A stretch of 64,000 bases of DNA from Burkholderia cepacia. Lineage in GTDB: Bacteria > Pseudomonadota > Gammaproteobacteria > Burkholderiales > Burkholderiaceae. A program made the translations under genes and the position numbers. The notes beneath the pieces were generated by a model, which was not told the DNA's origin, searched no databases, and saw only the letters and a program-made list of their open reading frames with translations. Where the stretch lies: contig NZ_CP073638.1 of the NCBI RefSeq assembly GCF_029962485.1, forward strand, positions 558,001 to 622,000, read 5' to 3'. Positions 1-64,000 of this stretch are shown piece by piece. Numbering within the stretch: position 1 is the stretch's first letter; every line of letters begins with the position of its first letter.

Positions 1-1
1 G

Positions 2-847
2 GCGCCGTCGCTGTACGCGCTCGCGAATGCGTTCGTGCTGTGCGACGCGTGGCATGCGTCGATGCCGGGGCCGACCTGGCCGAACCGCTTCTTCCTGCAT
101 GGCGCGTCGTCGGCCGGGCTCGACCATTCGCCGACCAAGGAAGAGATGGGCGGATGGGACGCATTCGACGGCTTTCCCTATCCGAAGGGCTCGATCTTCG
201 GTGCGCTCGGCGACGACACCTGGCGCATCTACCAGGACCAGACCGGTGATCCACTCGGCCATGTGCCGCAGGTCGCATCGCTGAAGGGCATCAGCTTCTT
301 CGACGTCGACGATCTCGCGCATTTCGAAGCCGATCTCGCGGCCGGCTACACGGCGCGCTACACGTTCATCGAGCCTGGCTACGGCGACATCGTGCACGGC
401 ACCTATCAGAACGGCAGTTCGCAGCATCCTATGGACGGGCTGGCCGGCGGTGACCAGCTCGCCGCGCGCGTGTACAACGCGATCCGCAATTCGCCGGTGT
501 GGAACAGCAGCCTGTTCGTGATCGTCTACGACGAGCACGGCGGCTTCTACGATTCGGTCAAGCCGGGCGCCGCGCCGCCGCCGAACGACGGCGCGGCCGC
601 GACGCTGAACGCGAGCGGCTTCGGCTTCGACGTGTACGGCGTGCGCGTGCCGGCGATCGTGATTTCGCCGTGGGTCGCGGCCGGGCAGGTTGACCACACG
701 CCGTACGACCATGCATCGGTCGCCGCGACGCTCGAGCGGCTGTTCGGCGTTGCGCCGCTGACCGATCGCGACCGCCTCGCCAACGACCTGCTGGCGCTCG
801 TGACGACTACGTGCCGGACGGATTGTCCGCAAAGGATCGGAACATGA
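2..847 (+). CDS. Phosphoesterase family protein (phospholipase C / acid phosphatase type), 5' partial
   Basis: The reading frame is open from the left edge, so the N-terminus is missing. The visible 281 residues match the C-terminal half of the bacterial phosphoesterase family (PF04185), which hydrolyses phosphodiester or phosphomonoester bonds, usually outside the cytoplasm. Supporting motifs are the metal-site segment YDEHGGFYDSV (encoded near 525-560) and HTPYDHASVAATLERLFG near the C-terminus, both typical of this family. Substrate cannot be told from this part. The stop overlaps the start of the next small gene (ATGA), so the two are probably co-translated. Confidence 0.85.
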   Translation, partial: APSLYALANAFVLCDAWHASMPGPTWPNRFFLHGASSAGLDHSPTKEEMGGWDAFDGFPYPKGSIFGALGDDTWRIYQDQTGDPLGHVPQVASLKGISFFDVDDLAHFEADLAAGYTARYTFIEPGYGDIVHGTYQNGSSQHPMDGLAGGDQLAARVYNAIRNSPVWNSSLFVIVYDEHGGFYDSVKPGAAPPPNDGAAATLNASGFGFDVYGVRVPAIVISPWVAAGQVDHTPYDHASVAATLERLFGVAPLTDRDRLANDLLALVTTTCRTDCPQRIGT

Positions 848-1086
848 GTACGACCCTGGACCCGCGCGATGCGCTGCCCGTGCGCGACGGCACGAGCCTG
901 ATTGCGTATCTGCACATCCTGAAGAAAGCGCATGCGGCGCTGGTCGGCCAGGACAAGGCGCACCAGCGCTTCAGCGAGATCGTGACGCGCGGGCAGGCGC
1001 GGCAGTACATCGAGGAGCTGATGCCGGCGCTGCTGCAGAAGCGCGCCGAGCATCGGGCGCGCAAGCATGGCGGAAAGCATCACTGA
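844..1086 (+). CDS. Small hypothetical protein (80 aa)
   Basis: The start ATG at 844 overlaps the stop of the phosphoesterase by four bases, which fixes the start and suggests translational coupling. The product is an 80-residue, basic, mostly helical protein with no signal peptide or membrane segment, ending in a His/Lys/Arg-rich tail. I do not recognise the family. It is probably an accessory to, or a passenger of, the phosphoesterase operon. Confidence 0.6.
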   Translation: MSTTLDPRDALPVRDGTSLIAYLHILKKAHAALVGQDKAHQRFSEIVTRGQARQYIEELMPALLQKRAEHRARKHGGKHH

Positions 1087-1297
1087 GCCGGTGCAGCGGC
1101 GCCGTCGCGCGTAGCAGGAAAGCGATGCGTCATGCCGCCCGCCGCACACTGATCGCCGACACCACCGCGCTCGTCAATTGAATCGCCGCGCTGACAAACA
1201 TCGCCGCGCGCAAGCCTGCCGCACCGCCGTGTGCAGCCCCGGGCACCGCGATCCCGAGACAGAAGCGCGGCGAGCTTGCCGCGCTTGCATTCGACAT

Positions 1298-1343
1298 GCC
1301 CGGAACCGGGATGACGCAACACGTGCGATCCCCGGTTCCGGGC
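1298..1343 (-). terminator. Hairpin downstream of porin gene (terminator-like)
   Basis: A perfect 13-bp inverted repeat (arms 1298-1310 and 1331-1343, GCCCGGAACCGGG and its complement) with a 20-nt loop lies 20 bp past the stop of the minus-strand porin gene. There is no T run, so it is a terminator-like or mRNA-stabilising hairpin rather than a textbook intrinsic terminator. The rest of 1087-1362 shows nothing else. Confidence 0.4.
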
Positions 1344-1362
1344 GTTCGGAACATCGCTGCGA

Positions 1363-2439
1363 TCAGAACTTCGCGCGAATGCCCGCGCCGAACGTGTTGC
1401 CGTTTGAAAGGCCGCTGATGCGGTCGTTCATGTACGCAGCGTAGACGTCCGTGCGCTTGGACAGCGGATAGTCGTAGCCGACGGCCCAGGTCTGGCGCGT
1501 CTGGTCGAGGCCGCCCGCGTCACGCGAATACGCATACGACGCCATCGCGTTACCCGCGCCGAGCGGCACCGACACGCCGCCTTGCGCGGTGTTCACATGC
1601 CAGCTGCCCGCGACCTGGTCATTCTTCGTGTACATGTACTGGCCGAACAGCTTCACGAGCTTCAGGTCGTAGGTCGCACCGACCAGCGCGATGCCTTGGC
1701 TCTTCATGCCGGTGACGAGCGCGCTCAGATCCTGCGGACCGTTGTTGAAGTTCACGTACTGATACGTGGCGGTTGCCGCGAACGGGCCGTTCGCGTAGTT
1801 GAACTGCGCGCTCCACTTCTTCGAACGGTTGTCGCCAGCCTGGTTGCCGAACGCGTACATCGCGCCGAAGTTCAGGCCACCGAACGAAGGCGACGCGTAC
1901 GACACCGCGTTGTTCCAGCCCGAATCACCCACGGCGCCCTGATCGCTCGGGTAGGTCGGGAACGTGCCGAGGCCGAGGAACACGTGATACACCATCGGCG
2001 AGAAGGTGTACGAGTCGTAGAACGGGTTGAACAGGATCGTCGACAGGAACAGGTGCGTCGTCAGACGGCCTGCCGTCACCGTGCCGTACGGCGAATCGAT
2101 GCCGACGTACGCGTTGCGCGCGAAGAACGTGTCGCCCTGGAAGCGGCCGAACTGGCCGTTCTGCGCGCGGAAGAAGCTTTCCAGCGTGAAGATCGCCTTG
2201 TAGCCGCCGCCGAGATCCTCGGCGCCGTGCATGCCCCAGTACGACGTCGACATCCCGCCGCCGCTCACGTTCCACGCGCGATCGCTGCCGGGGAACTTGG
2301 TCGCGCCGACCCATTCGTCGACCTGACCGTAGAGCGATACGCTCGACTGCGCATGGGCGGGAGCCGTAGCCGCCACGCAGGCGGCTGCGGCGATCAGCTT
2401 GACGGACGTGCGCGACGCACGGCGAGCGAATGACTTCAT
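1363..2439 (-). CDS. Gram-negative trimeric porin (Porin_4 family)
   Basis: 358-residue outer-membrane porin of the general diffusion type common in Burkholderia. The start at 2439 begins with a clear signal peptide (basic n-region, hydrophobic stretch, APAHAQS cleavage zone) followed by SSVSLYGQVDEW, the conserved first beta strand. The C-terminus ends in Phe (GIRAKF), as needed for outer-membrane assembly. An AGGAG-like ribosome site (TGGAGACCCC) precedes the ATG; the frame is open further upstream, but that part does not look like coding sequence. It is related to the second porin at 16.4-17.5 kb. Transport specificity is unknown. Confidence 0.92.
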   Translation of the reverse strand: MKSFARRASRTSVKLIAAAACVAATAPAHAQSSVSLYGQVDEWVGATKFPGSDRAWNVSGGGMSTSYWGMHGAEDLGGGYKAIFTLESFFRAQNGQFGRFQGDTFFARNAYVGIDSPYGTVTAGRLTTHLFLSTILFNPFYDSYTFSPMVYHVFLGLGTFPTYPSDQGAVGDSGWNNAVSYASPSFGGLNFGAMYAFGNQAGDNRSKKWSAQFNYANGPFAATATYQYVNFNNGPQDLSALVTGMKSQGIALVGATYDLKLVKLFGQYMYTKNDQVAGSWHVNTAQGGVSVPLGAGNAMASYAYSRDAGGLDQTRQTWAVGYDYPLSKRTDVYAAYMNDRISGLSNGNTFGAGIRAKF

Positions 2440-3102
2440 GGGGTCTCCATTATTGATTGATGACGGGCCGACTGACGTCGAATGATGCATTACCCGAGGG
2501 TGAGAAGCGGGATTCGATTGGAAGGCGAAGCCGGGCGCGAGCGGGATTGAATACCTTCGCGCGATTTCATCGTTCTGAATGGCTTCGTGATAATGGTGTT
2601 GAATCGTAAATTCGTTGCTTCCGGCGAGCCATTGGACAAGAAGCATCATGCGTATACGAGACGATGTATAACGCGGAATCGAGCGTCAAGACGCTTGTCG
2701 ATATTCGCGTATACGCTCATGCAACGCCATTTATGGGGAGGATTTCACGCGATGGCGTGACGCGTAAAGCACTAGTATTTTCCGGATCCGGAAAATTCGT
2801 GCAATGCCTTTGGCGGACGGGGAAGGGCGCGATAACGCCCTCGCAAACCAGTTTGCACGGTTGGTCGCGTACCGATTTCCATAGACGCAATATGGTCCGC
2901 TTGGACGACGCGTCGTGCGACGTTCCGGTCCAGCCTTGCAAGCTTGCCAATGACCGCTTTCGGCGGCGATCCGTGCGTCTTGAACGACAGATCGTCGATG
3001 AGGTGGTCGCAGGCACTCATGGCGCGTGCTTTAACGAGACATCGCCGATACAACAAGTCCGGTAATCGAATATCGGCATTTCCATTAATGCAGGAGCCAC
3101 AG
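2440..3102. other. Intergenic region between divergent porin and HU genes
   Basis: This 663-bp gap has no convincing gene; the short open frames in it lack start signals and family features. It holds a 20-bp perfect palindrome (2777-2796) and two copies of GCGTATACG (2650-2658 and 2707-2715, the second extending to the palindrome GCGTATACGC). These may be regulator sites for either flanking gene. Confidence 0.5.
2777..2796. promoter_or_regulatory. 20-bp perfect palindrome, possible operator
   Basis: The sequence ATTTTCCGGATCCGGAAAAT is a perfect palindrome. It is flanked by GCAC (2769-2772) and GTGC (2799-2802), which extend the symmetry imperfectly. It lies about 310 bp upstream of the HU gene start. 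A dimeric repressor site or a small hairpin are both possible. Confidence 0.35.
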
Positions 3103-3387
3103 ATGAATAAACAAGAGTTGGTCGAAGCCGTGGTCTTTTCTACTGGCTTGAGCAGGGTCGCCGCTACCGAGGCAGTGGACGTGGTAATCAACACGATTAC
3201 GAATACGGTTGCGGCTGGCGGGACCGTTCAGTTGATCGGTTTCGGCTCGTTCAGGCAAGGAAAGCGTGCGGCCCGGATCGGCAGGAATCCGTCGACCGGT
3301 GACGCCATCGAGATTGCCGCGGTGAAGACGGTCAAGTTCACGCCGGGTACGGCATTCAAGAGTGCCGTGAATGCGATAAAGAAGTAA
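3103..3387 (+). CDS. HU-family histone-like DNA-binding protein
   Basis: 94 residues, the normal length of HU. It starts MNKQELVEAV and carries the HU signature: a GFGSF turn followed by the DNA-binding arm with GRNPSTGD, then the C-terminal helix FKSAVN. HU bends and compacts DNA as a dimer in the nucleoid. The ATG at 3103 has a good GGAG site 8 nt upstream. It stands alone with its own upstream region, so it is likely an accessory HU paralogue rather than the housekeeping copy; that last point is inference. Confidence 0.93.
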   Translation: MNKQELVEAVVFSTGLSRVAATEAVDVVINTITNTVAAGGTVQLIGFGSFRQGKRAARIGRNPSTGDAIEIAAVKTVKFTPGTAFKSAVNAIKK

Positions 3388-3556
3388 GCAAGCGTCTTGC
3401 GACCGGTGGCGGGAGTCGGTCGCTTGCCGGTGCAGCAGGCACGATCCACGTGTAACGCTGCAGTCATACGATCGGACGATCCCGGATCGGCGCGGTGCCG
3501 ATACGCTCGGTGACGGCGCCTGATGCGCCACTCTCCGCCACCGACAGAGGATCCGT

Positions 3557-5002
3557 ATGACACTGTCCGCCCGCAAGCCATCAGGCCTGGCCCGGTTTGG
3601 CCGCCATGTTCCGTTCAACCGTCGCGCGCTCGTGCAGGGCGTCACCCGTTTCGCGGCGCTCGTTGCGCTGGCCGTGCCTGTCGCGCAGGCCCACGCGGAC
3701 GAGCCCGCAACCGGCGCGCTGATTCGCGAAGCGTACGATTACGCATTCCCGCTCTTCAAGCTGTCGCAGTACCGCTGGACGGCACTCGACACCACCGGCG
3801 CGCGCACCAGCACGACGCTGAACCGGTTCGCGCACGCGCGCGCGATCGCGACGCCCGAGGACCGCTGGGCCAATTCGCCGATCGTCGACGCGTTGTATTC
3901 GACCGCGTGGATCGATCTCGCGCGCGGCCCGGTGACGATCGACACGCCCGATACGGCGGCGCGTTATACGGTGCTGACGCTGATCGACTTCTACTCGAAC
4001 ACGTTCTTCTACGCGGGCCACCGCACGACGGGCACCGGGCGGCAGCACTACCTGCTGGCGGGGCCCGGCTGGCAGGGCAACGTACCGGAAGGCGTCACGC
4101 TGGTCCGTGCGCCGTCCAACGACGTCTACGTCAACTTGCGCGTCGCGGTCGACGGGCCGGCCGATCTCGCGACCGCCAATGCTGTGCAGGACGGCTTTCG
4201 CATCACACCGGTCGTTGCGGCCGCGGAAGTGAACGCGAATGCCCCGGCACGCATCCGGCCGCGCGACGACGATGCGGCGAACTTCGTCGCGATCGCGAAC
4301 CAGATGCTGGCGCTTGATCCGCCGCCCGCGCATGACCGCGCGTTGATCGAGCGTTATCGCCGCATCGGTATTTGCGGTGCCGGGTGTTCGTGGGACCGGC
4401 TGCCCGACGATGTCCGTGCGGCGTGGACGGCCGTCTATCCGACGCTCGAGCGGCAGTTCGTGAAGACCTACCTCGCGGCGGCCGCGTCGCATGGCTGGAT
4501 CAACTACAACCCGCCGGGCTCGAAGCTTGGCACAACGGACCAACGCGACTATCCATTGCGCGCGCTCGCCCTCGCGATGGGAATGGGGATCCTCGGCGTG
4601 AGCCGCGACGAAGCGAATTACTGGATCACCTTCCGCGACGCGCAAGCGCAGCCGTTGCGCGGCAGCCGGCGTTACCGGTTGCGACTGCCGCCGGGCGGCA
4701 TTCCGTCGAAGGCATTCTGGTCGGTGTCGCTGTATGCGGTCGACCCGGACGGCCAGTTCCTGAATGCGAATCCGATCGGCCGCTATCAGATCAGCAGCCG
4801 CACGCGCGGCCTCGCGGTGAATCCGGATGGCAGCATCGACATCGTGCTGCAGGCCGAACGCCCTGACGGCGCGGCGACATCGAACTGGCTGCCGACACCG
4901 GCAGACGGCCGGCCGTTTACGCTGTTCGCACGCGCCTACGAGCCGACCGGCAGCGTGCTGCAGGGCACCTTCGCGATGCCGTCGGCCGAGCCGGTGCAAT
5001 AA
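3557..5002 (+). CDS. DUF1254 / DUF1214 domain protein, exported
   Basis: 481 residues. An N-terminal export signal (RRALVQGVTRFAALVALAVPVAQAHA, residues 22-47, read in parts) contains an Arg pair before a hydrophobic stretch. The DUF1254 region follows (about 55-180, with YDYAFPLF and an IDFYSNTFFY segment), and DUF1214 forms the C-terminal third (about 335-470, with YRLRLPPGGIP). These domains pair in periplasmic proteins of unknown biochemical role. The gene stands alone and is followed by a strong bidirectional hairpin. Confidence 0.85.
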   Translation: MTLSARKPSGLARFGRHVPFNRRALVQGVTRFAALVALAVPVAQAHADEPATGALIREAYDYAFPLFKLSQYRWTALDTTGARTSTTLNRFAHARAIATPEDRWANSPIVDALYSTAWIDLARGPVTIDTPDTAARYTVLTLIDFYSNTFFYAGHRTTGTGRQHYLLAGPGWQGNVPEGVTLVRAPSNDVYVNLRVAVDGPADLATANAVQDGFRITPVVAAAEVNANAPARIRPRDDDAANFVAIANQMLALDPPPAHDRALIERYRRIGICGAGCSWDRLPDDVRAAWTAVYPTLERQFVKTYLAAAASHGWINYNPPGSKLGTTDQRDYPLRALALAMGMGILGVSRDEANYWITFRDAQAQPLRGSRRYRLRLPPGGIPSKAFWSVSLYAVDPDGQFLNANPIGRYQISSRTRGLAVNPDGSIDIVLQAERPDGAATSNWLPTPADGRPFTLFARAYEPTGSVLQGTFAMPSAEPVQ

Positions 5003-5015
5003 CCCGCCGCCCACG

Positions 5016-5040
5016 AAAAAGACGGGGCATGTGCCCCGTC
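5016..5040 (-). terminator. Intrinsic terminator shared by convergent genes
   Basis: Stem GACGGGGC/GCCCCGTC (5021-5028 and 5033-5040) with a 4-nt loop. On the minus strand it is followed by five Ts (5016-5020), so it ends the mhpDFE-type operon, and it may also end the plus-strand DUF1254 transcript. Confidence 0.8.
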
Positions 5041-5068
5041 CCGTATGACCGGCGATGCGACAGCGTGA

Positions 5069-6100
5069 TTACGCCGCCACTTCCCGTGCCCGCACCATCG
5101 TCAGCGCCGCATCCTCGATCATGTCTTCCTGGCCGCCGACGAGCCGTTGCCGGCCCAGTTCGACGAGAATGTCACGCGCCGGAATCCCGTACTTCGCCTC
5201 CGCGCGCTTCGCGAACAGCAGGAACGACGAATAGACGCCCGCATAGCCGAGCGTCAGCGCATCGCGGTCGAGGCGAATCGGAGCGTCCATGATCGGCACG
5301 ACGAGATCCTCGGCGACATCCGAAATCGCGAACACGTCGACACCCGTCTCGATCCCCATCCGGTCGCACACCGCGACGAACACTTCCATCGGCGTGTTGC
5401 CCGCGCCGGCGCCGAGGCCGGCCGCGGCCGCGTCGATCCGGTTCGCGCCGGCCGCAACCGCCGCGACCGAGTTCGCGACACCCATCGCGAGATTGTGGTG
5501 ACCGTGGAAGCCGAGCTCCGTCTCCGGTTTCAGCGCGTCGCGCACCTGGCTGATTCGCGCGGTCACGTCGTCGGGCAGCATGTGGCCGGCCGAATCGGTG
5601 ATGTAGATGCAGTTCGCGCCGTACGATTCCATCAGCTTCGCCTGCACGACGAGCTGCTCCGGCGACGACATGTGCGCCATCATCAGGAAGCCGACCGTAT
5701 CGAGCCCGAGCGTGCGCGCAAGGCCGATATGCTGTTCCGACACGTCGGCCTCGGTGCAGTGCGTCGCGACGCGGATCGTGCCGACGCCGAGTTCGTGCGC
5801 CATGCGCAGGTGCTCGACGGTGCCGATGCCGGGCAGCAGCAGCGCCGACACCTTCGCCTGCTTCAGCTCCGGAATCACGGCGCTCAGGTACGCCTCGTCG
5901 GTATGCGCGGGGAACCCGTAGTTGACCGATGCGCCGCCGAGGCCGTCGCCGTGCGTGACCTCGATCAGCGGCACGCCGGCCGCGTCGAGCCCGCGCGCGA
6001 TGTTGCGCATCTGGTCGAGCGTGATCTGGTGGCGCTTCGGGTGCATCCCGTCGCGCAGCGACATGTCGTGGACGGTGATCTTCTTGCCTGCAAGTGACAT
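5069..6100 (-). CDS. mhpE: 4-hydroxy-2-oxovalerate aldolase
   Basis: 343 residues, the normal length of the MhpE/DmpG/BphI class II aldolase. It splits 4-hydroxy-2-oxovalerate into pyruvate and acetaldehyde, the last carbon-carbon cleavage of meta-cleavage pathways. The N-terminal motif [11 protein letters not shown] carries the catalytic Arg16-Asp17 pair and His20/His24 region; [14 protein letters not shown] near residue 200 carries the metal-binding histidines. The enzyme normally forms a channelled complex with acylating acetaldehyde dehydrogenase, whose gene lies 16 bp upstream in the same operon. Confidence 0.96.
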
Positions 6101-6116
6101 CGTGTGACTCCTCGAC

Positions 6117-7016
6117 TCAAGCGGTGGCGGCCGTTGCGGCCAGCATCTGTTCGGCGAAACGCTCGGCCGTGGCGGCCGCGGCGGCGGTCATGATGTCGAG
6201 GTTGCCCGCGTACTTCGGCAGGTAATCGCCGAGCCCTTCGACTTCCATGAACACCGACACGCGATTGCCGTCGAATACCGGCCCGTTCTTCAACGTGTAG
6301 CCGGGCACGTAGCGCTGTACTTCCTTGACCATCGCATGCACGGACGCGGTGATCGCGTCGACGTCGGGCGGCCCGTCGGTCAGGCAGTGGATCGTGTCGC
6401 GCATGATCAGCGGCGGCTCGGCCGGGTTGATCACGATGATCGCCTTGCCCTTGCGTGCGCCGCCGACCTGCTCGATCGCGCCGGACGTCGTGCGCGTGAA
6501 TTCGTCGATGTTCTTGCGCGTGCCGGGGCCGACCGACTTCGACGACACGGTCGCGACGATCTCGCCGTACGCGACCGGCTGCACGCGCGACACCGCATAC
6601 ACCATCGGGATCGTCGCCTGGCCGCCGCAGGTCACCATGTTCACGTTCATCTGCGCGCTGTCGAGATGCGCGTCGAGGTTCACCGGCGGTACGCAGTACG
6701 GCCCGATCGCGGCGGGGGTCAGGTCGATCATCTTCACGCCGAGGGCGGTGAGCTTGTCGGAGTTGTCGCGATGGACGTACGCCGACGTCGCGTCGAATGC
6801 GATGCGGATGTCGTCGTCGGCCACGTGCGGCAGCAGCCCGTCGACGCCCTTGTCGGTGGTCTTCAGGCCGAACTCGCGCGCGCGGGCGAGCCCGTCGGAC
6901 GCCGGATCGACGCCGACCATCCACACCGGTTCGAGCACCGTCGAGCGGCGCAGCTTGTACAGCAGGTCGGTGCCGATGTTGCCGGGCCCGATCAGTGCGC
7001 ATTTGATTTTCTTCAT
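6117..7016 (-). CDS. mhpF: Acetaldehyde dehydrogenase (acetylating)
   Basis: 299 residues, as in DmpF/MhpF/BphJ. It converts acetaldehyde, NAD+ and CoA to acetyl-CoA, taking acetaldehyde directly from the aldolase. The N-terminal Rossmann motif GPGNIG is at residues 10-15 and the catalytic cysteine is Cys130 in [10 protein letters not shown]. The gene sits between the hydratase gene (13 bp upstream) and the aldolase gene (16 bp downstream), the standard lower-pathway order. Confidence 0.96.
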
Positions 7017-7029
7017 CAGGATTTTTCCT

Positions 7030-7812
7030 TTAGATAAAGCGGACGTCGCAACTGCCGATGCCGGAGATGTGCATCGACAGCGTGTCGCCGGCCGTGACCG
7101 GAATCAGTTTCGCGAGCGAGCCGGACAGCACGATCTCGCCGGCCAGCAGCGGCACGTCGTACGCGGCGAGCGTGTTCGCGAGCCACGCAACGGCGTCGGC
7201 GGGGTGGCCGAGCGCCGCGTCGCCGCGTCCTTGCGCGACGCGCTCGCCGTTCTTGTCGATCGTCATCTCGCACGCGGCGAGATCGAGCGTGCGCGGGTCG
7301 ACGCGCGCATCGCCGAGCACGTACACGCCGCACGAGGCGTTGTCGGCGACGGTGTCCTCGATGCGGATCGCCCAGTCGCGGATGCGTGAATCGACGATCT
7401 CGAAGCAGGGCGCGACGGCGGCCGTCGCGGCGATCACGTCGGTGCGGTCGATGCCGGGGCCGCGCAGGTCGTGCGCGAGGATGAACGCGATCTCGCCTTC
7501 GGCGCGCGGCGCGATCAGCGAATCGGCGGCAATCGCCTCGCCGGCCGCGTAGTGCATGCCGGACAGCAGGATGCCGAAATCGGGCTGGCGCACGTTCAGC
7601 ATGTCCTGCACGGCCTGGCTCGTCACGCCGATCTTCTTGCCGACGACCGCTTCGCCCTGTTCGACGCGACGCTCGATGAAGCGTTGCTGGATGCGGTATG
7701 CGTCGTCGAGCGACAGCCGGCGCGGACGGTTCGACAGCGGCGCGACCGGCGCGCGCGCGTGCCACGCGGCGTACAGCTCGTCGCCGAGCGTCGTATGCAG
7801 GCGGGAAGACAT
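7030..7812 (-). CDS. mhpD: 2-oxopent-4-enoate (2-hydroxypentadienoate) hydratase
   Basis: 260 residues of the fumarylacetoacetate-hydrolase-like MhpD/DmpE/BphH family. It hydrates 2-hydroxypenta-2,4-dienoate to 4-hydroxy-2-oxovalerate, feeding the aldolase encoded two genes on. The start [13 protein letters not shown] at 7812 fits the family; the upstream in-frame extension runs through a terminator hairpin and is rejected. Family motifs include [10 protein letters not shown] and GEIAFILA. An intrinsic terminator just upstream (7831-7853) separates it from the DUF1329 gene, so it needs read-through or a promoter very near its start. Confidence 0.94.
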
Positions 7813-7830
7813 GAAAGGGCCCTCGAATGT

Positions 7831-7853
7831 AAAAGGCCGCCGTCGCGGGCGGC
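7831..7853 (-). terminator. Intrinsic terminator between DUF1329 gene and mhpD
   Basis: On the minus strand a stem GCCGCC/GGCGGC (7848-7853 and 7836-7841) with a 6-nt loop is followed by CTTTT (7831-7835). It would end or attenuate transcription from the DUF1302/DUF1329 genes before mhpD. Confidence 0.6.
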
Positions 7854-7858
7854 GTCGT

Positions 7859-7881
7859 GCGCCGGAGCAGGGCTCCGGCGC
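7859..7881 (-). terminator. Perfect 10-bp hairpin downstream of DUF1329 gene
   Basis: GCGCCGGAGC (7859-7868) and its exact complement (7872-7881) flank a 3-nt loop. It lies 33 bp past the DUF1329 stop and just before the T-tailed hairpin, so the two may form a tandem attenuator or an mRNA end-protecting structure. Confidence 0.45.
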
Positions 7882-7914
7882 GTGGGTCACGGGCGTGCCG
7901 CGTCAGTCGATCGA

Positions 7915-9297
7915 TCAGTTACCCGAACTGCGGATCGCGTCCGGCGAGAAGTACGCCTCGTTGAACTGCGGGCTGTTGTCGAGCTTGGGCATCGGGCCTT
8001 CGTTCGTCAGGCGGTCGGCCATGTACGCGCCCGAGATCAGGTCATGGAAGAACACCGCGCTCGGGTAGAACACCTTCGCGTCATACGCGTACAGCGACGT
8101 CGCGACGTTGGTGCGCCAGAGCTGGCCGCGCGCGTCGTAGTTGTCCGCGAGCAGCGATTGCCACGAGTCCTCGTCGATGTACAGCACGCGCTTCGCATAC
8201 TGGTGGCGATAGCCGCTCTTCAGCGTCGCCTGCAGCACCCACACGCGATGCAGCTCATAGCGGATGTATGCCGGGTTCTCGTGGCCCTTGGTCAGCAGGT
8301 CGCCGTACTTCACCGCACTGTCCATCACCTTGTAGTTGTCGTAGGGCACGTAGATCTCGCGCTTGCCGACGATCTTCCAGTCGTAGCGGTCGCCGGGGCC
8401 GTTGTACAGGCGGTCGTCGTCGACGGTGCGGAAGCCGCCGGGGCCTTGCGGCTGGTCATAGCCGTATTCGGGCGCCTGGCGCACGCGCCGCGTACCGGGG
8501 TTGTACATCCAGGTGCGCGACGAGTTGTCCGCGCCGGCCTTGTCCCAGTTCGTGAAGCCGACGATCAGCGAGCCGCGGTCGGACAGCGGCAGCTCCGTCG
8601 CGTTGCGGTAGTACGTGCGGTTGTTCAGGTCGCTCTTCACGTCGTACTTGCCGACGTTGCGCGGCGAGTAGATGTCGTAGCGCACCTTGCCCCACGCGAT
8701 GTTGCCGTCGGAGTACACGACCGCCTGGTCGTAGGTGGCCTGCTCGGTGCCGATCGACGACGAGAAACGCTGGTTCCACAGCAGCTCGGCGGCGGTCTTC
8801 GGGATCGGGTAGGGCACGGTCGGCGGCGCGTTCGTGAGGCCGTTCGCGTCGGACGTCATCGTCGAATCGGGCGCGTATGCGCGGATGTCCTTGTAGACGG
8901 CATCCGGGTAGCGGAAATCGCGGTGGCTCGGATAGACGATGATCTTGTAGGTAGCCGGATAGCGCTTGAACATCGCCTTCTGGCCGTCGGTCAGGTGCTC
9001 CGCGTACTGCGCCATGTTTTCCGCGGTGATCGTCGCGACCGGCTTCTCGCTGGCGAACGGATCGGGGTAGCGGCCGCCGCGCTTGTACTGCACGTCGGAC
9101 GGCGTGCCGAGCCATTTGCCCGACCACTCGGGTACGCTGCTGTCCTTGCTCGCGGCGCGCACTGCGCCCATCGGCGTCAACTGGCCGTCGAGCGCCTTCA
9201 GGTCGTCCGTCGTGATCTTCGGGTACGACGCCGTCGCGGCGAACGCGCACGCGGCCATCACCGACGCGCGCAGGAGGGGGAGATGAATTCGCTTCAT
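7915..9297 (-). CDS. DUF1329 domain protein, exported
   Basis: 460 residues. The start at 9297 gives a short signal peptide (basic MKRI, hydrophobic run, cleavage near AATASYP); the longer open frame is not supported. The rest matches the DUF1329 family (PF07044), related to outer-membrane lipoprotein-sorting folds. DUF1329 genes nearly always sit next to DUF1302 genes, as here, and the pair is often found beside catabolic genes for hydrophobic or cyclic compounds. Handling of such substrates at the outer membrane is inferred only from context. Confidence 0.88.
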   Translation of the reverse strand: MKRIHLPLLRASVMAACAFAATASYPKITTDDLKALDGQLTPMGAVRAASKDSSVPEWSGKWLGTPSDVQYKRGGRYPDPFASEKPVATITAENMAQYAEHLTDGQKAMFKRYPATYKIIVYPSHRDFRYPDAVYKDIRAYAPDSTMTSDANGLTNAPPTVPYPIPKTAAELLWNQRFSSSIGTEQATYDQAVVYSDGNIAWGKVRYDIYSPRNVGKYDVKSDLNNRTYYRNATELPLSDRGSLIVGFTNWDKAGADNSSRTWMYNPGTRRVRQAPEYGYDQPQGPGGFRTVDDDRLYNGPGDRYDWKIVGKREIYVPYDNYKVMDSAVKYGDLLTKGHENPAYIRYELHRVWVLQATLKSGYRHQYAKRVLYIDEDSWQSLLADNYDARGQLWRTNVATSLYAYDAKVFYPSAVFFHDLISGAYMADRLTNEGPMPKLDNSPQFNEAYFSPDAIRSSGN

Positions 9298-9338
9298 GAC
9301 TAATCCTCTTCTTGCTGAGTAACGAGCGGCCGGGCCGC

Positions 9339-10904
9339 TCAGAAGTGGTAGGTCGCCGTCGCCAGCACGTAGTCGCGATCGGCGAGCGGGCGCGTGACTG
9401 GGTTCGGCGAACCGAGGAACTTCGCGTAGACGAGCGACAGCGACAGGTTGCTCAGGCGCGTGAAGGTCACGCCGGCGGTCACGCGGTGGTCGCCCTGGCC
9501 CGTCAGCGAGCCGAGCGCGCCGGCCAGCGGCGACGTGCCTGCCAGGTCGTGCGTGTAGGTCAGCGGCACGTCGAGATCCCAGCCGTTGAACACGTTCTTG
9601 TAGCTGAGCGTCCATGCGATCTCGAGCGCGAGCGCGTTGCGCGTGTTCGCGAGCGTGGTCGATCCGCCGAGCTCCGAGATGCTGCCCGCGTGCACGTACG
9701 TCAGTTCACCGATCAGTGACTGCGAGTTCGCGAGGAAGCTCGGCCCGATCGAGTAGATGCCGGACAGGTTGGTCTGCACGACGTTCGCGCGGGTCGACTG
9801 GAGGCCCGTCGGCGTGTTGACGAGTACGGATGCGCCTTGCCGGTACGATGCCTCGCCCGCGACGTTCACCGGGCCGATCTGGGTGGAGAAGCTCGCGCCC
9901 GTCAGCTTGATGTTGTTGAAATAGGTCTGCTGGTACTGGAGCGTCGGATAGAACGACGTGACGACGCTCGGGTTCATGTCGTTGTAGTGCAGGTAGTACA
10001 AACCGAGCTCGGTGTCGCCCAGCACGCGGAAGCGCGCGCCGATCCCCCACTGGTTGCGTGCGCTCGGCTTCTCGTCCGCGCCGCGCGGAATCATCATCCC
10101 GCCCGGGCCGATGATGTACTGCGCGCCGGGGCCCGTGACGTCCGAATAGCTCCAGTAGGAACCCGGTGCGGTCAGGCGGTTTTGCTGGAACGAGAACTGG
10201 TAGTACGCAAGCAGGCTCAGGCGCGGCGTGATCTGCCACTGCGTCGAGATCTGCGGCACCGGCAGCAGGATGTCCTTCACCTCGGCGCCGGCCATGTACG
10301 ACTTGGTCGCGTCGGATGGGCCCTGCGCGCCCGCGATGTTCGGGAAGAACAGGCTTTCGCCCCACGCGACGACCTGGTCGCCGACCTTCACGTTCAGGCT
10401 CGTCGAGCCGATCTTGAAGGTGTTGTACGCATACGCGGCGAGCAGCGTCGTGTGGCCGCCCGACCAGTAGCGCGCATCGCTCGTGAAGTCGTTGTACTGG
10501 CCCGAGTGGTTCACGGTGCCCGGCGCGTCGTTGTAGTTCGGACGGCGATAGGCCTGGTCGTAGAACGTGTCCGCGCGCACGAACACGCCCCAGTCGTCGT
10601 GCTTCAGGTTCACTTCGCCGAGCAGGCTGACCTGGTTCTCGATCAGCTTGTTCTTCGCGAAGTTGCGGTCGCCGTCGTCGCCGTTGATGTTCGCCGGCGT
10701 CAGCAGATTGCCGCTCGGTGCGCGGGTGCGCATGCCGAGGCCGTAACTGAGCGTGAACGTGTAGTCCAGCGTCGTGTCGGCGCCAAGCTCGATCGTGCTG
10801 CCGGCGTGCGCGCTGGGAACGGCGCACGTCAGCAGCGCGGCGGCCAGCGTCGACAGCGTGGCGGTTGCCCGCTTGTCGGTACGGCGCGAAATCCGTTGAT
10901 GCAT
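9339..10904 (-). CDS. DUF1302 family outer-membrane protein
   Basis: 521 residues with a signal peptide (residues 1-35, ending PSAHAG). A long series of alternating hydrophobic strands follows and the protein ends in an aromatic residue (TATYHF), so it is very likely an outer-membrane beta barrel. It matches DUF1302 (PF06980), the usual partner of DUF1329. The start at 10904 has an AGGAG site. It lies 41 bp upstream of the DUF1329 gene, and the pair leads the catabolic transcript. A role in uptake or handling of a lipophilic substrate is plausible but unproven. Confidence 0.87.
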   Translation of the reverse strand: MHQRISRRTDKRATATLSTLAAALLTCAVPSAHAGSTIELGADTTLDYTFTLSYGLGMRTRAPSGNLLTPANINGDDGDRNFAKNKLIENQVSLLGEVNLKHDDWGVFVRADTFYDQAYRRPNYNDAPGTVNHSGQYNDFTSDARYWSGGHTTLLAAYAYNTFKIGSTSLNVKVGDQVVAWGESLFFPNIAGAQGPSDATKSYMAGAEVKDILLPVPQISTQWQITPRLSLLAYYQFSFQQNRLTAPGSYWSYSDVTGPGAQYIIGPGGMMIPRGADEKPSARNQWGIGARFRVLGDTELGLYYLHYNDMNPSVVTSFYPTLQYQQTYFNNIKLTGASFSTQIGPVNVAGEASYRQGASVLVNTPTGLQSTRANVVQTNLSGIYSIGPSFLANSQSLIGELTYVHAGSISELGGSTTLANTRNALALEIAWTLSYKNVFNGWDLDVPLTYTHDLAGTSPLAGALGSLTGQGDHRVTAGVTFTRLSNLSLSLVYAKFLGSPNPVTRPLADRDYVLATATYHF

Positions 10905-11060
10905 GGTGTCTCCTCTTGGGGGTATCGACGACGGTCGACTGTGTGTGTTGTCGTGAGAGGCAGAGTAGGGAGATCGCGGTAGCAGGGAATCGTCAAAATG
11001 AACTAGATGACTTCCCTAGGACTGGAAACGAATGTCCCTGCACCGCATGCATTGCGTGGT

Positions 11061-11840
11061 TCAGCGTGCGTCGGCCTGCGCGGCCGACAGGAACGCCGGC
11101 CGCTCGCCGCCGCCGTCGAGCCGCAGGTTCGCGCCCGACGTGTACGAAGCACCGGGCGACGCGAGAAACAGGCATGCCGATGCAACGTCGTCGGGCGACG
11201 CGAGCCGTCCGGCGGGAATCGTCGCGCGGATCGCGTCGAGCGCGGCATCGTCGCCGTAGTGGCCTTCGGTGGCCGATTCCGTCTGCACGAGGCTCGGGCT
11301 GATCGCGCACACACGCACGCGTGGCGCCCACTCGACCGCGAGCGACGTGACGGCGTTGACGAGGCCCGCTTTCGCGGCGCCGTACGCGGCCGTGCCGGGC
11401 GACGGCCGCGACGCGCTGACGCTCGCGATGAACAGCATCACGCCGCCCTCGGGCTGCGGCTGCATGATCGCGTTCACGCGCTGCGCGAGCTGCAGCGGCG
11501 CGATCAGGTTCAACCGCACGATCGATTCGGTGAAGCGCGGCGATGCGTCGGCCGCGAGTGCGAACGGCGAGCCGCCCGCGTTGTTGACGAGCACGTCGAG
11601 GCCGCCGGCCGTGACGCGGATCGTCGCGAGCATCGCGTCGACCTGCTCGATGTCGCGCAGGTCGGCCGCGACGAAGGTCGCCGTGCGGCCGTCGGCCGAA
11701 GGCGGCGTGTCGGGCGCGCTGCGCCCGCAGACGAACACGCGCGCGCCTGCCGCGAGAAACCGTTCGGCGATGCGCCGCCCGATGCCCTTGGTGCCGCCCG
11801 TCACGAGCACCGTCTTGCCGCTGTAGTCGAATCCGTTCAT
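11061..11840 (-). CDS. Short-chain dehydrogenase/reductase (SDR)
   Basis: 259 residues of a classical SDR. The NAD(P)-binding motif TGGTKGIG is near the N-terminus, NNAGG follows at about residue 89, and the catalytic Tyr and Lys are in YGAAK. The start at 11840 has a GGAGG site, whereas the upstream extension has none. It is divergent from the hydrolase gene at 11978. It probably oxidises an alcohol or dihydrodiol intermediate, or reduces a ketone, in the pathway encoded around it; the substrate is unknown. Confidence 0.92.
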   Translation of the reverse strand: MNGFDYSGKTVLVTGGTKGIGRRIAERFLAAGARVFVCGRSAPDTPPSADGRTATFVAADLRDIEQVDAMLATIRVTAGGLDVLVNNAGGSPFALAADASPRFTESIVRLNLIAPLQLAQRVNAIMQPQPEGGVMLFIASVSASRPSPGTAAYGAAKAGLVNAVTSLAVEWAPRVRVCAISPSLVQTESATEGHYGDDAALDAIRATIPAGRLASPDDVASACLFLASPGASYTSGANLRLDGGGERPAFLSAAQADAR

Positions 11841-11903
11841 CGTTGCCTCCGTTTCGGTGGGCCGATGATAGGAAGAAGCGCGCGCGGCTTCGTAGTCTGA
11901 AAG

Positions 11904-11937
11904 GATGATGCCGGCCGGCGCCGGCGGCGCAATCATC
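11904..11937. promoter_or_regulatory. Inverted repeat in divergent SDR/hydrolase promoter region
   Basis: GATGAT (11904-11909) and ATCATC (11932-11937) flank a GC-rich core with an internal GCCGGC-type palindrome. This lies midway between the divergent starts at 11840 and 11978 and is a candidate regulator site for the catabolic genes. Confidence 0.3.
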
Positions 11938-11977
11938 GTGGCAGACATCCATCGAACGACGAAGGAGACAACCCGCG

Positions 11978-12814
11978 ATGACGACCCTCACGACGCCGCC
12001 CGCCGGCATCTTCACCGATGTACCGGGCGGCATGCGCCTGCACCATTTCGAGGCAGGCGAGGGCCGGCCCGTGGTGTTCATCCACGGCAGCGGCCCGGGC
12101 GCCAGCGGCTTCAGCAACTTCAAGCACAACGTCCCGGCGTTCGCGGCGGCCGGCTATCGCGCGATCGTCGTCGACCTGCCGGGCTACGGGCAGTCGTCGA
12201 AGCCGTCCGACGTTGCCTATACGCTCGATTTCTTCGTCGGCGCGCTGCATGCGCAGCTGGCCGCGCTCGGAATCGGGCCGGCCGTGCTGCTCGGCAACTC
12301 GCTTGGCGGCGCGATCGCGCTGAAATATGCGCTCGACTACCCGGACGAAGTCGACGGGCTGATCATGATGGCGCCGGGCGGCGTCGAGGATCGCGACACC
12401 TATTTCCGGATGGAAGGGATCCAGCGGATGGTGAAGCTGTTCACCAATCGCCAGATGAATGACGACACGATGCGCGAACTGCTGACGTTGCTCGTGCACG
12501 ATCCGGCGATCGTCACCGACGCGCTCGTCGCCGAGCGGATGAAGGTGTGCGTCGAGCAGCCGACCGAAGTGCTGTCGACGATGAGCGTGCCGAACCTGAC
12601 CGGTGCGCTCGGCGACCTGCGCTGCCCGATTCTCGGTTTCTGGGGCACGGACGATCGCTTCAACCCGGTCGGCGGCGCGCTGAAATTCCTCGAACACTGT
12701 CGCGACGCGCGCTTCGTGCTGATGAACCGGTGCGGCCACTGGGTGATGGTGGAACACGCCGATTATTTCAATCGGGAATGCCTCGATTTTCTCGCGACGC
12801 GGAATACGCGATAA
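11978..12814 (+). CDS. mhpC: Alpha/beta hydrolase, meta-cleavage product (C-C bond) hydrolase type
   Basis: 278 residues, typical of MhpC/BphD/DmpD hydrolases, which split ring-opened 2-hydroxy-6-oxo-dienoates into 2-hydroxypentadienoate plus an acid. The oxyanion motif HGSGPGASG is at residues 36-44, the nucleophile Ser108 sits in GNSLGG, the acid Asp in GTDDRFNP, and the His in RCGHWVMVEH. HGxGPGA and CGHW are hallmarks of this C-C hydrolase group. Its product is the substrate of the hydratase encoded at 7.0-7.8 kb, so the divergent operons form one pathway. Substrate specificity is not determined; the symbol is by family. Confidence 0.9.
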   Translation: MTTLTTPPAGIFTDVPGGMRLHHFEAGEGRPVVFIHGSGPGASGFSNFKHNVPAFAAAGYRAIVVDLPGYGQSSKPSDVAYTLDFFVGALHAQLAALGIGPAVLLGNSLGGAIALKYALDYPDEVDGLIMMAPGGVEDRDTYFRMEGIQRMVKLFTNRQMNDDTMRELLTLLVHDPAIVTDALVAERMKVCVEQPTEVLSTMSVPNLTGALGDLRCPILGFWGTDDRFNPVGGALKFLEHCRDARFVLMNRCGHWVMVEHADYFNRECLDFLATRNTR

Positions 12815-12876
12815 CGCAGGATGCCCTTGAAGGCCGCCGCACATGCGAGCGGCCCATCTGAATCTACGGAGACACC

Positions 12877-13665
12877 ATGAAACTCATCGAAGAACTGTTC
12901 GACCTGCGCGGCAAGGTGGCCGCGATCACCGGCGGCGCGCGCGGCATCGGCGCGGAGACGGCACGTACGCTGGCCGCGGCCGGCGCAAGCGTGGCCATTC
13001 TCGACGTACTGTCGCAGCCGGCCGAAGCGCTGGTCGAGGAAATTCGCGCGCAGGGCGGCCAGGCCGCGTTCTGGTCGCTCGACGTGACGCAGGAAGCCGA
13101 CGTGGGACGCGTGTTCGGCGAGATCGTCGCGCGCTTCGGGCGCCTCGACGTGCTCGTGAACAACGCGGGCATCGAAGGCCACAACGTGCCGACGCACGAG
13201 CTCACGCTCGCGCAGTGGCAGCGCGTGCAGGACGTGAACGTGAACGGCGTGTTCCTGTGCACGCGTGCGGCGATTCCGCATATCGATGCGGCCGGCGGCG
13301 GCTCGATCGTGAACCTGTCGTCGATGTACGGGATCGTCGGCGGCCCCGACGTGCCCGCGTATCACGCATCGAAGGCCGCGGTGCGGATGATGGCGAAGGT
13401 CGACGCGATGCTGTACGCGGCGAAGAACATCCGCGCGAACTCGGTGCATCCCGGCTATATCCGCACGCCGATGCTCGAGGACGCGTTCCGCCAGATGGGG
13501 CAAGACCCCGACAATGTTTTCGGCTATCTGCAGACGCACGTGCCGATGGCCAAGATCGGCAGCCCGCGCGACATCGCGGCCGGCATCCTGTATCTCGTGT
13601 CGCCGGCAGGCCGTTACGTGACGGGCGCGGAGCTCGTGATCGACGGCGGTTATACCGCGCGCTGA
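12877..13665 (+). CDS. Short-chain dehydrogenase/reductase (SDR)
   Basis: 262 residues, a second classical SDR. It has TGGARGIG (about residues 18-25) for cofactor binding, NNAGIEG, the Ser of LSSMYG, and the catalytic YHASK. The ending [15 protein letters not shown] is typical of the FabG-like group. It follows the hydrolase gene by 62 bp in the same direction and probably belongs to its operon. The reaction is likely oxidation of a cyclic alcohol or side-chain hydroxyl; this is inferred from context. Confidence 0.92.
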
Positions 13666-13697
13666 CGCGGCTTTCGCACTACAAGGGAGACGCGCAG

Positions 13698-14447
13698 TTG
13701 AAAGTGCTCGTGGCAGTGAAACGCGTGGTCGACGCGAACGTGAAGGTCGGCGTGAAATCCGACCGGACCGGCGTCGACATCGCGAACGTGAAGATGTCGA
13801 TGAACCCGTTCGACGAGATCGCGGTGGAAGAGGCCGTGCGGTTGAAGGAAGCCGGCATCGTGACCGAGGTGGTCGCCGTATCGGTCGGCGTGGCGCAAGC
13901 GCAGGAAACGCTGCGCACGGCGCTCGCGATCGGCGCGGATCGCGCGATCCTCGTCGAATCGAATGCCGGCGTCGAGCCGCTGGGCGTCGCGAAGGTGCTG
14001 AAGGCGCTGGTCGACAAGGAGCAGCCGCAGCTGGTGATCCTCGGCAAGCAGGCGATCGACGACGATTCGAACCAGACCGGGCAGATGCTGGCCGCGCTGG
14101 CGGGGTTGCCGCAGGCGACGTTCGCGTCGAAGGTAGTGATTGCCGACGGCCGTGCGACGGTCGCGCGCGAAGTCGACGGTGGTGCGGAAACGCTGTCGCT
14201 GCAATTGCCCGCGGTCGTGACGACGGACCTGCGCCTGAACGAGCCGCGCTACGTGACGTTGCCGAACATCATGAAGGCGAAGAAGAAGCCGCTGGAAACC
14301 GTGAAGCCGGAAGACCTTGGTGTGGACGTGACGCCGCGTTTGAAGGTGCTCAGCGTGAACGAGCCGCCGAAGCGCGCGGCCGGCGTGAAGGTGCCGGACG
14401 TGCAGACGCTGGTCGCGAAGCTGAAGACCGAAGCCAAGGTGCTGTAA
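13698..14447 (+). CDS. etfB: Electron transfer flavoprotein beta subunit (TTG start)
   Basis: 249 residues, exactly the usual EtfB length if translation starts at TTG 13698, giving the canonical [16 protein letters not shown] beginning. A GGGAGA site lies 7 nt upstream. No ATG or GTG fits the N-terminus, so the TTG is well supported. EtfB binds AMP and, with EtfA, carries electrons from flavin dehydrogenases to the quinone pool. The gene is followed 16 bp later by etfA. Being inside a catabolic cluster, this pair may serve a dedicated dehydrogenase. Confidence 0.95.
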
Positions 14448-14463
14448 CAGGGAGCGCAACGAA

Positions 14464-15408
14464 ATGACGATTCTGGTAATTGCGGAACACGACAACGCAT
14501 CGATCAAGGCTGCGACACTCAATGCGGTGGCGGCAGCGCAGGCGCTCGGCGCAGCTGGCGGTGGCGACGTGCATGTTCTGGTCGCCGGGCACGGCGCGCA
14601 AGCGGCTGCGGACGCAGCGGCGACGATTGCAGGTGTGTCGAAGGTGCTGCTGGCCGATGCGCCGCACCTGGCAGACGGTCTGGCCGAGAACGTCGAAGCG
14701 ACCGTGATGAACATCGCGAAGGACTACTCGCACATCCTCGCGCCGGCGACTGCCTACGGCAAGAACATCGCGCCGCGTATCGCCGCGAAGCTGGACGTCG
14801 CGCAGATTTCCGAGATCACGGCCGTGGTTTCGGCCGACACGTTCGAGCGCCCGATCTACGCCGGCAACGCGATCGCGACGGTTCAGTCGAGCGACGCGAT
14901 CAAGGTCGTCACGGTGCGTGCGACGGGGTTCGATCCGGTGGCGGCCGAAGGCGGCAGCGCGGCGGTCGAGAAGATCGAAGCGGCAGCCGACGCAGGTAAG
15001 TCGCAATTCGTGAGCCGTGAAGTGACGAAGCTCGACCGGCCGGAACTCACCAGCGCGAACATCATCGTGTCGGGCGGCCGCGGTCTGGGCAGCGGCGAGA
15101 ACTACACGAAGGTGCTGGAGCCGCTGGCCGACAAGCTGCAGGCCGCACTCGGCGCATCGCGCGCAGCGGTCGACGCCGGCTATGTGCCGAACGACTATCA
15201 GGTCGGCCAGACCGGCAAGATCGTCGCACCGCAGTTGTACATCGCGGTCGGCATTTCCGGCGCGATCCAGCATCTGGCCGGCATGAAGGATTCGAAGGTG
15301 ATCGTCGCGATCAACAAGGATCCGGAAGCGCCGATCTTCAGCGTGGCCGACTATGGCGTGGTCGGCGACCTGTTCTCGCTCGTGCCGGACGCGGTCGCGG
15401 CGCTCTGA
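14464..15408 (+). CDS. etfA: Electron transfer flavoprotein alpha subunit
   Basis: 314 residues. The N-terminal domain is variable. The C-terminal FAD domain has [12 protein letters not shown] and [19 protein letters not shown], the hallmark FAD-binding segments of EtfA. It forms the FAD/AMP heterodimer with EtfB and passes electrons to ETF-quinone oxidoreductase, which is not encoded in this window. The stop is 2 bp before the next start, indicating one operon. Confidence 0.96.
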
Positions 15409-15410
15409 CG

Positions 15411-15938
15411 ATGCCGCTGTTCGAATTCAACGGGATGCGGCCGCGCATCGATCCGTCCGCGTATGTCGATCCGACCGCGGTCGTGATCGGCGACGTGACG
15501 ATCGGCGCGCGCTGCTACATCGGCCCGCATGCGAGCCTGCGCGGCGACTTCGGTGCGATCGTCGTCGAGGACGGCAGCAATGTGCAGGACGGCTGCGTGC
15601 TGCACGTCGGGATCGGCGAAACATGCCGGCTCGGCGTGAACAGCCACATCGGCCATGGCGCGATCGTGCATGGCGCGACCCTCGAACCCGACACGATGAT
15701 CGGGATGAACGCGGTCGTGATGGACGGCGCGACGATCGGTGCGACGACGATCGTCGCGGCATGCGCGTTCGTGAAGGCCGGTTACGACGTGCCGGGCGGC
15801 GTGCTGCTCGCGGGCATGCCGGGCCGCGTCGTACGGCGGCTGAGCGACGCGGAGATCGAAGCAAAGGCGAACGGCACGCGGATCTATCAACAACTGGCGG
15901 CGGATTGCCTGAGGACGATCAGGCAGATTGACGGGTGA
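15411..15938 (+). CDS. Hexapeptide-repeat protein, gamma-carbonic-anhydrase/PaaY-like
   Basis: 175 residues forming a left-handed beta helix: repeated [LIV]-G-x-x sextets run from about residue 20 to 135. Metal-ligand-like histidines are in VLHVG, NSHIGHG and IVHGA, as in the gamma carbonic anhydrase / CaiE / PaaY group. PaaY-type members are thioesterases or accessory proteins of phenylacetyl-CoA catabolism; others are zinc anhydrases. It directly follows etfA, so a CoA-ester housekeeping role in this pathway is a reasonable inference. Confidence 0.85.
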   Translation: MPLFEFNGMRPRIDPSAYVDPTAVVIGDVTIGARCYIGPHASLRGDFGAIVVEDGSNVQDGCVLHVGIGETCRLGVNSHIGHGAIVHGATLEPDTMIGMNAVVMDGATIGATTIVAACAFVKAGYDVPGGVLLAGMPGRVVRRLSDAEIEAKANGTRIYQQLAADCLRTIRQIDG

Positions 15939-16053
15939 GCGGAAGGTGCATCTTTCGCGCACGCCGGTCAATCGGGACGATACCCGATCAATTGCGTGAC
16001 ACGTCGCCATTGGCTTAAGATCGGCAGGAGTTCACCACACGCGTCCAGCACCA

Positions 16054-16305
16054 ATGAAAAAGAGCATGAGCCTGCGGGTCGCCGTCATCGCCTCTGCCGT
16101 TGCGGCATTCAGCATCTACATGCACATCGACCAACTGATCAGCGGCTGCATGTGGGTCAGGGGCCGTCAGCGCTGCAGTTTCGAAAACAGCGCGAATTTC
16201 GAAGGCTGGATGAATCTCGACCTGCTGGTCACGTGTTGCTGGGTCGCCACCGCGGTGGTCGGATGGATGACGTTCGCGCAGTCGGGGAAGCAGCAGGATT
16301 CGTGA
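16054..16305 (+). CDS. Small membrane protein, hypothetical (83 aa)
   Basis: 83 residues with two hydrophobic segments, one near residues 7-22 and one near 56-74. Three cysteines lie in the linker and second segment. The start MKKSMSLRVAV at 16054 is plausible and the upstream region is non-coding. I do not recognise a family. It probably sits in the inner membrane. Confidence 0.55.
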   Translation: MKKSMSLRVAVIASAVAAFSIYMHIDQLISGCMWVRGRQRCSFENSANFEGWMNLDLLVTCCWVATAVVGWMTFAQSGKQQDS

Positions 16306-16373
16306 TCGGCGAGGGTGCCCGGAACGGCGGCGCTGTCAATCCGTGACAACGATCGTCAACGCCGCGCAACGGC

Positions 16374-16395
16374 GCACGGCCGGCGGCGGCCGTGC
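16374..16395 (-). terminator. Hairpin downstream of second porin gene
   Basis: A perfect 9-bp inverted repeat (16374-16382 and 16387-16395) with a 4-nt loop lies 12 bp beyond the porin stop on the minus strand. There is no T run, so it is a terminator-like or stabilising hairpin. Confidence 0.4.
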
Positions 16396-16406
16396 AACCG
16401 GAGCCG

Positions 16407-17489
16407 TCAGAACCGCGTGCGGATTCCCGCGCCGTAGGTGCAACCGGCGGACAGGTTCGACACGTGGTCGTACAGATATCCCGCATACACGTCGGTGCGC
16501 TTCGACAGCGGATAGTCGTAGCTGACCGTCGCCGTGCTGCGTGCCTGGTCGAGCGCACTGTTGTCGCGCGAATACGCGTAAGACACGAGGATCCGACCGA
16601 GACCGACCGGAATCGTCACGCCACCCTGCAGCATGTTCACGTGGAAATTGCCGCCCGCGAGCGTGTTGCCGAGGTACGTGTACTCGCCGAACAGCTTCAC
16701 GAAGCGCAGGTCGTACGATGCGCCGAGCTGCGCGGCCGTCTGGCTCCGGAAGCCCTTCAGCAGCTTGCCGAGATCGCCCGGCGCTGAACTGAAGTTCAGG
16801 TACTGGTAGACGGCCCCGATTGCCAGTGCACCGCGCGTGAATTGCGCCTGCGCCGCGAATTTCTTTGCGCCGTTTTCGCCCGGCTGGTTGCCGAGCGCGT
16901 ACATGGCCGCGCCGCTCAGTCCACCGAAATCCGGCGTCGAGTACTGCACGGCGTTGCTCCATGACGTGCCGCCTGGAATGCCCTGGCCGGTCGGGAAGCC
17001 GGGATAGGTGCCGAGGCTGGAATACAGCTGCACGATCGTCGGCGAGAATGTGAACGACGCATAGAACGGATTGAACTTCGCCGATTGCAGATAGAGCAGA
17101 CTGCTCTGCCGCCCGAGCGCGAGCGCGCCATACGGCGACGCGATACCGAGGTACGCGTTGCGGGAAAACGTCGGGTCGCCGTCGAACGAGCCGAACCGGC
17201 CGTTCTGCGGGCGGAAGAAGCCCTCGATCGCGAACACGGCCTTGTAGCCGCCGCCGAGATCCTCCTGGCCGCCGAATCCCCAGAACGAAGTCGACAGCCC
17301 GCCGCCACCCAGTTGCGCGGCGCCCGAGTTGCCGGGCACGCGCTGATAGCCGGCCCAGGCGTCGACGATGCCGTACAGCTGCACGGTCGACTGCGCATGT
17401 GAGTTGGCGCCGGTTACCAGCGCGGCGACGGGGGCGGCGAGGCGGACCATCCGGTTCAGCTTGGCGATACAGGTGCGTTTGATCGGCAT
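16407..17489 (-). CDS. Gram-negative trimeric porin (Porin_4 family)
   Basis: 360 residues. A signal peptide (residues 1-33, ending NSHAQS) precedes STVQLYGIVDAW, the first barrel strand, and the protein ends in Phe (GIRTRF). It is clearly related to the porin at 1.4-2.4 kb, sharing the FFRPQNGRFGSFDGD- and YSRDNSALDQ-like segments. It lies just past the catabolic island and could admit its substrate, but this is only positional inference. Confidence 0.92.
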   Translation of the reverse strand: MPIKRTCIAKLNRMVRLAAPVAALVTGANSHAQSTVQLYGIVDAWAGYQRVPGNSGAAQLGGGGLSTSFWGFGGQEDLGGGYKAVFAIEGFFRPQNGRFGSFDGDPTFSRNAYLGIASPYGALALGRQSSLLYLQSAKFNPFYASFTFSPTIVQLYSSLGTYPGFPTGQGIPGGTSWSNAVQYSTPDFGGLSGAAMYALGNQPGENGAKKFAAQAQFTRGALAIGAVYQYLNFSSAPGDLGKLLKGFRSQTAAQLGASYDLRFVKLFGEYTYLGNTLAGGNFHVNMLQGGVTIPVGLGRILVSYAYSRDNSALDQARSTATVSYDYPLSKRTDVYAGYLYDHVSNLSAGCTYGAGIRTRF

Positions 17490-17636
17490 GATGGATTCTC
17501 TTCACTCTTTCTGACGGCGAGCGGAAGCCGGCGCCGCGAACGAAGCGTCGGTGCCGGGATGCAAGGGGGGAGAGGCGCGGAAGCCGCGCGGGAACCGGTG
17601 TGCGGCCAAGCCGCGACACCGGCCGAAGCAAGGGCG

Positions 17637-18347
17637 CTAGTTGGCGCGGTGCTCCAGCGAACGGCGTTGCAGCGATGCCGTCATGCCCTTGGCCTTCCTG
17701 AACAGGAAGAAATAGAGCTTGATGTACTGCCCGACCAGGATCGCGTTCATGAACGTGCCTTCCCGGATGAATTCGGGCTTGCCGAGGAAAGCCAGGCCGA
17801 TCGCCGCGCTGACGAGCAGCAACGTGCAGTCGAAGCTCGTCTTGATGTCGCCCCAGCGCCAGCCGGTGCGCTCGAAGATCGCGTTGACGAACATGTCGAT
17901 CGGCATCAGCACGAGGTTCGCGCGGATCATCAGGAACAGGCCGAACGCGAGCAGCGCATCAGCGAACGCGAGCAGGCCCAGTTTCGGCAGGTAGTCCTGG
18001 AAGCCGATCGAGCGCGTCAGCATCAGGTTCAGGTCGAGGCAGCTGGCCAGCACGAACGCGGGAATCAGCGACGCGAAGTGCTTCGCGCGGAAATCCTTGC
18101 GCAGGACCAGGAACGTGAGGAACAGCATGAACAGCTCGAGCATGAAGTTGTAAGTGCCCTGGCTCAGCGGCCGGTAGACGAGCGTCATCGTCCGGGTGAG
18201 ACTGCTTTGCGGCGAGATGCCGATGCCGGCACGGATCGCGAAGCTGATGCCGAGCGTGAGGATGTAGATACCGACGACATAGGTGATCCAGCGCCGGGTG
18301 AGGCTGCCGGTATCGATGACTTCCGCTTCCCTTGCATGGTGCGCCAT
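17637..18347 (-). CDS. YczE/DUF6198-like integral membrane protein
   Basis: 236 residues with about five to six hydrophobic helices. It resembles the YczE/YitT-like membrane family (DUF6198), including the GISFAIRAGIGISPQSS segment after helix 1 and the PIDMFVNAIFERTG segment. The molecular role of the family is unknown; transport has been guessed. It lies downstream of the amidohydrolase gene on the same strand (183 bp), so it may import that enzyme's substrate. That link is inference. Confidence 0.75.
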   Translation of the reverse strand: MAHHAREAEVIDTGSLTRRWITYVVGIYILTLGISFAIRAGIGISPQSSLTRTMTLVYRPLSQGTYNFMLELFMLFLTFLVLRKDFRAKHFASLIPAFVLASCLDLNLMLTRSIGFQDYLPKLGLLAFADALLAFGLFLMIRANLVLMPIDMFVNAIFERTGWRWGDIKTSFDCTLLLVSAAIGLAFLGKPEFIREGTFMNAILVGQYIKLYFFLFRKAKGMTASLQRRSLEHRAN

Positions 18348-18480
18348 GGTGGTCCCTTGGTTGTCTTCGTGTTGCCGCGCGTGTCGGTGCGCCGGGGTGG
18401 CGGCGGTGCGATGCGCTGTCGTGGGGAATGCACGAAGGTATACCGGGCGAAGGTGCCCGTGCCATCCGCGCTTCCCATAG

Positions 18481-18507
18481 CCGGCGGGGCTCGTGGGCGC
18501 CCGCCGG
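18481..18507 (-). terminator. Hairpin downstream of amidohydrolase gene
   Basis: A perfect 8-bp inverted repeat (CCGGCGGG 18481-18488; complement 18500-18507) lies just after the amidohydrolase stop on the minus strand. It has an 11-nt loop and no clear T run. It may mark a processing or termination point before the YczE-like gene. Confidence 0.35.
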
Positions 18508-18530
18508 TCGTCTCCTCCTGCCGGCCCGCG

Positions 18531-20300
18531 TCAGGCCATGAAGCCGAAGCGGTCGAGCGAGATGAACAGCGTCAGCAGCTTGTTCACCACGGGTTCGCCC
18601 TCGTTGCGGTTGCCCAGCGCTTCGAGTGCCTGGTCGATCGAACGCGTCGCGCCGAGCAGGTCGGCGAGGCTCATGTTCGCCATCACGCCGTAGATGTCGA
18701 GCGGCAGCACGGCCTTCACGGTCTTGTCGTCAGTAACGATGCAGCCGCCCACATACGAATCGACTTGCCGCAGGCAATGACACATCTCGTCGCTGTCGTT
18801 CCCGACCACGACGAAGTACGCCTTCGGCGCCGGCCAGAACGTTGCCACCGCGCCGCGCTCGATCGACACGCCCTTGAACAGCCCGTTGACGACGTGACGC
18901 TTGCCGTTCGCGTAGCGCTGCACGACCGCGATGCGGTTGAGCGTGACGCCGGCCACCTCGGGCACGACCTTGCCGTCGCGCAACGGCACCCACACTTCCT
19001 GGAAGAACTTCTCGTGGCCGCGCCCGTACACGTCGAACAGGTAGACCTTCGCCTGCGTGCCGTCGTCGGACACTTCGAGCGGCACGAGATCCAGTTGAGC
19101 GGGCGTCAGGTCGCCGAGACCGGGCACCGGTTGCTTCACCATGCCCGAGTAGTCGACGTTGGCCTGCTTCAGCAGCTTGCGGTCGCGAGCGACCAGTTCG
19201 CCATCCTTGAACACGTAGCGGGGGTTGATCTTCGACAGGCTGTCGGTCAGCACGATATCGGCGAAGCGGCCCGGCGTCAGCGACCCGAAGCGATTGTCCA
19301 TCCGGAATGCGCGCGCCGTGTAGAGCGTCGCCATCTTGATCGCCTGGATCGGATCGATGCCCATCTCGGCACACAGCGACACGATCCAGTCCATGTGACC
19401 CTTGGTCAGCAGGCGGTCCACCGAGATGTTGTCCGCGCACAGCTGGAAGTTCTCGGACGGCCATTTCCGCTTGACGATCGCGCGCAGCATGATCTTGATC
19501 ACCTCGGGGCTGCCGACGCCGAACTTGATCTGCGTCTGCAACCCGTAGCGCACGCTCTTCTCGATGTCGTCTTCCTTCCACACGTCGTGGTTCGCGAACG
19601 CGCCGATCGCCGGCATGTAGTTCAGCATCATGTCGGACAGCGCCGTCACGCCCCAGTGCGTGTTCATGAAGCCGCCTTTCGCGCGGCCCAGCGCCGATTT
19701 GCGGAAGTCGTCGTCGTTGCCCACGCTGTAGGTCAGGTGCGCGAGCTCGCCGAGGCCGATCACCGGGTCCATTTTCAGCAGCGCGTCGGTCACGTCGACC
19801 GACGTCTTCTTGCCCGGTGCGAACGCGAACACGCGATACGGCAGGCGGTCGTGATCGCGGAACAACTGCTCGGTGGCCGGCACGGCCTCGGCGCCGGCCG
19901 CGCTGACGAAGTCGAGGCATTCGGAGAAGATCGTCGTTGTGCCGCACGGCACGATCGCCTCGGCGAACGCGGCCGGGTGCGCGAGTTGCGCATCGAAGTG
20001 GATGTGAGCGTCGATCAACCCGGGGATCGCGTACAGGCCTTCGCCGTCGAACACCTCGCGTACGCGGATCGCGGTTTCGTCGGGGTTCAGCGCGACGATG
20101 CGCTTGTCGTACACGAGGATCGAGCCCTGGTAGACCGTCTCGCTATGCACGTCGAGGATGTTCAGATTCTTCAGCAGGAGATCGGCTTCCTTCTTCCCGT
20201 TGAGAATGTCGAAAATCGCGCGCACCTGGTCGTAGTGGGCCGCAACCTGGTCGCGTTGTCCCGCGGTGCCGGCCGTTCTCTCGCTGACTGCTTGGTACAT
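18531..20300 (-). CDS. Amidohydrolase of the adenine deaminase family (divergent)
   Basis: 589 residues, close to the usual adenine deaminase length. The start at 20300 (MYQAVSERT) is chosen; the longer frame runs into the LysR promoter region. The metal motif DAHIHFD and the C-terminal GRFADIVL fit the COG1001 family. However, the usual DPHEIANV stretch is replaced by SECLDFVSAAG, and the usual DDRHP stretch by ADNISVD, so the metal site or substrate probably differs from adenine. It is divergent from the LysR gene at 20515 and precedes a membrane protein gene. The true substrate is unknown. Confidence 0.82.
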   Translation of the reverse strand: MYQAVSERTAGTAGQRDQVAAHYDQVRAIFDILNGKKEADLLLKNLNILDVHSETVYQGSILVYDKRIVALNPDETAIRVREVFDGEGLYAIPGLIDAHIHFDAQLAHPAAFAEAIVPCGTTTIFSECLDFVSAAGAEAVPATEQLFRDHDRLPYRVFAFAPGKKTSVDVTDALLKMDPVIGLGELAHLTYSVGNDDDFRKSALGRAKGGFMNTHWGVTALSDMMLNYMPAIGAFANHDVWKEDDIEKSVRYGLQTQIKFGVGSPEVIKIMLRAIVKRKWPSENFQLCADNISVDRLLTKGHMDWIVSLCAEMGIDPIQAIKMATLYTARAFRMDNRFGSLTPGRFADIVLTDSLSKINPRYVFKDGELVARDRKLLKQANVDYSGMVKQPVPGLGDLTPAQLDLVPLEVSDDGTQAKVYLFDVYGRGHEKFFQEVWVPLRDGKVVPEVAGVTLNRIAVVQRYANGKRHVVNGLFKGVSIERGAVATFWPAPKAYFVVVGNDSDEMCHCLRQVDSYVGGCIVTDDKTVKAVLPLDIYGVMANMSLADLLGATRSIDQALEALGNRNEGEPVVNKLLTLFISLDRFGFMA

Positions 20301-20514
20301 GACTTGTCTCGCTTTATCGGTTGGTTTGAACCTGCTTTTGCGCCGCAACAAACGCGGTCGCCGCAGCGTGCGCGTACCGGCCGGGCGGTGCCATCGGCCC
20401 ACGAACGCGACAGGAGTCATGAAAACCGATGTCACCGTTTCTAAAAAGCAGCGTTTTTTGCACGGAGCGTGCGCTTTTCGAGTACGCTTTGCCGACTCCA
20501 GGAGACCGGCGACC

Positions 20515-21417
20515 ATGCTCCATTCACGATTGCTGCGCTACATCGACGAAGTCGCGCGGTGCGGCTCGATCCGCGCGGCCGGCGAGAAGCTTCACGTCGC
20601 GCCGTCCGCGATCAACAAGCACGTGCTGCTGCTCGAAGAGGAAATCGGCGAGCCGCTGTTCGAACGCCTGCCGCGCGGGCTGCGGCTGACGCCGGCCGGC
20701 GAGATCCTGCTGGCCCACGTGCGCAGGACGATGTCGGAATACCGGCAGGTCGAGGCCGAGATCCGCAACCTCAACACATTGCAGAAGGGCGAGGTGATCA
20801 TCGCGACGGTGACCGGCCTCGCGAGCGGGGTCGCATCCACCGCGGCCGCGAATTTCTGCGCACAGCATCCGCACATCAAGATTTCGATTCGCGTGATGTC
20901 GGTGCGCGAGATCGCCGATGCGCTCGCCAGCGGCGAAGCCGACCTGGGTCTCGGCTTCAACCTGGCGCCGTCGCCGCAGCTCGAAAGCCTGTGGGAAATG
21001 GATACGAGCCTCGGCGCGGTGATTTCGCCGAAGCATGCGCTCGCGCGAATGGAATCGATCCCGCTCGCGTACTGCGCGTCGTATCCGCTGATCTTTGCCG
21101 ATCGTTCGATGCTGATGCACGGCATCGTCGCCGATACGTTCGAGGAGGCGGGCATCGACGTCGAGCCGGCGTTCCGGACCAATTCGATCGAGACGATGAA
21201 GCGGCTTGCGGCCGCGAGCGAAAGCATCGCGTTCCTGAGCAAGTTCGACATCGCGGAGGAATACCGGCAGGAGAGCCTGACGTACCGGCCGATCCGCGAT
21301 CGCGCGTTCAGCCGCAACGTGCTCGCGCTCGTGCGCCGCGAAAAGCACGGCCGCGGGCCGGCGAGCCTGCTGTTGGCCGAGGAGATCATGGCGATTCTCG
21401 GCGAGATGAGCGGTTGA
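20515..21417 (+). CDS. LysR-family transcriptional regulator
   Basis: 300 residues. The N-terminal winged helix (residues 1-60) includes GSIRAAGEKLHVAPSAINKHVLLLEEEIGEPLFER, seen in parts, which is the standard LysR recognition region. A periplasmic-binding-like effector domain follows. It is transcribed divergently from the amidohydrolase gene, with 214 bp between the starts, the usual layout for a LysR regulator and its target. The ligand is probably the amidohydrolase substrate or a relative (inference). Confidence 0.94.
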   Translation: MLHSRLLRYIDEVARCGSIRAAGEKLHVAPSAINKHVLLLEEEIGEPLFERLPRGLRLTPAGEILLAHVRRTMSEYRQVEAEIRNLNTLQKGEVIIATVTGLASGVASTAAANFCAQHPHIKISIRVMSVREIADALASGEADLGLGFNLAPSPQLESLWEMDTSLGAVISPKHALARMESIPLAYCASYPLIFADRSMLMHGIVADTFEEAGIDVEPAFRTNSIETMKRLAAASESIAFLSKFDIAEEYRQESLTYRPIRDRAFSRNVLALVRREKHGRGPASLLLAEEIMAILGEMSG

Positions 21418-21523
21418 GCGCGGGGCATGCGGCGAGAAGGGTGCCGCGGCAACCATTGTGATTTTTCCTTCGATGCCCGGATAATGATCCGGCGTCGCGC
21501 TCGCGGCGCGAACGGAGGCTCCC

Positions 21524-21823
21524 ATGCAATTTCCGACGGGATCGGTGGTCGCGCTCAGTTCGGCTGCCGCGACGATGTTTTCGCTGGGCATGCTGTTTCT
21601 CGGTTACTGGGGTTTGCACGAGGCGCTGCCCTGGCGGTTCGGCGACTACGTCGTGATCGTGCCCGCGCTCGCGGGTTTCGCGTGCCTGGCCAGTGTGCCG
21701 TTTCTCGCGACGTCGCCGATGAAAACGCCCGACGACGAGTCGCGGATGTTCGTCGCGCGGCGCGTGTTTCTGTGCGGCGCGAGTCTGGTCTGGTGTGCGA
21801 TCGTCGCGTCGCTGCTCGTTTGA
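21524..21823 (+). CDS. Small integral membrane protein (99 aa), hypothetical
   Basis: 99 residues with three hydrophobic segments (about 8-30, 43-63 and 78-97). A GGAGG-like site precedes ATG 21524. No family is recognised. It lies upstream of the DUF1326/DUF2182 pair, separated by 166 bp, and may or may not belong with them. Confidence 0.6.
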   Translation: MQFPTGSVVALSSAAATMFSLGMLFLGYWGLHEALPWRFGDYVVIVPALAGFACLASVPFLATSPMKTPDDESRMFVARRVFLCGASLVWCAIVASLLV

Positions 21824-21989
21824 GACCGGGGTGGCGAGGCGGTGGCCGGAGCGACGTTGCGGGCGCGTGTCGGCGCGTCTTGCGCGTGGCCGGCACGCAG
21901 GGTTTTCACGCCGCCCTTCCTGCTTTGATTTCCCCATTGCGTGCACTAGATTCGAAGCGTTTACGTGTCACCGAGCGCGAGGTGGAGTC

Positions 21990-22634
21990 ATGACGCCGTG
22001 GGAGATTCAGGGTACCGAAATGATCAGTTGCAATTGCTCATACGGTTGCCCGTGCCAGTTCAATGCATTGCCGACCAACGGCAATTGCGCAGCGATGGGC
22101 GCGCTGTCGATCGACAGCGGCCACTACGGCGACGTGGTGCTCGACGGCGTCAGGATCGCGGTCGTGTTCCAGTGGCCGGGCGCCGTTCACGAAGGCCGGG
22201 GCAAGTGCCAGCCGATCGTCGACGAACGGGCCAGCCCCGAGCAGCGCGATGCCGTGCTGAAGATCATGACCGGTCAGGATACCGATCCATTCGCGACGAT
22301 GTTCTCGGTGTATGCGTCGACGCTCGAGCACGCGTTCGATCCGATCTTCACGAAGATCGACTTCGACGTCGATGTCGATGCGCGGCGCGGCCGGATTCAC
22401 GTCGAGGGCGTGTTCGACGCGACCGGCGAACCGATCCGTAACCCGGTGACGGGCGACGAGCACCGCGTGCGGATCGACCTGCCGAACGGGTTCGAATACG
22501 AGCTGGCGGAAATCGGCTCGGGCACGGGGCGCTCGCAAGGCAACATCGCATTGAATCTCGACGGCACCTATGCGCAGTTCGCGCGGCTGCACCTGAACAA
22601 CCACGGACTGATCCGGCATCGCGTCGCGGCATGA
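21990..22634 (+). CDS. DUF1326 domain protein with CxxxCxC motif
   Basis: 214 residues of the DUF1326 family (PF07040). The signature lies at the N-terminus: EMISCNCSYGCPCQFNA holds four closely spaced cysteines, a likely metal-binding or redox site. There is no signal peptide, so it is cytosolic or membrane-associated. The stop overlaps the start of the DUF2182 gene (ATGA), and these families often occur together, suggesting one functional unit. The function is unknown; metal handling is a guess from the cysteines. Confidence 0.87.
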   Translation: MTPWEIQGTEMISCNCSYGCPCQFNALPTNGNCAAMGALSIDSGHYGDVVLDGVRIAVVFQWPGAVHEGRGKCQPIVDERASPEQRDAVLKIMTGQDTDPFATMFSVYASTLEHAFDPIFTKIDFDVDVDARRGRIHVEGVFDATGEPIRNPVTGDEHRVRIDLPNGFEYELAEIGSGTGRSQGNIALNLDGTYAQFARLHLNNHGLIRHRVAA

Positions 22635-23422
22635 CTCCGTTCGACTTCTGGCTCGGTCGCGAGCGCGTCATCACGCTGCTCGCGATGGCCGCACTCGTCG
22701 GCGTGTGCTGGTTCTACGTGTGGACGGGTGCGGGCACCGGCATGTCGGCGCTGGACATGACGACGTTCGCGCTTTTTCCGCATCGTCTCGCGGACGACAT
22801 GGGCCGCATGGATCCGTCGCTGCCGACCGTGATCGCGATGTGGTGGGTGATGATGATCGCGATGATGACGCCCGGTGCGGTGCCGCTCGTGATGCTGTAC
22901 CGACGCGTGCTGCGGCATCGCGGCGACAACGCTTCGCGCTCGGCGTTCACGTCGGTGTCGCTGCTGGCCGGCTATCTGACCACGTGGCTTGCGTTCTCGG
23001 TCGGTGCGGCGCTGCTTCAGGCGATGTTGCAACCGGCCGGATTGATCTCCGCGATGATGCTGTGGTCGAAGAGCGCCATCCTTTCGGCGGTCGTGCTGGC
23101 GCTGGCCGGGCTCTATCAATTCTCGCCGCTGAAGCGCGCGTGCCTGCGGCAATGCCGAGCGCCGGCCGCGTTCCTGGTCGCGCACTGGCGTCCGGGCATC
23201 GCGGGCAGTTTCCTGCTCGGCGTGCGTCATGGCGTGTACTGCGTGGGGTGCTGCTGGCTGCTGATGGCGCTGCTGTTCGTCGGCGGCGTGATGAACGTCG
23301 TGTGGATTGCCGCACTGTCGCTCCTCGTGTTCGCGGAAAAAGTCCTGCCCGGCGGCGAACGCATCGGCCGCGCGGTGGGCATCGTGCTGATCGCGTGGGC
23401 CGGTGTGACGTTGATCGTGTGA
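22631..23422 (+). CDS. DUF2182 predicted metal-binding integral membrane protein
   Basis: 263 residues with six or seven membrane helices. It matches DUF2182 (PF09948), annotated as a predicted metal-binding membrane protein: WWVMMIAMMTPG near residue 76, and GVRHGVYCVGCCWLLM near residue 198 with clustered His and Cys. The gene is translationally coupled to the upstream DUF1326 gene. Together they could form a membrane complex for a metal or redox cofactor, but no function is established. Confidence 0.87.
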   Translation: MTPFDFWLGRERVITLLAMAALVGVCWFYVWTGAGTGMSALDMTTFALFPHRLADDMGRMDPSLPTVIAMWWVMMIAMMTPGAVPLVMLYRRVLRHRGDNASRSAFTSVSLLAGYLTTWLAFSVGAALLQAMLQPAGLISAMMLWSKSAILSAVVLALAGLYQFSPLKRACLRQCRAPAAFLVAHWRPGIAGSFLLGVRHGVYCVGCCWLLMALLFVGGVMNVVWIAALSLLVFAEKVLPGGERIGRAVGIVLIAWAGVTLIV

Positions 23423-23508
23423 CGGGCGACAGGGTGAGGGTCCGGGTTGAAGACGCCCGCGGCACGCTTACGATCGTGAAGCTTGTTAAGCGGCCGTGAC
23501 GCGTGACG

Positions 23509-23964
23509 CTATTCGTCGTGATCCACGAACACCTTGTTGGCGCCCGCCTTGTACAGACGCTTGCCGAGTTTCGGGTAGTCGCACACGTCGTGTTCCGGCC
23601 GATCGCCGGCGACGATGTAGACGAGCGGCAGGTCGCCGGTATTGACCATCGTGTGCGCGGGGCCGCCGCGCGGGAATCCCATGAAGTCTCCCGGGCCGAC
23701 CGGACAGGTCTGGCCGTCGATGGTTGCCTCGCCGAATCCGGATAGCACGTAGAGGCATTCCTCACCGTACAAATGCCGGTGATATTCGGTCGATTCGTGC
23801 CCCGGCATCAACGTCATCAGATGGAAGCCCAGTTGCGTGAGCCCGGTGGCGTCGCCCAGCGATCGCTTCAGGCGGACGGCATTCGCGTTCAACGGATGGA
23901 CGGAATGCTCCGGTTCCATCGCCGCGATATCGGCGGCGGTCAGGATTGCTCGCGGGTTGTTCAT
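23509..23964 (-). CDS. Cupin-domain protein
   Basis: 151 residues. A single cupin barrel has motif 1 around ESTEYHRHLYGEECLYVLSG (His and Glu metal ligands) and motif 2 around PAHTMVNTGD. It starts at 23964. Members bind a divalent metal and act as small enzymes, sugar-binding proteins or sensors. No partner gene is evident, so the activity cannot be assigned. Confidence 0.85.
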   Translation of the reverse strand: MNNPRAILTAADIAAMEPEHSVHPLNANAVRLKRSLGDATGLTQLGFHLMTLMPGHESTEYHRHLYGEECLYVLSGFGEATIDGQTCPVGPGDFMGFPRGGPAHTMVNTGDLPLVYIVAGDRPEHDVCDYPKLGKRLYKAGANKVFVDHDE

Positions 23965-24310
23965 CGTTTGTCTGGTCCGGGGATCGGAGCGCCGAGGGCG
24001 CGGATAGTGGAGATGTTGGGGCAGGTTTCGACGATAGCACCGTTGAGTGCGCTCGAAGGAGAGCGGAGACGCGATGCATCGTCATTTGTCGCGCGGTGCT
24101 ACGTAACACCGGATTCGTGTTACGGAAGCGTTACTGGAACGTAAGGTACGCGCACGACGATAGATTGGGCAACCGCGCCGTGGATCGTCCGTGCAAGGCC
24201 CGCCGGACGGCGCGATCCGATGCGATGGCCGGATCGTCAGCGGTCCTGATGGCGATGGCACGGTAGATGCTTGCTGGAAGCACGACGTTAAACAGCTGAC
24301 GGGGACTTCC
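23965..24310. other. Intergenic region between cupin and repeat lipoprotein
   Basis: A 346-bp gap without a convincing gene. It holds an 8-bp perfect inverted repeat, CGTAACAC (24102-24109) and its complement (24117-24124), and further GTTAC-like words close by, about 190 bp upstream of the lipoprotein start. This may be an operator or a hairpin in its leader. Confidence 0.45.
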
Positions 24311-25732
24311 ATGCACAATCATTTCATCAAGGCGAATGGCGCGCTTGCCGCCATCGCTGCGGCGTGCGCGCTGGCGGCGTGCGGCGGCGGCGATATTTCG
24401 GCGCCGACACTGCCGGGCAACAACATCGCGACGAGCACGAGCGGGACCAGTGGCACGAGCAGCAGCGGCACGAGCAGCAGTGGCACGAGCAGCAGCGGTA
24501 CAAGCAGCAGCGGCACGAGCAGCAGCGGTACGAGCAGCAGCGGTACGAGCAGCAGCGGTACAAGCAGCAGTGGCACGAGCAGCAGCGGTACGAGCAGCAG
24601 CGGTACAAGCAGCAGTGGCACGAGCAGCAGTGGCACAAGCAGCAGCGGCACAAGCAGTAGCGGCACGAGCAGCAGTGGCACGAGCAGCAGTGGCACAAGC
24701 AGCAGTGGCACAAGCAGCAGCGGCACGAGCAGCAGTGGCACGAGCAGCAGCGGTACGAGCAGCAGTGGCACAAGCAGCAGCGGCACGAGCAGCAGTGGCA
24801 CAAGCAGCAGCGGCACGAGCAGTAGCGGCACGAGCAGTAGCGGCACAAGCAGCAGCGGTTCGAGCAGCGGCACGCCGGGCACGAACGGCATCATCAGTTC
24901 CGTCGGTGGAGTCGTCATGGCCGCGGGCACGACGATCAACGGCGTGACGCCTCCCGTCGGCAAGGACGTGACGGCCGGACTCGGCAACACGGTCACCGGC
25001 GCCGGCACGATCATTCGCGATACCTCCAACGCGGTGAGCAACGGGATCGGCCAGATCGGCATCGCGTCGAATCCGGTCGGTACGACCGTTGCCGGCCTCG
25101 GCTCCATCGTCAGTTCGACGAGCAACCCGGTCACCGGTCTTAGCCAGACCGTGAAGGCGCTCGGTACGGGGCCGCTCGCGCCGCTGGCGCCGATCACGGC
25201 GCCGGTCGGCGGCCTGCTCGACACGGTGGCCGGTGGTCTCCAGGGGGCCGGCGCGACACTCGGTTCGACGCTGTCGTCGGGCCCGGTGCAACAGGTAACC
25301 CAGTCGATCAGCAACGCGATCACGCCGCTCGTCACGACCACCGGCCAGCTCACACAGCAGATCGGCACGGCGACGGGCCTCGGGCAGCCGGTCGCCGGCC
25401 TGCTCGGGCAGGTTGGCGCGGCGATCACGTCGGCGGGTGTCAAAGTGACGTCCGCGTCGTCGCAGCCGCTCGTCGGCGCCGTCGGCCAGGTGGTTTTAGC
25501 GGTCGGCAACACGGTGACCAATGCGGGCGGCCTCGTGAGTCCGAAAGGCGCGAACGGCGGCGTGCCGATTTCCGGTTTGGTGACCAGCGTCGTCGGCGGC
25601 ATACCGGCAACCGTGGTGAACGGGCCCGGGGCCGGTACGGGCGGCGGTACGGCGTCGGGCGGCGCGGGCAATCCGCTCGCGCCCGTTACGTCGCTGCTGG
25701 GTGGCTTGCTGGGTGGCGTCGCCGGCAAGTAG
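24311..25732 (+). CDS. Repeat-rich lipoprotein, Burkholderia collagen-like (Collagen_mid) family
   Basis: 473 residues. A lipoprotein signal (AACALAACGGGD, lipobox Cys near residue 24) predicts a lipid anchor. Residues 48-182 are 27 tandem GTSSS pentapeptides, then GSSSGTPG. The remaining 290 residues are Gly/Val/Thr-rich and match the conserved middle and C-terminal region of Burkholderia collagen-like proteins (Collagen_mid, PF15984). The true collagen repeat (Gly every third residue) is replaced here by a Ser/Thr/Gly pentapeptide, so no triple helix is expected from it. It is probably a surface stalk or adhesin-like protein. The start has a GGGGA site. Confidence 0.8.
   Translation: MHNHFIKANGALAAIAAACALAACGGGDISAPTLPGNNIATSTSGTSGTSSSGTSSSGTSSSGTSSSGTSSSGTSSSGTSSSGTSSSGTSSSGTSSSGTSSSGTSSSGTSSSGTSSSGTSSSGTSSSGTSSSGTSSSGTSSSGTSSSGTSSSGTSSSGTSSSGTSSSGTSSSGTSSSGTSSSGSSSGTPGTNGIISSVGGVVMAAGTTINGVTPPVGKDVTAGLGNTVTGAGTIIRDTSNAVSNGIGQIGIASNPVGTTVAGLGSIVSSTSNPVTGLSQTVKALGTGPLAPLAPITAPVGGLLDTVAGGLQGAGATLGSTLSSGPVQQVTQSISNAITPLVTTTGQLTQQIGTATGLGQPVAGLLGQVGAAITSAGVKVTSASSQPLVGAVGQVVLAVGNTVTNAGGLVSPKGANGGVPISGLVTSVVGGIPATVVNGPGAGTGGGTASGGAGNPLAPVTSLLGGLLGGVAGK
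24452..24856 (+). repeat. 27 tandem 15-bp repeats encoding GTSSS
   Basis: The consensus unit is GGCACGAGCAGCAGC. All 27 units are exactly 15 bp; variation is limited to synonymous third positions (GGC/GGT, ACG/ACA, AGC/AGT). Because the unit is a multiple of three, changes in copy number keep the frame and only alter stalk length. Confidence 0.95.
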
Positions 25733-25854
25733 CCGGGGCGCGTCGATCGTCCCGGGAAAGGCGGGTCGCCGGCTGCCAGCCGGCGACCGGCAGGTCATCG
25801 CCACTCACGGCTCTCGTGGCGCAGTTGGCCGTCCGTCCGGTGGCGGTCGACGCG

Positions 25855-26316
25855 TCAGCCGCGGTTGCCGTCGAGCTTCGACGGCGGCCGCGCCAGCCCG
25901 CGCACCGGCACTGGCGTCGACATCACGATCGACGTGCGCGTTTCGCCGTACAGGTTGATGCGTTCGATCAGCTGTTCGAGATGGGTCATGCTGGTTGCGA
26001 CGAACCGCATCACGTACGAATCCTCGCCCGTCACGTGACGGCATTCGACGACTTCGGGAATCGACTCCAGCAACTTGAGGAATTTTGCCTTGGCCGGCTG
26101 CGGCACCGTGATGCCGATCAGCGCGCTCACCGGGTAGCCGGCCGCGGCCGGATTGATCCGCGCCGTGTAGCCCTCGACGACGCCGGACGCCTCGAGGCGC
26201 TTCACGCGCTCCGTCACCGCCGGCACCGACAGGTGAACCTGGCGCGCGAGCTCGGTATAGCTGATGCGGCCGTTGGCCTGTAGCAGCGCCAATACCTTCC
26301 AGTCCAGATCATCCAT
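25855..26316 (-). CDS. Lrp/AsnC-family transcriptional regulator
   Basis: 153 residues. The start MDDLDWKVLALLQANGRIS at 26316 matches the family N-terminus. The helix-turn-helix contains SVPAVTERVKRLE, and the RAM ligand-binding domain follows (about 70-140, with ECRHVTGEDSYVMRF). It is divergent from a LysE-family exporter gene, so it probably senses an amino acid and controls that exporter. Confidence 0.94.
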   Translation of the reverse strand: MDDLDWKVLALLQANGRISYTELARQVHLSVPAVTERVKRLEASGVVEGYTARINPAAAGYPVSALIGITVPQPAKAKFLKLLESIPEVVECRHVTGEDSYVMRFVATSMTHLEQLIERINLYGETRTSIVMSTPVPVRGLARPPSKLDGNRG

Positions 26317-26327
26317 CGCGGCGGGAT

Positions 26328-26361
26328 TTTTTAAGGTGGAGCGCCTATTTTTCCTTAAAAA
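26328..26361. promoter_or_regulatory. Inverted repeat in Lrp/LysE divergent promoter
   Basis: TTTTTAAGG (26328-26336) and its exact complement (26353-26361) are separated by 16 bp, between the divergent starts at 26316 and 26433. AT-rich dyads like this are typical Lrp-family binding sites. Confidence 0.5.
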
Positions 26362-26432
26362 CCGCATTCAGCGGTGACCGGACTTTCCCTACGATGCCTG
26401 TTCAACCCGTTGCATGTCGCAAGGAGCAGGCG

Positions 26433-27065
26433 ATGCTGTTCATCAAGTCCGTCATGATGGGGCTGTCGATCGCGGTGCCGGTCGGCCCGATCGGCATGCT
26501 GTGCATTCAGCGCAGCATGAGCCGCGGTTTTCAGGCAGGGTTCGCGACGGGCATCGGCGCCGCGTGCGCCGATGCGATCTACGGCCTGCTCGGCGCGCTG
26601 GGCATCGCGGGCATCGTCACCGCATTCCCGATGCTGACCGTTGCCCTCAAGATCGGCGGCGGCGTGTTTCTCGTGTGGCTCGCGTGGTCCATCGCGCGCC
26701 AGCCGCCGGCCGTGGCCGCGCTGCAACGCGACCTGCCGCGCACGACCGTTCTGCGTGATTTCCTGACGACGTTCGGCCTGACGCTGTCGAACCCGATGAC
26801 GATCCTGTCGTTCGTCGGGATTTTTGCGGCGCTCGGCCCGCTATCGGGCTCGCACGAAGGCGCGATGCGGCCGGCCGTCGAGTGGATGGTCGCCGGCGTG
26901 TTCGTCGGTTCGGCAACCTGGTGGCTGTGCCTGAGCGGCGCGACGGCCGCGCTGCGCACGAGGATGTCGTTCGCGTTCATGCACGGGTTGTCGCGCGTGT
27001 CGGCCGCCGTCATCGCGGTGTTCGGTGCGATCCAGCTGGTCGCGGGTATGCGCGGCCTTGCCTAG
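26433..27065 (+). CDS. LysE-family amino-acid exporter
   Basis: 210 residues with about six membrane helices. The N-terminal signature IAVPVGPIGMLCIQRSMSRG is characteristic of LysE/RhtB exporters, and NPMTILSFVGIFAAL follows near residue 122. It pumps an amino acid or analogue out of the cell. AAGGAG lies 8 nt before ATG 26433. The divergent Lrp-type gene is its likely regulator. The stop overlaps that of the convergent esterase gene by four bases. Confidence 0.92.
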   Translation: MLFIKSVMMGLSIAVPVGPIGMLCIQRSMSRGFQAGFATGIGAACADAIYGLLGALGIAGIVTAFPMLTVALKIGGGVFLVWLAWSIARQPPAVAALQRDLPRTTVLRDFLTTFGLTLSNPMTILSFVGIFAALGPLSGSHEGAMRPAVEWMVAGVFVGSATWWLCLSGATAALRTRMSFAFMHGLSRVSAAVIAVFGAIQLVAGMRGLA

Positions 27066-28099
27066 TCCCGAAGCGGGCTGCCGTTCGGTCGAACGCCTTC
27101 AACCGCTTGCAATGCCCGCACATGCGCCAGCACGAAGCGCGTGATCTCCTGGCTCAATTCGATGTCTTCCGGCGCGCCCATGAACCCGCCGTGCGGCATC
27201 CCTTCGAACACGTGCAACTCGGTCGGCACCTGCGCGCGCCGCAACGCGCGATGCAGGCGCACCGCGTTCGACAGGAACAGGTCGCGTGTACCGCTCTGGA
27301 GGAATGTCGGCGGGAAACCGGCCGAGAAATCGCCGAACAGCGGCGACAGATACGGATGCGCGAGATCGGCGCCGTTCGCGTAGAGCAGGTTGTTTGCCAT
27401 CAGCGAAGTCGGCAGCACGACGTCGACGAGCCGGTTGGTCTCGAAGCTGTCACCGGATTCGGTCAGGTCGGCTTCCGGCGACAGCAGTACGAGTGCGGCC
27501 GGCAGCGGCAAGCCTTCGTCGCGGGCGCGCAGCACCATCGCAGCCGCGAGATTGCCGCCGGCCGAGCGGCCGCCGACGACAATGTTCTCCGGCGCGTGGC
27601 GTTCCAGCACGAACGCATAGGCCGCGATGCAGTCGTCGAGCGCGGCCGGATACGGATGATCGGGTGGCATGCGGTAGTCGACGCCGTAGCAGCGCATGCC
27701 GAGCCGGTCGGCCTGCATCTGCGCGCCGGCGCGGCACGCGGCGCCGCCGCCGACGATCAGCGCGCCGCCGTGCAGGTCGATGTACGCGCACTCTTCGGAC
27801 ACCGTTGCTTCGGGCGTCGCGACATGCACGTCCGCGTGGCCGGCCCGGATCGTCTCGACGCTCGAACGCAGATACCCGGCGAGCTTCTCGACGGCGGCCG
27901 CGTAATGCTCGTCGGCGGCCGCTTTCACGCGCATCCACGCGTCGACGTCGTCCGGCGCCGGCATCACGTGCAGCGCATTCAGCGGCACGCCGTCGTTGCC
28001 GACCAGTCGTTGCAACGCGGCTCGCGCTTCGTCGCTGATCGAGGCGGGGAAGGGCACGACACGGCTCGGCAGCACGACGCCGTCGGGTTTCTCTTTCAT
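27062..28099 (-). CDS. Alpha/beta hydrolase (hormone-sensitive lipase family esterase)
   Basis: 345 residues. The oxyanion motif HGG lies in YIDLHGGALIVGGG, the nucleophile in GGRSAGGNLAAA (GxSxG), the acid Asp in GTRDLFLSN and the His in EGMPHGGFMG. This is the HSL-type esterase pattern, acting on short acyl esters in the cytoplasm. It lies just downstream of a TetR gene on the same strand (22 bp), so the two form an operon that the TetR protein likely represses. Confidence 0.9.
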   Translation of the reverse strand: MKEKPDGVVLPSRVVPFPASISDEARAALQRLVGNDGVPLNALHVMPAPDDVDAWMRVKAAADEHYAAAVEKLAGYLRSSVETIRAGHADVHVATPEATVSEECAYIDLHGGALIVGGGAACRAGAQMQADRLGMRCYGVDYRMPPDHPYPAALDDCIAAYAFVLERHAPENIVVGGRSAGGNLAAAMVLRARDEGLPLPAALVLLSPEADLTESGDSFETNRLVDVVLPTSLMANNLLYANGADLAHPYLSPLFGDFSAGFPPTFLQSGTRDLFLSNAVRLHRALRRAQVPTELHVFEGMPHGGFMGAPEDIELSQEITRFVLAHVRALQAVEGVRPNGSPLRD

Positions 28100-28121
28100 C
28101 GCTTGAATTCCATCCGGCGCG

Positions 28122-28694
28122 TCATGCGGCCGAAGGCCAGTGGCGCAGCATCACGTCGAGCGCATCGAGGCTGCGCGACCACGACGCGTCGGAATCCGGC
28201 GCGCTGTGCGAGAAACCGCCGGCGCTTTCGAGCGTCACGTAGCCCATGAAGAAGCCGCCGAGCAGGCGGATCGCATGGGCCTGTTCGGCTTCCGGCAGGT
28301 CGTAGCTGCGCAGCACGGCCGAGGTCATCCTGACGAGCCGGCCACCCGCGCTCTCGGCGGCGCGCGCTGCGCTCACCGGATGGCGCGCGGCCGCGAAGCG
28401 GCCGGGATGCGCGCGCGCGTAGTCTCGATAGACGTTCGCGAGCGCGGCCAGCGCGTCCTTGCCGGTGCGGCCGGCCAGCGCGTCGGTCGCACGGTCGGCG
28501 AGCTCCTTCAGCGCGAACAGCGCGATCCGGCTCTTGAGGTCGTCGAAACTCGGGACGTGGGAATACAGGCTGGCCAGCCTGACGTCGAAGTGTCGCGCGA
28601 GCGCCGCGCCGGTGAGCTGCTCGAAGCCGGTTTCATCGGCGAGCTGCGCGCCGGCTTCGACCAGCTTGTCCACGGTAATGCCGGCACGTGCCAT
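28122..28694 (-). CDS. TetR-family transcriptional regulator
   Basis: 190 residues. The N-terminal helix-turn-helix (about 1-50) includes LTGAALARHFDVRLASLYSHV, and a helical ligand-binding domain follows (WHG/TetR_C_33-like, with LLGGFFMGYVTLE). It is co-transcribed with the downstream esterase gene. Palindromic ATTAGT/ACTAAT sites immediately before its start suggest autoregulation. Confidence 0.93.
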   Translation of the reverse strand: MARAGITVDKLVEAGAQLADETGFEQLTGAALARHFDVRLASLYSHVPSFDDLKSRIALFALKELADRATDALAGRTGKDALAALANVYRDYARAHPGRFAAARHPVSAARAAESAGGRLVRMTSAVLRSYDLPEAEQAHAIRLLGGFFMGYVTLESAGGFSHSAPDSDASWSRSLDALDVMLRHWPSAA

Positions 28695-28710
28695 GACGAA
28701 TGCTATGCAG

Positions 28711-28739
28711 ATTAGTCAAAAAACTAATTCTATTAGTTT
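28711..28739. promoter_or_regulatory. TetR operator candidate
   Basis: ATTAGT (28711-28716), ACTAAT (28723-28728) and ATTAGT (28732-28737) alternate. AAACTAAT and ATTAGTTT form an 8-bp dyad around a 3-bp centre (28721-28739). This lies 17-45 bp upstream of the TetR start, where an autorepression site is expected. Confidence 0.6.
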
Positions 28740-28896
28740 TTGCTGCGATGTCAATTTCCCGTGCGTGCCGGTCGTGTCGAGATGTAGTGCTGGCATACGA
28801 TTGCCGGTCCGCGGTAGACGCTTCTCGCCGCGCATGGGCGTGGCGGATGTCGCGGTGTGGCGACGAAATCGTTCTGCGCGGCGGGCGCCTCCAAAA

Positions 28897-29484
28897 TCAT
28901 CGGGGCCCGGCATGTCCGCCAAAAGGACGTCGGGATATCAACCTGAACGCGTTCTGACCAAAGGCTCGCATGGTGGTGCCCCATTCGTTGAATTTGATTT
29001 TGACCGGATTGTTGAATTCGTTCCGAACAAGCGCGTCTACGTTGATCATACTTGGCGGGTGGACGGGGCTCGGGTGGCAAAAGCGGAAGTTCGTCCCGAG
29101 AACGGGATAGGCAACAAGATGATATCTGTTGTCGCTCGGATCGCTGATGTTGGTTCTGTCGAAGGAAAAACAGCCGCGCTGGGCGTAGTATATGAAATCA
29201 GCCAGATAAGCTTGTTCATCAAAAACGTAGTCTTTCTCTGTCGACTCTTCCCATAAGGCTCTTTTCAGGGAGAATATTTCCCTGATGGCCGGATTGATTT
29301 GAAATTCAAATAAATTTCTTTCCGGCAGGTTTCTTAGAATTCTTCTGTTCTTGTCGTGCGAATGATCTTCGAATATCTGCCTCGGAATATTGGCGTCTCC
29401 CGCCGTGGCAATGTGAATTTTGGTAAGGCATCGCTCGCAATGAAAGGTAAAGAAGAGGTCGAAGTCGAATTCTGACGAGTTCAT
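28897..29484 (-). CDS. Hypothetical protein coupled to deaminase-like gene (possible immunity protein)
   Basis: 195 residues if started at ATG 29484, which overlaps the upstream stop (ATGA) and begins MNSSEFDFDLFFTFHCERC. A CxxC pair (Cys16, Cys19) suggests a small zinc site or structural knuckle; the rest is polar and mixed, without signal peptide or membrane segments. No family is recognised. The lower GC than its neighbours and the coupling to a deaminase-like gene make an immunity or partner role plausible, but this is inference. An in-frame start at 29511 is possible but less likely. Confidence 0.6.
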   Translation of the reverse strand: MNSSEFDFDLFFTFHCERCLTKIHIATAGDANIPRQIFEDHSHDKNRRILRNLPERNLFEFQINPAIREIFSLKRALWEESTEKDYVFDEQAYLADFIYYAQRGCFSFDRTNISDPSDNRYHLVAYPVLGTNFRFCHPSPVHPPSMINVDALVRNEFNNPVKIKFNEWGTTMRAFGQNAFRLISRRPFGGHAGPR

Positions 29485-30011
29485 AGTTCTTTCCCGAATA
29501 TTTTCGTGCAATTAGGGCATCTTGGAATGTTCTCCAGCGTGCGTGGGCGAATTGCGGGAGTGAACTCTATTTCGTTGACCGTCAGGTTGCGATTCGCGGA
29601 AAACAAACCGTTCGCCGATTTTACTTCCGCGCATTTCCCGATAATGTTTTTTGACCCGGTGAGATTAGAGGTCTTGCCGATTTTGCCAAGCTGGCTCAGC
29701 AGGCTTGCGACTTCCCGGACAGGGTTGTGCAATACCTTGTGTGATGTACCGAAGCAATACGATTTTGAGCTTCTGCCGGCAATGGTGCATGCCACCAGCT
29801 CGCCCGGAGAGTATTTTTCCTTGAATCCCTCGGATTTTATGAGCTGCGCCTGAGCTAGATTGATCTCTTCCTTGTATTTTATGCTCTTGTAGCGCAGAAT
29901 TTTATATAGTGATTCAATCGATCTGTGTTTTAATTCAAGGTAGTGAGACTTGTCAAATGATTCGTTTATTTCCTTGATTCTTTGGCGTAGCTTTTTGGCG
30001 CGTTGCTTCAT
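29481..30011 (-). CDS. Putative nucleic-acid deaminase (toxin-like, YwqJ type)
   Basis: 176 residues. Residues 1-60 are a basic, helical region (KQRAKKLRQRIKEI). The C-terminal half has the zinc-deaminase signature: CAEVKSANGLF (Cys127-Ala-Glu129) and IPRCPNC (Cys165, Cys168), 38 residues apart. This pattern matches the polymorphic-toxin deaminases of the YwqJ/SCP1.201 kind, which convert cytidine or adenosine in nucleic acid. No secretion domain is attached. The gene is AT-richer than its surroundings and coupled to the next gene. The assignment rests on motif only. Confidence 0.6.
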   Translation of the reverse strand: MKQRAKKLRQRIKEINESFDKSHYLELKHRSIESLYKILRYKSIKYKEEINLAQAQLIKSEGFKEKYSPGELVACTIAGRSSKSYCFGTSHKVLHNPVREVASLLSQLGKIGKTSNLTGSKNIIGKCAEVKSANGLFSANRNLTVNEIEFTPAIRPRTLENIPRCPNCTKIFGKEL

Positions 30012-30322
30012 TGGAAAATCCTTGGTTCCCGTAATAGTTGTGAAAGTATGAGGTGCCTGCGCTTCGAACCTGCGATGTTCCCCGTGGGCCGTATCGTGTC
30101 ATCTTGAACCCGAGAGACTATGAAATAAAAATCCAATGTTGTCGATAATCAAATCCATCCGGGATAATCTTGCCGGGATCGGCGATCCCAGGTTGGCCGT
30201 CGCCGAGCGCCCGCGCGGTTCGCGCGTGACAGCCGGGGCACCGACGTACTCGGGATTTCGGGCTTGGTGACCGCTGGAGCACGGTCGCGCCGATGAACCT
30301 TCTCACCGACATGGGAGCCAAC
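30012..30322. other. Intergenic region between divergent deaminase and DUF7822-like genes
   Basis: A 311-bp gap with no supported gene. It includes a small hairpin (GGGATC 30175-30180, GATCCC 30184-30189) and should hold the promoters for both divergent units. Composition shifts from AT-rich back to GC-rich across it. Confidence 0.4.
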
Positions 30323-31138
30323 ATGGCCAATCGGTCCTATCTCTACAGCCTCGGCAACCGGCCGACGTCCTATGAGGATCGCCCGGAAACGATTTCCGGA
30401 CTGTCCGAATGGGCCTATGACGTGCCGTTCATGTACCGGTTGCTCATGTCGTGCGACCCGCGGCTGTGTGCGTCCCTTGTCTCGGATGGGCTGGACGGCG
30501 AAACCATGCCGCTGCATGCCATCAGCAGCCCGTTCCTTCCCGGGTTCGAGCGGGTCACGAAATTCGTGGCGATCCTCAGGATACTGATTGCACGGCAGAC
30601 GGCGCCCGAGCCGGCTGTGCCGGCAGAAGAGGCTACAAGATCGACGTTCGCGGAACGGGTGCGGCGCTGGGTAGGGCGGGCGCCTGCGCCGCCCGCTCCA
30701 AAAACGGTGACGGCGGCGCTTCCGGTCGCTTCCGGACATTTATCGGCCTGGCTGGACGAGACCATCGCTTTTCTGGAGCAACATCGCGACCAGTATCTGC
30801 TGCTCGAAACCATCGAACTCGATCTGATGTCCGAAAGCGATCCCGATGCATTGCGGCGGCTCGTCGAAGCAGAGATTGACCGCTGCCTTCGCGTGGGCGC
30901 TGCGTTCGATGCGCTGCCGAGCGATCCCGAGGCGGCTGCACGCGTCCTGCAGCGTGCAGGGGCCGAACGGACCGGCGCGCCGCTGGACGCTTTTTTCGGC
31001 CTGCGCTTTGACGACGATTGCGACAGCACCCGTACGCGAGCCACCGAACACCCGCTCGGGCTTCAGTGGAGCGACGAGTTGTATTTCTCGCTATTCAACC
31101 GGGATCAGTTCGCGGCGAGCCGGAGCGCGCCGGATTGA
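30323..31138 (+). CDS. DUF7822-like protein, hypothetical
   Basis: 271 residues. The start ATG 30323 is preceded by GGGAG and gives MANRSYLYSLGNRP, a start typical of a family I recall as DUF7822; an ATG 30 bp upstream lacks a ribosome site. The protein is soluble, with a Pro/Ala-rich linker near residues 95-140 and many acidic residues after it. Function is unknown. Its place next to the deaminase-like pair could mean a defence or immunity role, but it is on the other strand. Confidence 0.6.
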   Translation: MANRSYLYSLGNRPTSYEDRPETISGLSEWAYDVPFMYRLLMSCDPRLCASLVSDGLDGETMPLHAISSPFLPGFERVTKFVAILRILIARQTAPEPAVPAEEATRSTFAERVRRWVGRAPAPPAPKTVTAALPVASGHLSAWLDETIAFLEQHRDQYLLLETIELDLMSESDPDALRRLVEAEIDRCLRVGAAFDALPSDPEAAARVLQRAGAERTGAPLDAFFGLRFDDDCDSTRTRATEHPLGLQWSDELYFSLFNRDQFAASRSAPD

Positions 31139-31163
31139 CGCTGGCGGTCATCTGGAAAGCCCG

Positions 31164-33092
31164 TCAGAACGTATAACTGACCTTCCCGAACGCAGTCCGC
31201 CCGAGCGTGTTGTAGCCGTACGCGGTCATGTATTGCCGGTCGAACAGGTTCGACAGCGTGGCCGACACCGTCAGGTGTGAATTGATCCGGTACGACGCGC
31301 GCAGGTTCACGCTCAGGTACGACGGCAGGTACGTCGTATTGGCCGGATCGTCGAACGTCGTACCGCCGTAGTTCAGCGACGCACCCGTGCTGAGCGCGTG
31401 CAGGCGAAGTTCGTCCCACGTGTGGTCCACGTTCAGGCTGACCGTCTGGCGTGGTCGGCGGTTCAGCCAGCTGTCATTGGTTTCATCCTGCGGATTCAGG
31501 ATGCCGATCGCGACGCTCACCGGCGTGTAGCGGCCGATCGTCCCCTTGTACGACAGGTCGATCCCGTGGATATGCGCGCGGCCGATGTTAATCGGCGAAT
31601 ACGTCGCCGGGTTGTACGCGATCAGGTTGTTGACGCGCGTGTCGTAGATCGCGGCGGAGAACGTGCCGTACGACGTGTTGGCGTCGAGTGCGGCCTCGAC
31701 CGACGTGCTGCGTTCCGGGCTGAGGTTCGGATTGCCGTAGCCGGGGTAGTACAGGTCGTTGAAACTCGGCAGGCGGAACGCGTTGCCGTACGACACGCGC
31801 GCCGTGTAGACCGGCGTGATCGCCCACGACAGCGCGGCATTGCCGGTGTTCACGCCTTGCCCGGCGATGATCTCGCGACGCCCCGCGAGGAACATCGTGA
31901 CGCTGCCGAGCGTGGCCGACTGATGCAGCGAGAACGCGGAGTCGTTGCGCGTCGGTATGCCGCCGGGCGCGTCGATCGGCAGGAATGCCTGTTCGCGCGT
32001 GAAGTCGTACGCGAGCTTGCTCTCGCCGGACAGCGGCAGGCCGAACAGGTGGAACCCGCGCTCCTGATGGGTCAGGGACGTCGACGTGCTGATGCGCTGC
32101 GAATTGATCTGGTCGGTCGGGATGGACGGATCGCTCGCGTAGAGGAACTGGCGATCGTTCGCATAACCGAACGACTGGTCGAACTGCGTATCGGGCGTGA
32201 TGTCGAGATGGAACGCGAGACCGGTCGTCAGTTGGTGATCAAGCTGGCGGTTCGCATAGCCGCTGTTGTCGTAGGACAGGTCGGAGCGGTGATACAGCGC
32301 GAACGTCGAGATCGACCAGTTGTCGCGCGCGTAGCCGAGGCGCGCGTCGAGATCCTGCGCGTGATACGGATTGCGGCCGTCCTCGTGATATGGCAAGACG
32401 GGCCGCGTCGAATCGATGCCGGCCGTGTTGTACGAGTGCAGGCCAAGCGAGTAGGTGAGCCCGCCGAGCGCGGCGAGCGGGCCGGTCGACGGCACCGTAC
32501 CCGACGTGCGCAGCTGCGTGTCGAATGTCTTGTTCGATCCGCCGCCGAACGACACGGTGGTCTGGTTCGGCTGGTTCGACGAGCGGCGCGTGAACAGTTG
32601 CACGACACCGCCCATCGCGTTGGCGCCGAACGACGCGGCGGCCGGCCCCGAAATCACCTCGACACGTTCGAACGCTTCCGTCGGCAGGTCGGCCCACGGC
32701 GCGATGCCGGTAGTCGGCGAGCCGATCCGGATGCCGTCGATGAACACGGCGACCTGGCTCGCTGACGAGCCGCGGATGCTGACCGATGCGGAGGAGCCGG
32801 GGCCGCCGGTCTGCGAAACGGTCACGCCGGGCAGCATCGCAAGCGCCTGCGTGATGCTCGGCTCGCTCGGCGACAGGCGGTCGAGATCGGTTCGCGTGAG
32901 TACCTGGGTCGACGCATAGCGGCCGTCGAACGATTCGGGCAGGCGACGCGTGTCGGTCACGCTGATCGTCGGCAGGTCGACGCTTTCCGCTGGCTGGGCG
33001 GGCGGCTGGAGCGCGGCGTCGCCGGCGGCATGGGCGATCGGGACGAGCAGCGCGGAGGCGGCGGACGTGGCGAGCAGGTAACGAATATTCAT
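31164..33092 (-). CDS. btuB: TonB-dependent vitamin B12 receptor
   Basis: 642 residues. A signal peptide (residues 1-22, ending IAHAAG) is followed by a TonB-box-like LPTISVTDT, and a plug domain (about 50-160) with GSSASQVAVFIDGIRIG. A 22-strand barrel follows, ending in FGKVSYTF. The cobalamin riboswitch directly upstream identifies the ligand class as B12 or a relative. It imports corrinoids across the outer membrane using TonB energy. The frame is open upstream through the riboswitch but is not coding there. Confidence 0.93.
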   Translation of the reverse strand: MNIRYLLATSAASALLVPIAHAAGDAALQPPAQPAESVDLPTISVTDTRRLPESFDGRYASTQVLTRTDLDRLSPSEPSITQALAMLPGVTVSQTGGPGSSASVSIRGSSASQVAVFIDGIRIGSPTTGIAPWADLPTEAFERVEVISGPAAASFGANAMGGVVQLFTRRSSNQPNQTTVSFGGGSNKTFDTQLRTSGTVPSTGPLAALGGLTYSLGLHSYNTAGIDSTRPVLPYHEDGRNPYHAQDLDARLGYARDNWSISTFALYHRSDLSYDNSGYANRQLDHQLTTGLAFHLDITPDTQFDQSFGYANDRQFLYASDPSIPTDQINSQRISTSTSLTHQERGFHLFGLPLSGESKLAYDFTREQAFLPIDAPGGIPTRNDSAFSLHQSATLGSVTMFLAGRREIIAGQGVNTGNAALSWAITPVYTARVSYGNAFRLPSFNDLYYPGYGNPNLSPERSTSVEAALDANTSYGTFSAAIYDTRVNNLIAYNPATYSPINIGRAHIHGIDLSYKGTIGRYTPVSVAIGILNPQDETNDSWLNRRPRQTVSLNVDHTWDELRLHALSTGASLNYGGTTFDDPANTTYLPSYLSVNLRASYRINSHLTVSATLSNLFDRQYMTAYGYNTLGRTAFGKVSYTF

Positions 33093-33643
33093 GAGACAGC
33101 GAGAGAAAGCGCGTTGCGCGTACGGCGATCGTGAGCGGACGGCGGGCAGGTTGCGCGTGCCGACAGCGTGTCGGTGCGACGCTTCCGGCAGGGAAGCGGA
33201 TTCGGGAACGAAGGACATCTGACGGATCCTGAGGTCGGTTCGTCCATGCAACGGGCGGCCGCCAGCGGCGGTGCTTGCACATCGGGACACCCCGCCCGGT
33301 GCGGCTGCTGGACCTCGGGTCGATGGCAGGTCTCCTGGCTCGCGGGTCGTCATCCGTGCAGGCCTTCCCGGTTTCCCAGTGGCATGCAGTGGCACGGATT
33401 CGCCGCTCACAGTTGCGGGGGCAGCCGCAGATTCGAGGCGTTGCCCCTCCTGCGTTCCCTTTTGATCCCATCTCTGGGAACCATCGTAGGGCGGAACAAT
33501 AGCATCAAAATATCGCAAAATCCACCAAAGCCACGACAGGCGGGGGATTCACGGGTATTCGTGATTTTTCAACCACGTCAAAGATCTGCAGAATTCGTCA
33601 AAATCCGGCTATCATTTACGCCAAAATTACGCCGGGCGAAAGG
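33093..33643. other. btuB leader and host-prophage junction region
   Basis: A 551-bp gap holding the cobalamin riboswitch (about 33315-33475, minus strand). It is followed by an AT-rich stretch of about 170 bp before the integrase start that should contain the btuB promoter and the phage left attachment site. No tRNA is present here. The att core cannot be defined without the right prophage end. Confidence 0.6.
33315..33475 (-). ncRNA. Cobalamin riboswitch
   Basis: Read on the minus strand, the region has the conserved cobalamin elements in order: AAAAGGGAACGC near 33475-33455, a GGTGCAA-equivalent GGGGCAAC core, two GCCACTG words, and the B12 box GAGCCAGGAGACCTGCC (33341-33325). It lies about 230 bp upstream of btuB and is expected to repress it when cobalamin is bound. 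Ends are approximate. Confidence 0.92.
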
Positions 33644-34657
33644 ATGGCAAGTTATAGAAAACGAGGCAAGACGTGGCGCGCTGAAGTAGCGCGCGGGGGC
33701 ATCCGAGAGTCCAGCACGTTTGACACCAAGGCTGATGCTATCGCATGGGCGACGAAGCTCGAGGCAGAGATCGATGCAGGGAAGCGTCGATCCTACTCCA
33801 AGATTCCCAAGACATTGTCCGATGGCTTCGATGAGTATCTGGAGAAGGTGTCGCCAGGTATGGGCAAGCACGAATGGAATAAGCAGCGTCTCAAATTCTT
33901 CCGGGAATCCATGGGTGATATCGTCGGCGAGTTGATGCGGGCGATCAAGCCTGAGGCGATCAGTGTATGGCGCGATTCGCGGTTGAAGGTGGTGAAGCCT
34001 TCGACAGTAAATCGTGATCTGAATTTGCTGTCTGCCGTGTTCTCGGCGGCGAAAGACGATTGGAAATGGATTCACTCGAATCCGGTTCATGAGGTAAAGC
34101 GACCTCGGAACCCCCCGTCACGCGATAGACGCGTTCCGGAAGGTGACGCGGTCGCGATGTGTGGCGCATTAGGGCTCACCAACGATTGTCGTATCGAGAA
34201 GAACGAGCACTACGTCGCACTGGCATTCTTGCTGGCCCTCGAAACTGCAATGCGACAAGCGGAGATTGTGAATCTCACGTGGCCAAACGTGCATTTCGAG
34301 GCGCGCTATGTGCATTTGCCAAAGACGAAAAACGGGGATGCCCGTGACGTTCCGCTGTCGATACGCGCGATGGAGTTGCTGCAGCGGTTGCCGCGGATTG
34401 AGGGAGAGGAGCGGTGCTTTCCGATCAAGCAAGCGAGAGTCGACTACTTGTGGAGAAGCAACCGCAACAGGCTCGCAAAGAAAATGCCGGGGATCGCTGA
34501 TTTAAATTTTCACGATTCGCGGCATGAGGCAACGACGCGACTGGCCAAGAAGCTGCATGTGCTGGCGCTCGCAAAAATGATCGGCCACCGGGATCTGAAG
34601 TCGTTGATGATCTACTATGACGAAACGGCGGCCGAACTGGCGGCACGACTAGACTAA
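33644..34657 (+). CDS. int: Prophage tyrosine-type site-specific integrase
   Basis: 337 residues. An N-terminal arm-binding-like region (MASYRKRGKTWRAEV), a SAM-like core-binding domain (about 55-140) and the catalytic domain follow. Active-site residues are visible: Arg204 in ETAMRQAEI, Lys in the KTKN turn, HDSRHEA (His290, Arg293), GHRD (His315), and the nucleophile Tyr near 324-325 in MIYYDE. It catalyses phage integration and excision. It marks the left end of the prophage, next to the btuB leader. Confidence 0.95.
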   Translation: MASYRKRGKTWRAEVARGGIRESSTFDTKADAIAWATKLEAEIDAGKRRSYSKIPKTLSDGFDEYLEKVSPGMGKHEWNKQRLKFFRESMGDIVGELMRAIKPEAISVWRDSRLKVVKPSTVNRDLNLLSAVFSAAKDDWKWIHSNPVHEVKRPRNPPSRDRRVPEGDAVAMCGALGLTNDCRIEKNEHYVALAFLLALETAMRQAEIVNLTWPNVHFEARYVHLPKTKNGDARDVPLSIRAMELLQRLPRIEGEERCFPIKQARVDYLWRSNRNRLAKKMPGIADLNFHDSRHEATTRLAKKLHVLALAKMIGHRDLKSLMIYYDETAAELAARLD

Positions 34658-34669
34658 CGGGACAACGTT

Positions 34670-35062
34670 ATGGGGCGAGGTACTAGGGTGATCATAGGCG
34701 CCGGCGTTTTGATCGGCGTGTTGTGCGCTTGTATTTCCGGCGTGATCCAGTACAGCGATGCCTGGAACGAAAGCAAAACGTGTTCTGCTGGCCAGATGGA
34801 TTGGGATCGCGCGACCAGCGTTATCGCCGGTTTGAAGGGAAGGACCGTGCAGCAAATGAGCGACGACGAGTTGCGTTCCGCGTATCACGCGTACTCGGTA
34901 ACGAAGGTCGCCCGACCAGTGTGCGCGTCGGTAAAATTCCTCCCAATCTCGGGTGTCGCCGCACTGGTGGGCATCTCGGTCTTTATCGCACTGTTCATAT
35001 GGCTCCACCTCATCTGGCTTGCCTTTCGTGCGTACAACAAGTTGATGTCGAAGTTGAAATGA
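34670..35062 (+). CDS. Small membrane protein of prophage (130 aa), hypothetical
   Basis: 130 residues with two hydrophobic helices (about 7-27 and 91-118) around a soluble loop containing cysteines (SKTCSAGQMDW, RPVCASV) that could form a disulfide if periplasmic. It lies 12 bp after the integrase gene. No family is recognised. Membrane morons near integrase genes can be lysogenic-conversion or superinfection-exclusion factors; this is a guess from position. Confidence 0.6.
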   Translation: MGRGTRVIIGAGVLIGVLCACISGVIQYSDAWNESKTCSAGQMDWDRATSVIAGLKGRTVQQMSDDELRSAYHAYSVTKVARPVCASVKFLPISGVAALVGISVFIALFIWLHLIWLAFRAYNKLMSKLK

Positions 35063-35084
35063 CGGTGGGGAGGGCTCGCTCCGG

Positions 35085-35390
35085 TTAATCGGTTTTCCGG
35101 CGCCGGCCGGGCCGTGGCGTCGGCAGCGTGCCGCGATTGCACCGTGCCCATTCGAGTACGTCACTCGCGAACCAGCGGCGCTGCGCCTGCTGGCTCTCGA
35201 CCGGCCGGATGCCGGCCGGAAAATCCTTGCGGGAGACGACTCGTAGCTCGACGGTGGCTTTCGACAGGCCGAGCCATTTTGCGATTTGTTCGGTGCTCCA
35301 CAGCGTTTCATCGAGCCTCTTCGGCTGCTCGAGCGCCGCGACTAGCCGGCGCAGCTCGGGGACCAACTGCTGCAGTTCGCTCATGTCCAT
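35085..35390 (-). CDS. Helix-turn-helix (AlpA/excisionase-like) protein
   Basis: 101 residues. The centre contains WSTEQIAKWLGLSKATVELRV, a MerR/AlpA-type winged helix, followed by FPAGIRPVESQQAQRRWFASDVLEW, as in AlpA and Xis-like proteins. A Pro/Arg-rich tail ends it. It is the last gene of the leftward prophage operon and lies next to int, so it may act as excisionase or regulator of excision. Its start shares a base with the upstream stop (TAATG). Confidence 0.78.
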   Translation of the reverse strand: MDMSELQQLVPELRRLVAALEQPKRLDETLWSTEQIAKWLGLSKATVELRVVSRKDFPAGIRPVESQQAQRRWFASDVLEWARCNRGTLPTPRPGRRRKTD

Positions 35391-35656
35391 TATTGGGGTG
35401 CTCCTGTGCTGGCGGCGTCGATCGGGTTGTCCGGGTGATCGCCCAAAGGACGGGTTGTCCCTGGCAGGGAGCGGGCAAGTACGGCGTCGACAGCTTTCCG
35501 TGCGGCGTTCAGTTTGTCCGATTGCCAGCCTTCGTCAATCGGTCCCATGTCATCGACATGGCGTAGCGTTTCGATCGCCGCGAGTGCGGCTTGCGCATTG
35601 ATAGGCGCAGGCTGTTCGGATGCGGAAAAATTGGAAGCTTGCATTTGCGTGGTCAT
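35390..35656 (-). CDS. Hypothetical prophage protein (88 aa)
   Basis: 88 residues, soluble and Ala-rich, with no recognised domain. A GGAG site 5 nt before ATG 35656 supports the start. The stop shares one base with the next start, so it is translationally coupled to the AlpA-like gene. Function unknown. Confidence 0.65.
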   Translation of the reverse strand: MTTQMQASNFSASEQPAPINAQAALAAIETLRHVDDMGPIDEGWQSDKLNAARKAVDAVLARSLPGTTRPLGDHPDNPIDAASTGAPQ

Positions 35657-35720
35657 AAAATCTCCAGATGTTCAGTGCGTTCGGCAGGTCGACGTGGTCG
35701 CTCCGCGGTATTTTTTCGGG

Positions 35721-36173
35721 CTAGAAAGGCACGTCAGGGTCGTCGGAGGGCGGAACGTGGGGAGGATCGGAGGCCGGGTGGCATGGCTTGGGCTTGCGAA
35801 ATGCGCGCACACGAATGCGGATCATGTCCTTCCCGGTCATATCGCGGACGTCGAGCAAATCGCGAAATGCCTTGTATCTGGCTTTGCTGCGGGTGCTCGC
35901 GGTCACCGTGAACCAGGCTTCGTATTCGAACTCGTCGCGCCACGGCGGGAGGCAACGCCACTCGCGCAGTACCGGCGCGTCGACGAGCTCGCCGTATTCG
36001 ACCTGGTCAACGGGGTGATAACGGCGCTCCTCTTCGCTCTTGTCGCCATCGATGACGACGCAAAGATAATGGCCGTCCGCGTTCACGATGATCCCAGGCT
36101 CGCCGTAGCATTTCACCTGCCGGCCGCGCTCGGCCGGTACGCCGTAGTGTTTGCGGATGTATTCGAAGCTCAC
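35721..36173 (-). CDS. Hypothetical protein in PRTRC operon (150 aa, GTG start)
   Basis: 150 residues starting at GTG 36173, which overlaps the ThiF stop (GTGA). The N-terminal part (about 1-80) reads like a compact beta-rich fold (GEPGIIVNADGHYLCVVIDGD). The middle is WFTVTASTRSKARYKAF, and the tail is Pro/Asp-rich. No family is recognised. Its tight coupling to the ThiF gene suggests a joint role, but it is not one of the named PRTRC proteins known to me. Confidence 0.65.
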   Translation of the reverse strand: MSFEYIRKHYGVPAERGRQVKCYGEPGIIVNADGHYLCVVIDGDKSEEERRYHPVDQVEYGELVDAPVLREWRCLPPWRDEFEYEAWFTVTASTRSKARYKAFRDLLDVRDMTGKDMIRIRVRAFRKPKPCHPASDPPHVPPSDDPDVPF

Positions 36174-36934
36174 TTAGCCCTCTCCGATTTAGCGATAGGC
36201 ACCGGCCGCACTTGGCCTGTCTTCAGGTTGATGAACGCACCGCACCACGTCAGGCGCGCATGCCGGAAGAATTCCCACAGGATCGCGAGCCCCTGCGTTA
36301 CGACTGCCTGATTGATGAATAGCTCTTGTCGCTCGAGCGCTTCGGCGAGGCTGCAGCTGGGCGTGTCGTCTTCGGGAATCGTCGTGTCGATCAGCTCGGG
36401 CAGCACGTCGTACGGCCAGCGCAGCGGCGTACTGCCGGCGACATTCTTGGTGTTGCCAGTCACGTTTTTGTGTGCGCCGAACAGCACCTGTGCGTCGCTC
36501 GCTCGGTTTCCGAGATCCATCACGTAGCAATTCGACGCGCGCAGGGTCGGCTCGAGCTTCGCGCGAGCGGCCGCGCTGTCCACGCACATGATCGTGAGCG
36601 CGGGCGCGCCGCGCACAAGTTCGTCCGGGCCGGCATGCACAGGTCGGCCGCACCAGTCGATGCCGAAGAATGCGTTGATGCGGTGAACGAGTACGACGCT
36701 TTTGTGCAGGCCGATGTCGGCGGGGCTGAACATCTGCCGGCCGACGTTCGCGCTACTGATCGTGTCGGCGTCGAACGCGGTTACGTGCAGGCCGGGATGG
36801 CCGAGCTCGACAAGCGCATGATTGAGCCGTGCGAGGCCCGTCAACATTTGCGAGCCAGTGCCGCCGCATCCGATCAAGGCAACCGTGACGCGCCGATCGC
36901 TGAGAAAGCGGGCCGGTGTCGTGTGGTGGGTCAT
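36170..36934 (-). CDS. PRTRC system ThiF family protein (E1-like)
   Basis: 254 residues. The start at 36934 overlaps the upstream stop (ATGA). It has the E1/ThiF Rossmann motif VALIGCGGTGSQ (residues 18-29), then DADTISSANVGRQ (Asp55, Arg66) and Lys78, the usual adenylation residues. A candidate catalytic cysteine, Cys194, is in TPSCSLAEAL, and a C-terminal FINQAVVTQG helix follows. E1-like proteins adenylate the C-terminus of ubiquitin-like proteins. The flanking A, B and C genes supply a peptidase, an E2-like protein and a ubiquitin-like protein. Confidence 0.9.
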   Translation of the reverse strand: MTHHTTPARFLSDRRVTVALIGCGGTGSQMLTGLARLNHALVELGHPGLHVTAFDADTISSANVGRQMFSPADIGLHKSVVLVHRINAFFGIDWCGRPVHAGPDELVRGAPALTIMCVDSAAARAKLEPTLRASNCYVMDLGNRASDAQVLFGAHKNVTGNTKNVAGSTPLRWPYDVLPELIDTTIPEDDTPSCSLAEALERQELFINQAVVTQGLAILWEFFRHARLTWCGAFINLKTGQVRPVPIAKSERAK

Positions 36935-37311
36935 ACCGTCCTCCACCATGGCGCGCCGACGTCTCGACCGATCAACGCGGCGCATTCGGTAATCGCGCGG
37001 CGCGTCGCGCGCTCGCGTTCCATCTGCTGTGCGGCGACATCGTGCCGCGCATCGATGTCGTCGTGGGTGAAGTGGCGAAACGCGCCTGCGCCAGCGTGCG
37101 CGGTTACGTAATCAGCGAAGTGCGTCACGTCGATGCGGGCCGCGCTCGACAGCTCGAACGCGTCGGCGCGCGAGCCGATCGAATCGAACGCGCGCCACGT
37201 GGCGGTTGCGTGCGGTCTGACGTGGATTGCGGTGCAGTCGCGGACTGTGTGGCGCGTCGTTTCCCACCCTGCGGCGCGCGCGGCGAGTTCGAGCATGTCG
37301 AGTTGGTTCAT
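36931..37311 (-). CDS. Hypothetical protein between PRTRC A and ThiF genes (126 aa)
   Basis: 126 residues starting MNQLDMLELAARAAGW at 37311; both ends overlap neighbours by ATGA, so its place in the cassette is fixed. The protein is soluble, His- and Ala-rich, with a probable beta-rich start (ETTRHTVRDCTAIHV) and a helical end. It is not a named PRTRC component that I recognise and may be a phage-specific addition. Function unknown. Confidence 0.65.
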   Translation of the reverse strand: MNQLDMLELAARAAGWETTRHTVRDCTAIHVRPHATATWRAFDSIGSRADAFELSSAARIDVTHFADYVTAHAGAGAFRHFTHDDIDARHDVAAQQMERERATRRAITECAALIGRDVGAPWWRTV

Positions 37312-38108
37312 GCGGCTTTCTCCGTCGACGGAAAAAATGCCTGTACCGGCACGCGCAGCGTGATCATCTTGCCGAGTGCGCACAGGCGGAACGCAACGCT
37401 CGGATTGGCCGTGCCAACGCCGCCGATCACGCCGGCGATCTTCACTTCGCCGGCATCGTCTGCGTCATCGGTCGCGCTGAAGCCTGCCGGGCCGGTGCCG
37501 TGGCTGTGAAGGTCGAACGCGAGGCTCTCGTCGTCGGCCAGGGCCGGACGATTGATAGTGATCGCGGTCGGCGTGGAGCTGGTCACTTCGACTTCGCGGT
37601 ACACCAGTTCCTTGCTCGTCTCGTTCCAGACGATCCACGCGGCATGCTCGTTCGGCGCGGCGCCGGCGGCGTCGGTTGCGAACCGGCGAAGGTGCGGCTC
37701 GGCGGCGCTGATGCGCCCGAACGCGAACTCGATTTTTGCGTCGATCGAGCCGTACGGCGGACGTGGGCGGGCGCCTTCGATCGGCACAACCTGTTGAATC
37801 AGGTGCAGCCACGGGCGGCGGATCTCGACGAACAGGCCTTCGGCCGCGAGCAGGAAGCGGTGGCCGACGTCGAGCAGCGGCGCGAATTCCGCGTGACGCG
37901 GCACGGTCGCCACCGGCGCGCTATCGAACAGTGCATTGTCGAGTGCGATGTTCTCGTCGTCGGCCCGCGCGGCGATCGCGCGGTGCTGGCCGGCGGTGAC
38001 TTCGTCGGCAACGGCGCGCGTGAACGTCGACAGCGCCTTGCCGAGCTGTTCGAGTACGGCGCCTGTGGTGGTTTCGAATTCGGCTTTGATGGTTTCAATT
38101 TTGCTCAT
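37308..38108 (-). CDS. PRTRC system protein A (JAMM/JAB metallopeptidase)
   Basis: 266 residues. The C-terminal half has a complete JAMM zinc motif: Glu154 in APNEHAAW, then LHSHGTGPAGFSATDD with His201, His203, Ser211 and Asp214 (HxHx7Sx2D). JAMM enzymes remove ubiquitin-like proteins or trim their C-termini. The N-terminal 110 residues are specific to PRTRC A proteins. The intact motif predicts an active enzyme. It probably matures or recycles the ubiquitin-like protein C of this cassette. Confidence 0.9.
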   Translation of the reverse strand: MSKIETIKAEFETTTGAVLEQLGKALSTFTRAVADEVTAGQHRAIAARADDENIALDNALFDSAPVATVPRHAEFAPLLDVGHRFLLAAEGLFVEIRRPWLHLIQQVVPIEGARPRPPYGSIDAKIEFAFGRISAAEPHLRRFATDAAGAAPNEHAAWIVWNETSKELVYREVEVTSSTPTAITINRPALADDESLAFDLHSHGTGPAGFSATDDADDAGEVKIAGVIGGVGTANPSVAFRLCALGKMITLRVPVQAFFPSTEKAA

Positions 38109-38113
38109 GACGA

Positions 38114-38827
38114 TTAGCTCCGTTGCGTGATTTTTTTAATGGCGGCGGCGACGGTCATTTCGCTGCTGACTAGCCGCTCAGTGGGAAATTCGGCACCGTC
38201 GAGCAGCTCGACCCATAGGTCGGCGGCGCTGCCACCGTTGATCAGCTTCGGGGCGTTCGGGTGCGTGAATCTGCTGCGAAAAAACTCATCGGCTTCGTAT
38301 TGCTCGATTTCTGCGAGCGTGGGGTTAGCTGCGATGTCCACGTTGCCGGTGCAAATCCGGCCGTCGGTGCTCACGTTGAAGTAGGGAGCTTGGTAGACCT
38401 GCGTGCCGGGCTTCGGTCTGCAGTTCTCTGCGAGCGCAAACACGTAGCGAGATTCCCCTCGAGCGACGAACAGCAATGCGGGGTGGTGCGTGACCGCGGA
38501 GCGTTGGCCGATCGGCGGCCTGGCTGAGAACCAGACCTGGCGCTGCGCGGCCGGCGTCCACCAGGCGACGACACCGGGGGCGGTGAAAATCGCCCGCTCG
38601 TGAATGAATCCTTCATGCCCGACCTGCTTTGACGCCGCGGCGACGAATTCGGCCAACTGCGCGCGCGTGACCGGTGTCCCGGCCATTAGCGTCGGCGCGC
38701 CGTCGACCACGCGGGCCGAGTGCTTCGTGACGTATACCTGGCTGTCGTGTGCGTTCTTGTAAATCAGCAGGGCAGAGTGCAGATCGAGCGACACGTCGCC
38801 GTTCCCATAAACATCGACGCGGCTCAT
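38114..38827 (-). CDS. PRTRC system protein B (E2-like)
   Basis: 237 residues. The segment APYFNVSTDGRICTGNVDIA (residues 147-166) resembles the E2 active-site stretch (NxxxxGxIC), with Cys159 as the candidate catalytic cysteine. The N-terminal portion matches PRTRC B proteins (ALLIYK, VTRAQLAEF). The start overlaps the F-protein stop (ATGA). An E2-like transfer role between the E1-like ThiF and protein C is inferred from motif and context. Confidence 0.87.
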   Translation of the reverse strand: MSRVDVYGNGDVSLDLHSALLIYKNAHDSQVYVTKHSARVVDGAPTLMAGTPVTRAQLAEFVAAASKQVGHEGFIHERAIFTAPGVVAWWTPAAQRQVWFSARPPIGQRSAVTHHPALLFVARGESRYVFALAENCRPKPGTQVYQAPYFNVSTDGRICTGNVDIAANPTLAEIEQYEADEFFRSRFTHPNAPKLINGGSAADLWVELLDGAEFPTERLVSSEMTVAAAIKKITQRS

Positions 38828-39885
38828 ACGCGCACCTGTACCTTGACGGGTTCGCCGTCGATATCCGATCCGTCGGGAGTCGAGATCAACATGACCAAAT
38901 GCGAAACGGCCTTGGCGAGCGCCGCGGTGTTGCGCATGCGATCAAGCCACGTTCCGAGTGCGCGACCATTGGTGGAAATGTGGAGTGCTGCGCACGACTC
39001 AGGGTCGCCGCACTGCATTTCACCTTGCCAGAAATCGTCAAGAATGCGTCCGAGGCCGTCGCCCTGATCCCAGGCGAGGATCAGTGAATAGTCCAGGCAG
39101 TATTCGCTCGTATCCTTCAGGTCGACGCGGGCAAATGGGCCGCCGGTGGTGATCGTCTGGTGGATCGCATCGCACGCATCGATGACAGCCCAGGCGACGA
39201 GATTCGTGTCGTAATAACGGCGTACCTCGGATGCGTCAAGCACGCGCTCTGGCGTGATGGCCCACGCTGGCGCGCTCGCGAAGAACTCGGCACGCCGCGG
39301 AACGTCGATGTGGTCGAGGAACTCCTGATCGGAAAGCACCGGATCACCTGGCGCGGAGTTCATGTCGCGAAGGTCGTCGAGTGCGGCAACTTCGTCTTTG
39401 TTGCTGTACCAGTACATGTATTCGGCTAGCCCCATCGCCTCCTGCGGCGTGCACACTGACGGTAAATAGTGGTGGCAGGCCTCGTACAGAACTGAAAGCA
39501 CGGTTTGGCCGAGGCCCGGTTGAATCGATTCGAGGCGTCGAATGCCCGAGCCAATGAATCTGATCGGCCCGCTTCCCGCTCCTTCGGCCGTCGTAATACG
39601 TACGATCGCGGTGTCGGTCATGTTGTCCGCGTCTGAGATCGCGAGGCTCCAGTCAAACGTACCAATATCGCTGGTGATTTCTTTCCATATGCGCGGCATC
39701 GCATTCAACGCCAAATCGCTTTCAGTCGACGAGTCGTCGAGCTTCGCGGCGTCAGCTTCACTAAGCTGTCGGCCGCGAAGCAGCGCCAGCGATAACCTGC
39801 GCATGAAATCGGCATCGTCGCCGATCGTGTAGCGCGTCGGCACATCAGGCGCGATGCGGGGTAGGGTGAGCGGTGCAGCGATCAT
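38824..39885 (-). CDS. PRTRC system protein F
   Basis: 353 residues, soluble and acidic, with no catalytic motif that I recognise. Length, position between the C and B genes, and sequence segments such as GQTVLSVLYEACHHYLP and YCLDYSLILAWDQGD fit the PRTRC F family. Both ends overlap neighbours by ATGA. Its biochemical role is unknown; it could be a scaffold or substrate adaptor. Confidence 0.82.
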   Translation of the reverse strand: MIAAPLTLPRIAPDVPTRYTIGDDADFMRRLSLALLRGRQLSEADAAKLDDSSTESDLALNAMPRIWKEITSDIGTFDWSLAISDADNMTDTAIVRITTAEGAGSGPIRFIGSGIRRLESIQPGLGQTVLSVLYEACHHYLPSVCTPQEAMGLAEYMYWYSNKDEVAALDDLRDMNSAPGDPVLSDQEFLDHIDVPRRAEFFASAPAWAITPERVLDASEVRRYYDTNLVAWAVIDACDAIHQTITTGGPFARVDLKDTSEYCLDYSLILAWDQGDGLGRILDDFWQGEMQCGDPESCAALHISTNGRALGTWLDRMRNTAALAKAVSHLVMLISTPDGSDIDGEPVKVQVRV

Positions 39886-40067
39886 GGCAGCAGCGGAACC
39901 AGTGTCGACGGCAGGCGCAGGAGTTCGGCCTTCCCATCGTTGGTCGAGGCTACACGCGCCACGCTGCGCGCGAGCGGTGCGTCATACTTGCCGATCGCGG
40001 TCGGCAGGCGCTGGCCCTGATTGAGCGTGTCGGCGCGCAAGCGCTTTCGAAGTTCGCGGAGTGTCAT
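39882..40067 (-). CDS. Small protein in PRTRC operon (61 aa)
   Basis: 61 residues, basic, starting MTLRELRKRLRADTL at 40067 and overlapping the C-protein stop and the F-protein start by ATGA at each end. No family is recognised. The close coupling makes it very likely real; it may be a small partner of protein C or F. Confidence 0.65.
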   Translation of the reverse strand: MTLRELRKRLRADTLNQGQRLPTAIGKYDAPLARSVARVASTNDGKAELLRLPSTLVPLLP

Positions 40068-40558
40068 TTCGGTTGCGGGCAGTAGCGTGCATGCAGCGCG
40101 TTGATGAACGCGACTTCTTCGTCGAGCAGCGGGCATACGTGCGCAGTGCTGAATCGGTCGAGTTCGGCGAGGTAAGCGCACACGGGGTGCGGAACGATGC
40201 AGTCGACTGCGCGTATCTCGTCGAGCTTCCGGCGTGCGTCGTCGAAGTCGATCGGAGTGGCATTCACGATGCCGACAGCGATGCCCGCGATGTAGGTTCG
40301 TCCGTCTTCGCCAGTGGATATTTTGAGCGTGTAGTCGCCGTGCTTGACGGGGCTATTTCCCTTCGTGCCGACGGCCCGCCGGAACGTGTAGACGTTGCGG
40401 TTGGCCTTGATGAGCGGTCCCTCGATTTCAGCGTTCGTCAATTCGGGATAGGTCTGCGAATAGAAGTCGCGGACCTGTTGCAGCGTGAATGCCGGCGCAG
40501 GGTCGGCGAGCTTGGCGCCGTTGTACGAGAATTCGCGTGCGAGCGTTTCGATTTGCAT
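40064..40558 (-). CDS. PRTRC system protein C (ubiquitin-like) with C-terminal extension
   Basis: 164 residues. The first 67 match PRTRC C: REFSYNGAKLADP, FYSQTYPELTNAEIEGP and YTFRRAVGTKG, a beta-grasp-like module ending in Gly67. Protein C is usually only about 70 residues, so the 97-residue tail (68-164) is an unusual extension; it is soluble with four cysteines near its end. If protein C works like ubiquitin, the tail would need removal after Gly67, perhaps by the JAMM peptidase encoded in the same operon (inference). Confidence 0.85.
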   Translation of the reverse strand: MQIETLAREFSYNGAKLADPAPAFTLQQVRDFYSQTYPELTNAEIEGPLIKANRNVYTFRRAVGTKGNSPVKHGDYTLKISTGEDGRTYIAGIAVGIVNATPIDFDDARRKLDEIRAVDCIVPHPVCAYLAELDRFSTAHVCPLLDEEVAFINALHARYCPQPK

Positions 40559-40572
40559 GTCGTTGTCTCCGA

Positions 40573-41130
40573 TCAGTACATATCGACGCCATCGTCGGCG
40601 GTGTCCGCCGGGTCTTCGTCGTGGTCCTCACGAACAGCGTCCGGATCCCCGGGGCCGTCGACGTCCGGGCGATCTTCGCGAGTGTCCGGCGGAGTGTCGT
40701 TATCGGTGATGGTCATCTGCCGCGGATCGGTTTCGCCGATGCCGTCGCTCGGCGGAGGGGCATCAGCGCCGCCGGCCTTCGCGGCTTTCGGCGGACGACC
40801 GCGGCCGCGCTTGCCGGGGGTGCCGGCCGTGTCGCCGTTGTTCGGCGCGGGAAGCACGGGCGCGGAATTCGGTTGATTTGCGGCGGCGCATGCGCGCGCC
40901 TGATCGAGCAGCGACGTTGCGCCGGGCTCGTACACCTCGACCGCAGCGGCGAATTCCGCGTCGAGTTCGGCCGGCGTCGCGAGCAGCGACAGCGGCCAGC
41001 GCTGCTTTTCGCCCTTGCCGTTCGGCATCGGCGTAACGTTGACGCGAAGGCTTTCCGGTCCTTCCGCCGTGATCAGGATGTTGATGCTCGTTGTCTGTGC
41101 GAGCGCGTGCAGTGACGTAAACAGGGACAT
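40573..41130 (-). CDS. PRTRC system protein E
   Basis: 185 residues. The N-terminal 85 residues (MSLFTSLHALAQTTSINILI, then PATPAELDAEF-type text) match PRTRC E. The rest is a low-complexity tail with an AT-hook-like KRGRGRPPKAAK at about residue 107, then a highly acidic end. The AT-hook-like patch hints at nucleic-acid contact. It leads the named PRTRC genes in the operon, 14 bp before the C gene. Confidence 0.85.
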   Translation of the reverse strand: MSLFTSLHALAQTTSINILITAEGPESLRVNVTPMPNGKGEKQRWPLSLLATPAELDAEFAAAVEVYEPGATSLLDQARACAAANQPNSAPVLPAPNNGDTAGTPGKRGRGRPPKAAKAGGADAPPPSDGIGETDPRQMTITDNDTPPDTREDRPDVDGPGDPDAVREDHDEDPADTADDGVDMY

Positions 41131-41151
41131 GCGATTACCTCTCAGGTGAAG

Positions 41152-41442
41152 TCAGGCCGCGAGGCCGTCGTAATTGCGGTCGGCGAAATCGGTATCGCCG
41201 GGGTAGCGGTTCGAGCCGTCGGCCCGATGCCAGCAAAATAGGGAGCCGCGCCGGTGCGGGAACCAGTAGCCGGCGCAGTCGCAGCGCATGCGTGCCGTAT
41301 TCCGGCGATTCATCCAGTGGTCGACGCGGTATTTCCGACGGTTGCACGTGCGGCAGGCCGGAAGGAGCGTGTAGCGGTCGGGGTGGCGTCGCAGGCAGCG
41401 GCGCGCGGCGCAATGCGTGCAGCGAACGTGGCAGCGCGGCAT
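41152..41442 (-). CDS. Cysteine-rich putative zinc-ribbon protein (96 aa)
   Basis: 96 residues with nine cysteines, arranged as CHVRCTHCAARRC, CRTCNRRK and CDC...C, as in small zinc-ribbon or treble-clef proteins. The frame with these cysteines is preferred over the overlapping frame because it has a GGAGG site 8 nt before ATG 41442. It could bind nucleic acid or act as a RING-like adaptor next to the ubiquitin-like cassette; neither is shown. Confidence 0.65.
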   Translation of the reverse strand: MPRCHVRCTHCAARRCLRRHPDRYTLLPACRTCNRRKYRVDHWMNRRNTARMRCDCAGYWFPHRRGSLFCWHRADGSNRYPGDTDFADRNYDGLAA

Positions 41443-41445
41443 CGA

Positions 41446-41652
41446 TCAATCCTCCGCGTCGCCGGCCTGGAGGCGTTTGATGTCCGCGCGCGTAGCTGCG
41501 CGGCGCCGTTCGCGGGTTTCGCGAGCGCGCGCCGACGATTCGAGCGCGTCACGCACGCTGGCGCGCTGGATCGCGGTGTCGAAATCGCCGCGCATGTGCA
41601 GGAGTTGCCACTCGATGCGCAGCAGATGGGTTGGCAGGTGAGCTTTGTGCAT
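41446..41652 (-). CDS. Small hypothetical protein (68 aa)
   Basis: 68 residues, helical, rich in Arg and Ala, starting MHKAHLPTHLLRIEWQLLHM at 41652; 3 bp before the cysteine-rich gene. No family is recognised. A longer upstream frame is rejected because it overlaps the 41-residue gene. Confidence 0.55.
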   Translation of the reverse strand: MHKAHLPTHLLRIEWQLLHMRGDFDTAIQRASVRDALESSARARETRERRRAATRADIKRLQAGDAED

Positions 41653-41659
41653 GGCCGGC

Positions 41660-41785
41660 TCACGCGCAGTAGGTGCTCGCGCACGACGCGTCCGGTGCTT
41701 CGTCGCTGTATGTCCACGCGACACAACCGAAACCGACCGCGAGCCAAAGCAGCACGATTTTCCAGAGGGGCATGGGCTTGTTCAT
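41660..41785 (-). CDS. Very small membrane protein (41 aa)
   Basis: 41 residues starting MNKPMPLWKIVLLW at 41785, with one hydrophobic helix (about 7-24) and a short acidic, Cys-containing tail. A GAGGTG site precedes the ATG. It ends 7 bp before the next small gene. Found by translating the minus strand directly; no family known. Confidence 0.5.
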   Translation of the reverse strand: MNKPMPLWKIVLLWLAVGFGCVAWTYSDEAPDASCASTYCA

Positions 41786-41792
41786 GCGCACC

Positions 41793-41933
41793 TCAAATTC
41801 CGAATGCGGGGGCGATCGCGCTGGCGATCAGGTAAAGAACGACGAGCGCGACAAGCGGGTGCCAGTCACGCATCTGCAGCGAATGCGACTTAAGCCGGGT
41901 GAATTCGCTGCATTGGATCAGGATGTTAAGCAT
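41793..41933 (-). CDS. Very small membrane protein (46 aa), first gene of leftward operon
   Basis: 46 residues starting MLNILIQCSEFTRLKSH at 41933, with a hydrophobic C-terminal helix (about 25-45). A GAGG site lies upstream. It is the first gene after the two operator-like sites at 41984-42030, so it opens the 15-gene leftward prophage operon. Confidence 0.5.
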   Translation of the reverse strand: MLNILIQCSEFTRLKSHSLQMRDWHPLVALVVLYLIASAIAPAFGI

Positions 41934-41983
41934 CGGAACCTCGCCTAGTTCGTGCGCGGCAACGGAGCCGCAACGAGCCAAAT

Positions 41984-42030
41984 TTAAGCACACTTAACTG
42001 CTGGGTGCAAAGAAAATTTAGTGTGCTTAA
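41984..42030. promoter_or_regulatory. Two repressor-operator-like sites before PRTRC operon
   Basis: TTAAGCACACTTAA (41984-41997) and TTTAGTGTGCTTAA (42017-42030) are near-identical dyads in opposite orientation. The same word occurs between the repressor and cro genes. They lie between the leftward operon start (41933) and the rightward small gene (42118). Confidence 0.7.
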
Positions 42031-42117
42031 GTTGACGGGCGATCTGGAGTGCGGGCATACTGTTTATCCATACAGTATTGAAAGCGGTTTGTAGAAAAAG
42101 ACTGAGGGTGCGCTTCG

Positions 42118-42414
42118 ATGAATGGTGACGAAGGAAAGGGCGGGGGCCGTATTAATCCGGGGGATCTGGCCGTGATCGCCCGATGTGCGAACGAGGCACA
42201 TATCGGGCTTATGGTGCGGGTGATGGGTCCGCATGCAACGCCTGACTACGACTGGGATGTCGAGTTGCTGGGCATGCCGGTAGAGGGCTACGCGGCCGGG
42301 CATGACCGCGTAGGGGTGTTCAGGTGCGCGGCGGTTTTCGACTGGAACCTAGGACGCTTGGTGGGGTCGGCGCGTTCAAATCGAGTAGTTCGCCGCGAGC
42401 CCGTTCATGCATAG
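42118..42414 (+). CDS. Hypothetical prophage protein (98 aa)
   Basis: 98 residues starting MNGDEGKGGGRINPGDLAVI, with a GAGGGTG site upstream. The middle (MVRVMGPHATPDYDWDVELLG) reads like a natural small beta domain. Its last 95 bp overlap the end of the repressor gene on the other strand. No family is known; it is divergent from the PRTRC operon and shares its operator region. Confidence 0.55.
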   Translation: MNGDEGKGGGRINPGDLAVIARCANEAHIGLMVRVMGPHATPDYDWDVELLGMPVEGYAAGHDRVGVFRCAAVFDWNLGRLVGSARSNRVVRREPVHA

Positions 42415-42784
42415 CAAGGACCGCTTTCAATGGTCCGTGTACCGCCGTGACCGCTAGCTCGGTCATGCCGAGTGCGATTGCGCGCTTTAAGTCTGCATAG
42501 AACGCTTGCAGCTCTTGTGGCATGTCGTCCTGGGCGTCCTTCATCGGCCCGCGCTTTTCCCACAACCATTCTGGCCGGACGCGGAGGAAGCGCGCGACGC
42601 CAAAAATAGGCGCGGCCTTCAGATTGTCCACGTTGACTTTGCCGCTCGCCCATTGCGAAACAGCTGACGGGGAAACACCAGCTTTCGCGGCGATTTCCTT
42701 ATCGTCAATTGACGATCCCAATTCCGCCTCACGAAGTTCCTTGGCGTACCTGAGTCGTCCTACGAAGGTGTCTAGGTCGTTCAT
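42320..42784 (-). CDS. XRE-family phage repressor (CI-like)
   Basis: 154 residues. The N-terminal helix-turn-helix (about 25-65) includes IDDKEIAAKAGVSPSAVSQWASGK. The C-terminal part is short and helical, without the Ser-Lys autoprotease domain of lambda CI, so induction must work differently or through another factor. It is divergent from the cro-like gene, with operator-like dyads between them. It is the likely lysogeny repressor. Confidence 0.88.
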   Translation of the reverse strand: MNDLDTFVGRLRYAKELREAELGSSIDDKEIAAKAGVSPSAVSQWASGKVNVDNLKAAPIFGVARFLRVRPEWLWEKRGPMKDAQDDMPQELQAFYADLKRAIALGMTELAVTAVHGPLKAVLAMHERARGELLDLNAPTPPSVLGSSRKPPRT

Positions 42785-42809
42785 TTCAGCAGGCTAAACC
42801 TTGGCAAGT

Positions 42810-42844
42810 AAGAGCACTTCACTTTTGAAATTAAGTGTGCTTAA
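42810..42844. promoter_or_regulatory. Repressor/Cro operator region
   Basis: TTAAGTGTGCTTAA (42831-42844) is the exact reverse complement of the site at 41984-41997. A weaker half-matching AAG-N4-CTT dyad lies at 42810-42819. Both sit between the divergent repressor (start 42784) and cro-like (start 42854) genes. Confidence 0.75.
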
Positions 42845-42853
42845 ATTCGGCCC

Positions 42854-43135
42854 ATGGAAAACGACCTGCGCATCGCATACGCGAGCGAAATCATTGATCG
42901 ATTGGGCGGGACCGGGGCGGCCGCTGCTCTCTTCGAGATCGACGACGCTGCCGTGTCTCAGTGGCGGCGGAACGGTATCCCGAAGCCGCGGATGCAGTTC
43001 ATTTCTGTTGCGCGGCCGGACGTACTTGTTGGTCTGGGTTCATGCAATGGCTCGGATCGGGCCGGCATGCACGAGCGTCAGTCACGTGGTCTTGCACGAG
43101 TAGGGCCCGGGATGCGTCGCAGGCCTGCCGCATAA
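42854..43135 (+). CDS. Cro/YdaS-like helix-turn-helix protein
   Basis: 93 residues. The N-terminal half has AAALFEIDDAAVSQWRRNGIPKPRM, a Cro/YdaS-type helix-turn-helix in which GIP and P follow the recognition helix. It is divergent from the repressor and is the first rightward early gene. The C-terminal 30 residues look unstructured. It probably antagonises the repressor at the shared operators. Confidence 0.8.
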   Translation: MENDLRIAYASEIIDRLGGTGAAAALFEIDDAAVSQWRRNGIPKPRMQFISVARPDVLVGLGSCNGSDRAGMHERQSRGLARVGPGMRRRPAA

Positions 43136-43350
43136 ATGCAGCGAACGAACTTGCGTCCTTCGACTCGTTCAGGGCGCGCTGGATGGCGTCGCGCATGTGT
43201 CGTTTGAGTTGTGGTTTCGGCGTCGCTGTTGCGTGCTGAATTCTGAATTTCTGCATTTTCATGATGATGCTCCGTTTGGCGATGGGGCAATTCTCTCGAA
43301 AACGCTGGCACGTTAACAGGATGAAATTCGGTGAAATTCAAGGGGAAATT

Positions 43351-43872
43351 GTGACTCACCAAAACAGCCAAACGGCGTGGATTGATGTGCTTTACGCGTC
43401 AGTGTTGAAGACGCCGGGCAAGGTCGAGGATGCCGCGCGCTATTTGACAGATCGGCGCGGCGTCCGCATTACCGGCGAATCGCTTCGGCTCAGGTTGCGT
43501 GAGGCCTGCGATACGCGTCTCTCCGGTGAAATGTTCGAGCTCCTGGTCGAGTGGATGCTCGACAAAAACCAGCCGCATGCGCTTGACGCGGTGCATGCGT
43601 TCAACGCTCGATTCGGTCTCATTTCGGCTGAAACGCCGACGGCAACGGGCGCCGACAGCGTACGTGCCTTGCTCGATTCGGCGCTTACGGTCAGCGCGAA
43701 GGCTGGCAGTCTTGCTGAAGATGTTCGGCGCGCATCAGATGATGGCGTGATCGACCGGCGAGAGGCCGAGGCGATCGAGCGATCCGGGCGAGCAGCGCAG
43801 CAGCAAATCGAACAAACGATCGCAATCGCAAAGAACGCGGCGAATCATTCCCGGCGCCGCCGCGGATCGTAA
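43351..43872 (+). CDS. CII-like / YmfL phage regulatory protein
   Basis: 173 residues from GTG 43351, chosen because AAGGGG lies 5 nt upstream; in-frame ATGs at 43321 and 43261 lack such a site. The sequence AWIDVLYASVLKTPGKVEDAARYL and the following RRGVRITGESLRLRLR resemble phage CII-type (YmfL) regulators with a helix-turn-helix, followed by a long helical C-terminus. It lies between cro and the replication genes, the usual CII position. Confidence 0.7.
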   Translation: MTHQNSQTAWIDVLYASVLKTPGKVEDAARYLTDRRGVRITGESLRLRLREACDTRLSGEMFELLVEWMLDKNQPHALDAVHAFNARFGLISAETPTATGADSVRALLDSALTVSAKAGSLAEDVRRASDDGVIDRREAEAIERSGRAAQQQIEQTIAIAKNAANHSRRRRGS

Positions 43873-43898
43873 TCAATATATTCCCGGAGGTTTTCCAA

Positions 43899-45266
43899 AT
43901 GGGCGCACACGACCCATTGGACACGCACGCCCGCACGTCGGCCCCAGAGGCCGAACAAAGCATCCTTGGGGCGCTGTTGCTTGATAACGGCGCGCTTGAG
44001 GAAATTGCGGGCATCGTCTCCGAGGTGGATTTCACGATCGGCGAGCATGCGCTCGTGTTCAAGGCGATCCGCGAGCTGATTCAACGTGGTGCAATCGCAG
44101 ATGTGGTGACGGTGTTTGAGCGGTTGCATTCCGTTGATGCAAAGGTCGATCAGCCGCTCGCATTCTTGAATGACCTGGTGCACGCAACACCTAGTGCGGC
44201 GGGCGTTCGGCATTACGCGGAGATTGTCCGCAACCGCTCAATTTCGCGGCGGATGCTGCGCGTGTCCGAACGGCTGCGAGATGCCGTATTGAAACCCGGC
44301 GGCAAATCACCCGTTGAACTGTTGGATCTCGTGCAGGGTGAGCTATTAAAGATCGCGGATACGAGCAGCGCGGCCGAAGATGAATTTCGGCCGATCTCGG
44401 CTGCTCTGACGTCCGTAATTCAGCGGATCGACGAACGTTATCACGCGGGCGGTGCTGCGCAAATTGGCGGGACCGCAACGGGATTTGTCGATCTTGATCG
44501 CCATACCGACGGCATGCATGGAGGTGAGCTGATCGTGGTTGCAGGTCGCCCATCAATGGGCAAGACCTCGTACGCGATGAACATTGCGGAGCATGTTGCG
44601 GTCGAGCTTCGTTTGCCGGTCGCGGTGCTGTCGTTGGAAATGCCTGACGACCAGCTGGCGACCCGGATGCTTGCCGGAACATCACGCATTAACCAGCACA
44701 AGCTTCGAACGGCGAGTCTGCGTGACGACGATTGGTCGAGGTTGACGCACGGAACGCAAGTCCTCGTTGATGCGCCGGTATACGTGCTCGACAGCTCTTC
44801 CATCACGCCCCTGCAGTTCAAAGCAAAGCTCCGCCGTTTGCAGCGCGTCGTCGGCAAGCTCGGCTTGATCATCGTCGACTATCTGCAACTGATGTCGGGG
44901 GACGGAGGAGCGGGCGAGAACCGCACCAGCGAGGTGTCGCAAATATCGCGCGAGTTGAAAAAGACAGCCAAGGAGTTCGATGCGCCTGTAATTGCTCTGT
45001 CACAGCTTAATCGCGGGCTCGAGCAGCGCCCGAACAAGCGTCCGATGATGTCCGATCTTCGCGAGTCCGGTGCTATCGAGCAGGACGCAGACGTAATTCA
45101 ATTCATTTACAGAGACGAGGTGTACAACCCGGATAGCGCGGACCGGGGAACCGCAGAGCTAATTATTGCAAAGCAACGGAACGGGCCACTTGCCACAGTG
45201 CGATTGGCATTCCGAAATGAATTGGCGAAATTCGAGAATTTTGCAGAACCCACGGGGGCATATTGA
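43899..45266 (+). CDS. dnaB: Replicative DNA helicase DnaB (phage)
   Basis: 455 residues, normal for DnaB. The N-terminal domain (about 10-105, EQSILGALLLDN) is followed by the RecA-like domain with Walker A GRPSMGKT, Walker B LIIVDYLQLM, and ALSQLNRGLEQRPNKRPMMSDLRESGAIEQD, the DnaB signature. It is the hexameric 5'-3' helicase that unwinds phage DNA. It overlaps the next gene (TGATG), which encodes the probable initiator or loader. Confidence 0.96.
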   Translation: MGAHDPLDTHARTSAPEAEQSILGALLLDNGALEEIAGIVSEVDFTIGEHALVFKAIRELIQRGAIADVVTVFERLHSVDAKVDQPLAFLNDLVHATPSAAGVRHYAEIVRNRSISRRMLRVSERLRDAVLKPGGKSPVELLDLVQGELLKIADTSSAAEDEFRPISAALTSVIQRIDERYHAGGAAQIGGTATGFVDLDRHTDGMHGGELIVVAGRPSMGKTSYAMNIAEHVAVELRLPVAVLSLEMPDDQLATRMLAGTSRINQHKLRTASLRDDDWSRLTHGTQVLVDAPVYVLDSSSITPLQFKAKLRRLQRVVGKLGLIIVDYLQLMSGDGGAGENRTSEVSQISRELKKTAKEFDAPVIALSQLNRGLEQRPNKRPMMSDLRESGAIEQDADVIQFIYRDEVYNPDSADRGTAELIIAKQRNGPLATVRLAFRNELAKFENFAEPTGAY

Positions 45267-46315
45267 TGGCGGGAGTGCCAACATCATTTACCTGGCGACG
45301 AGCGATGACCGCGAGCGACTTGCCGAGCACGACAAAGCTCGTGTTGTTCGTCATTGCGGAATACGCCAGCTCGATTGACGACACGTGCTGGCCGTCGATC
45401 GATCAGATCGCGGAGCGCGCTACGTTGTCGCCGCGTGCAGTCACGAAGCATCTTGACGTAGCGGAAACGGAGGGCTGGATCAGGCGATGGAAGTCGCGAA
45501 AGAACGGTCGGAAGTGGGCGCACGGCCACTATCGACTGACGGTGCCCGAGGTCGTCGCCAGGCGCGCGCGCGATGACCTGAGCTACGACATTGCGGGTGC
45601 GCAGGCGAATGAATCGGAACGACGTTCCTGCAACTCCGGGGAGTTTGACGAACCACGTTCCGAAGATGCGCAAGAAATAGGCAATTTGGAACCACGTTCC
45701 GGTAACTCGGGCGAGTTAGTGGAACCAGGTTCGCGTGATGCACAGGAATTAGGCAGTTCAACGTCAGATTTGGAGAGTTACAGGAACCACGTTCCAACTA
45801 ACTACCCAATGAATAGAAATAACGAAGCCTTATCTCTCTCTCAAACGTCGTCGGTATACCAGGGTGGCGAGGGTACAGGCAGAGAGGGAGATCGTCAAGA
45901 GGGCGTCGAGACGCTTGCGGCATGGATGGCCCGCCGACTTCGCGACAGCGATCCAGGTGCGGGTGAGCCCGACCATCGCAAATGGGCGTCGGACGTTGAC
46001 GAGTTGCTTGCCGACGGCTTCGAGCCACAGCAAATCGTGAAGCTGTGGGCGTGGGCGTTGCAAGACGGTTTCTGGAAATCCGTGATTCGTTCGCCGGCGA
46101 GGCTGCGAAAAAACTGGGACCAGGTTAGGGCAAAGCGAAACCAGTCGTCCAAGCGTGAGTGGCAACCGTCGCCGATACAGGCACAGGACGATCGACGCTG
46201 TGCGCACGTTGGCGAAGACGGCGAGCGGTGCGTCAACGCGGCGACATCCATTCTCGGCGCGGGCTCGGCGCGTCGTGGCTACTGCCGGCTGCACGTCGGC
46301 CTTTACGAAAATTGA
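45266..46315 (+). CDS. Phage replication protein with winged-helix domain
   Basis: 349 residues from ATG 45266, which overlaps the DnaB stop. The N-terminal 110 residues form a winged helix (WPSIDQIAERATLSPRAVTKHLDVAE), as in phage replication initiators (O-like). A low-complexity linker (about 115-215) contains three related PRSxNSGE-type repeats. The C-terminus has CAHVGEDGERC and CRLH, a possible zinc site. It probably recruits DnaB to the phage origin; the origin itself was not located. Confidence 0.8.
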   Translation: MAGVPTSFTWRRAMTASDLPSTTKLVLFVIAEYASSIDDTCWPSIDQIAERATLSPRAVTKHLDVAETEGWIRRWKSRKNGRKWAHGHYRLTVPEVVARRARDDLSYDIAGAQANESERRSCNSGEFDEPRSEDAQEIGNLEPRSGNSGELVEPGSRDAQELGSSTSDLESYRNHVPTNYPMNRNNEALSLSQTSSVYQGGEGTGREGDRQEGVETLAAWMARRLRDSDPGAGEPDHRKWASDVDELLADGFEPQQIVKLWAWALQDGFWKSVIRSPARLRKNWDQVRAKRNQSSKREWQPSPIQAQDDRRCAHVGEDGERCVNAATSILGAGSARRGYCRLHVGLYEN

Positions 46316-46327
46316 TGCGGGGGATGC

Positions 46328-46735
46328 ATGTCGATTAATAAGCGATTGGAAAATTGGGCCCGCGCGCAGCGGAACGGTGGCGGTGGAGACGGCGGTGGCG
46401 ATTCGCTCGTCGCGAGCATCTACTTTCCGTCGGTCGGCGGGCGGTCGATCGATTCGACGCTCGATCTCGAGGATGCGAACAAGGTCGAGGTCGCGGTGCG
46501 CAAGCTGATGCCACTGGATCGCAAACTGCTGCAGATGCACTACGTCTGGAGTAAGCCGCCGTTCGTGATCTGCCGTCGGCTCGGGCTCAAGGTGCGGCCG
46601 ACAACGATCTTCGATTTTGCGCTATCGCACGCGCGTCGCGCCGTAGAGGAGAAGCTCGTGCAGCCGGCGCCGCGATACGTCTCGGTGCAGACGATCATCG
46701 ATAAGATTGCGGAAGGTGTTGCGGAATCGAAATAG
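46328..46735 (+). CDS. Putative late-gene antiterminator / RinA-ArpU-like regulator
   Basis: 135 residues. A Gly-rich stretch (17-24) precedes a helical domain with LMPLDRKLLQMHYV and PFVICRRLGLKVRPTTIFDFALSHARR, similar to sigma-region-4-like phage regulators (ArpU/RinA, Q-like). It lies after the replication genes and directly before a strong terminator and the packaging genes, where late activators sit. The precise mechanism is not known. Confidence 0.65.
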   Translation: MSINKRLENWARAQRNGGGGDGGGDSLVASIYFPSVGGRSIDSTLDLEDANKVEVAVRKLMPLDRKLLQMHYVWSKPPFVICRRLGLKVRPTTIFDFALSHARRAVEEKLVQPAPRYVSVQTIIDKIAEGVAESK

Positions 46736-46825
46736 CTGTTCTACACTTCGTTCCACAATTTGATCCGGTGAGTTTTACCGAGTGCGTGCGGCCTTTGCCG
46801 GACCGTCGCTCGCCCGGAAGAATCC

Positions 46826-46858
46826 AAAGCCTCGACTGCGAAAGCGTCGGGGCTTTTT
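46826..46858 (+). terminator. Intrinsic terminator before late genes
   Basis: Stem AAAGCCTCGAC (46826-46836) pairs with GTCGGGGCTTT (46845-46855, one G-U). It continues through GC-GAAA-GC at the top, a GNRA-type tetraloop, and is followed by TT. It separates the early region from the HNH/terminase genes and is a likely target of the antiterminator. Confidence 0.75.
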
Positions 46859-46897
46859 GCATTGGGCTCTCGAAAACGTGATGCCAAAGGGGAATCC

Positions 46898-47110
46898 ATG
46901 AAACGACTCTATGCGCGCCTGGTCATGTGGTTGGCGCGGCCGGTGCTCGACTATATCAACGAGCGTAACGCGGCATTGTGCAGCCGGATCGACGCGGCTC
47001 GCTCGGACGCAATCAACAATGCGGCCGCGATTGCTGATGAGCGGAACGCGCGACAGGTCGCAGATGCGGCCCTGAAGATGCAGATCCCGGTGCAGCCTCG
47101 CGAGTTCTGA
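46898..47110 (+). CDS. Hypothetical prophage protein (70 aa)
   Basis: 70 residues starting MKRLYARLVMWLARPVLDYI at 46898, with a GGGGA site. It has an amphipathic N-terminal helix and a long Ala-rich helix that may form a coiled coil. No family. Its stop directly abuts the HNH start. Confidence 0.6.
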   Translation: MKRLYARLVMWLARPVLDYINERNAALCSRIDAARSDAINNAAAIADERNARQVADAALKMQIPVQPREF

Positions 47111-47479
47111 ATGCCGAAGAAAGCACCGACGCAGTGTCGGCATTACGGATGCGGCCGACTGGTCGCGACGCCAGGCTATTGCGCCGAGCATGCGAGCGAA
47201 GCGGTCGGTTGGCAATCGGATCGCTTGCGCGGATCTCGGCACGCCCGCGGCTACGGAACTGCGTGGACGAAGCTGCGGCGCGAAGCGCTGGCGCGCGACA
47301 ACGGGCTCTGCGTGCCGTGCCGGAAGAAAGGCCGGATCGCGCGCGCTGTCGCGGTTGACCACGTCGTGTCGAAGGCCGAAGGCGGAAGCGACGAGCTGAC
47401 CAACTTGCAGTCGATCTGCAAACCGTGTCACGACGCCAAGACGTCGACGGAGGCAGCGCGCGGGCGTGGTCGACGGTGA
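47111..47479 (+). CDS. HNH endonuclease (phage packaging-associated)
   Basis: 122 residues. A cysteine pair region (CRHYGCGRLV, CAEH) precedes the HNH fold: CVPCRKKGRIARAVAVDHVVSKAEGG, then NLQSICKPCHDAKT. The core His lies in VDHVV and the CxxC pairs bind zinc. HNH proteins next to terminase in HK97-type cos phages assist the cohesive-end cut during packaging. Its place just before the terminase genes fits this. Confidence 0.92.
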   Translation: MPKKAPTQCRHYGCGRLVATPGYCAEHASEAVGWQSDRLRGSRHARGYGTAWTKLRREALARDNGLCVPCRKKGRIARAVAVDHVVSKAEGGSDELTNLQSICKPCHDAKTSTEAARGRGRR

Positions 47480-47673
47480 CTCGGCGCGGGCCGCCGCCCC
47501 GAACCGAGGGGGGGTGGTTTTATTTTTTCGGCCCCTTGCTCGGGACCGAACGTTCAGCCGCATTTTTTCGCGGACCACTTTTTGAAGAGGGGGGGGTTAA
47601 GACAGCCGCCCCATAGAGCCGATCGCGCAACGCGATATGAGTTTTTCGTCGGCTCACTTACGGGAAGCCTCAC
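47480..47673 (+). other. Gap before terminase, candidate cos/packaging region
   Basis: 194 bp without a gene between the HNH and small terminase genes. It contains G runs (47511-47517, 47589-47596) and T runs, unlike the rest. In HK97-like phages the cos site lies here; the exact cut site cannot be read from sequence alone. Confidence 0.4.
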
Positions 47674-48177
47674 ATGAGTCCGAATCAACCGTTTGCCGAC
47701 GTCGGCGGTGCCGACGAGTCGCGCGCGTCGGGCGGCGGCGTTGGAAAGGCGATCGAATCGCCTCCGCCGCCGCCCGGGGTGCATTTCGAGTCCGCGCACC
47801 GCAAGGTGTGGGATTACCTCTGTCTCGCGCTGCGTGCGGAGGGCGTGCCGCACCGCACTGCTGGCGTTGCGCTGTCGATCGTGTGCGTTGACTTCGTCCG
47901 GTGGGTGAAGGTCGAGCTGCAACTGCGCGACTTCGAAAAAATCAATCACGGATCGTTCATGGTGCAGACGCCGAACGGTCATACGCAGCCGCATCAACTC
48001 TATTACGCGGCGAAGTCGCTGAAAGAGGGGCTGCTCAAGTGTCTACCGGAAGCCTGCCTGACGACGCCGTCGATGCTGATCGCGAAATCGAAGATCGAAG
48101 ATCCGAACCCACAGGACGACCTGTTCGACCAGCTGCTCAATCACGCGCGCTCGAGGCCGACGAGCTTGCCGGTCTGA
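47674..48177 (+). CDS. terS: Phage terminase small subunit (P27 family)
   Basis: 167 residues. After a Gly/Pro-rich N-terminus, the sequence SAHRKVWDYLCLALRAEGVPHRTAG, then HPHQLYYAAKSL-type text (QPHQLYYAAKSLKEGL) and LLKCLPEACLTTPS, fit P27-type small terminases (PF05119). It recognises the phage DNA packaging site and recruits the large subunit. The large-subunit frame overlaps its 3' end. Confidence 0.87.
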   Translation: MSPNQPFADVGGADESRASGGGVGKAIESPPPPPGVHFESAHRKVWDYLCLALRAEGVPHRTAGVALSIVCVDFVRWVKVELQLRDFEKINHGSFMVQTPNGHTQPHQLYYAAKSLKEGLLKCLPEACLTTPSMLIAKSKIEDPNPQDDLFDQLLNHARSRPTSLPV

Positions 48178-49898
48178 CGCCAGCCGTTCGGCATCGTTGG
48201 GACGTCGAGTATGGCCTGCCAGTGTTGCGCGGCGAGATCGTCGTCGGAGAGTTCGCATTCCTCGCGGTAAAGAGGCATTACGACGATCTGATCAACGGCG
48301 CGGCGCGCGGCATCGTATTCAGTGCGCCGCATGCAGCACACATCATTGACTGGATCGAGAAGCAATTCCTGCACATCAAAGGCGCGCTGGCTGGTCAGGC
48401 GCTCGTGCTCGATCCGTGGCAGCGGTTTTGGACCGCGGTCATGTACGGATGGCGACGCGCTGATACAGGGCTGCGCCGCTTTCGGACGGGATACGAGGAG
48501 GTCGCGCGCAAGAACGGTAAGTCGACGTGGAAGGCAGGTCAAGCCGACTATCTGTTTCTGATGGACGGAGAGCCAGGCGCAGAGGTGTACACGATCGCGA
48601 CTACTCGCGAGCAGGCGATGAGCGTTTTCAAGCCGGCGCTCGACAACTATCGTCGTCGATGCCGGCGATCGAAACGGCTGGCGCGGTCGGTCAAGGTGTA
48701 CGACGGCACGAATCAAGAGCGGATCGTATTCGGCAGCAGCGTATTTAAGCCGCTGCCGGCGAACGCAGAATCGCTCGATGGCTTGAATCCGTCGGTTTGT
48801 ATGGTCGACGAGTTACATGCGCACAAGACGCGGGAAGTGTGGGACGTGATGGAGTCGGCGCTCGGTGCGCGGCTTCAGCCATTGATCTCGGCCATCACCA
48901 CGTCCGGCTACATCCTCGACGGGATCTGCACAGAGATACGCGGCTATCTCGTCATGATCCTTCGTGGCGACAAGATCGACGATAGCTTTTTCGGCTACAT
49001 CTACACGCTTGACGATGACGACGATCCGTTCGACGCGGCTGTCTGGATCAAAGCGAACCCGAGCCTCGGCAGCGCGAAGACGGTCGAATACATGCGTGCG
49101 CAGGCAGCGAAGGCGGCCGAGCTGCCGAGCGCCAAGGCGAACTTTCTCACGAAAGACCTGAACGTCTGGGTCAACGGAGCATTGAGCTGGTTCGACATGC
49201 AGGTTTGGGATCGCTGCGGTGCGCCGTTCGATCCGGCAATCCTCGCCGGCCGGCGTTGTTTCGGTGGGCTTGACTTAGCCAGTACACAGGACTTGAGCGC
49301 GTTCGTGCTCGTCTTTCCTCCGTACGACGCCGACGGCGATATTGTCGAAGAGCTTGGCCCGGACGGTGAGTGGTATTTCGTCGCGCATATTTTTGCACCT
49401 GAGGCGAAGGTAAATACGCAGGAGGGTAGCGACGCTGCGCCGTATAAGAAGTGGGCCGAGCTCGGATGGTTGACTGTCACACCTGGTGCGGTGACTGACT
49501 ATTCGGTCATTCGAGACACGATCATCGGTGCATGTCAGAAATTCAAGGTGCAGGACATCGCGTTCGATCCTTGGAATGCAACGCAGATCGTGAACGAATT
49601 GCTCGAGGTCGATATTCCGATGGTGCAGGTGCAGCAGAACATGTCAGGGCTGTCGCCAGGCGCGAAGCAGCTCGAGCGACTGGTGTACGGCGGCAGCATG
49701 CGACACGGTGGAAATCCGGTAATGCGCTGGTGCGCGAGCAATGTGACGTTGATGCTTGATTCGAACGACAACATTCGGCCTGACAAGAAGAAGTCGCGGC
49801 CGAACGGGCGTATCGACCCGATCGTTGCCGCATGTATGGCCACGACTCGGGTGGTGACGTACCTGCCTGAATCCGCTCCGGAAATCTACATCCTATGA
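48039..49898 (+). CDS. terL: Phage terminase large subunit
   Basis: 619 residues from GTG 48039, the best in-frame start (GAGGGG upstream); it overlaps terS by 139 bp, and conserved sequence begins near residue 50 (TPAVRHRWDVEYGLPVLRGE). The ATPase domain has Walker-A-like VARKNGKST and Walker-B-like VCMVDELHAH; the nuclease domain has GGLDLAST and DPWNATQIV acidic clusters. It drives DNA into proheads and cuts it. The stop overlaps the portal start (ATGA). Confidence 0.93.
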   Translation: MSTGSLPDDAVDADREIEDRRSEPTGRPVRPAAQSRALEADELAGLTPAVRHRWDVEYGLPVLRGEIVVGEFAFLAVKRHYDDLINGAARGIVFSAPHAAHIIDWIEKQFLHIKGALAGQALVLDPWQRFWTAVMYGWRRADTGLRRFRTGYEEVARKNGKSTWKAGQADYLFLMDGEPGAEVYTIATTREQAMSVFKPALDNYRRRCRRSKRLARSVKVYDGTNQERIVFGSSVFKPLPANAESLDGLNPSVCMVDELHAHKTREVWDVMESALGARLQPLISAITTSGYILDGICTEIRGYLVMILRGDKIDDSFFGYIYTLDDDDDPFDAAVWIKANPSLGSAKTVEYMRAQAAKAAELPSAKANFLTKDLNVWVNGALSWFDMQVWDRCGAPFDPAILAGRRCFGGLDLASTQDLSAFVLVFPPYDADGDIVEELGPDGEWYFVAHIFAPEAKVNTQEGSDAAPYKKWAELGWLTVTPGAVTDYSVIRDTIIGACQKFKVQDIAFDPWNATQIVNELLEVDIPMVQVQQNMSGLSPGAKQLERLVYGGSMRHGGNPVMRWCASNVTLMLDSNDNIRPDKKKSRPNGRIDPIVAACMATTRVVTYLPESAPEIYIL

Positions 49899-51184
49899 CG
49901 AACGCAACCAACGGTGCGCCGCGCGCGAACGCGAGCGGGTCGCGCATTTTGAATCAATGGAACGCTGACCGGCAGGCGGCGAAAGTGAGCGCCGCCGCTG
50001 TGTCGACGAGTCAGATCGTACCGGGGACCGACGCATTCGATTGGATGACGGGTCTACAAATGCCCGGCCGTGCGGTTAGCGAGCGAGGGGCGATGAGCGT
50101 CGCGACCGTCTATTCGTGCGTCACGTTGATCGGGGGCGCCATCGCAGGGGCACCGTTGGTTGAGTATGCGCGTGGTCCGAACGGGTTGCTGCCGGCCGAA
50201 TCCGAATATTGGGAGCGGCTGAACGAGGAGATGCATCCGCGTTGGTCGGCGGCGGTCGGATGGGAGTATGGCGTGCAGGGGCTCCTGTTGCACGGAGACT
50301 TGTTTTCACGCATCCATCGCGTGACGCCTTGGTCGTCGCGAATCGAATCGATCGAGCCGCTGCATCCGCTGTCGGTCTGGCCTGACCTGGTCAATGACCG
50401 TCTGGTGTACAGCTACATCGACCCAAGCAGCAACAAGGTCGAGGTGGTGGACCAGGACGACATGATTCATGTGCCTGGACCTGGTTTCGATGGTCGGCGG
50501 GGAATGTCGCAAATTCGCGGCGCACTACGCAACCCGGTCAATGTGTCGTCGTCCGCTGGCGCGTTGATCGATTCGATGCTGTCGGACAATCTCCGGCCGG
50601 ATCTCGTTATTAAGGCAGAGCAAAAACTCGACGAGGCGGATATCAACCTGCTTCGCAAGAAGTGGCTGGAACGATACAGCGGACTGCACAACAGCAATGC
50701 GCCCGTGGTGCTTGGCAAGGGCATGGATATCAAGCAGATCACGATGTCGGCGGCCGATGTGCAACTGATCGAAAACCGAAAGCTAACCGACGACGATATC
50801 TGTTCGGTGTTCGGCGTGATGCCGCACATGATCGGGCGATCGGACAAGGGCACGACGATCGGCACGACGGCCGAGCAGCTCGCGAAACATTTCGTGAAAT
50901 ATACGCTTGGCCGGCACCTCACAAAAATTGCGCAGGAAGTGAGCCGCAAGGTGGTGCGAAAGCCGAAGCACTCGATTCAACACGACTACACGGCGCTCGA
51001 GCTGGGCGACATGAAAGCGATGTTCGAGGCGTTCCGAATCGCGCTCGGCCGAGCCGGCGAGCCGGGATGGATGTCGCAAAACGACGTGCGGCGCCGGTTC
51101 AGCATGCCGCCGGCCCCGGACGGGGACAAACTTAATTCAGGGACTAAAGATGCGACGAAACCGAATCCTCCAGCTGCTGAATGA
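49895..51184 (+). CDS. HK97-family phage portal protein
   Basis: 429 residues. The N-terminal part has ATVYSCVTLIGGAIAGAPL, typical of HK97 portals. Then come HPLSVWPDLVNDRLVYSY, DMIHVPG, and SVFGVMPHMIGRSDKGT near residue 305. It forms the dodecameric ring at one capsid vertex through which DNA is packaged and ejected. It lies directly after terL and overlaps the protease start by 35 bp. Confidence 0.95.
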   Translation: MTNATNGAPRANASGSRILNQWNADRQAAKVSAAAVSTSQIVPGTDAFDWMTGLQMPGRAVSERGAMSVATVYSCVTLIGGAIAGAPLVEYARGPNGLLPAESEYWERLNEEMHPRWSAAVGWEYGVQGLLLHGDLFSRIHRVTPWSSRIESIEPLHPLSVWPDLVNDRLVYSYIDPSSNKVEVVDQDDMIHVPGPGFDGRRGMSQIRGALRNPVNVSSSAGALIDSMLSDNLRPDLVIKAEQKLDEADINLLRKKWLERYSGLHNSNAPVVLGKGMDIKQITMSAADVQLIENRKLTDDDICSVFGVMPHMIGRSDKGTTIGTTAEQLAKHFVKYTLGRHLTKIAQEVSRKVVRKPKHSIQHDYTALELGDMKAMFEAFRIALGRAGEPGWMSQNDVRRRFSMPPAPDGDKLNSGTKDATKPNPPAAE

Positions 51185-51953
51185 CAACCGCGCTGCGCCG
51201 CGAGCGTTCAGCGTGAAGGCGAGCGACGACGGCACGGTTGCGACTGTCTACCTTTACGACGTGATCGTGACCGACGATTGGTGGGGCGGCGTCTCCGCGC
51301 AGTCGTTTGTGCAGGCGCTCGCCGGGATCACGGCCGATACGATCCACCTTCGGATCAACAGCCCGGGCGGCGACGTGTTTGCCGCACGCGCGATGGAAAC
51401 GGCAATTCGCGGCCATTCCGCGCGAGTCATTGCGCACATCGACGGCGTTGCCGCGAGCGCGGCTAGCTTCGTGATGCTGGCCGCTGATGAGGTCGAAATC
51501 ACGGACGGCGCGTTCGTGATGATCCATAACGCATGGACGTTCGCGATGGGAAATGCGGACGATCTGCGCGAATCGGCGAAGCTGCTCGACGCTGTCGACG
51601 CGTCGCTGGTGCGAACCTACGCGAAGGAGACGGGGCAAAGTGAGGACGATATTTCCGCATGGATGGCTGCCGAAACGTGGATGTCATCCGACGAAGCTGT
51701 ACAACGCGGTTTTGCTGATCGGCTCGCGGGTGCAGGCGCGGATGCGCAGGCGTCCGCGTGGAATCTCTCGGCGTACGAACGGGCGCCGAACGCGGCACAT
51801 GCGCAGCCGCAGCCGCGTGCTCCTGGCGCGTTCGCCCCGCCGGAGCCGCAACCGGAGCAGCCGCAGGAGCCGAAGCCGGTTCCGAATGCGCCCGCTGCTG
51901 CCGCGGATATGGAAGCACTGCGCCGCCGGCTGGAGCTTGCACAACGTTCGTGA
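51150..51953 (+). CDS. Phage head maturation protease (ClpP-like, S14)
   Basis: 267 residues. The ClpP-like domain has RINSPGGDVFAA, the catalytic Ser103 in GVAASAASF, His126 in MIHNAW, and Asp in the next helix region. A Pro/Gln/Glu-rich tail (about 205-255) follows, which may serve as a scaffold-like part. It cleaves the capsid delta domain or scaffold during prohead maturation. The capsid gene follows after a terminator hairpin. Confidence 0.94.
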   Translation: MRRNRILQLLNDNRAAPRAFSVKASDDGTVATVYLYDVIVTDDWWGGVSAQSFVQALAGITADTIHLRINSPGGDVFAARAMETAIRGHSARVIAHIDGVAASAASFVMLAADEVEITDGAFVMIHNAWTFAMGNADDLRESAKLLDAVDASLVRTYAKETGQSEDDISAWMAAETWMSSDEAVQRGFADRLAGAGADAQASAWNLSAYERAPNAAHAQPQPRAPGAFAPPEPQPEQPQEPKPVPNAPAAAADMEALRRRLELAQRS

Positions 51954-51972
51954 CGCGTTCCCGCGTCGATTC

Positions 51973-52004
51973 AAAGGGCTGCCTTCGGGTGGCCCTTTCT
52001 TTTT
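51973..52004 (+). terminator. T-tailed hairpin just before major capsid gene
   Basis: Stem AAAGGGC (51973-51979) with GCCCTTT (51992-51998), an inner TGCC/GGGT-like pairing, then CTTTTT. It sits 20-50 bp upstream of the capsid start, between two genes that should be co-transcribed. It may be a partial terminator or a processing point shielding a capsid mRNA. Confidence 0.65.
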
Positions 52005-52021
52005 CTGTCGATGGAGACTGT

Positions 52022-53287
52022 ATGGCTATTGCAATTCAAGCACTGCGGGAGCGTCGCGACGCACTCGCGAAAAATCTGAACGCGTTGCTCGAAAACACCC
52101 CGGGCGACAAGTGGGGCGCCGATCAACAAAAGGCGTATGACGAAGGTCTCGCCGAGATGGATCGCGTTAGCGCCGAAATCAAGCGTCATGAAGGGCTGAT
52201 GAACCGGCTCGCCGAAGACGCGCTCGCGGGCAATCCCGAGGGGCTGATCAATGCGCACGTCAGGACGCCGGGTGCACACGAAGGCGAATCGCGAGCGATC
52301 CGCACGTTCCTGCGCCGCGGCGTGCTGGCGCTCACCGACGAAGATCGTGCGCGTATGCTCGCACGGCAGACTCCGGAAATCCAGAATGCCATGTCGACGG
52401 GTGACCCGGCGGCCGGCGGCTATACCGTCGCGCCCGAGTTCTACCGCCGGTTGTCGGAGGCACTGAGGGCATTCGGCGGCCTTCGCCAGATCGCTACCGT
52501 GCTGTCGACAGGGACCGGCGCATCGATGACGTTCCCGGGTACGGATGCGACGACGGAAGAGGGCGAGATCGTCGACGAGAACGGGGAAACGAGCGACAGC
52601 GATACGAAGTTCGTCGCGAAGTCGCTGGAGGCGTTCCGGTACTCGTCGAAGTCGATCGCGCTGTCGATGGAACTGCTGCAGGACAGCATGTTCGATCTCG
52701 AAAGCTACATCATCCGTCTGCTGTCGACACGCATCGGTCGGATCACGGCGCGGCACCACGCGAAGGGCACCGGCAACAAGCAGCCGGTTGGGCTGCTGAC
52801 GGCGGTTGGTACGGGCGTTACGGTGTCGGCGCCGAACCTGATCACCTACGACGACCTGATCGATCTCGAGCACAGCGTCGACCCGGCTTATCGCGTGCGT
52901 CCGAGTTGCGGGTATGCCATGCACGATCAGATGCTGAAGGTCGTTCGCAAGATCAAGGACGAGCAGAAGCGACCGATTTTCGTGCCGGGCTACGAGCAGG
53001 GTAATCCGGGTGGCGCGCCGGACCGTTTGCTCGGCCGGCCGATCACGATCGTGCAGGAATACGACGTGCCCGAGGCGGGCGCCAAGCCGCTGACGTTCGG
53101 TGACCACTCCGAATACATCGTGCGCGAAGTGATGGATCTCACGATGTTCCGCATGACGGACTCGCGCTACACGCTGAAGGGCCAGGTCGGTTTCGTCGGC
53201 TTCAACCGCCAGGGCGGCAACCTGATCGACATCGGTGGCGCCGTGAAGGCGCTGAAGATGGGCCAGGCTGCGGCGCCGCAGGGCTGA
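52022..53287 (+). CDS. HK97-family major capsid protein
   Basis: 421 residues. The N-terminal 100 residues are a helical delta domain (RRDALAKNLNALLE, MDRVSAEIKRHEGL), cut off by the protease on maturation. The mature fold starts near STGDPAAGGYTVAPEF and has SMELLQDS, ARHHAKGTGNKQPVGLL and QVGFVGFNRQGG, typical of the HK97 fold. It builds the icosahedral head. A GGAGAC site lies 6 nt before ATG 52022. Confidence 0.96.
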   Translation: MAIAIQALRERRDALAKNLNALLENTPGDKWGADQQKAYDEGLAEMDRVSAEIKRHEGLMNRLAEDALAGNPEGLINAHVRTPGAHEGESRAIRTFLRRGVLALTDEDRARMLARQTPEIQNAMSTGDPAAGGYTVAPEFYRRLSEALRAFGGLRQIATVLSTGTGASMTFPGTDATTEEGEIVDENGETSDSDTKFVAKSLEAFRYSSKSIALSMELLQDSMFDLESYIIRLLSTRIGRITARHHAKGTGNKQPVGLLTAVGTGVTVSAPNLITYDDLIDLEHSVDPAYRVRPSCGYAMHDQMLKVVRKIKDEQKRPIFVPGYEQGNPGGAPDRLLGRPITIVQEYDVPEAGAKPLTFGDHSEYIVREVMDLTMFRMTDSRYTLKGQVGFVGFNRQGGNLIDIGGAVKALKMGQAAAPQG

Positions 53288-53337
53288 TGAACGGGGCCGC
53301 CACATTGTGGCGGCCGAACATTCAACGCGAGGAATAG

Positions 53338-53922
53338 ATGGCCGACCAGTTGGCATATCCGCTGCGTATCGCGGCGGGCCGCGTCGACGTTTTGAAGCGG
53401 CCCGCCGAGGAGGCGATCACGCTCGATCTGGCGCGAGAGCATTGCCGCATCGACGGTGACGACGAGGACGTACTGCTGAAGGGGAATATCGTCGCTGCGC
53501 GCGAAGCGCTCGAGGGGGAATTGTCCCGCCCGCTGCTGCCGCAAGAGTGCCGGGTTCGGATTGATTCGTTTCCGCCGGATCGGGTTCTGTTGTGGAACGA
53601 CGTGATCGAGATCATCGACGTGTCGTATACCGACGACGCTGGCGCGCGGCAGGTGTTGCCGCCGGCGGCGTACCGCGTGATGGATCGGGCGTATCTCGTG
53701 GCCCGGAAGGCGTTCCCGTACGGAGAAGACGTGCAGGTACGGTTTCGTTGCGGAGCATTCGAGACTCCGGACGCCGTGCCCGAATCGCTTATTGCGTGGA
53801 TGCTGCTGCAACTCGGCACGTTGTCCGAGCATCGCGAATCGGAGGTCGACGGCACCGTGAGCTCGCTTAGTGAAGATTTCACGAACCGGCTCATTGGGCG
53901 TCACGCGATCGTCAGCATTTAG
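53338..53922 (+). CDS. Phage head-tail connector (gp6-like)
   Basis: 194 residues. ITLDLAREHCRIDGDDEDVLLKGNIVAAREALEGELSRPL, seen in parts near residues 25-65, is the standard gp6-like connector N-terminus (helix bundle), and AVPESLIAWMLLQLGTLSEHRE lies near the end. It forms the ring below the portal. It is the first of four small head-tail joining genes. Confidence 0.9.
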   Translation: MADQLAYPLRIAAGRVDVLKRPAEEAITLDLAREHCRIDGDDEDVLLKGNIVAAREALEGELSRPLLPQECRVRIDSFPPDRVLLWNDVIEIIDVSYTDDAGARQVLPPAAYRVMDRAYLVARKAFPYGEDVQVRFRCGAFETPDAVPESLIAWMLLQLGTLSEHRESEVDGTVSSLSEDFTNRLIGRHAIVSI

Positions 53923-53932
53923 CGAGGACAGT

Positions 53933-54259
53933 ATGCGTGCGGGAAAACTGAACGAGCGGATCGTGATCGAGCGCCGAAGCGGTGAGGTAAACGAAAACGA
54001 CGAGCCATTGCCGGATGCGTGGGTCGAGCATTCGAGGCCCTGGGCGGACGTGCTTTTTCTCAACGGGAAAGAGCACGTGGTTTCCGGCGCTGTTCGTGGC
54101 GCGGCCATTGCTAGCATGCGCATTCGCTATCGCGCTGGTATCGATGAGCAGATGCGCGTGCGCTACGACGGTAGGCTGTACGACATAACGGCGGTTCTGC
54201 CGGCGCGCAAGCGCGGGTATCTCGATCTATCCGTGAAGGTGGGGGAAAAGTATGTCTAG
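53933..54259 (+). CDS. Phage head closure protein
   Basis: 108 residues, starting MRAGKLNERIVIERRSGE at 53933, which matches the SPP1 gp16 / HK97 gp7-like head-closure family (beta barrel, start MxxGxLxxRIxI). GAGG precedes the ATG. It stoppers the filled head before tail joining. The end overlaps the next gene by 8 bp. Confidence 0.9.
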   Translation: MRAGKLNERIVIERRSGEVNENDEPLPDAWVEHSRPWADVLFLNGKEHVVSGAVRGAAIASMRIRYRAGIDEQMRVRYDGRLYDITAVLPARKRGYLDLSVKVGEKYV

Positions 54260-54674
54260 CGTACAGATTCTGGGGCTGGCCGATTTGCGGGCCGATTTCG
54301 AGAAGCTGGCGAAAGCACAGTCGACGAAGGCGTTGCGGCGCGCGACGGTGGCCGGTGCGAAGGTGATTCGAGACGAGGCGCGCGCGCGGGCACCGAAGAA
54401 AACCGGGAAGTTGCGTCGAAACATTGTGTCTGCCGCGCTGCGGCAGAAAGATGCGCCGGGCTTGGCGACGGCCGGTGTGCGTGTCCGCACGAAGGGCAAG
54501 GGCGATTCGCCCAGCAACGCGTTTTACTGGCGCTTCGTCGAGCTCGGCACACAACGTATGCGGGCGCAGCCGTTCGCACGACCGGCGTTCGACGCGTCGA
54601 TCGGCCAGGCCGAGGGCGCGATTCGTACCGAGATCGTGCGCGCGATCGACGTGGTGCTCGGGGGTGGCCGGTGA
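54252..54674 (+). CDS. HK97 gp10-family tail/neck protein
   Basis: 140 residues. ATVAGAKVIRDEARARAPKKTGKLRRNI followed by FYWRFVELGTQRMRAQPFARPAFD, read in parts, is the clear HK97 gp10 signature. It is a tail completion component at the head-tail interface. Its stop overlaps the next GTG start. Confidence 0.93.
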   Translation: MSSVQILGLADLRADFEKLAKAQSTKALRRATVAGAKVIRDEARARAPKKTGKLRRNIVSAALRQKDAPGLATAGVRVRTKGKGDSPSNAFYWRFVELGTQRMRAQPFARPAFDASIGQAEGAIRTEIVRAIDVVLGGGR

Positions 54675-55015
54675 GTGCTCTCGTTATCCGCAATGCGATC
54701 GGCACGGTTGGCGCCGCGAAGGGCTATGTCGGCGCCGCCGCAGCGGCAGCGAAATCGCCGTACTACGTGGTATCTCGCGTGAGCGGCGCGCGCGACATGG
54801 CGATTGGCGGTGCGACCGGCGGTAAATCGGGCGTGTTCCAGGTGGACGTCTACGCCAGCACGTACACGGACGCTGACGCGCTCGCCGACAAGGTAATCGA
54901 TCGCGCGTACGCGGCCGAGCAGTTTTCTGTCGGTGGGGTGAACGACCTGCCGGACGACTTTTCGAGCGATTCCGGTGATTTCCGGGTGAGCCTCGAAATA
55001 TCCGTTGAATTCTGA
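54671..55015 (+). CDS. DUF3168-like tail completion protein (GTG start)
   Basis: 114 residues from GTG 54671 (GTGA overlap with the gp10 stop). The pattern PYYVVSRVSGARD, then GVFQVDVYASTYTDADALADKVIDRA and a final FRVSLEISVEF, fits the DUF3168 / gpU-like tail terminator family. It caps the tail tube at the head end. A strong terminator follows. Confidence 0.87.
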   Translation: MSALVIRNAIGTVGAAKGYVGAAAAAAKSPYYVVSRVSGARDMAIGGATGGKSGVFQVDVYASTYTDADALADKVIDRAYAAEQFSVGGVNDLPDDFSSDSGDFRVSLEISVEF

Positions 55016-55034
55016 CGGAATCCGCTGTGTGTAC

Positions 55035-55063
55035 GGCCCGCCTCGAGCGGGCCTTTATTTTTT
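55035..55063 (+). terminator. Intrinsic terminator before tail tube gene
   Basis: Perfect stem GGCCCGC (55035-55041) / GCGGGCC (55047-55053) with a 5-nt loop, then TTTATTTTTT (55054-55063). It lies 12 bp before the tail tube start, inside the late operon. Confidence 0.85.
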
Positions 55064-55074
55064 GTGAGGGGCTT

Positions 55075-55539
55075 ATGGCCGAGAAGAGCAAGCGCATCAA
55101 GGCGCAAGGTACGAAGGTCGAGATCTCGAAAGCGTCGTCGGCGAACCTTGACGACGACAAGCTCGATTTCGTTGATCTCAACACGACGAGCAAGACGATC
55201 AACTGGCAAGGCGGGCAATCGTCGGAAATCGACGCGACGACGCTCGCGAGCGACGAAAAGGAATCCGAGCTGGGCCTGCCCGATCCGGGCGAGTTTTCGG
55301 TCGACGGCAACTATTCGTCGGACGACGCCGGGCAGCTGATTCTGCGCGCTGCGCGTGGCACGGGTGACAAGTACGTGTTCCGCGTGACGTTTCGTGACAA
55401 GTCGCAATTCCTGTTCATCGGCATGGTGCGGCAGTACACCTGGTCCGCAGGCGTCGACGGCATCGTGACGTCGACCTACAGCGTCCGCGTCAGCGGAGCG
55501 CCGAAGGAAGTGCCGCCGCCGGTCGTACCGGCGGGCTAA
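55075..55539 (+). CDS. Phage major tail tube protein
   Basis: 154 residues starting MAEKSKRIKAQGTKVEISKAS at 55075 with a GAGGGG site. The order, length and beta-rich composition (EFSVDGNYSSDDAGQ, YVFRVTFRDKSQFLFIG, VDGIVTSTYSVRVSG) match lambda gpV / phi1026b-type tail tube proteins. Hexameric rings of it form the tail tube. It directly precedes the tail chaperone genes, as usual. Confidence 0.88.
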   Translation: MAEKSKRIKAQGTKVEISKASSANLDDDKLDFVDLNTTSKTINWQGGQSSEIDATTLASDEKESELGLPDPGEFSVDGNYSSDDAGQLILRAARGTGDKYVFRVTFRDKSQFLFIGMVRQYTWSAGVDGIVTSTYSVRVSGAPKEVPPPVVPAG

Positions 55540-55566
55540 ACGATCTGAAAACGTAAGGAAACAGTG

Positions 55567-56034
55567 ATGACGAAAAATCCGATGGTCGCTGGCGCGCTGC
55601 GCGCCGCGATTCTCAACCCGCTGACCGGCTGGCGGCACGAGCTGGTGCAGGTGCTGGAATGGGGCGACGTCACGGTCGCCGTGCGCGAGCCGTTGCTCGA
55701 AGACCGTGCATTCTGGCTCGAGCCGCTTCGCCTCGCTGCCGGCGTCGAGCCGGGCGACGACGAAGAAACCGCTCGCGCCAAGTATGCGGCGGTCCGCCCG
55801 GACGAGCACGTGCTGGCCTCGGCGCGGCTGTTCGTGCGCGTGCTCTATGTCGAGACGTCGGCCGGCTGGCGCCGCGAATTCGACGACGGGGCCGCGCGCG
55901 AGGTCGCGTCGGCATTCGGCGCCGCGCACGAACGCATCGTCAGTACGGCGCTCGAGCTCGGCAACATGAAAGTCGACGCGGAGGGCGATGCAAAAAAACT
56001 CTCCGCCGAAATCCCGATCTCCGACTCGAACTGA
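55567..56034 (+). CDS. Tail assembly chaperone (gpG-like)
   Basis: 155 residues from ATG 55567. It lies between the tail tube and tape measure genes and holds a slippery run near its end, as lambda G does. The C-terminal 12 codons after the slip site (LSAEIPISDSN) end the short form. It coats and guides the tape measure protein during tail assembly. Another in-frame GTG lies 3 bp upstream. Confidence 0.85.
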   Translation: MTKNPMVAGALRAAILNPLTGWRHELVQVLEWGDVTVAVREPLLEDRAFWLEPLRLAAGVEPGDDEETARAKYAAVRPDEHVLASARLFVRVLYVETSAGWRREFDDGAAREVASAFGAAHERIVSTALELGNMKVDAEGDAKKLSAEIPISDSN

Positions 56035-56309
56035 CGTTAGCGCTGCGGCTCGGCAGGACGCTTGCCGAGCTGCGTGCGGTTATGTCGACCGCGGAATTCG
56101 CCTTGTGGCAGGCGTTCGATTCCGAGTCGCCGATCGCCGATGATCGTTACGACCTTCATGCCGCGATGGTCGCGTCAGCGGTGTTCCAGGCGCAGGGTGC
56201 GAAGGTCAAAGTGGCGGACATGATGCCGAACTGGTCGGGCGAGTCGACCGAGGTTCAGGAGGTCGCCGACGATCCTTTCTTCGCAGGCCTAATGAGATTG
56301 GTAAAGTAG
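55567..56309 (+). CDS. Tail assembly chaperone fusion (gpGT-like) by -1 frameshift
   Basis: Joining 55567-55998 with 55998-56309 gives a 247-residue fusion. After the run of seven As (55992-55998) the -1 frame reads TLRRNPDLRLELTLALRLGR and runs 103 codons to 56309. It includes STAEFALWQAFDSESP and ends DPFFAGLMRLVK, a typical T-part ending. No start codon with a ribosome site serves this second frame alone. The G and GT forms act together on the tape measure in lambda-like phages. Confidence 0.82.
55992..55999 (+). other. Slippery site for programmed -1 ribosomal frameshift
   Basis: In the gpG frame the codons read GCA AAA AAA CTC, so positions 55992-55998 form the heptamer A-AAA-AAA, a canonical -1 slip sequence. 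A shift here joins gpG to the overlapping downstream frame. Confidence 0.82.
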
Positions 56310-56322
56310 GCGGATAGGAAAT

Positions 56323-59300
56323 ATGGGAACGAGTCTCCGCGAGCTGATCGTCAGCGTTACCGCGAATACGACCCAGTACGATCGACGCATGCAGCAGCTT
56401 GGGTCGACGGCCAGCGGCTATTTCAATGTGGTCCGGGATGGGGGCCGGGCTGCTGATGCGGCGTTCGCGTCGAACGCATCGAGCGTGCAGGTGACGGTGC
56501 GTGCGATCGAGGCCGCGCGCGGATCGCTCACGGCATATGCTCAGGCTGCTGCAGCAGCGTTCGGTGTGCACCAACTGATCGAGTATGCCGACGAGTGGAC
56601 GAACCTGAGCAATCGGCTCAAGATCGTCACGCGGGATCAGATCGATTTCGCGATCGCGCAAAACGATGTGCTTCGCATCGCACAAGCAACGCGGCAACCG
56701 CTCGACGCGACGGCCGAGCTGTATCAGCGGATCGCAAACAATACGTCGCACCTCGGCCTGTCGATTAAGCAGGTCGGCCCGTTGGTCGAAACGATCAGTA
56801 AGGCGGTTGCGCTCTCGGGTGTGTCGGCCGACACGGCGCGCCTCGGTATCGTTCAGCTGGGTCAGGCGTTTGCGTCCGGTCAACTGCGCGGGCAGGATCT
56901 GAAGAGCGTGCTCGAAGAACTGCCGGGCGTTGCTGACGCGATCGCCCGCGGCATGGGTAAGGGCACGTCCGAGCTGAAGTCGCTGGCCGAGGACGGCAAG
57001 CTGACCGTCGAGAACCTGATCGACGCGCTGAAGAACGCCGGGTCGAGCACTGACGCACTGTTCGGCAAGGTGGACATGACCGTCGGCCAGGCGATGACGC
57101 GCCTGCAAACGGAAATCGTCGCGTACGTCGGGCACGCGAACGAGGCGACTGGCGCGAGCGCGAAGCTGGCACAGAGTGTTGTCTATGTCGCCGAGCACCT
57201 CGACGATATCGTGACGATCAGCGCATCGCTTGCGGCCGGCCGGATCGGGGTCTATTTCGCACAGACCGCTGTGGCCGTCAGTAAGTCGGCGATCGCGTGG
57301 AACGCCGAGCGGCAGGCGCTGCTAGCCAAAGCGCAGGCGGAAAACGCGGCCGCGCTCGTGACGATCGCGAAGGCGCAGAGCGATCGCGACGCGGCGGCGG
57401 CGAAGCTGCAGAACGCGCAGGCGGCGGAAGTCGCGGCGACGGCCGAGCTGGCCGGCATGCGCGCGATGCGGGAGAGCCTCGCGATGCAGTCGGCGCTGAC
57501 GGCCGGTTCGATCCAGTACACGCAGGCGAAGCTTGCCGAGGCGCGTGCGATCGAGGCGAGTGCGGTCGCGCAGGTGGCGACGGCGCGGTCGAGTCTCGCG
57601 AACAGCCAGGAGATCGGCACGCGGATCGCCGGCACGCCGTACGCGGCGGTGATTGCGCGGGAGACGGCGGCGGCGCAGGGCGAGTTGGAGCGCGCCGAGG
57701 CATCCCTCGCGCTGGCGCAGCAGCGCCGTGTGGCGCTGGAGGCTGCGGCGGCCAAGGGCACGGTCGACCAGACGCGCTACGCGGCGGCGCTGGCCGAAAC
57801 CGAGAAGGGGCTCGCGGTCGCCGAGCGCGAGGTCGCGGCTGCGACGCTGGCTCGCGAGCGGGCCGAGCGCGGCGCGACGGCGGCGACGGCGGGCCTTGCC
57901 GCGGCGACCGAGCGTGCGGCGGTGGCTCAGACTGCCGCCGCGCGCGCGGGCTCGCTGATGCGCACGGTCGGGTCCGGATTGCTGTCGGTGATGGGCGGCC
58001 TGCCGGGCATCATCGCGACGGTTGGCACGGTGGCGCTCGGCGCCGCGGTCAACTGGTTGGTGTTTCGCGATCACGCTAGCAGTGCGACGTCGAGCCTGAT
58101 TGACATGCAGGCGCCGCTCGACCAGATCATCGAGAAGTACCGGCAGCTGTCGCCGTTGCTGCAGGAGGTCGAGCGCAACCGGGCGAAGCAGGCGCAGGCA
58201 TCGGCGCGCAGTGACGTGTCTGACGCGTACAGTGGCCTTGCGGCGCGCGCATCGCAGAGTGTCATCGTGCCGGGAATTGGTGACAGCGGGCCGATCGTTA
58301 CGGACGAGAATCAGGTCGCGCTCGATCGGTTCATCGAAGGGCTGAACCGGGTCAAGACTGAAAATCTCGGCGTCGACGAGAAGTCTCGCGAACTGGCTCG
58401 CTTGGTTGGTGTCTTTGTCGACGCGACGAAGGGCGGCGACGATCTTCGCGCCGAGCTGGTGCAGACGGCGTCGGCAATCGACACGGCCGGCGCTGCGGCG
58501 GACAAGGGCACGCGTACGCTAGCCGCGATGGATGCCGCGGCGCGCGGTGCGGCCGACGGTATTCGATTGCTCACCGAAGAAAACAATTTCTTCGCGGGCG
58601 GCATGGCGGCCGAGGCCTGGAACAAGTACGTCGAAAAGCTGAAAGAGGCCTCCGACGTCATCGGCATGACCGCGCAGCAACGCGCCGAATACGAAGCGAA
58701 AACGAAGGGCGCGAATACGGCCGAGGCCCGGCAGGCCGGTTTGATCGCCGGGCGCGCGGACGCGTACAAATCGCTCGAGAAAGCGATTCAGGACAAAGAC
58801 GCGAAAGCCGAGGCCGGTGCGCGGCGGAATATCGACAATCTGACGCGCGAGCTCGCGCTGATGAATCAGCAGATGGTCGTGGCCGGGGCGCTCGCCGAGT
58901 TTCAGGCGGATCTCGTCAGCAAGAAATTTGAGAAATTCGGGTTCAACGCTGACGCGGCGCTCGCGGCTGCTGCGGCGCGCGGCAAAAAGGCGTTCGACGA
59001 CACGGTGTCGGATTCGGCTGGCCAGGTCGCGCGCATCGGCGTCAACGCGCCGGGGCTCGCGCATAAGAGTCGGTCCGGTGGATCGCGCGCCGAGCCTGAA
59101 AGCCAGCGCATGCTCGACAACATTGCGCAGCGCATCGCTCAGCTGCGCGTCGAGGCCGTTGCAACCGACAAGCTCACGCAGTCGGAGAAGGATCGGATCG
59201 GGTTCGATCAGAAGCTGACCGACCTGGCCGCGAAGCGTACGAAGCTGACCGACGGCGACAAGAGCTTGATTCGTGACCAGGCTGCAATTCGCGCGGCGTA

Positions 59301-60423
59301 CGACCGCGCGGTGCAGCTGGAGAAGGAGGTGCGCTATCACGAAGCGATCAACAAGCTGAAGGAGCGCAGCGCGCAAATCGACGCGGAGCTGGCCGACTAC
59401 GCGTCGGAGCGTCAGCGCGAGGTCGAGCGCGAGCTGGCCGCGATGCCGATGGGTGACAACGCGCGCGAGCTGAACCAGGCAACGAGTCGCGTCGGTGATG
59501 AATTCCGGCGCCGGCGCGACGATTTCACGAAGGGTGCGCGGAAAGACGGCACGCTCGGCTCGCCGGAGTATCTGGCCGAGATCGACCGTATCAACCGGGC
59601 CGAAGCCGATCAGGTCGAGCGCGAACGTGGGTATGTCGAGCAGCGACTCGCGGTGCAGCGCGACTGGCGCGTCGGCGCGAGCCGCGCCGTGGCGCTGTAT
59701 CAGGAGTCGGCTGAGAACGCGGCTGGTCGATCCGAGGAAGCATTTACGAGCGCATTCCGAAACATGGAGGATGCGGCCGCGTCATTCGCGACGTCAGGCA
59801 AGGTGAATTTCCGAGGGCTTGTTGACAGCATGATCGCGGACCTTGCGCGCTTCTATGCGCGGGCTGGGCTGTCCGCTGTTATCGGCTGGGGCAGCTCGGC
59901 GCTCGGGTTCGATACGGGTGGCACAGGCGGATTCAGTCCGTCGTCGTTGCTCGGTGGTATGGCGGGCGGCCTGTCGAACGCCTTGGGTGGGGGCGGCGGC
60001 AATGCGTATCAGTTTCACCTCGCCAGTGGCGGTCGGGTTAGCGGCCCAGGTACGTCAACGAGCGACAGCATCCACGCGTGGCTTTCTGACCAGGAGTTTG
60101 TGGTGAAGGCCTCGGCGGTGCGCAAGCCCGGCGTGCTTCAGCTGCTCGAGGCGATCAACAGCGGGCAGGATCTCGGCTTCGCGAAGTTTGCGAACGGTGG
60201 GCTGGTCGGCGGTGGATCGGCCGGCGGTGGCGCGCTCGGCGCACCGGGCGGAGGAATCGAATTGAATATCCCGGTGACGATCGACGGCGGCACGGGCAAC
60301 GCGACGCAGATGATGGCGAGCGCCGAGTTCGTGAAGAAGCTCACGCAGATGGTGCAGGCGCTGATCGCGGTCGAGAGTCGTCAGGGTGGCGCGCTCTGGA
60401 AACTGAAAAACGGGATGGGGTGA
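56323..60423 (+). CDS. Phage tail tape measure protein
   Basis: 1366 residues, the longest gene in the window. The N-terminal tape measure domain has SVTANTTQYDRRMQQL, HQLIEYADEWTNLSNRL (about 85-105) and the GQLRGQDLKSVLEELPG segment (about 190-205). Long Ala/Glu/Arg coiled-coil stretches follow (330-560), with a hydrophobic segment near 555-575 (GLLSVMGGLPGIIATVGTVA). The C-terminus has the lambda-H-like SFATSGKVNFRGLVDSMIADLARFYARAG and a Gly-rich end. It sets tail length and may help DNA cross the inner membrane. Confidence 0.96.
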   Translation: MGTSLRELIVSVTANTTQYDRRMQQLGSTASGYFNVVRDGGRAADAAFASNASSVQVTVRAIEAARGSLTAYAQAAAAAFGVHQLIEYADEWTNLSNRLKIVTRDQIDFAIAQNDVLRIAQATRQPLDATAELYQRIANNTSHLGLSIKQVGPLVETISKAVALSGVSADTARLGIVQLGQAFASGQLRGQDLKSVLEELPGVADAIARGMGKGTSELKSLAEDGKLTVENLIDALKNAGSSTDALFGKVDMTVGQAMTRLQTEIVAYVGHANEATGASAKLAQSVVYVAEHLDDIVTISASLAAGRIGVYFAQTAVAVSKSAIAWNAERQALLAKAQAENAAALVTIAKAQSDRDAAAAKLQNAQAAEVAATAELAGMRAMRESLAMQSALTAGSIQYTQAKLAEARAIEASAVAQVATARSSLANSQEIGTRIAGTPYAAVIARETAAAQGELERAEASLALAQQRRVALEAAAAKGTVDQTRYAAALAETEKGLAVAEREVAAATLARERAERGATAATAGLAAATERAAVAQTAAARAGSLMRTVGSGLLSVMGGLPGIIATVGTVALGAAVNWLVFRDHASSATSSLIDMQAPLDQIIEKYRQLSPLLQEVERNRAKQAQASARSDVSDAYSGLAARASQSVIVPGIGDSGPIVTDENQVALDRFIEGLNRVKTENLGVDEKSRELARLVGVFVDATKGGDDLRAELVQTASAIDTAGAAADKGTRTLAAMDAAARGAADGIRLLTEENNFFAGGMAAEAWNKYVEKLKEASDVIGMTAQQRAEYEAKTKGANTAEARQAGLIAGRADAYKSLEKAIQDKDAKAEAGARRNIDNLTRELALMNQQMVVAGALAEFQADLVSKKFEKFGFNADAALAAAAARGKKAFDDTVSDSAGQVARIGVNAPGLAHKSRSGGSRAEPESQRMLDNIAQRIAQLRVEAVATDKLTQSEKDRIGFDQKLTDLAAKRTKLTDGDKSLIRDQAAIRAAYDRAVQLEKEVRYHEAINKLKERSAQIDAELADYASERQREVERELAAMPMGDNARELNQATSRVGDEFRRRRDDFTKGARKDGTLGSPEYLAEIDRINRAEADQVERERGYVEQRLAVQRDWRVGASRAVALYQESAENAAGRSEEAFTSAFRNMEDAAASFATSGKVNFRGLVDSMIADLARFYARAGLSAVIGWGSSALGFDTGGTGGFSPSSLLGGMAGGLSNALGGGGGNAYQFHLASGGRVSGPGTSTSDSIHAWLSDQEFVVKASAVRKPGVLQLLEAINSGQDLGFAKFANGGLVGGGSAGGGALGAPGGGIELNIPVTIDGGTGNATQMMASAEFVKKLTQMVQALIAVESRQGGALWKLKNGMG

Positions 60424-60761
60424 TGACCGACACATTTATCTGGTCGCCGACGGTCGAGGGATTCGGCGGCGATACCACGCTGCGTGTGCGAAAGGCGCAG
60501 TTTGGCGATGGGTACACGCAGCGAGCGGCCGACGGCCTCAACAACCGGCAGACGCCGTACAACCTTCGATTCGTGGGGAAGGCCGAGAAGATCTCGGCAA
60601 TCTTCGAGTTCCTCGATAAGCATGCCGGCGCGGTGTCCTTTTTCTGGACGCCGCCGCTTCGGCCGCAGGCGAGATTCGTGTGTGAGAAGTACACCGAGCC
60701 GGTGAAAAACGGCAATGTGTACACGATCACGGCACAGTTTGAACAGACGTTTGCACCATAG
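60423..60761 (+). CDS. Minor tail protein (gpM-like)
   Basis: 112 residues from ATG 60423, which overlaps the tape measure stop (TGATG). FIWSPTVEGFGGDTTLRVRKAQFGDGYTQRAADGLN and VSFFWTPPL, read in parts, match the lambda gpM / phage minor tail family, part of the tail tip hub. In lambda-like phages L follows M directly; here a fibre gene intervenes. Confidence 0.93.
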   Translation: MTDTFIWSPTVEGFGGDTTLRVRKAQFGDGYTQRAADGLNNRQTPYNLRFVGKAEKISAIFEFLDKHAGAVSFFWTPPLRPQARFVCEKYTEPVKNGNVYTITAQFEQTFAP

Positions 60762-60769
60762 GGTGAGAG

Positions 60770-62578
60770 ATGCCACAACTTCAAAAAGCAAACCTCGGAG
60801 TCGCACCTAGTGGTGCGGGTGGGGATGATCAGCGCACTGCAAACATGCGGTTCAATGCCAATGTCGACGTCTTGTCTGCCTGTGTTGCGCTTGGCTACGC
60901 AATTCTCAACGACAACACCACGCTTCAACCGAGTCAGGTAGGAGCCCGATTCGGTTTGAACATGGGTGGCGGCGGGAAGGTCGTCAAGTTTCCGCTTGCC
61001 TCGTCCGTGTCTTTGAACGCTTGCATTCATTGCTTCAACGTTGGCCCGCCGGTGGCGATTGGTTTTCAGGGCAGTGACGGATCGCCAATCAAACTGCTTA
61101 ACACTGGAGATTGGGCGACATACGTTGCAGACGGCGGCACCTACTGGCATGTGGCGGAGCGCGGAAAAATGCTCTGGGACGAAGCCGTTGGCGGCAATCT
61201 CACTGTTGGCGGTTCTCTGTCTGTCGCCGGGGGTGTCGCAGGTAACGTCGCAGCGAGTGGCAAAGTTGGGGGCTTCAACGGTGCGAATATTCTGCTTAAC
61301 GGCTCGGGGGAACTGGGGAATATCGGCTGGGCGTCGAGTGGCTTGGGTGTGGTTCAGGGGGGGTATGCAGAAGGAATCTTTTTCTCAAACCTTGCGCCGA
61401 TCACGTCGGGAAACTATGTGTTGGATTACGCCGATTTGATTCCCTGCGCCCCACGATTGGCGTTGAACCTGTCTGCGGAGCTTAATGCTCAAGGCATGAC
61501 CCAGGGCCAAGCGCGGATCAAGATTGAGGCGCTAGATGCATCTAAGTCGATGTTGTCGGAATTGGGATCGATTGCGGTGTCAGCAGGTACAGGCGGATGG
61601 CAATACCGTAGCGTAACGGTTACAACTCCGGACAATACCGCGTACATCCGTGTCGCTAGAATTGCAGACTTCGCCCCCCGTGCGCCTGCATACAGTTGCA
61701 GCATACGAAGGATCAAGGTTGAAAACGGATACGCAGCATCGCTGTACTCTCAAGAGGCGAGCATCGCCTATCTTGCAGGCGCGCCGGTGTTTTCCGGGGT
61801 TCCAAAGTTCGGCTCGTATGCGCCGTGGCACAGTGGGAACTTGGATCTAGCTAATTTCGCGGCCCTGGCGTCTAACCAAACGTTCACAGGCACGAACACA
61901 TTTCAGAAATCCATAGTTTCGAGCTTCACACCCGCTGACTATAGTTCGTTGTTTTACGCATCAAAGATCACGGGGTATGCGTTTAATGATTGGAACAAGT
62001 CGTCAGCCGTGGTTCTGGTCGAGTGTGGTAACAACGGATCAGCGTACCAACTTCTGCGCGCACAAAAAGCTGGAGAGCGAGACCTATTCGCGCTGTCCGC
62101 TTATGCGGGTGGGTCTTCTACGAGCGTACCCTCGGTAGCGTTCACATTCTCTAGGACGATTAACGCCTTTCAGTTCTGGGACGGCGGCAATGCGACGTTC
62201 ACCGGCAGCTTGTCGCAGGGTTCCGACTACCGGATCAAGACGTCTGTAGAAGATATCGATGCCTCAGTGGCATACGAGGGTGTGCGCCGCTTGCGCTTTG
62301 TTGACTACCTGAAAACTACCAACGTCGGAGAGGGCGCAAATCGCAGGATCGCGGGCGTGATTGCGCACGAGGCTCAGGGGGTGTTCGCGAACGTTGTCAA
62401 TGGTGAAAAGGACGCCGTCGAGGATGATGGACGATTGAAGCTCCAGACAGTGGACTACACGGGGCTTGGCATCTACATCGGCGCGGCTGTGCAGCACATG
62501 GCGACATTGATTGAATCCCTCAAGGCGGACGTCGTGAAGCTCCGTGCCGAGGTGGCGATTCTCAAGGGGAGTAGATAG
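60770..62578 (+). CDS. Tail fibre-like protein with S74 intramolecular chaperone
   Basis: 602 residues. The N-terminal 130 residues (GDDQRTANMRFNANVDVLSACVALGYA) look like a structural attachment part. A Gly/Ser-rich shaft (NLTVGGSLSVAGGVAGNVAASGKV) and beta-rich region follow. The C-terminus (about 485-602) is a peptidase S74 chaperone: Ser-Asp in SDYRIK, VRRLRFVDYL, GVIAHEAQG, then a coiled coil ending AEVAILKGSR. The chaperone trimerises the fibre and cuts itself off. Its codon use is less GC-rich than the flanking tail genes, suggesting later insertion. Confidence 0.85.
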   Translation: MPQLQKANLGVAPSGAGGDDQRTANMRFNANVDVLSACVALGYAILNDNTTLQPSQVGARFGLNMGGGGKVVKFPLASSVSLNACIHCFNVGPPVAIGFQGSDGSPIKLLNTGDWATYVADGGTYWHVAERGKMLWDEAVGGNLTVGGSLSVAGGVAGNVAASGKVGGFNGANILLNGSGELGNIGWASSGLGVVQGGYAEGIFFSNLAPITSGNYVLDYADLIPCAPRLALNLSAELNAQGMTQGQARIKIEALDASKSMLSELGSIAVSAGTGGWQYRSVTVTTPDNTAYIRVARIADFAPRAPAYSCSIRRIKVENGYAASLYSQEASIAYLAGAPVFSGVPKFGSYAPWHSGNLDLANFAALASNQTFTGTNTFQKSIVSSFTPADYSSLFYASKITGYAFNDWNKSSAVVLVECGNNGSAYQLLRAQKAGERDLFALSAYAGGSSTSVPSVAFTFSRTINAFQFWDGGNATFTGSLSQGSDYRIKTSVEDIDASVAYEGVRRLRFVDYLKTTNVGEGANRRIAGVIAHEAQGVFANVVNGEKDAVEDDGRLKLQTVDYTGLGIYIGAAVQHMATLIESLKADVVKLRAEVAILKGSR

Positions 62579-62582
62579 CGTT

Positions 62583-63266
62583 ATGCCTATTGCGGCGGAT
62601 GTACAGCAACTGGAGCCGGGGCGTCGTATCGAGCTGTTCGAGGTCGACTGCACGGAGATCGGCGGTGACGCGTTGCGCTTTCACGGGCATCTGCAGTCGA
62701 CGTCGATCGTGTGGCAGGGCCTTGAATACAAGCCGTGGTCGATCCAGGCGGCAGGCTTCGAGCGGACATCGGCCGCTCGGCAGCCGGCGCCGACGCTGAC
62801 GGTGGGCGACATAAACGGCACGATCACCGCGCTGTGCGTTGCGCTCGATGATCTTGTCGGCGCGAAGGTGTACCGCCGGCGCACGCTGGCGAAGTACCTC
62901 GACGCGGTGAATTTTCCGGACGGCAACCCGACCGCGGACCCGAATGAGCAATGGCCGCCTGAGCAGTGGCGAATCGAGCAGAAGAGCGACGAGCAGCCCG
63001 GCGTGCAGGTGGAATTCACGCTGTCGTCGCCCCTTGACTTCGGTGGGCAGCAGGTGCCCGCGCGCCAGATCGTCGGCACGTGCCAGTGGCGCTATCGCGG
63101 ACCCGAATGCGGCTATGCCGGCATGGTGTACTTCGGCAAGAACGACAGGCCGGTGAGCGATCCGGCGCTCGATCGCTGTAGCCAGAAAGTCAGCGGATGC
63201 GAATGCCGGTACGGCGTGAACAACCCGCTGCCGCACGGCGGCTTTTTGTGCGACACGCTCGCCTAG
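62583..63266 (+). CDS. Minor tail protein L
   Basis: 227 residues starting MPIAADVQQLEPGRRIELFEVDC at 62583, the classic gpL start. C-terminal cysteines in GTCQWRYRGPECGY, then CSQKVSGCECRYG match the four-cysteine [4Fe-4S]-cluster-type site described for lambda gpL. It is part of the tail tip next to gpM, gpK and gpI. Confidence 0.95.
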   Translation: MPIAADVQQLEPGRRIELFEVDCTEIGGDALRFHGHLQSTSIVWQGLEYKPWSIQAAGFERTSAARQPAPTLTVGDINGTITALCVALDDLVGAKVYRRRTLAKYLDAVNFPDGNPTADPNEQWPPEQWRIEQKSDEQPGVQVEFTLSSPLDFGGQQVPARQIVGTCQWRYRGPECGYAGMVYFGKNDRPVSDPALDRCSQKVSGCECRYGVNNPLPHGGFLCDTLA

Positions 63267-63292
63267 ACCGCCGATCAACCTCTCTTTATGGA

Positions 63293-63315
63293 CCCGCCAC
63301 TCGGCGGGTTTTTTT
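63293..63315 (+). terminator. T-tailed hairpin abutting gpK-like start
   Basis: CCCGCC (63293-63298) pairs with GGCGGG (63303-63308) around a 4-nt loop, followed by seven Ts (63309-63315). The next base begins the ATG of the gpK-like gene, so the hairpin's 3' arm sits where its ribosome site should be. Confidence 0.75.
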
Positions 63316-64000
63316 ATGGACGAACGAATCAAGCAGGCGATCGCGGAGCACGCGCTCGCCGAGTACCCGCGTGAGTGCTGCGGGTTGATCGTAGAAGCCG
63401 CTTCGGGAGACCTGTATGTGCCAGGGCGGAATGTCGCTGCGGTGCCGACCGAGCGATTCGGGCTGGCGGCAGAGGATTACGCGGATGCGGAGGACATGGG
63501 CGAAATCGTCGCGATGGTGCACTCGCATCCAAACGGGACGGCGCAGCCGAGCATGGGTGATCGCGCGATGTGTGAGCGCGCCGGCATCCCGCGGTGGGTG
63601 ATCGTCTCGCTCGGCGTGCAGGCCGACGGTGCGATTGGCATCGACAACTGGTGTGAGTTTGGGCCGAGCGGCTACGTTGCGCCGCTTTATGGTCGGGAAT
63701 ACGTGCACGGCGTGCTCGATTGCTACTCGCTGGTGCGTGACTGGTATCTCGCCGAGCGCGGGATCGCGCTGCCTGATTTCGAGCGCAAGGATGGGTGGTG
63801 GGCCGATGGGTATTCGAACCTGTATATCGCGCACTACCAGGACGCGGGCTTTCTCGATATGGGGCGCGACGCGCAGCTGGAGCCGGGCGATGTGCTGCTG
63901 ATGCAGGTCCGAAGCAAAAACGGCGTACCGAATCACTCCGGCGTGTATCTGGGTGACGGCATGTTCGCGCATCACATGTACGGACGACTGTCGTGCCGCG
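63316..64000 (+). CDS. Tail assembly protein K (JAMM + NlpC/P60 peptidase), 3' partial
   Basis: 228 residues visible before the window ends. The N-terminal JAMM domain has ECCGLIVE and MVHSHPNGTAQPSMGD (HxHx7Sx2D zinc motif complete). The C-terminal NlpC/P60 (C40) domain starts YVHGVLDCYSLVRDWY, where the Cys is the nucleophile, and reaches NHSGVYLGDG with the catalytic His. This two-domain layout is that of lambda gpK. It may aid tail tip maturation and cell-wall opening. The ATG directly follows a T run. Confidence 0.93.
   Translation, partial: MDERIKQAIAEHALAEYPRECCGLIVEAASGDLYVPGRNVAAVPTERFGLAAEDYADAEDMGEIVAMVHSHPNGTAQPSMGDRAMCERAGIPRWVIVSLGVQADGAIGIDNWCEFGPSGYVAPLYGREYVHGVLDCYSLVRDWYLAERGIALPDFERKDGWWADGYSNLYIAHYQDAGFLDMGRDAQLEPGDVLLMQVRSKNGVPNHSGVYLGDGMFAHHMYGRLSCR

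Follow-up and report, generated by a model that had tools for sequence, protein, structure and literature searches.

Between bacteria and phages, ubiquitin-like tagging is known chiefly as something that bacteria turn against phages, and the bacterial ubiquitin-like protein (Ubl) defence systems include type II CBASS with Cap2/Cap3, Bil and Bub. Closest to the locus described here is the PRTRC cassette of plasmids, for example pMOL28 of Cupriavidus metallidurans CH34, which has the same six families in the same order, E-C-F-B-A-ThiF, and also a small, unannotated ORF after C; no tested function for PRTRC was found in the open-licence literature. In the available portion of PMC1779556, operon type 6d comprises a Ub-like protein, a JAB protein with an N-terminal alpha+beta domain, an E1, an E2 with a conserved His following its Cys, and an alpha-helical protein; this type is given for bacteria, not phages, and the phage Ub/JAB pair discussed there is lambda tail I/K. 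No report of a phage-borne PRTRC was found among the titles and abstract openings of the open-licence literature. As far as the accessible text of each extends, 'PRTRC' appears in PMC7466150 and PMC12420198, 'ubiquitin' and 'ThiF' are absent from PMC11541004, and PMC9658991 and PMC12446147 name Burkholderia phage BgVeeders33 without ThiF, ubiquitin or PRTRC.

A PRTRC cassette in a Burkholderia prophage

The window analysed is a 64,000-nt stretch of Burkholderia cepacia (GCF_029962485.1, NZ_CP073638.1, positions 558,001-622,000, forward strand). The original prediction placed six PRTRC genes within the main leftward operon of an HK97-type prophage, and both parts held. All six genes lie on the minus strand and exceed their curated NCBIfam cut-offs, which rules out chance similarity (bits, cut-off and E-value in brackets): E at 40573..41130 (TIGR03741; 62.3, 37.95, 3.6e-17), C at 40064..40558 (TIGR03738; 104.7, 45.95, 2.1e-30), F at 38824..39885 (TIGR03742; 108.1, 58.4, 4.3e-31), B at 38114..38827 (TIGR03737; 198.6, 131.45, 9e-59), A at 37308..38108 (TIGR03735; 210.5, 101.8, 1.6e-62) and ThiF at 36170..36934 (TIGR03736; 282.5, 144.75, 2.5e-84), thus giving the E-C-F-B-A-ThiF order of PRTRC systems. 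The Pfam models ThiF, DUF2016 with Prok-JAB (A), Prok-E2_D (B), alpha-hel2 (F) and Prok_Ub (C) are likewise over their cut-offs; PRTRC_E scores 21.4, under its own cut-off of 26, and the AT-hook-like stretch of E is also below cut-off (AT_hook, 0.029).

Gene orientation puts the leftward operon between about 41.9 kb and 35.1 kb; as a correction to the first reading, it additionally includes a 61-aa gene (here called S), a phrog_5086 gene and a phrog_16342 gene. Its first gene encodes a 46-aa hydrophobic ORF (41793..41933, minus), followed by a small ORF (41446..41724, minus) with relatives in 33 viral loci and, just upstream of E, a 96-aa Cys-rich ORF (41152..41442, minus) that is without a Pfam match and whose relatives occupy the same place in 41 viral loci, about half. 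The phrog_5086 gene (36931..37311, minus; 5.6e-25) sits between A and ThiF and is present in part only of the 80 viral loci, and the phrog_16342 gene (35721..36173, minus; 1.8e-53) directly follows ThiF. Beyond it lie an 88-aa ORF (35390..35656, minus) without a Pfam or PADLOC match and, at the operon end, an HTH excisionase/AlpA-like gene (35085..35390, minus; HTH_17 2.5e-05, below cut-off; phrog_4996 6.7e-15). Pfam scans of the small operon genes gave nothing useful, and promoter and terminator scans, and PADLOC scans of the operon proteins, gave nothing or weak matches.

The prophage is about 41 kb long and bounded by 21-bp direct repeats at 33465 and 74456, the probable attL core (33465..33485) lying within a cobalamin riboswitch and its partner (74456-74476) past the window end; a second pair, of 18 bp, sits at 33616 and 74390 immediately inside the first, so that the att core is approximate. 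The surroundings are those of a temperate siphophage, with a tyrosine integrase (33644..34657; phrog_1, 4.6e-54), CI-, Cro- and CII-type regulators, a DnaB-like helicase (43899..45266; phrog_19, 1.4e-105), an O-like replication initiator (45263..46315; phrog_391, 8.1e-39), terminase large subunit (47901..49898; phrog_9, 1.7e-168), portal (49895..51184; phrog_12, 1e-75), head maturation protease (51150..51953; phrog_94, 3.1e-77), HK97-type major capsid protein (51758..53287; phrog_10, 7e-68) and tape measure protein (56323..60423; phrog_339, 3.7e-226), all on the plus strand except the CI-type repressor, as well as lambda-type tail L, K and I proteins. The direct repeats and the phage regulators rule out a misplaced plasmid piece.

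PRTRC ParB (TIGR03734) has three matches in the window's own genome, none over the cut-off and none in the prophage, and it is absent from beside E in the phage cassettes; a tblastn search of the 80 viral loci with the plasmid ParB gave two weak matches, both after ThiF at the place of KS9 gp35. Given this absence, the cassette is named a ParB-less variant and not a full PRTRC member. PRTRC protein D (TIGR03739) had no match in the own genome, nor in the control genomes. The missing ParB bears on the possibility that the Ubl is attached to proteins of the element's own DNA, aiding replication, establishment or maintenance as a function shared with plasmid cassettes, for which ParB-like proteins, SSB, the clamp and recombinases are candidate targets. 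When plasmid neighbours (SSB, DnaN, RecT, methylase, Lar and others) were compared, in an uncontrolled search, with 160 viral stretches, SSB alone matched, in a single locus (L188), and the sole DnaN match was the query itself (L189). As all structural hints are weak too, such a DNA-associated role is unlikely. With no PRTRC ParB, its ParB-dependent form, partition, is rejected.

Distribution among phages

The cassette is common in temperate phages. The original prediction had hung on the operon being linked to phage genes in other genomes, and in the survey the cassette recurred in IMG/VR contigs, whose viral status was assigned by others, most of those tested having a portal gene. The 263 ThiF relatives are an upper bound, of which 80 loci were kept and part of these checked; 80 of 88 C stretches were examined, and ten locus pairs from different collections represent the same place. 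The full E-C-F-B-A-ThiF order is found in 75 of the 80 loci. Fifty records were tested for a portal gene, namely L182-L190 and 41 of the 80 C loci with contigs no shorter than 25 kb; 43 of the 50 have one, and the other seven are without either portal family. None of the 24 records without PF04860 had a phrog_9 terminase (0/24), so that their terminases belong to another family or are missing. In a FastTree phylogeny of loci with both B and ThiF ORFs, the phage cassettes form a clade of 77 leaves (support 0.999) apart from plasmid cassettes.

Two Burkholderia phages frame this distribution. BgVeeders33 (OK665841), a sewage isolate, carries the cassette at the same place as the window, where the annotation gives only hypothetical proteins plus a dinucleotide-utilizing enzyme; its adjoining integrase and HTH gene are 72% and 95% identical to those of the window, and its tail module is Mu-like, unlike that of the window prophage. 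Burkholderia phage KS9 shares the leftward-operon backbone but has an empty site, with gp35 (HTH_ParB domain) and no PRTRC genes, and a gp35-like gene stands in place of the phrog_16342 gene in some relatives. The cassette stands out as a separate block, about 5.2 kb long, inserted at a single point in the leftward operon of KS9 type. That KS9 lacks it, and that a search of 50,697 annotated phage records found B in a single one, would suit selfish or neutral cargo derived from plasmids and functionless in the phage. This is very improbable, however, given the phage-only clade, the fixed place in the leftward operon, the invariant catalytic residues and the strong purifying selection: against six relatives, dN/dS is 0.05-0.08 for ThiF, 0.06-0.16 for A, 0.10-0.15 for B, 0.09-0.13 for F, 0.13-0.26 for C, 0.20-0.33 for S and 0.31-0.38 for E.

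Active sites and probable maturation of protein C

The catalytic features originally read from the sequence were all recovered. ThiF, read from 36934, has the GCGGTGS form of the GxGGTGS motif and Cys194, invariant in 34/34 aligned sequences (42-81% identical to the window). The complete JAMM motif of A, E...HSHx7SxxD, is invariant in 32/32 (30-85% identical), and in the same alignment W100 of its N-terminal DUF2016 domain is invariant and R97 and R98 nearly so. B matches Prok-E2_D, and both the predicted Cys159 and His189, 30 residues further on, are invariant in 47/47 (26-90% identical). These alignments took 39/41 (B), 33/39 (ThiF) and 31/41 (A) of the representatives found. The distinguishing features of type 6d, an E2 Cys with a later His and a JAB N-terminal domain with conserved Arg and Trp, are therefore present here. 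For the predicted model of B (pLDDT 87.5), VIA rows 1-14 are from E2 entries; searches of solved structures by sequence for B, C and A gave nothing or weak matches.

Protein C has a Ubl domain at residues 1-67 (40358-40558), ending GTKG and followed by a 97-aa tail that contains a helical domain; its sequence family, beta-beta-alpha-beta-beta topology and conserved C-terminal Gly are those of a Ubl beta-grasp. Among relatives the tails are exchangeable and 0 to 100 aa long. C ends at the Gly in 9/9 cassettes whose fetched stretch showed no JAMM, against 14/137 with JAMM (p 1.3e-8), or 13/127 once the 10 JAMM-bearing loci that repeat another locus are removed. This count was assembled by hand with tails of 1-5 aa scored as tails; two of its nine JAMM-less Cs are weakly identified (L020 by place, with no PRTRC_C or Prok_Ub match, and L228, below both cut-offs), and it omits L184 (C not found), L211 (an A relative without the exact motif and no tail), five loci with JAMM (L182, L183, L185, L186 and L190) and four genome stretches without a C, B or ThiF match. 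The missing tails of JAMM-less cassettes suggest that JAMM probably matures C. The constancy of GTKG is partly built in, one of the two search patterns having been FRRAVGTK, and JAMM-less and plasmid Cs also end GAKG, GRKG, KTKG, GTLG or SNG.

S (39882..40067, minus), previously unannotated, lies between C and F, overlaps the C stop and is conserved in 79/80 viral loci; some relatives carry it as an in-frame fusion to C, after the GTKG. It ends LLP, and the LP-ending test was post hoc, set up once the endings were known.

Probable regulation, proposed function and relation to known systems

A palindrome between the genes for the CI-type repressor (42320..42784, minus; HTH_3, 5.5e-07) and the Cro-type regulator (42854..43135, plus; P22_Cro, 1.3e-06, just below cut-off) forms an OR-like operator (42831..42844, plus) and is repeated upstream of the leftward operon as an exact OL-like copy (41984..41997, minus) and a second with one mismatch (42017..42030, plus); a CII-like (CP76) regulator follows (43261..43872, plus; 6.3e-09). 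The 847-bp palindrome spacing is kept in 7/8 IMG/VR loci with a relative of the window's repressor. A crude, uncontrolled scan for repeated palindromes in six loci with other repressors gave nothing or weak matches and is insensitive, since the palindrome of the window itself escapes it too. The shared palindrome suggests that the leftward operon is probably repressed in the lysogen and on early in the lytic cycle, once the phage infects or is induced.

This bears on the three uses originally proposed for the cassette, an interpretation that is supported in part: superinfection exclusion, modification of host or defence proteins, and plasmid-like maintenance. A prophage expressing a complete Ubl pathway could tag the structural proteins of rival phages, as the Bil system reportedly does; the cassette is an exchangeable module, and the operon follows cI in the same orientation, the position that rexAB has in lambda. 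Nevertheless, exclusion by the lysogen is improbable and has been set aside as first choice for two reasons: first, the OL-like operators between cI and the operon match the cI/cro site, so that the operon should be off in the lysogen. Second, tagging of tails during the lytic cycle would presumably endanger the phage's own virions. Modification of host or defence proteins is the use that is favoured, and the best reading is of a ParB-less PRTRC variant that, early in infection, conjugates a Ubl to targets that belong to the host or are bound to DNA.

The balance leans, by a little, towards an early-expressed phage Ubl conjugation pathway that modifies host proteins blocking phage DNA, as host takeover or counter-defence. 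C would be made as a precursor and cut by A behind Gly67 (GTKG|), freeing the Ubl from its tail; ThiF would adenylate the Ubl C-terminus, load it on Cys194 and pass it to Cys159 of B, which would attach it to targets with E, F and S as adaptors, and A could also strip it off again. Behind its OL-like repressor site the operon would stay off in a lysogen and come on in the manner of the lambda PL operon; its most likely purpose would be to alter host proteins (defence, restriction, DNA processing) that stop incoming or replicating phage DNA. The sequences support the components and their order, the active sites, purifying selection, the tail/JAMM pattern and the operator-like sites, and we infer the cleavage, conjugation, adaptors, timing and targets. 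More tentatively, and with the chances slightly against it, an old and extensive lineage of temperate phages may have its own early-derepressed Ubl pathway against host proteins, probably those of defence or DNA processing, the modifier being a JAMM-cut polyprotein with small exchangeable partners; if true, this would resemble eukaryotic ubiquitin fusions. The cassette predicts early lytic timing, C cleavage after Gly67 and a missing small subunit, and small tractable systems are now at hand, one of them in the isolated phage BgVeeders33.

In comparison with plasmid PRTRC, the phage cassette has no PRTRC ParB, carries extra phage genes and long C tails, forms a separate clade and sits in a probably repressor-controlled prophage operon; its compact form sets the conjugation pathway apart from the partition of plasmids. 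With type II CBASS Cap2/Cap3, Bil and Bub it shares the E1/E2/JAB logic, and the window ThiF matches E1-E2 defence models. It differs from type II CBASS, with its cGAS-like cyclase and E1-E2 fusion, in that E1 and E2 are separate, and profile scans found no cyclase among the operon proteins. Unlike the bacterial defence systems, this cassette sits in a phage. This raises the possibility that bacterial viruses may themselves use ubiquitin-like tagging, which, if confirmed, would be a novel form of host takeover or counter-defence and the reverse of the bacterial use of such pathways against phages.

A cassette within the leftward operon of a temperate phage

The source genome of the window (7.7 Mb, three contigs) carries a prophage of about 41 kb between a 21-bp repeat at 33465 and its second copy at 74456, beyond the window. 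Besides a leftward operon it carries genes for an integrase, regulators of the CI/Cro/CII type, DnaB, an O-like protein and a terminase; its structural genes encode a portal, protease and capsid of the HK97 type, a tape measure and tail proteins of the lambda type. The leftward operon reads E and C, a 61-aa gene, then F, B and A, and next ThiF with a phrog_5086 gene before it and a phrog_16342 gene after it; neighbouring genes either overlap by 4 bases or lie no more than about 15 bases apart. All six PRTRC components named in the original prediction scored above curated NCBIfam cut-offs in an HMM search, and the proposed setting, the leftward operon of an HK97-type temperate phage, was borne out by the surrounding integrase, regulators, HK97-type head genes and 21-bp repeats.

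The probable attachment core (33465-33485) lies inside a cobalamin riboswitch (33308-33500; 119.2 bits, whole model), in front of what looks like a TonB-receptor gene; the integrated phage would part the riboswitch aptamer from the promoter formerly upstream. An inner 18-bp repeat (33616 and 74390) provides for more than one possible exact core. A conserved + strand ORF (42118-42414) overlaps the repressor gene at its 3' end and has relatives in 16 loci. Within L269, the stretch that continues the prophage past the window, the lambda-type tail proteins K (Prok-JAB and NLPC_P60) and I (Lambda_tail_I), at 316-1065 and 993-1625 (window-frame 63316-64625), make up a further JAB/ubiquitin-like pair, different in kind from the first. 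Close to the prophage's right end lie genes for a D12-class adenine methyltransferase (8315-9103; window-frame 71315-72103) and a SRAP-domain protein (10678-11379; window-frame 73678-74379).

Distribution and insertion as a module

B was found in 180 plasmid records and in one of 50,697 annotated phage-collection records, that of the sewage-isolated Burkholderia phage BgVeeders33. A scan of IMG/VR with an alignment of C gave 88 relatives, 80 of which were examined: 75 carry the six-gene cassette in order, one to four genes are missing from the other five stretches, and PRTRC ParB stands beside E in none of the 80. Portal PF04860 was detected in 26 of 50 tested records and the HK97 capsid family in 27, with PF05136 in 17 of the 24 records lacking PF04860 bringing the portal total to 43 of 50. 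Among species genomes, B is present in 10 of the 65 from the genus and in 12 of the 399 from the order. Six of the 11 genus loci carry PRTRC ParB. Phage genes adjoin the cassette in the window and in L202; L221 groups with the phages and carries the phrog_16342 gene, L222 has a phage-like B only, and L216 is ambiguous. A GTDB scan yielded 38 loci, with PRTRC ParB in 15 and absent from 23. Those closest to the phage cassettes come from Paraburkholderia, Trinickia, Caballeronia, Burkholderia, Cupriavidus, Massilia, Duganella, Janthinobacterium and others, only some having matches to genes of the window's phage within 10-kb flanks. MT839883.1, a phage record from human faeces (6.6 kb, unannotated), encodes relatives of ThiF (35%) and C (41%), which hints at PRTRC-like genes in gut phages.

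A tree of B and ThiF (113 leaves) contains one clade of 77, all viral, prophage or prophage-like (support 0.999), and further viral-contig lineages (L182/183/185/186; L184/187/188; L189), some poorly supported. On the viral contig L189, a gene for a sliding clamp of the DnaN type (6303-7382; TIGR00663 score slightly above cut-off) lies directly upstream of an E-like gene; plasmids L228 and L229 carry a gene annotated as DNA polymerase III beta upstream of PRTRC ParB. On alignment with KS9, a related Burkholderia phage without the cassette, the cassettes of L034, L040, L041, L047 and L202 occupy one identical point, L202 and L034 being the same phage. In reverse-complement coordinates, similarity to KS9 ends at 10481-10486 and returns at 10528-10547; the 5.1-5.2 kb in between run from E to ThiF. 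The gene 3' of the cassette in these loci resembles KS9 gp35 and has an HTH_ParB domain, whereas the window has the phrog_16342 gene in its place. As read from these alignments, the cassette is an inserted module in a KS9-type leftward operon.

Putative repressor sites and candidate function

The palindrome TTAAGTGTGCTTAA lies in the cI-cro gap at 42831 and recurs before the leftward operon, as a perfect copy at 41984 and as a one-mismatch copy at 42017; at up to three mismatches, four matches were observed in the window against 0.73 expected, and 1 of 100 shuffles reached four. Eight IMG/VR loci encode a relative of this repressor: seven of them have two exact sites, likewise 847 bp apart, and L086 has a pair of one-mismatch sites near each other. 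Another palindrome, ATTACCGTACGGTAAT, occurs twice upstream of the cassette in L052 and L058, about 1.2 kb apart (about -2350 and -1150 from E), which suggests that a repressor of another type governs these cassettes in the same way; in this crude, uncontrolled scan most loci with other repressors gave no pair. The lambda repressor governs PL and PR in the same two-site manner, and the window is like lambda in placing its repressor-type palindrome at both the cI/cro gap and the leftward operon. Because the shared palindromes mirror this control, the cassette is probably shut off in lysogens and expressed early in the lytic cycle.

This probable early expression, the complete gene set for attaching and removing the ubiquitin-like protein and the strong selection together point to a candidate tool with which the phage would act on its host in early infection. 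The main rival is that the cassette acts on DNA-bound proteins, and it may serve both roles together. Counter-defence or takeover is the favoured candidate function, given that Lar, N-6 methylase, SSB, DnaN or RecT genes lie near plasmid cassettes in several of 12 stretches (uncontrolled), and that plasmid leading regions carry anti-defence genes, according to PMC11541004.

The modifier, its probable protease and a small partner

In all 82 C proteins, from the window, BgVeeders33 and 80 viral loci, the ubiquitin-like (Ubl) part ends in GTKG, and in 81 in FRRAVGTKG, a constancy that is biased, the motif itself having served partly to find the loci. The tail after GTKG is absent in three, 1-3 aa in seven, 50-75 aa in 55 and longer than 75 aa in 17. 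In all nine cassettes without a detected JAMM protein (L019, L020, L187, L188, L189, L226, L228, L210 and L268), C stops exactly at a Gly, the L020 protein being identified by place only and that of L228 by a match below cut-off. By comparison, C is tailless in 14 of 137 cassettes with JAMM (5/85 plus 9/52; p 1.3e-8), or 13 of 127 with repeated loci removed. Within one plasmid clade, A (the JAMM protein) and a tail occur together in L227 and L229 and are both missing from L019, L020 and L228; L213 combines A with a tailless C. Given that tail presence tracks JAMM presence, A probably matures C behind this Gly, and since tailless Cs exist alongside JAMM, A probably also strips conjugates.

An ORF ending in [VL]L[PA], termed S, lies directly upstream of F in 79 of 80 loci; this ORF type precedes one of 80 B genes and none of 72 A, 75 ThiF, 82 C or 67 E genes. 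The plasmid cassettes L016 and L017 have a similar small ORF (ending in LPLIF or LPMVF), unannotated in their records. Because S is a gene of its own in 57 loci and in 22 follows the GTKG of C as an in-frame fusion, the Ubl and its partner would be made either as two proteins or as one precursor.

The PRTRC protein families themselves are already known. The open-licence literature searched gave no earlier description of the phage cassette lineage, its ParB-less form, the apparent repressor control, the precursor logic or the small subunit. The joining of C and S in one precursor in some phage cassettes is a likeness to eukaryotic ubiquitin fusions, which such a precursor of Ubl and partner resembles.
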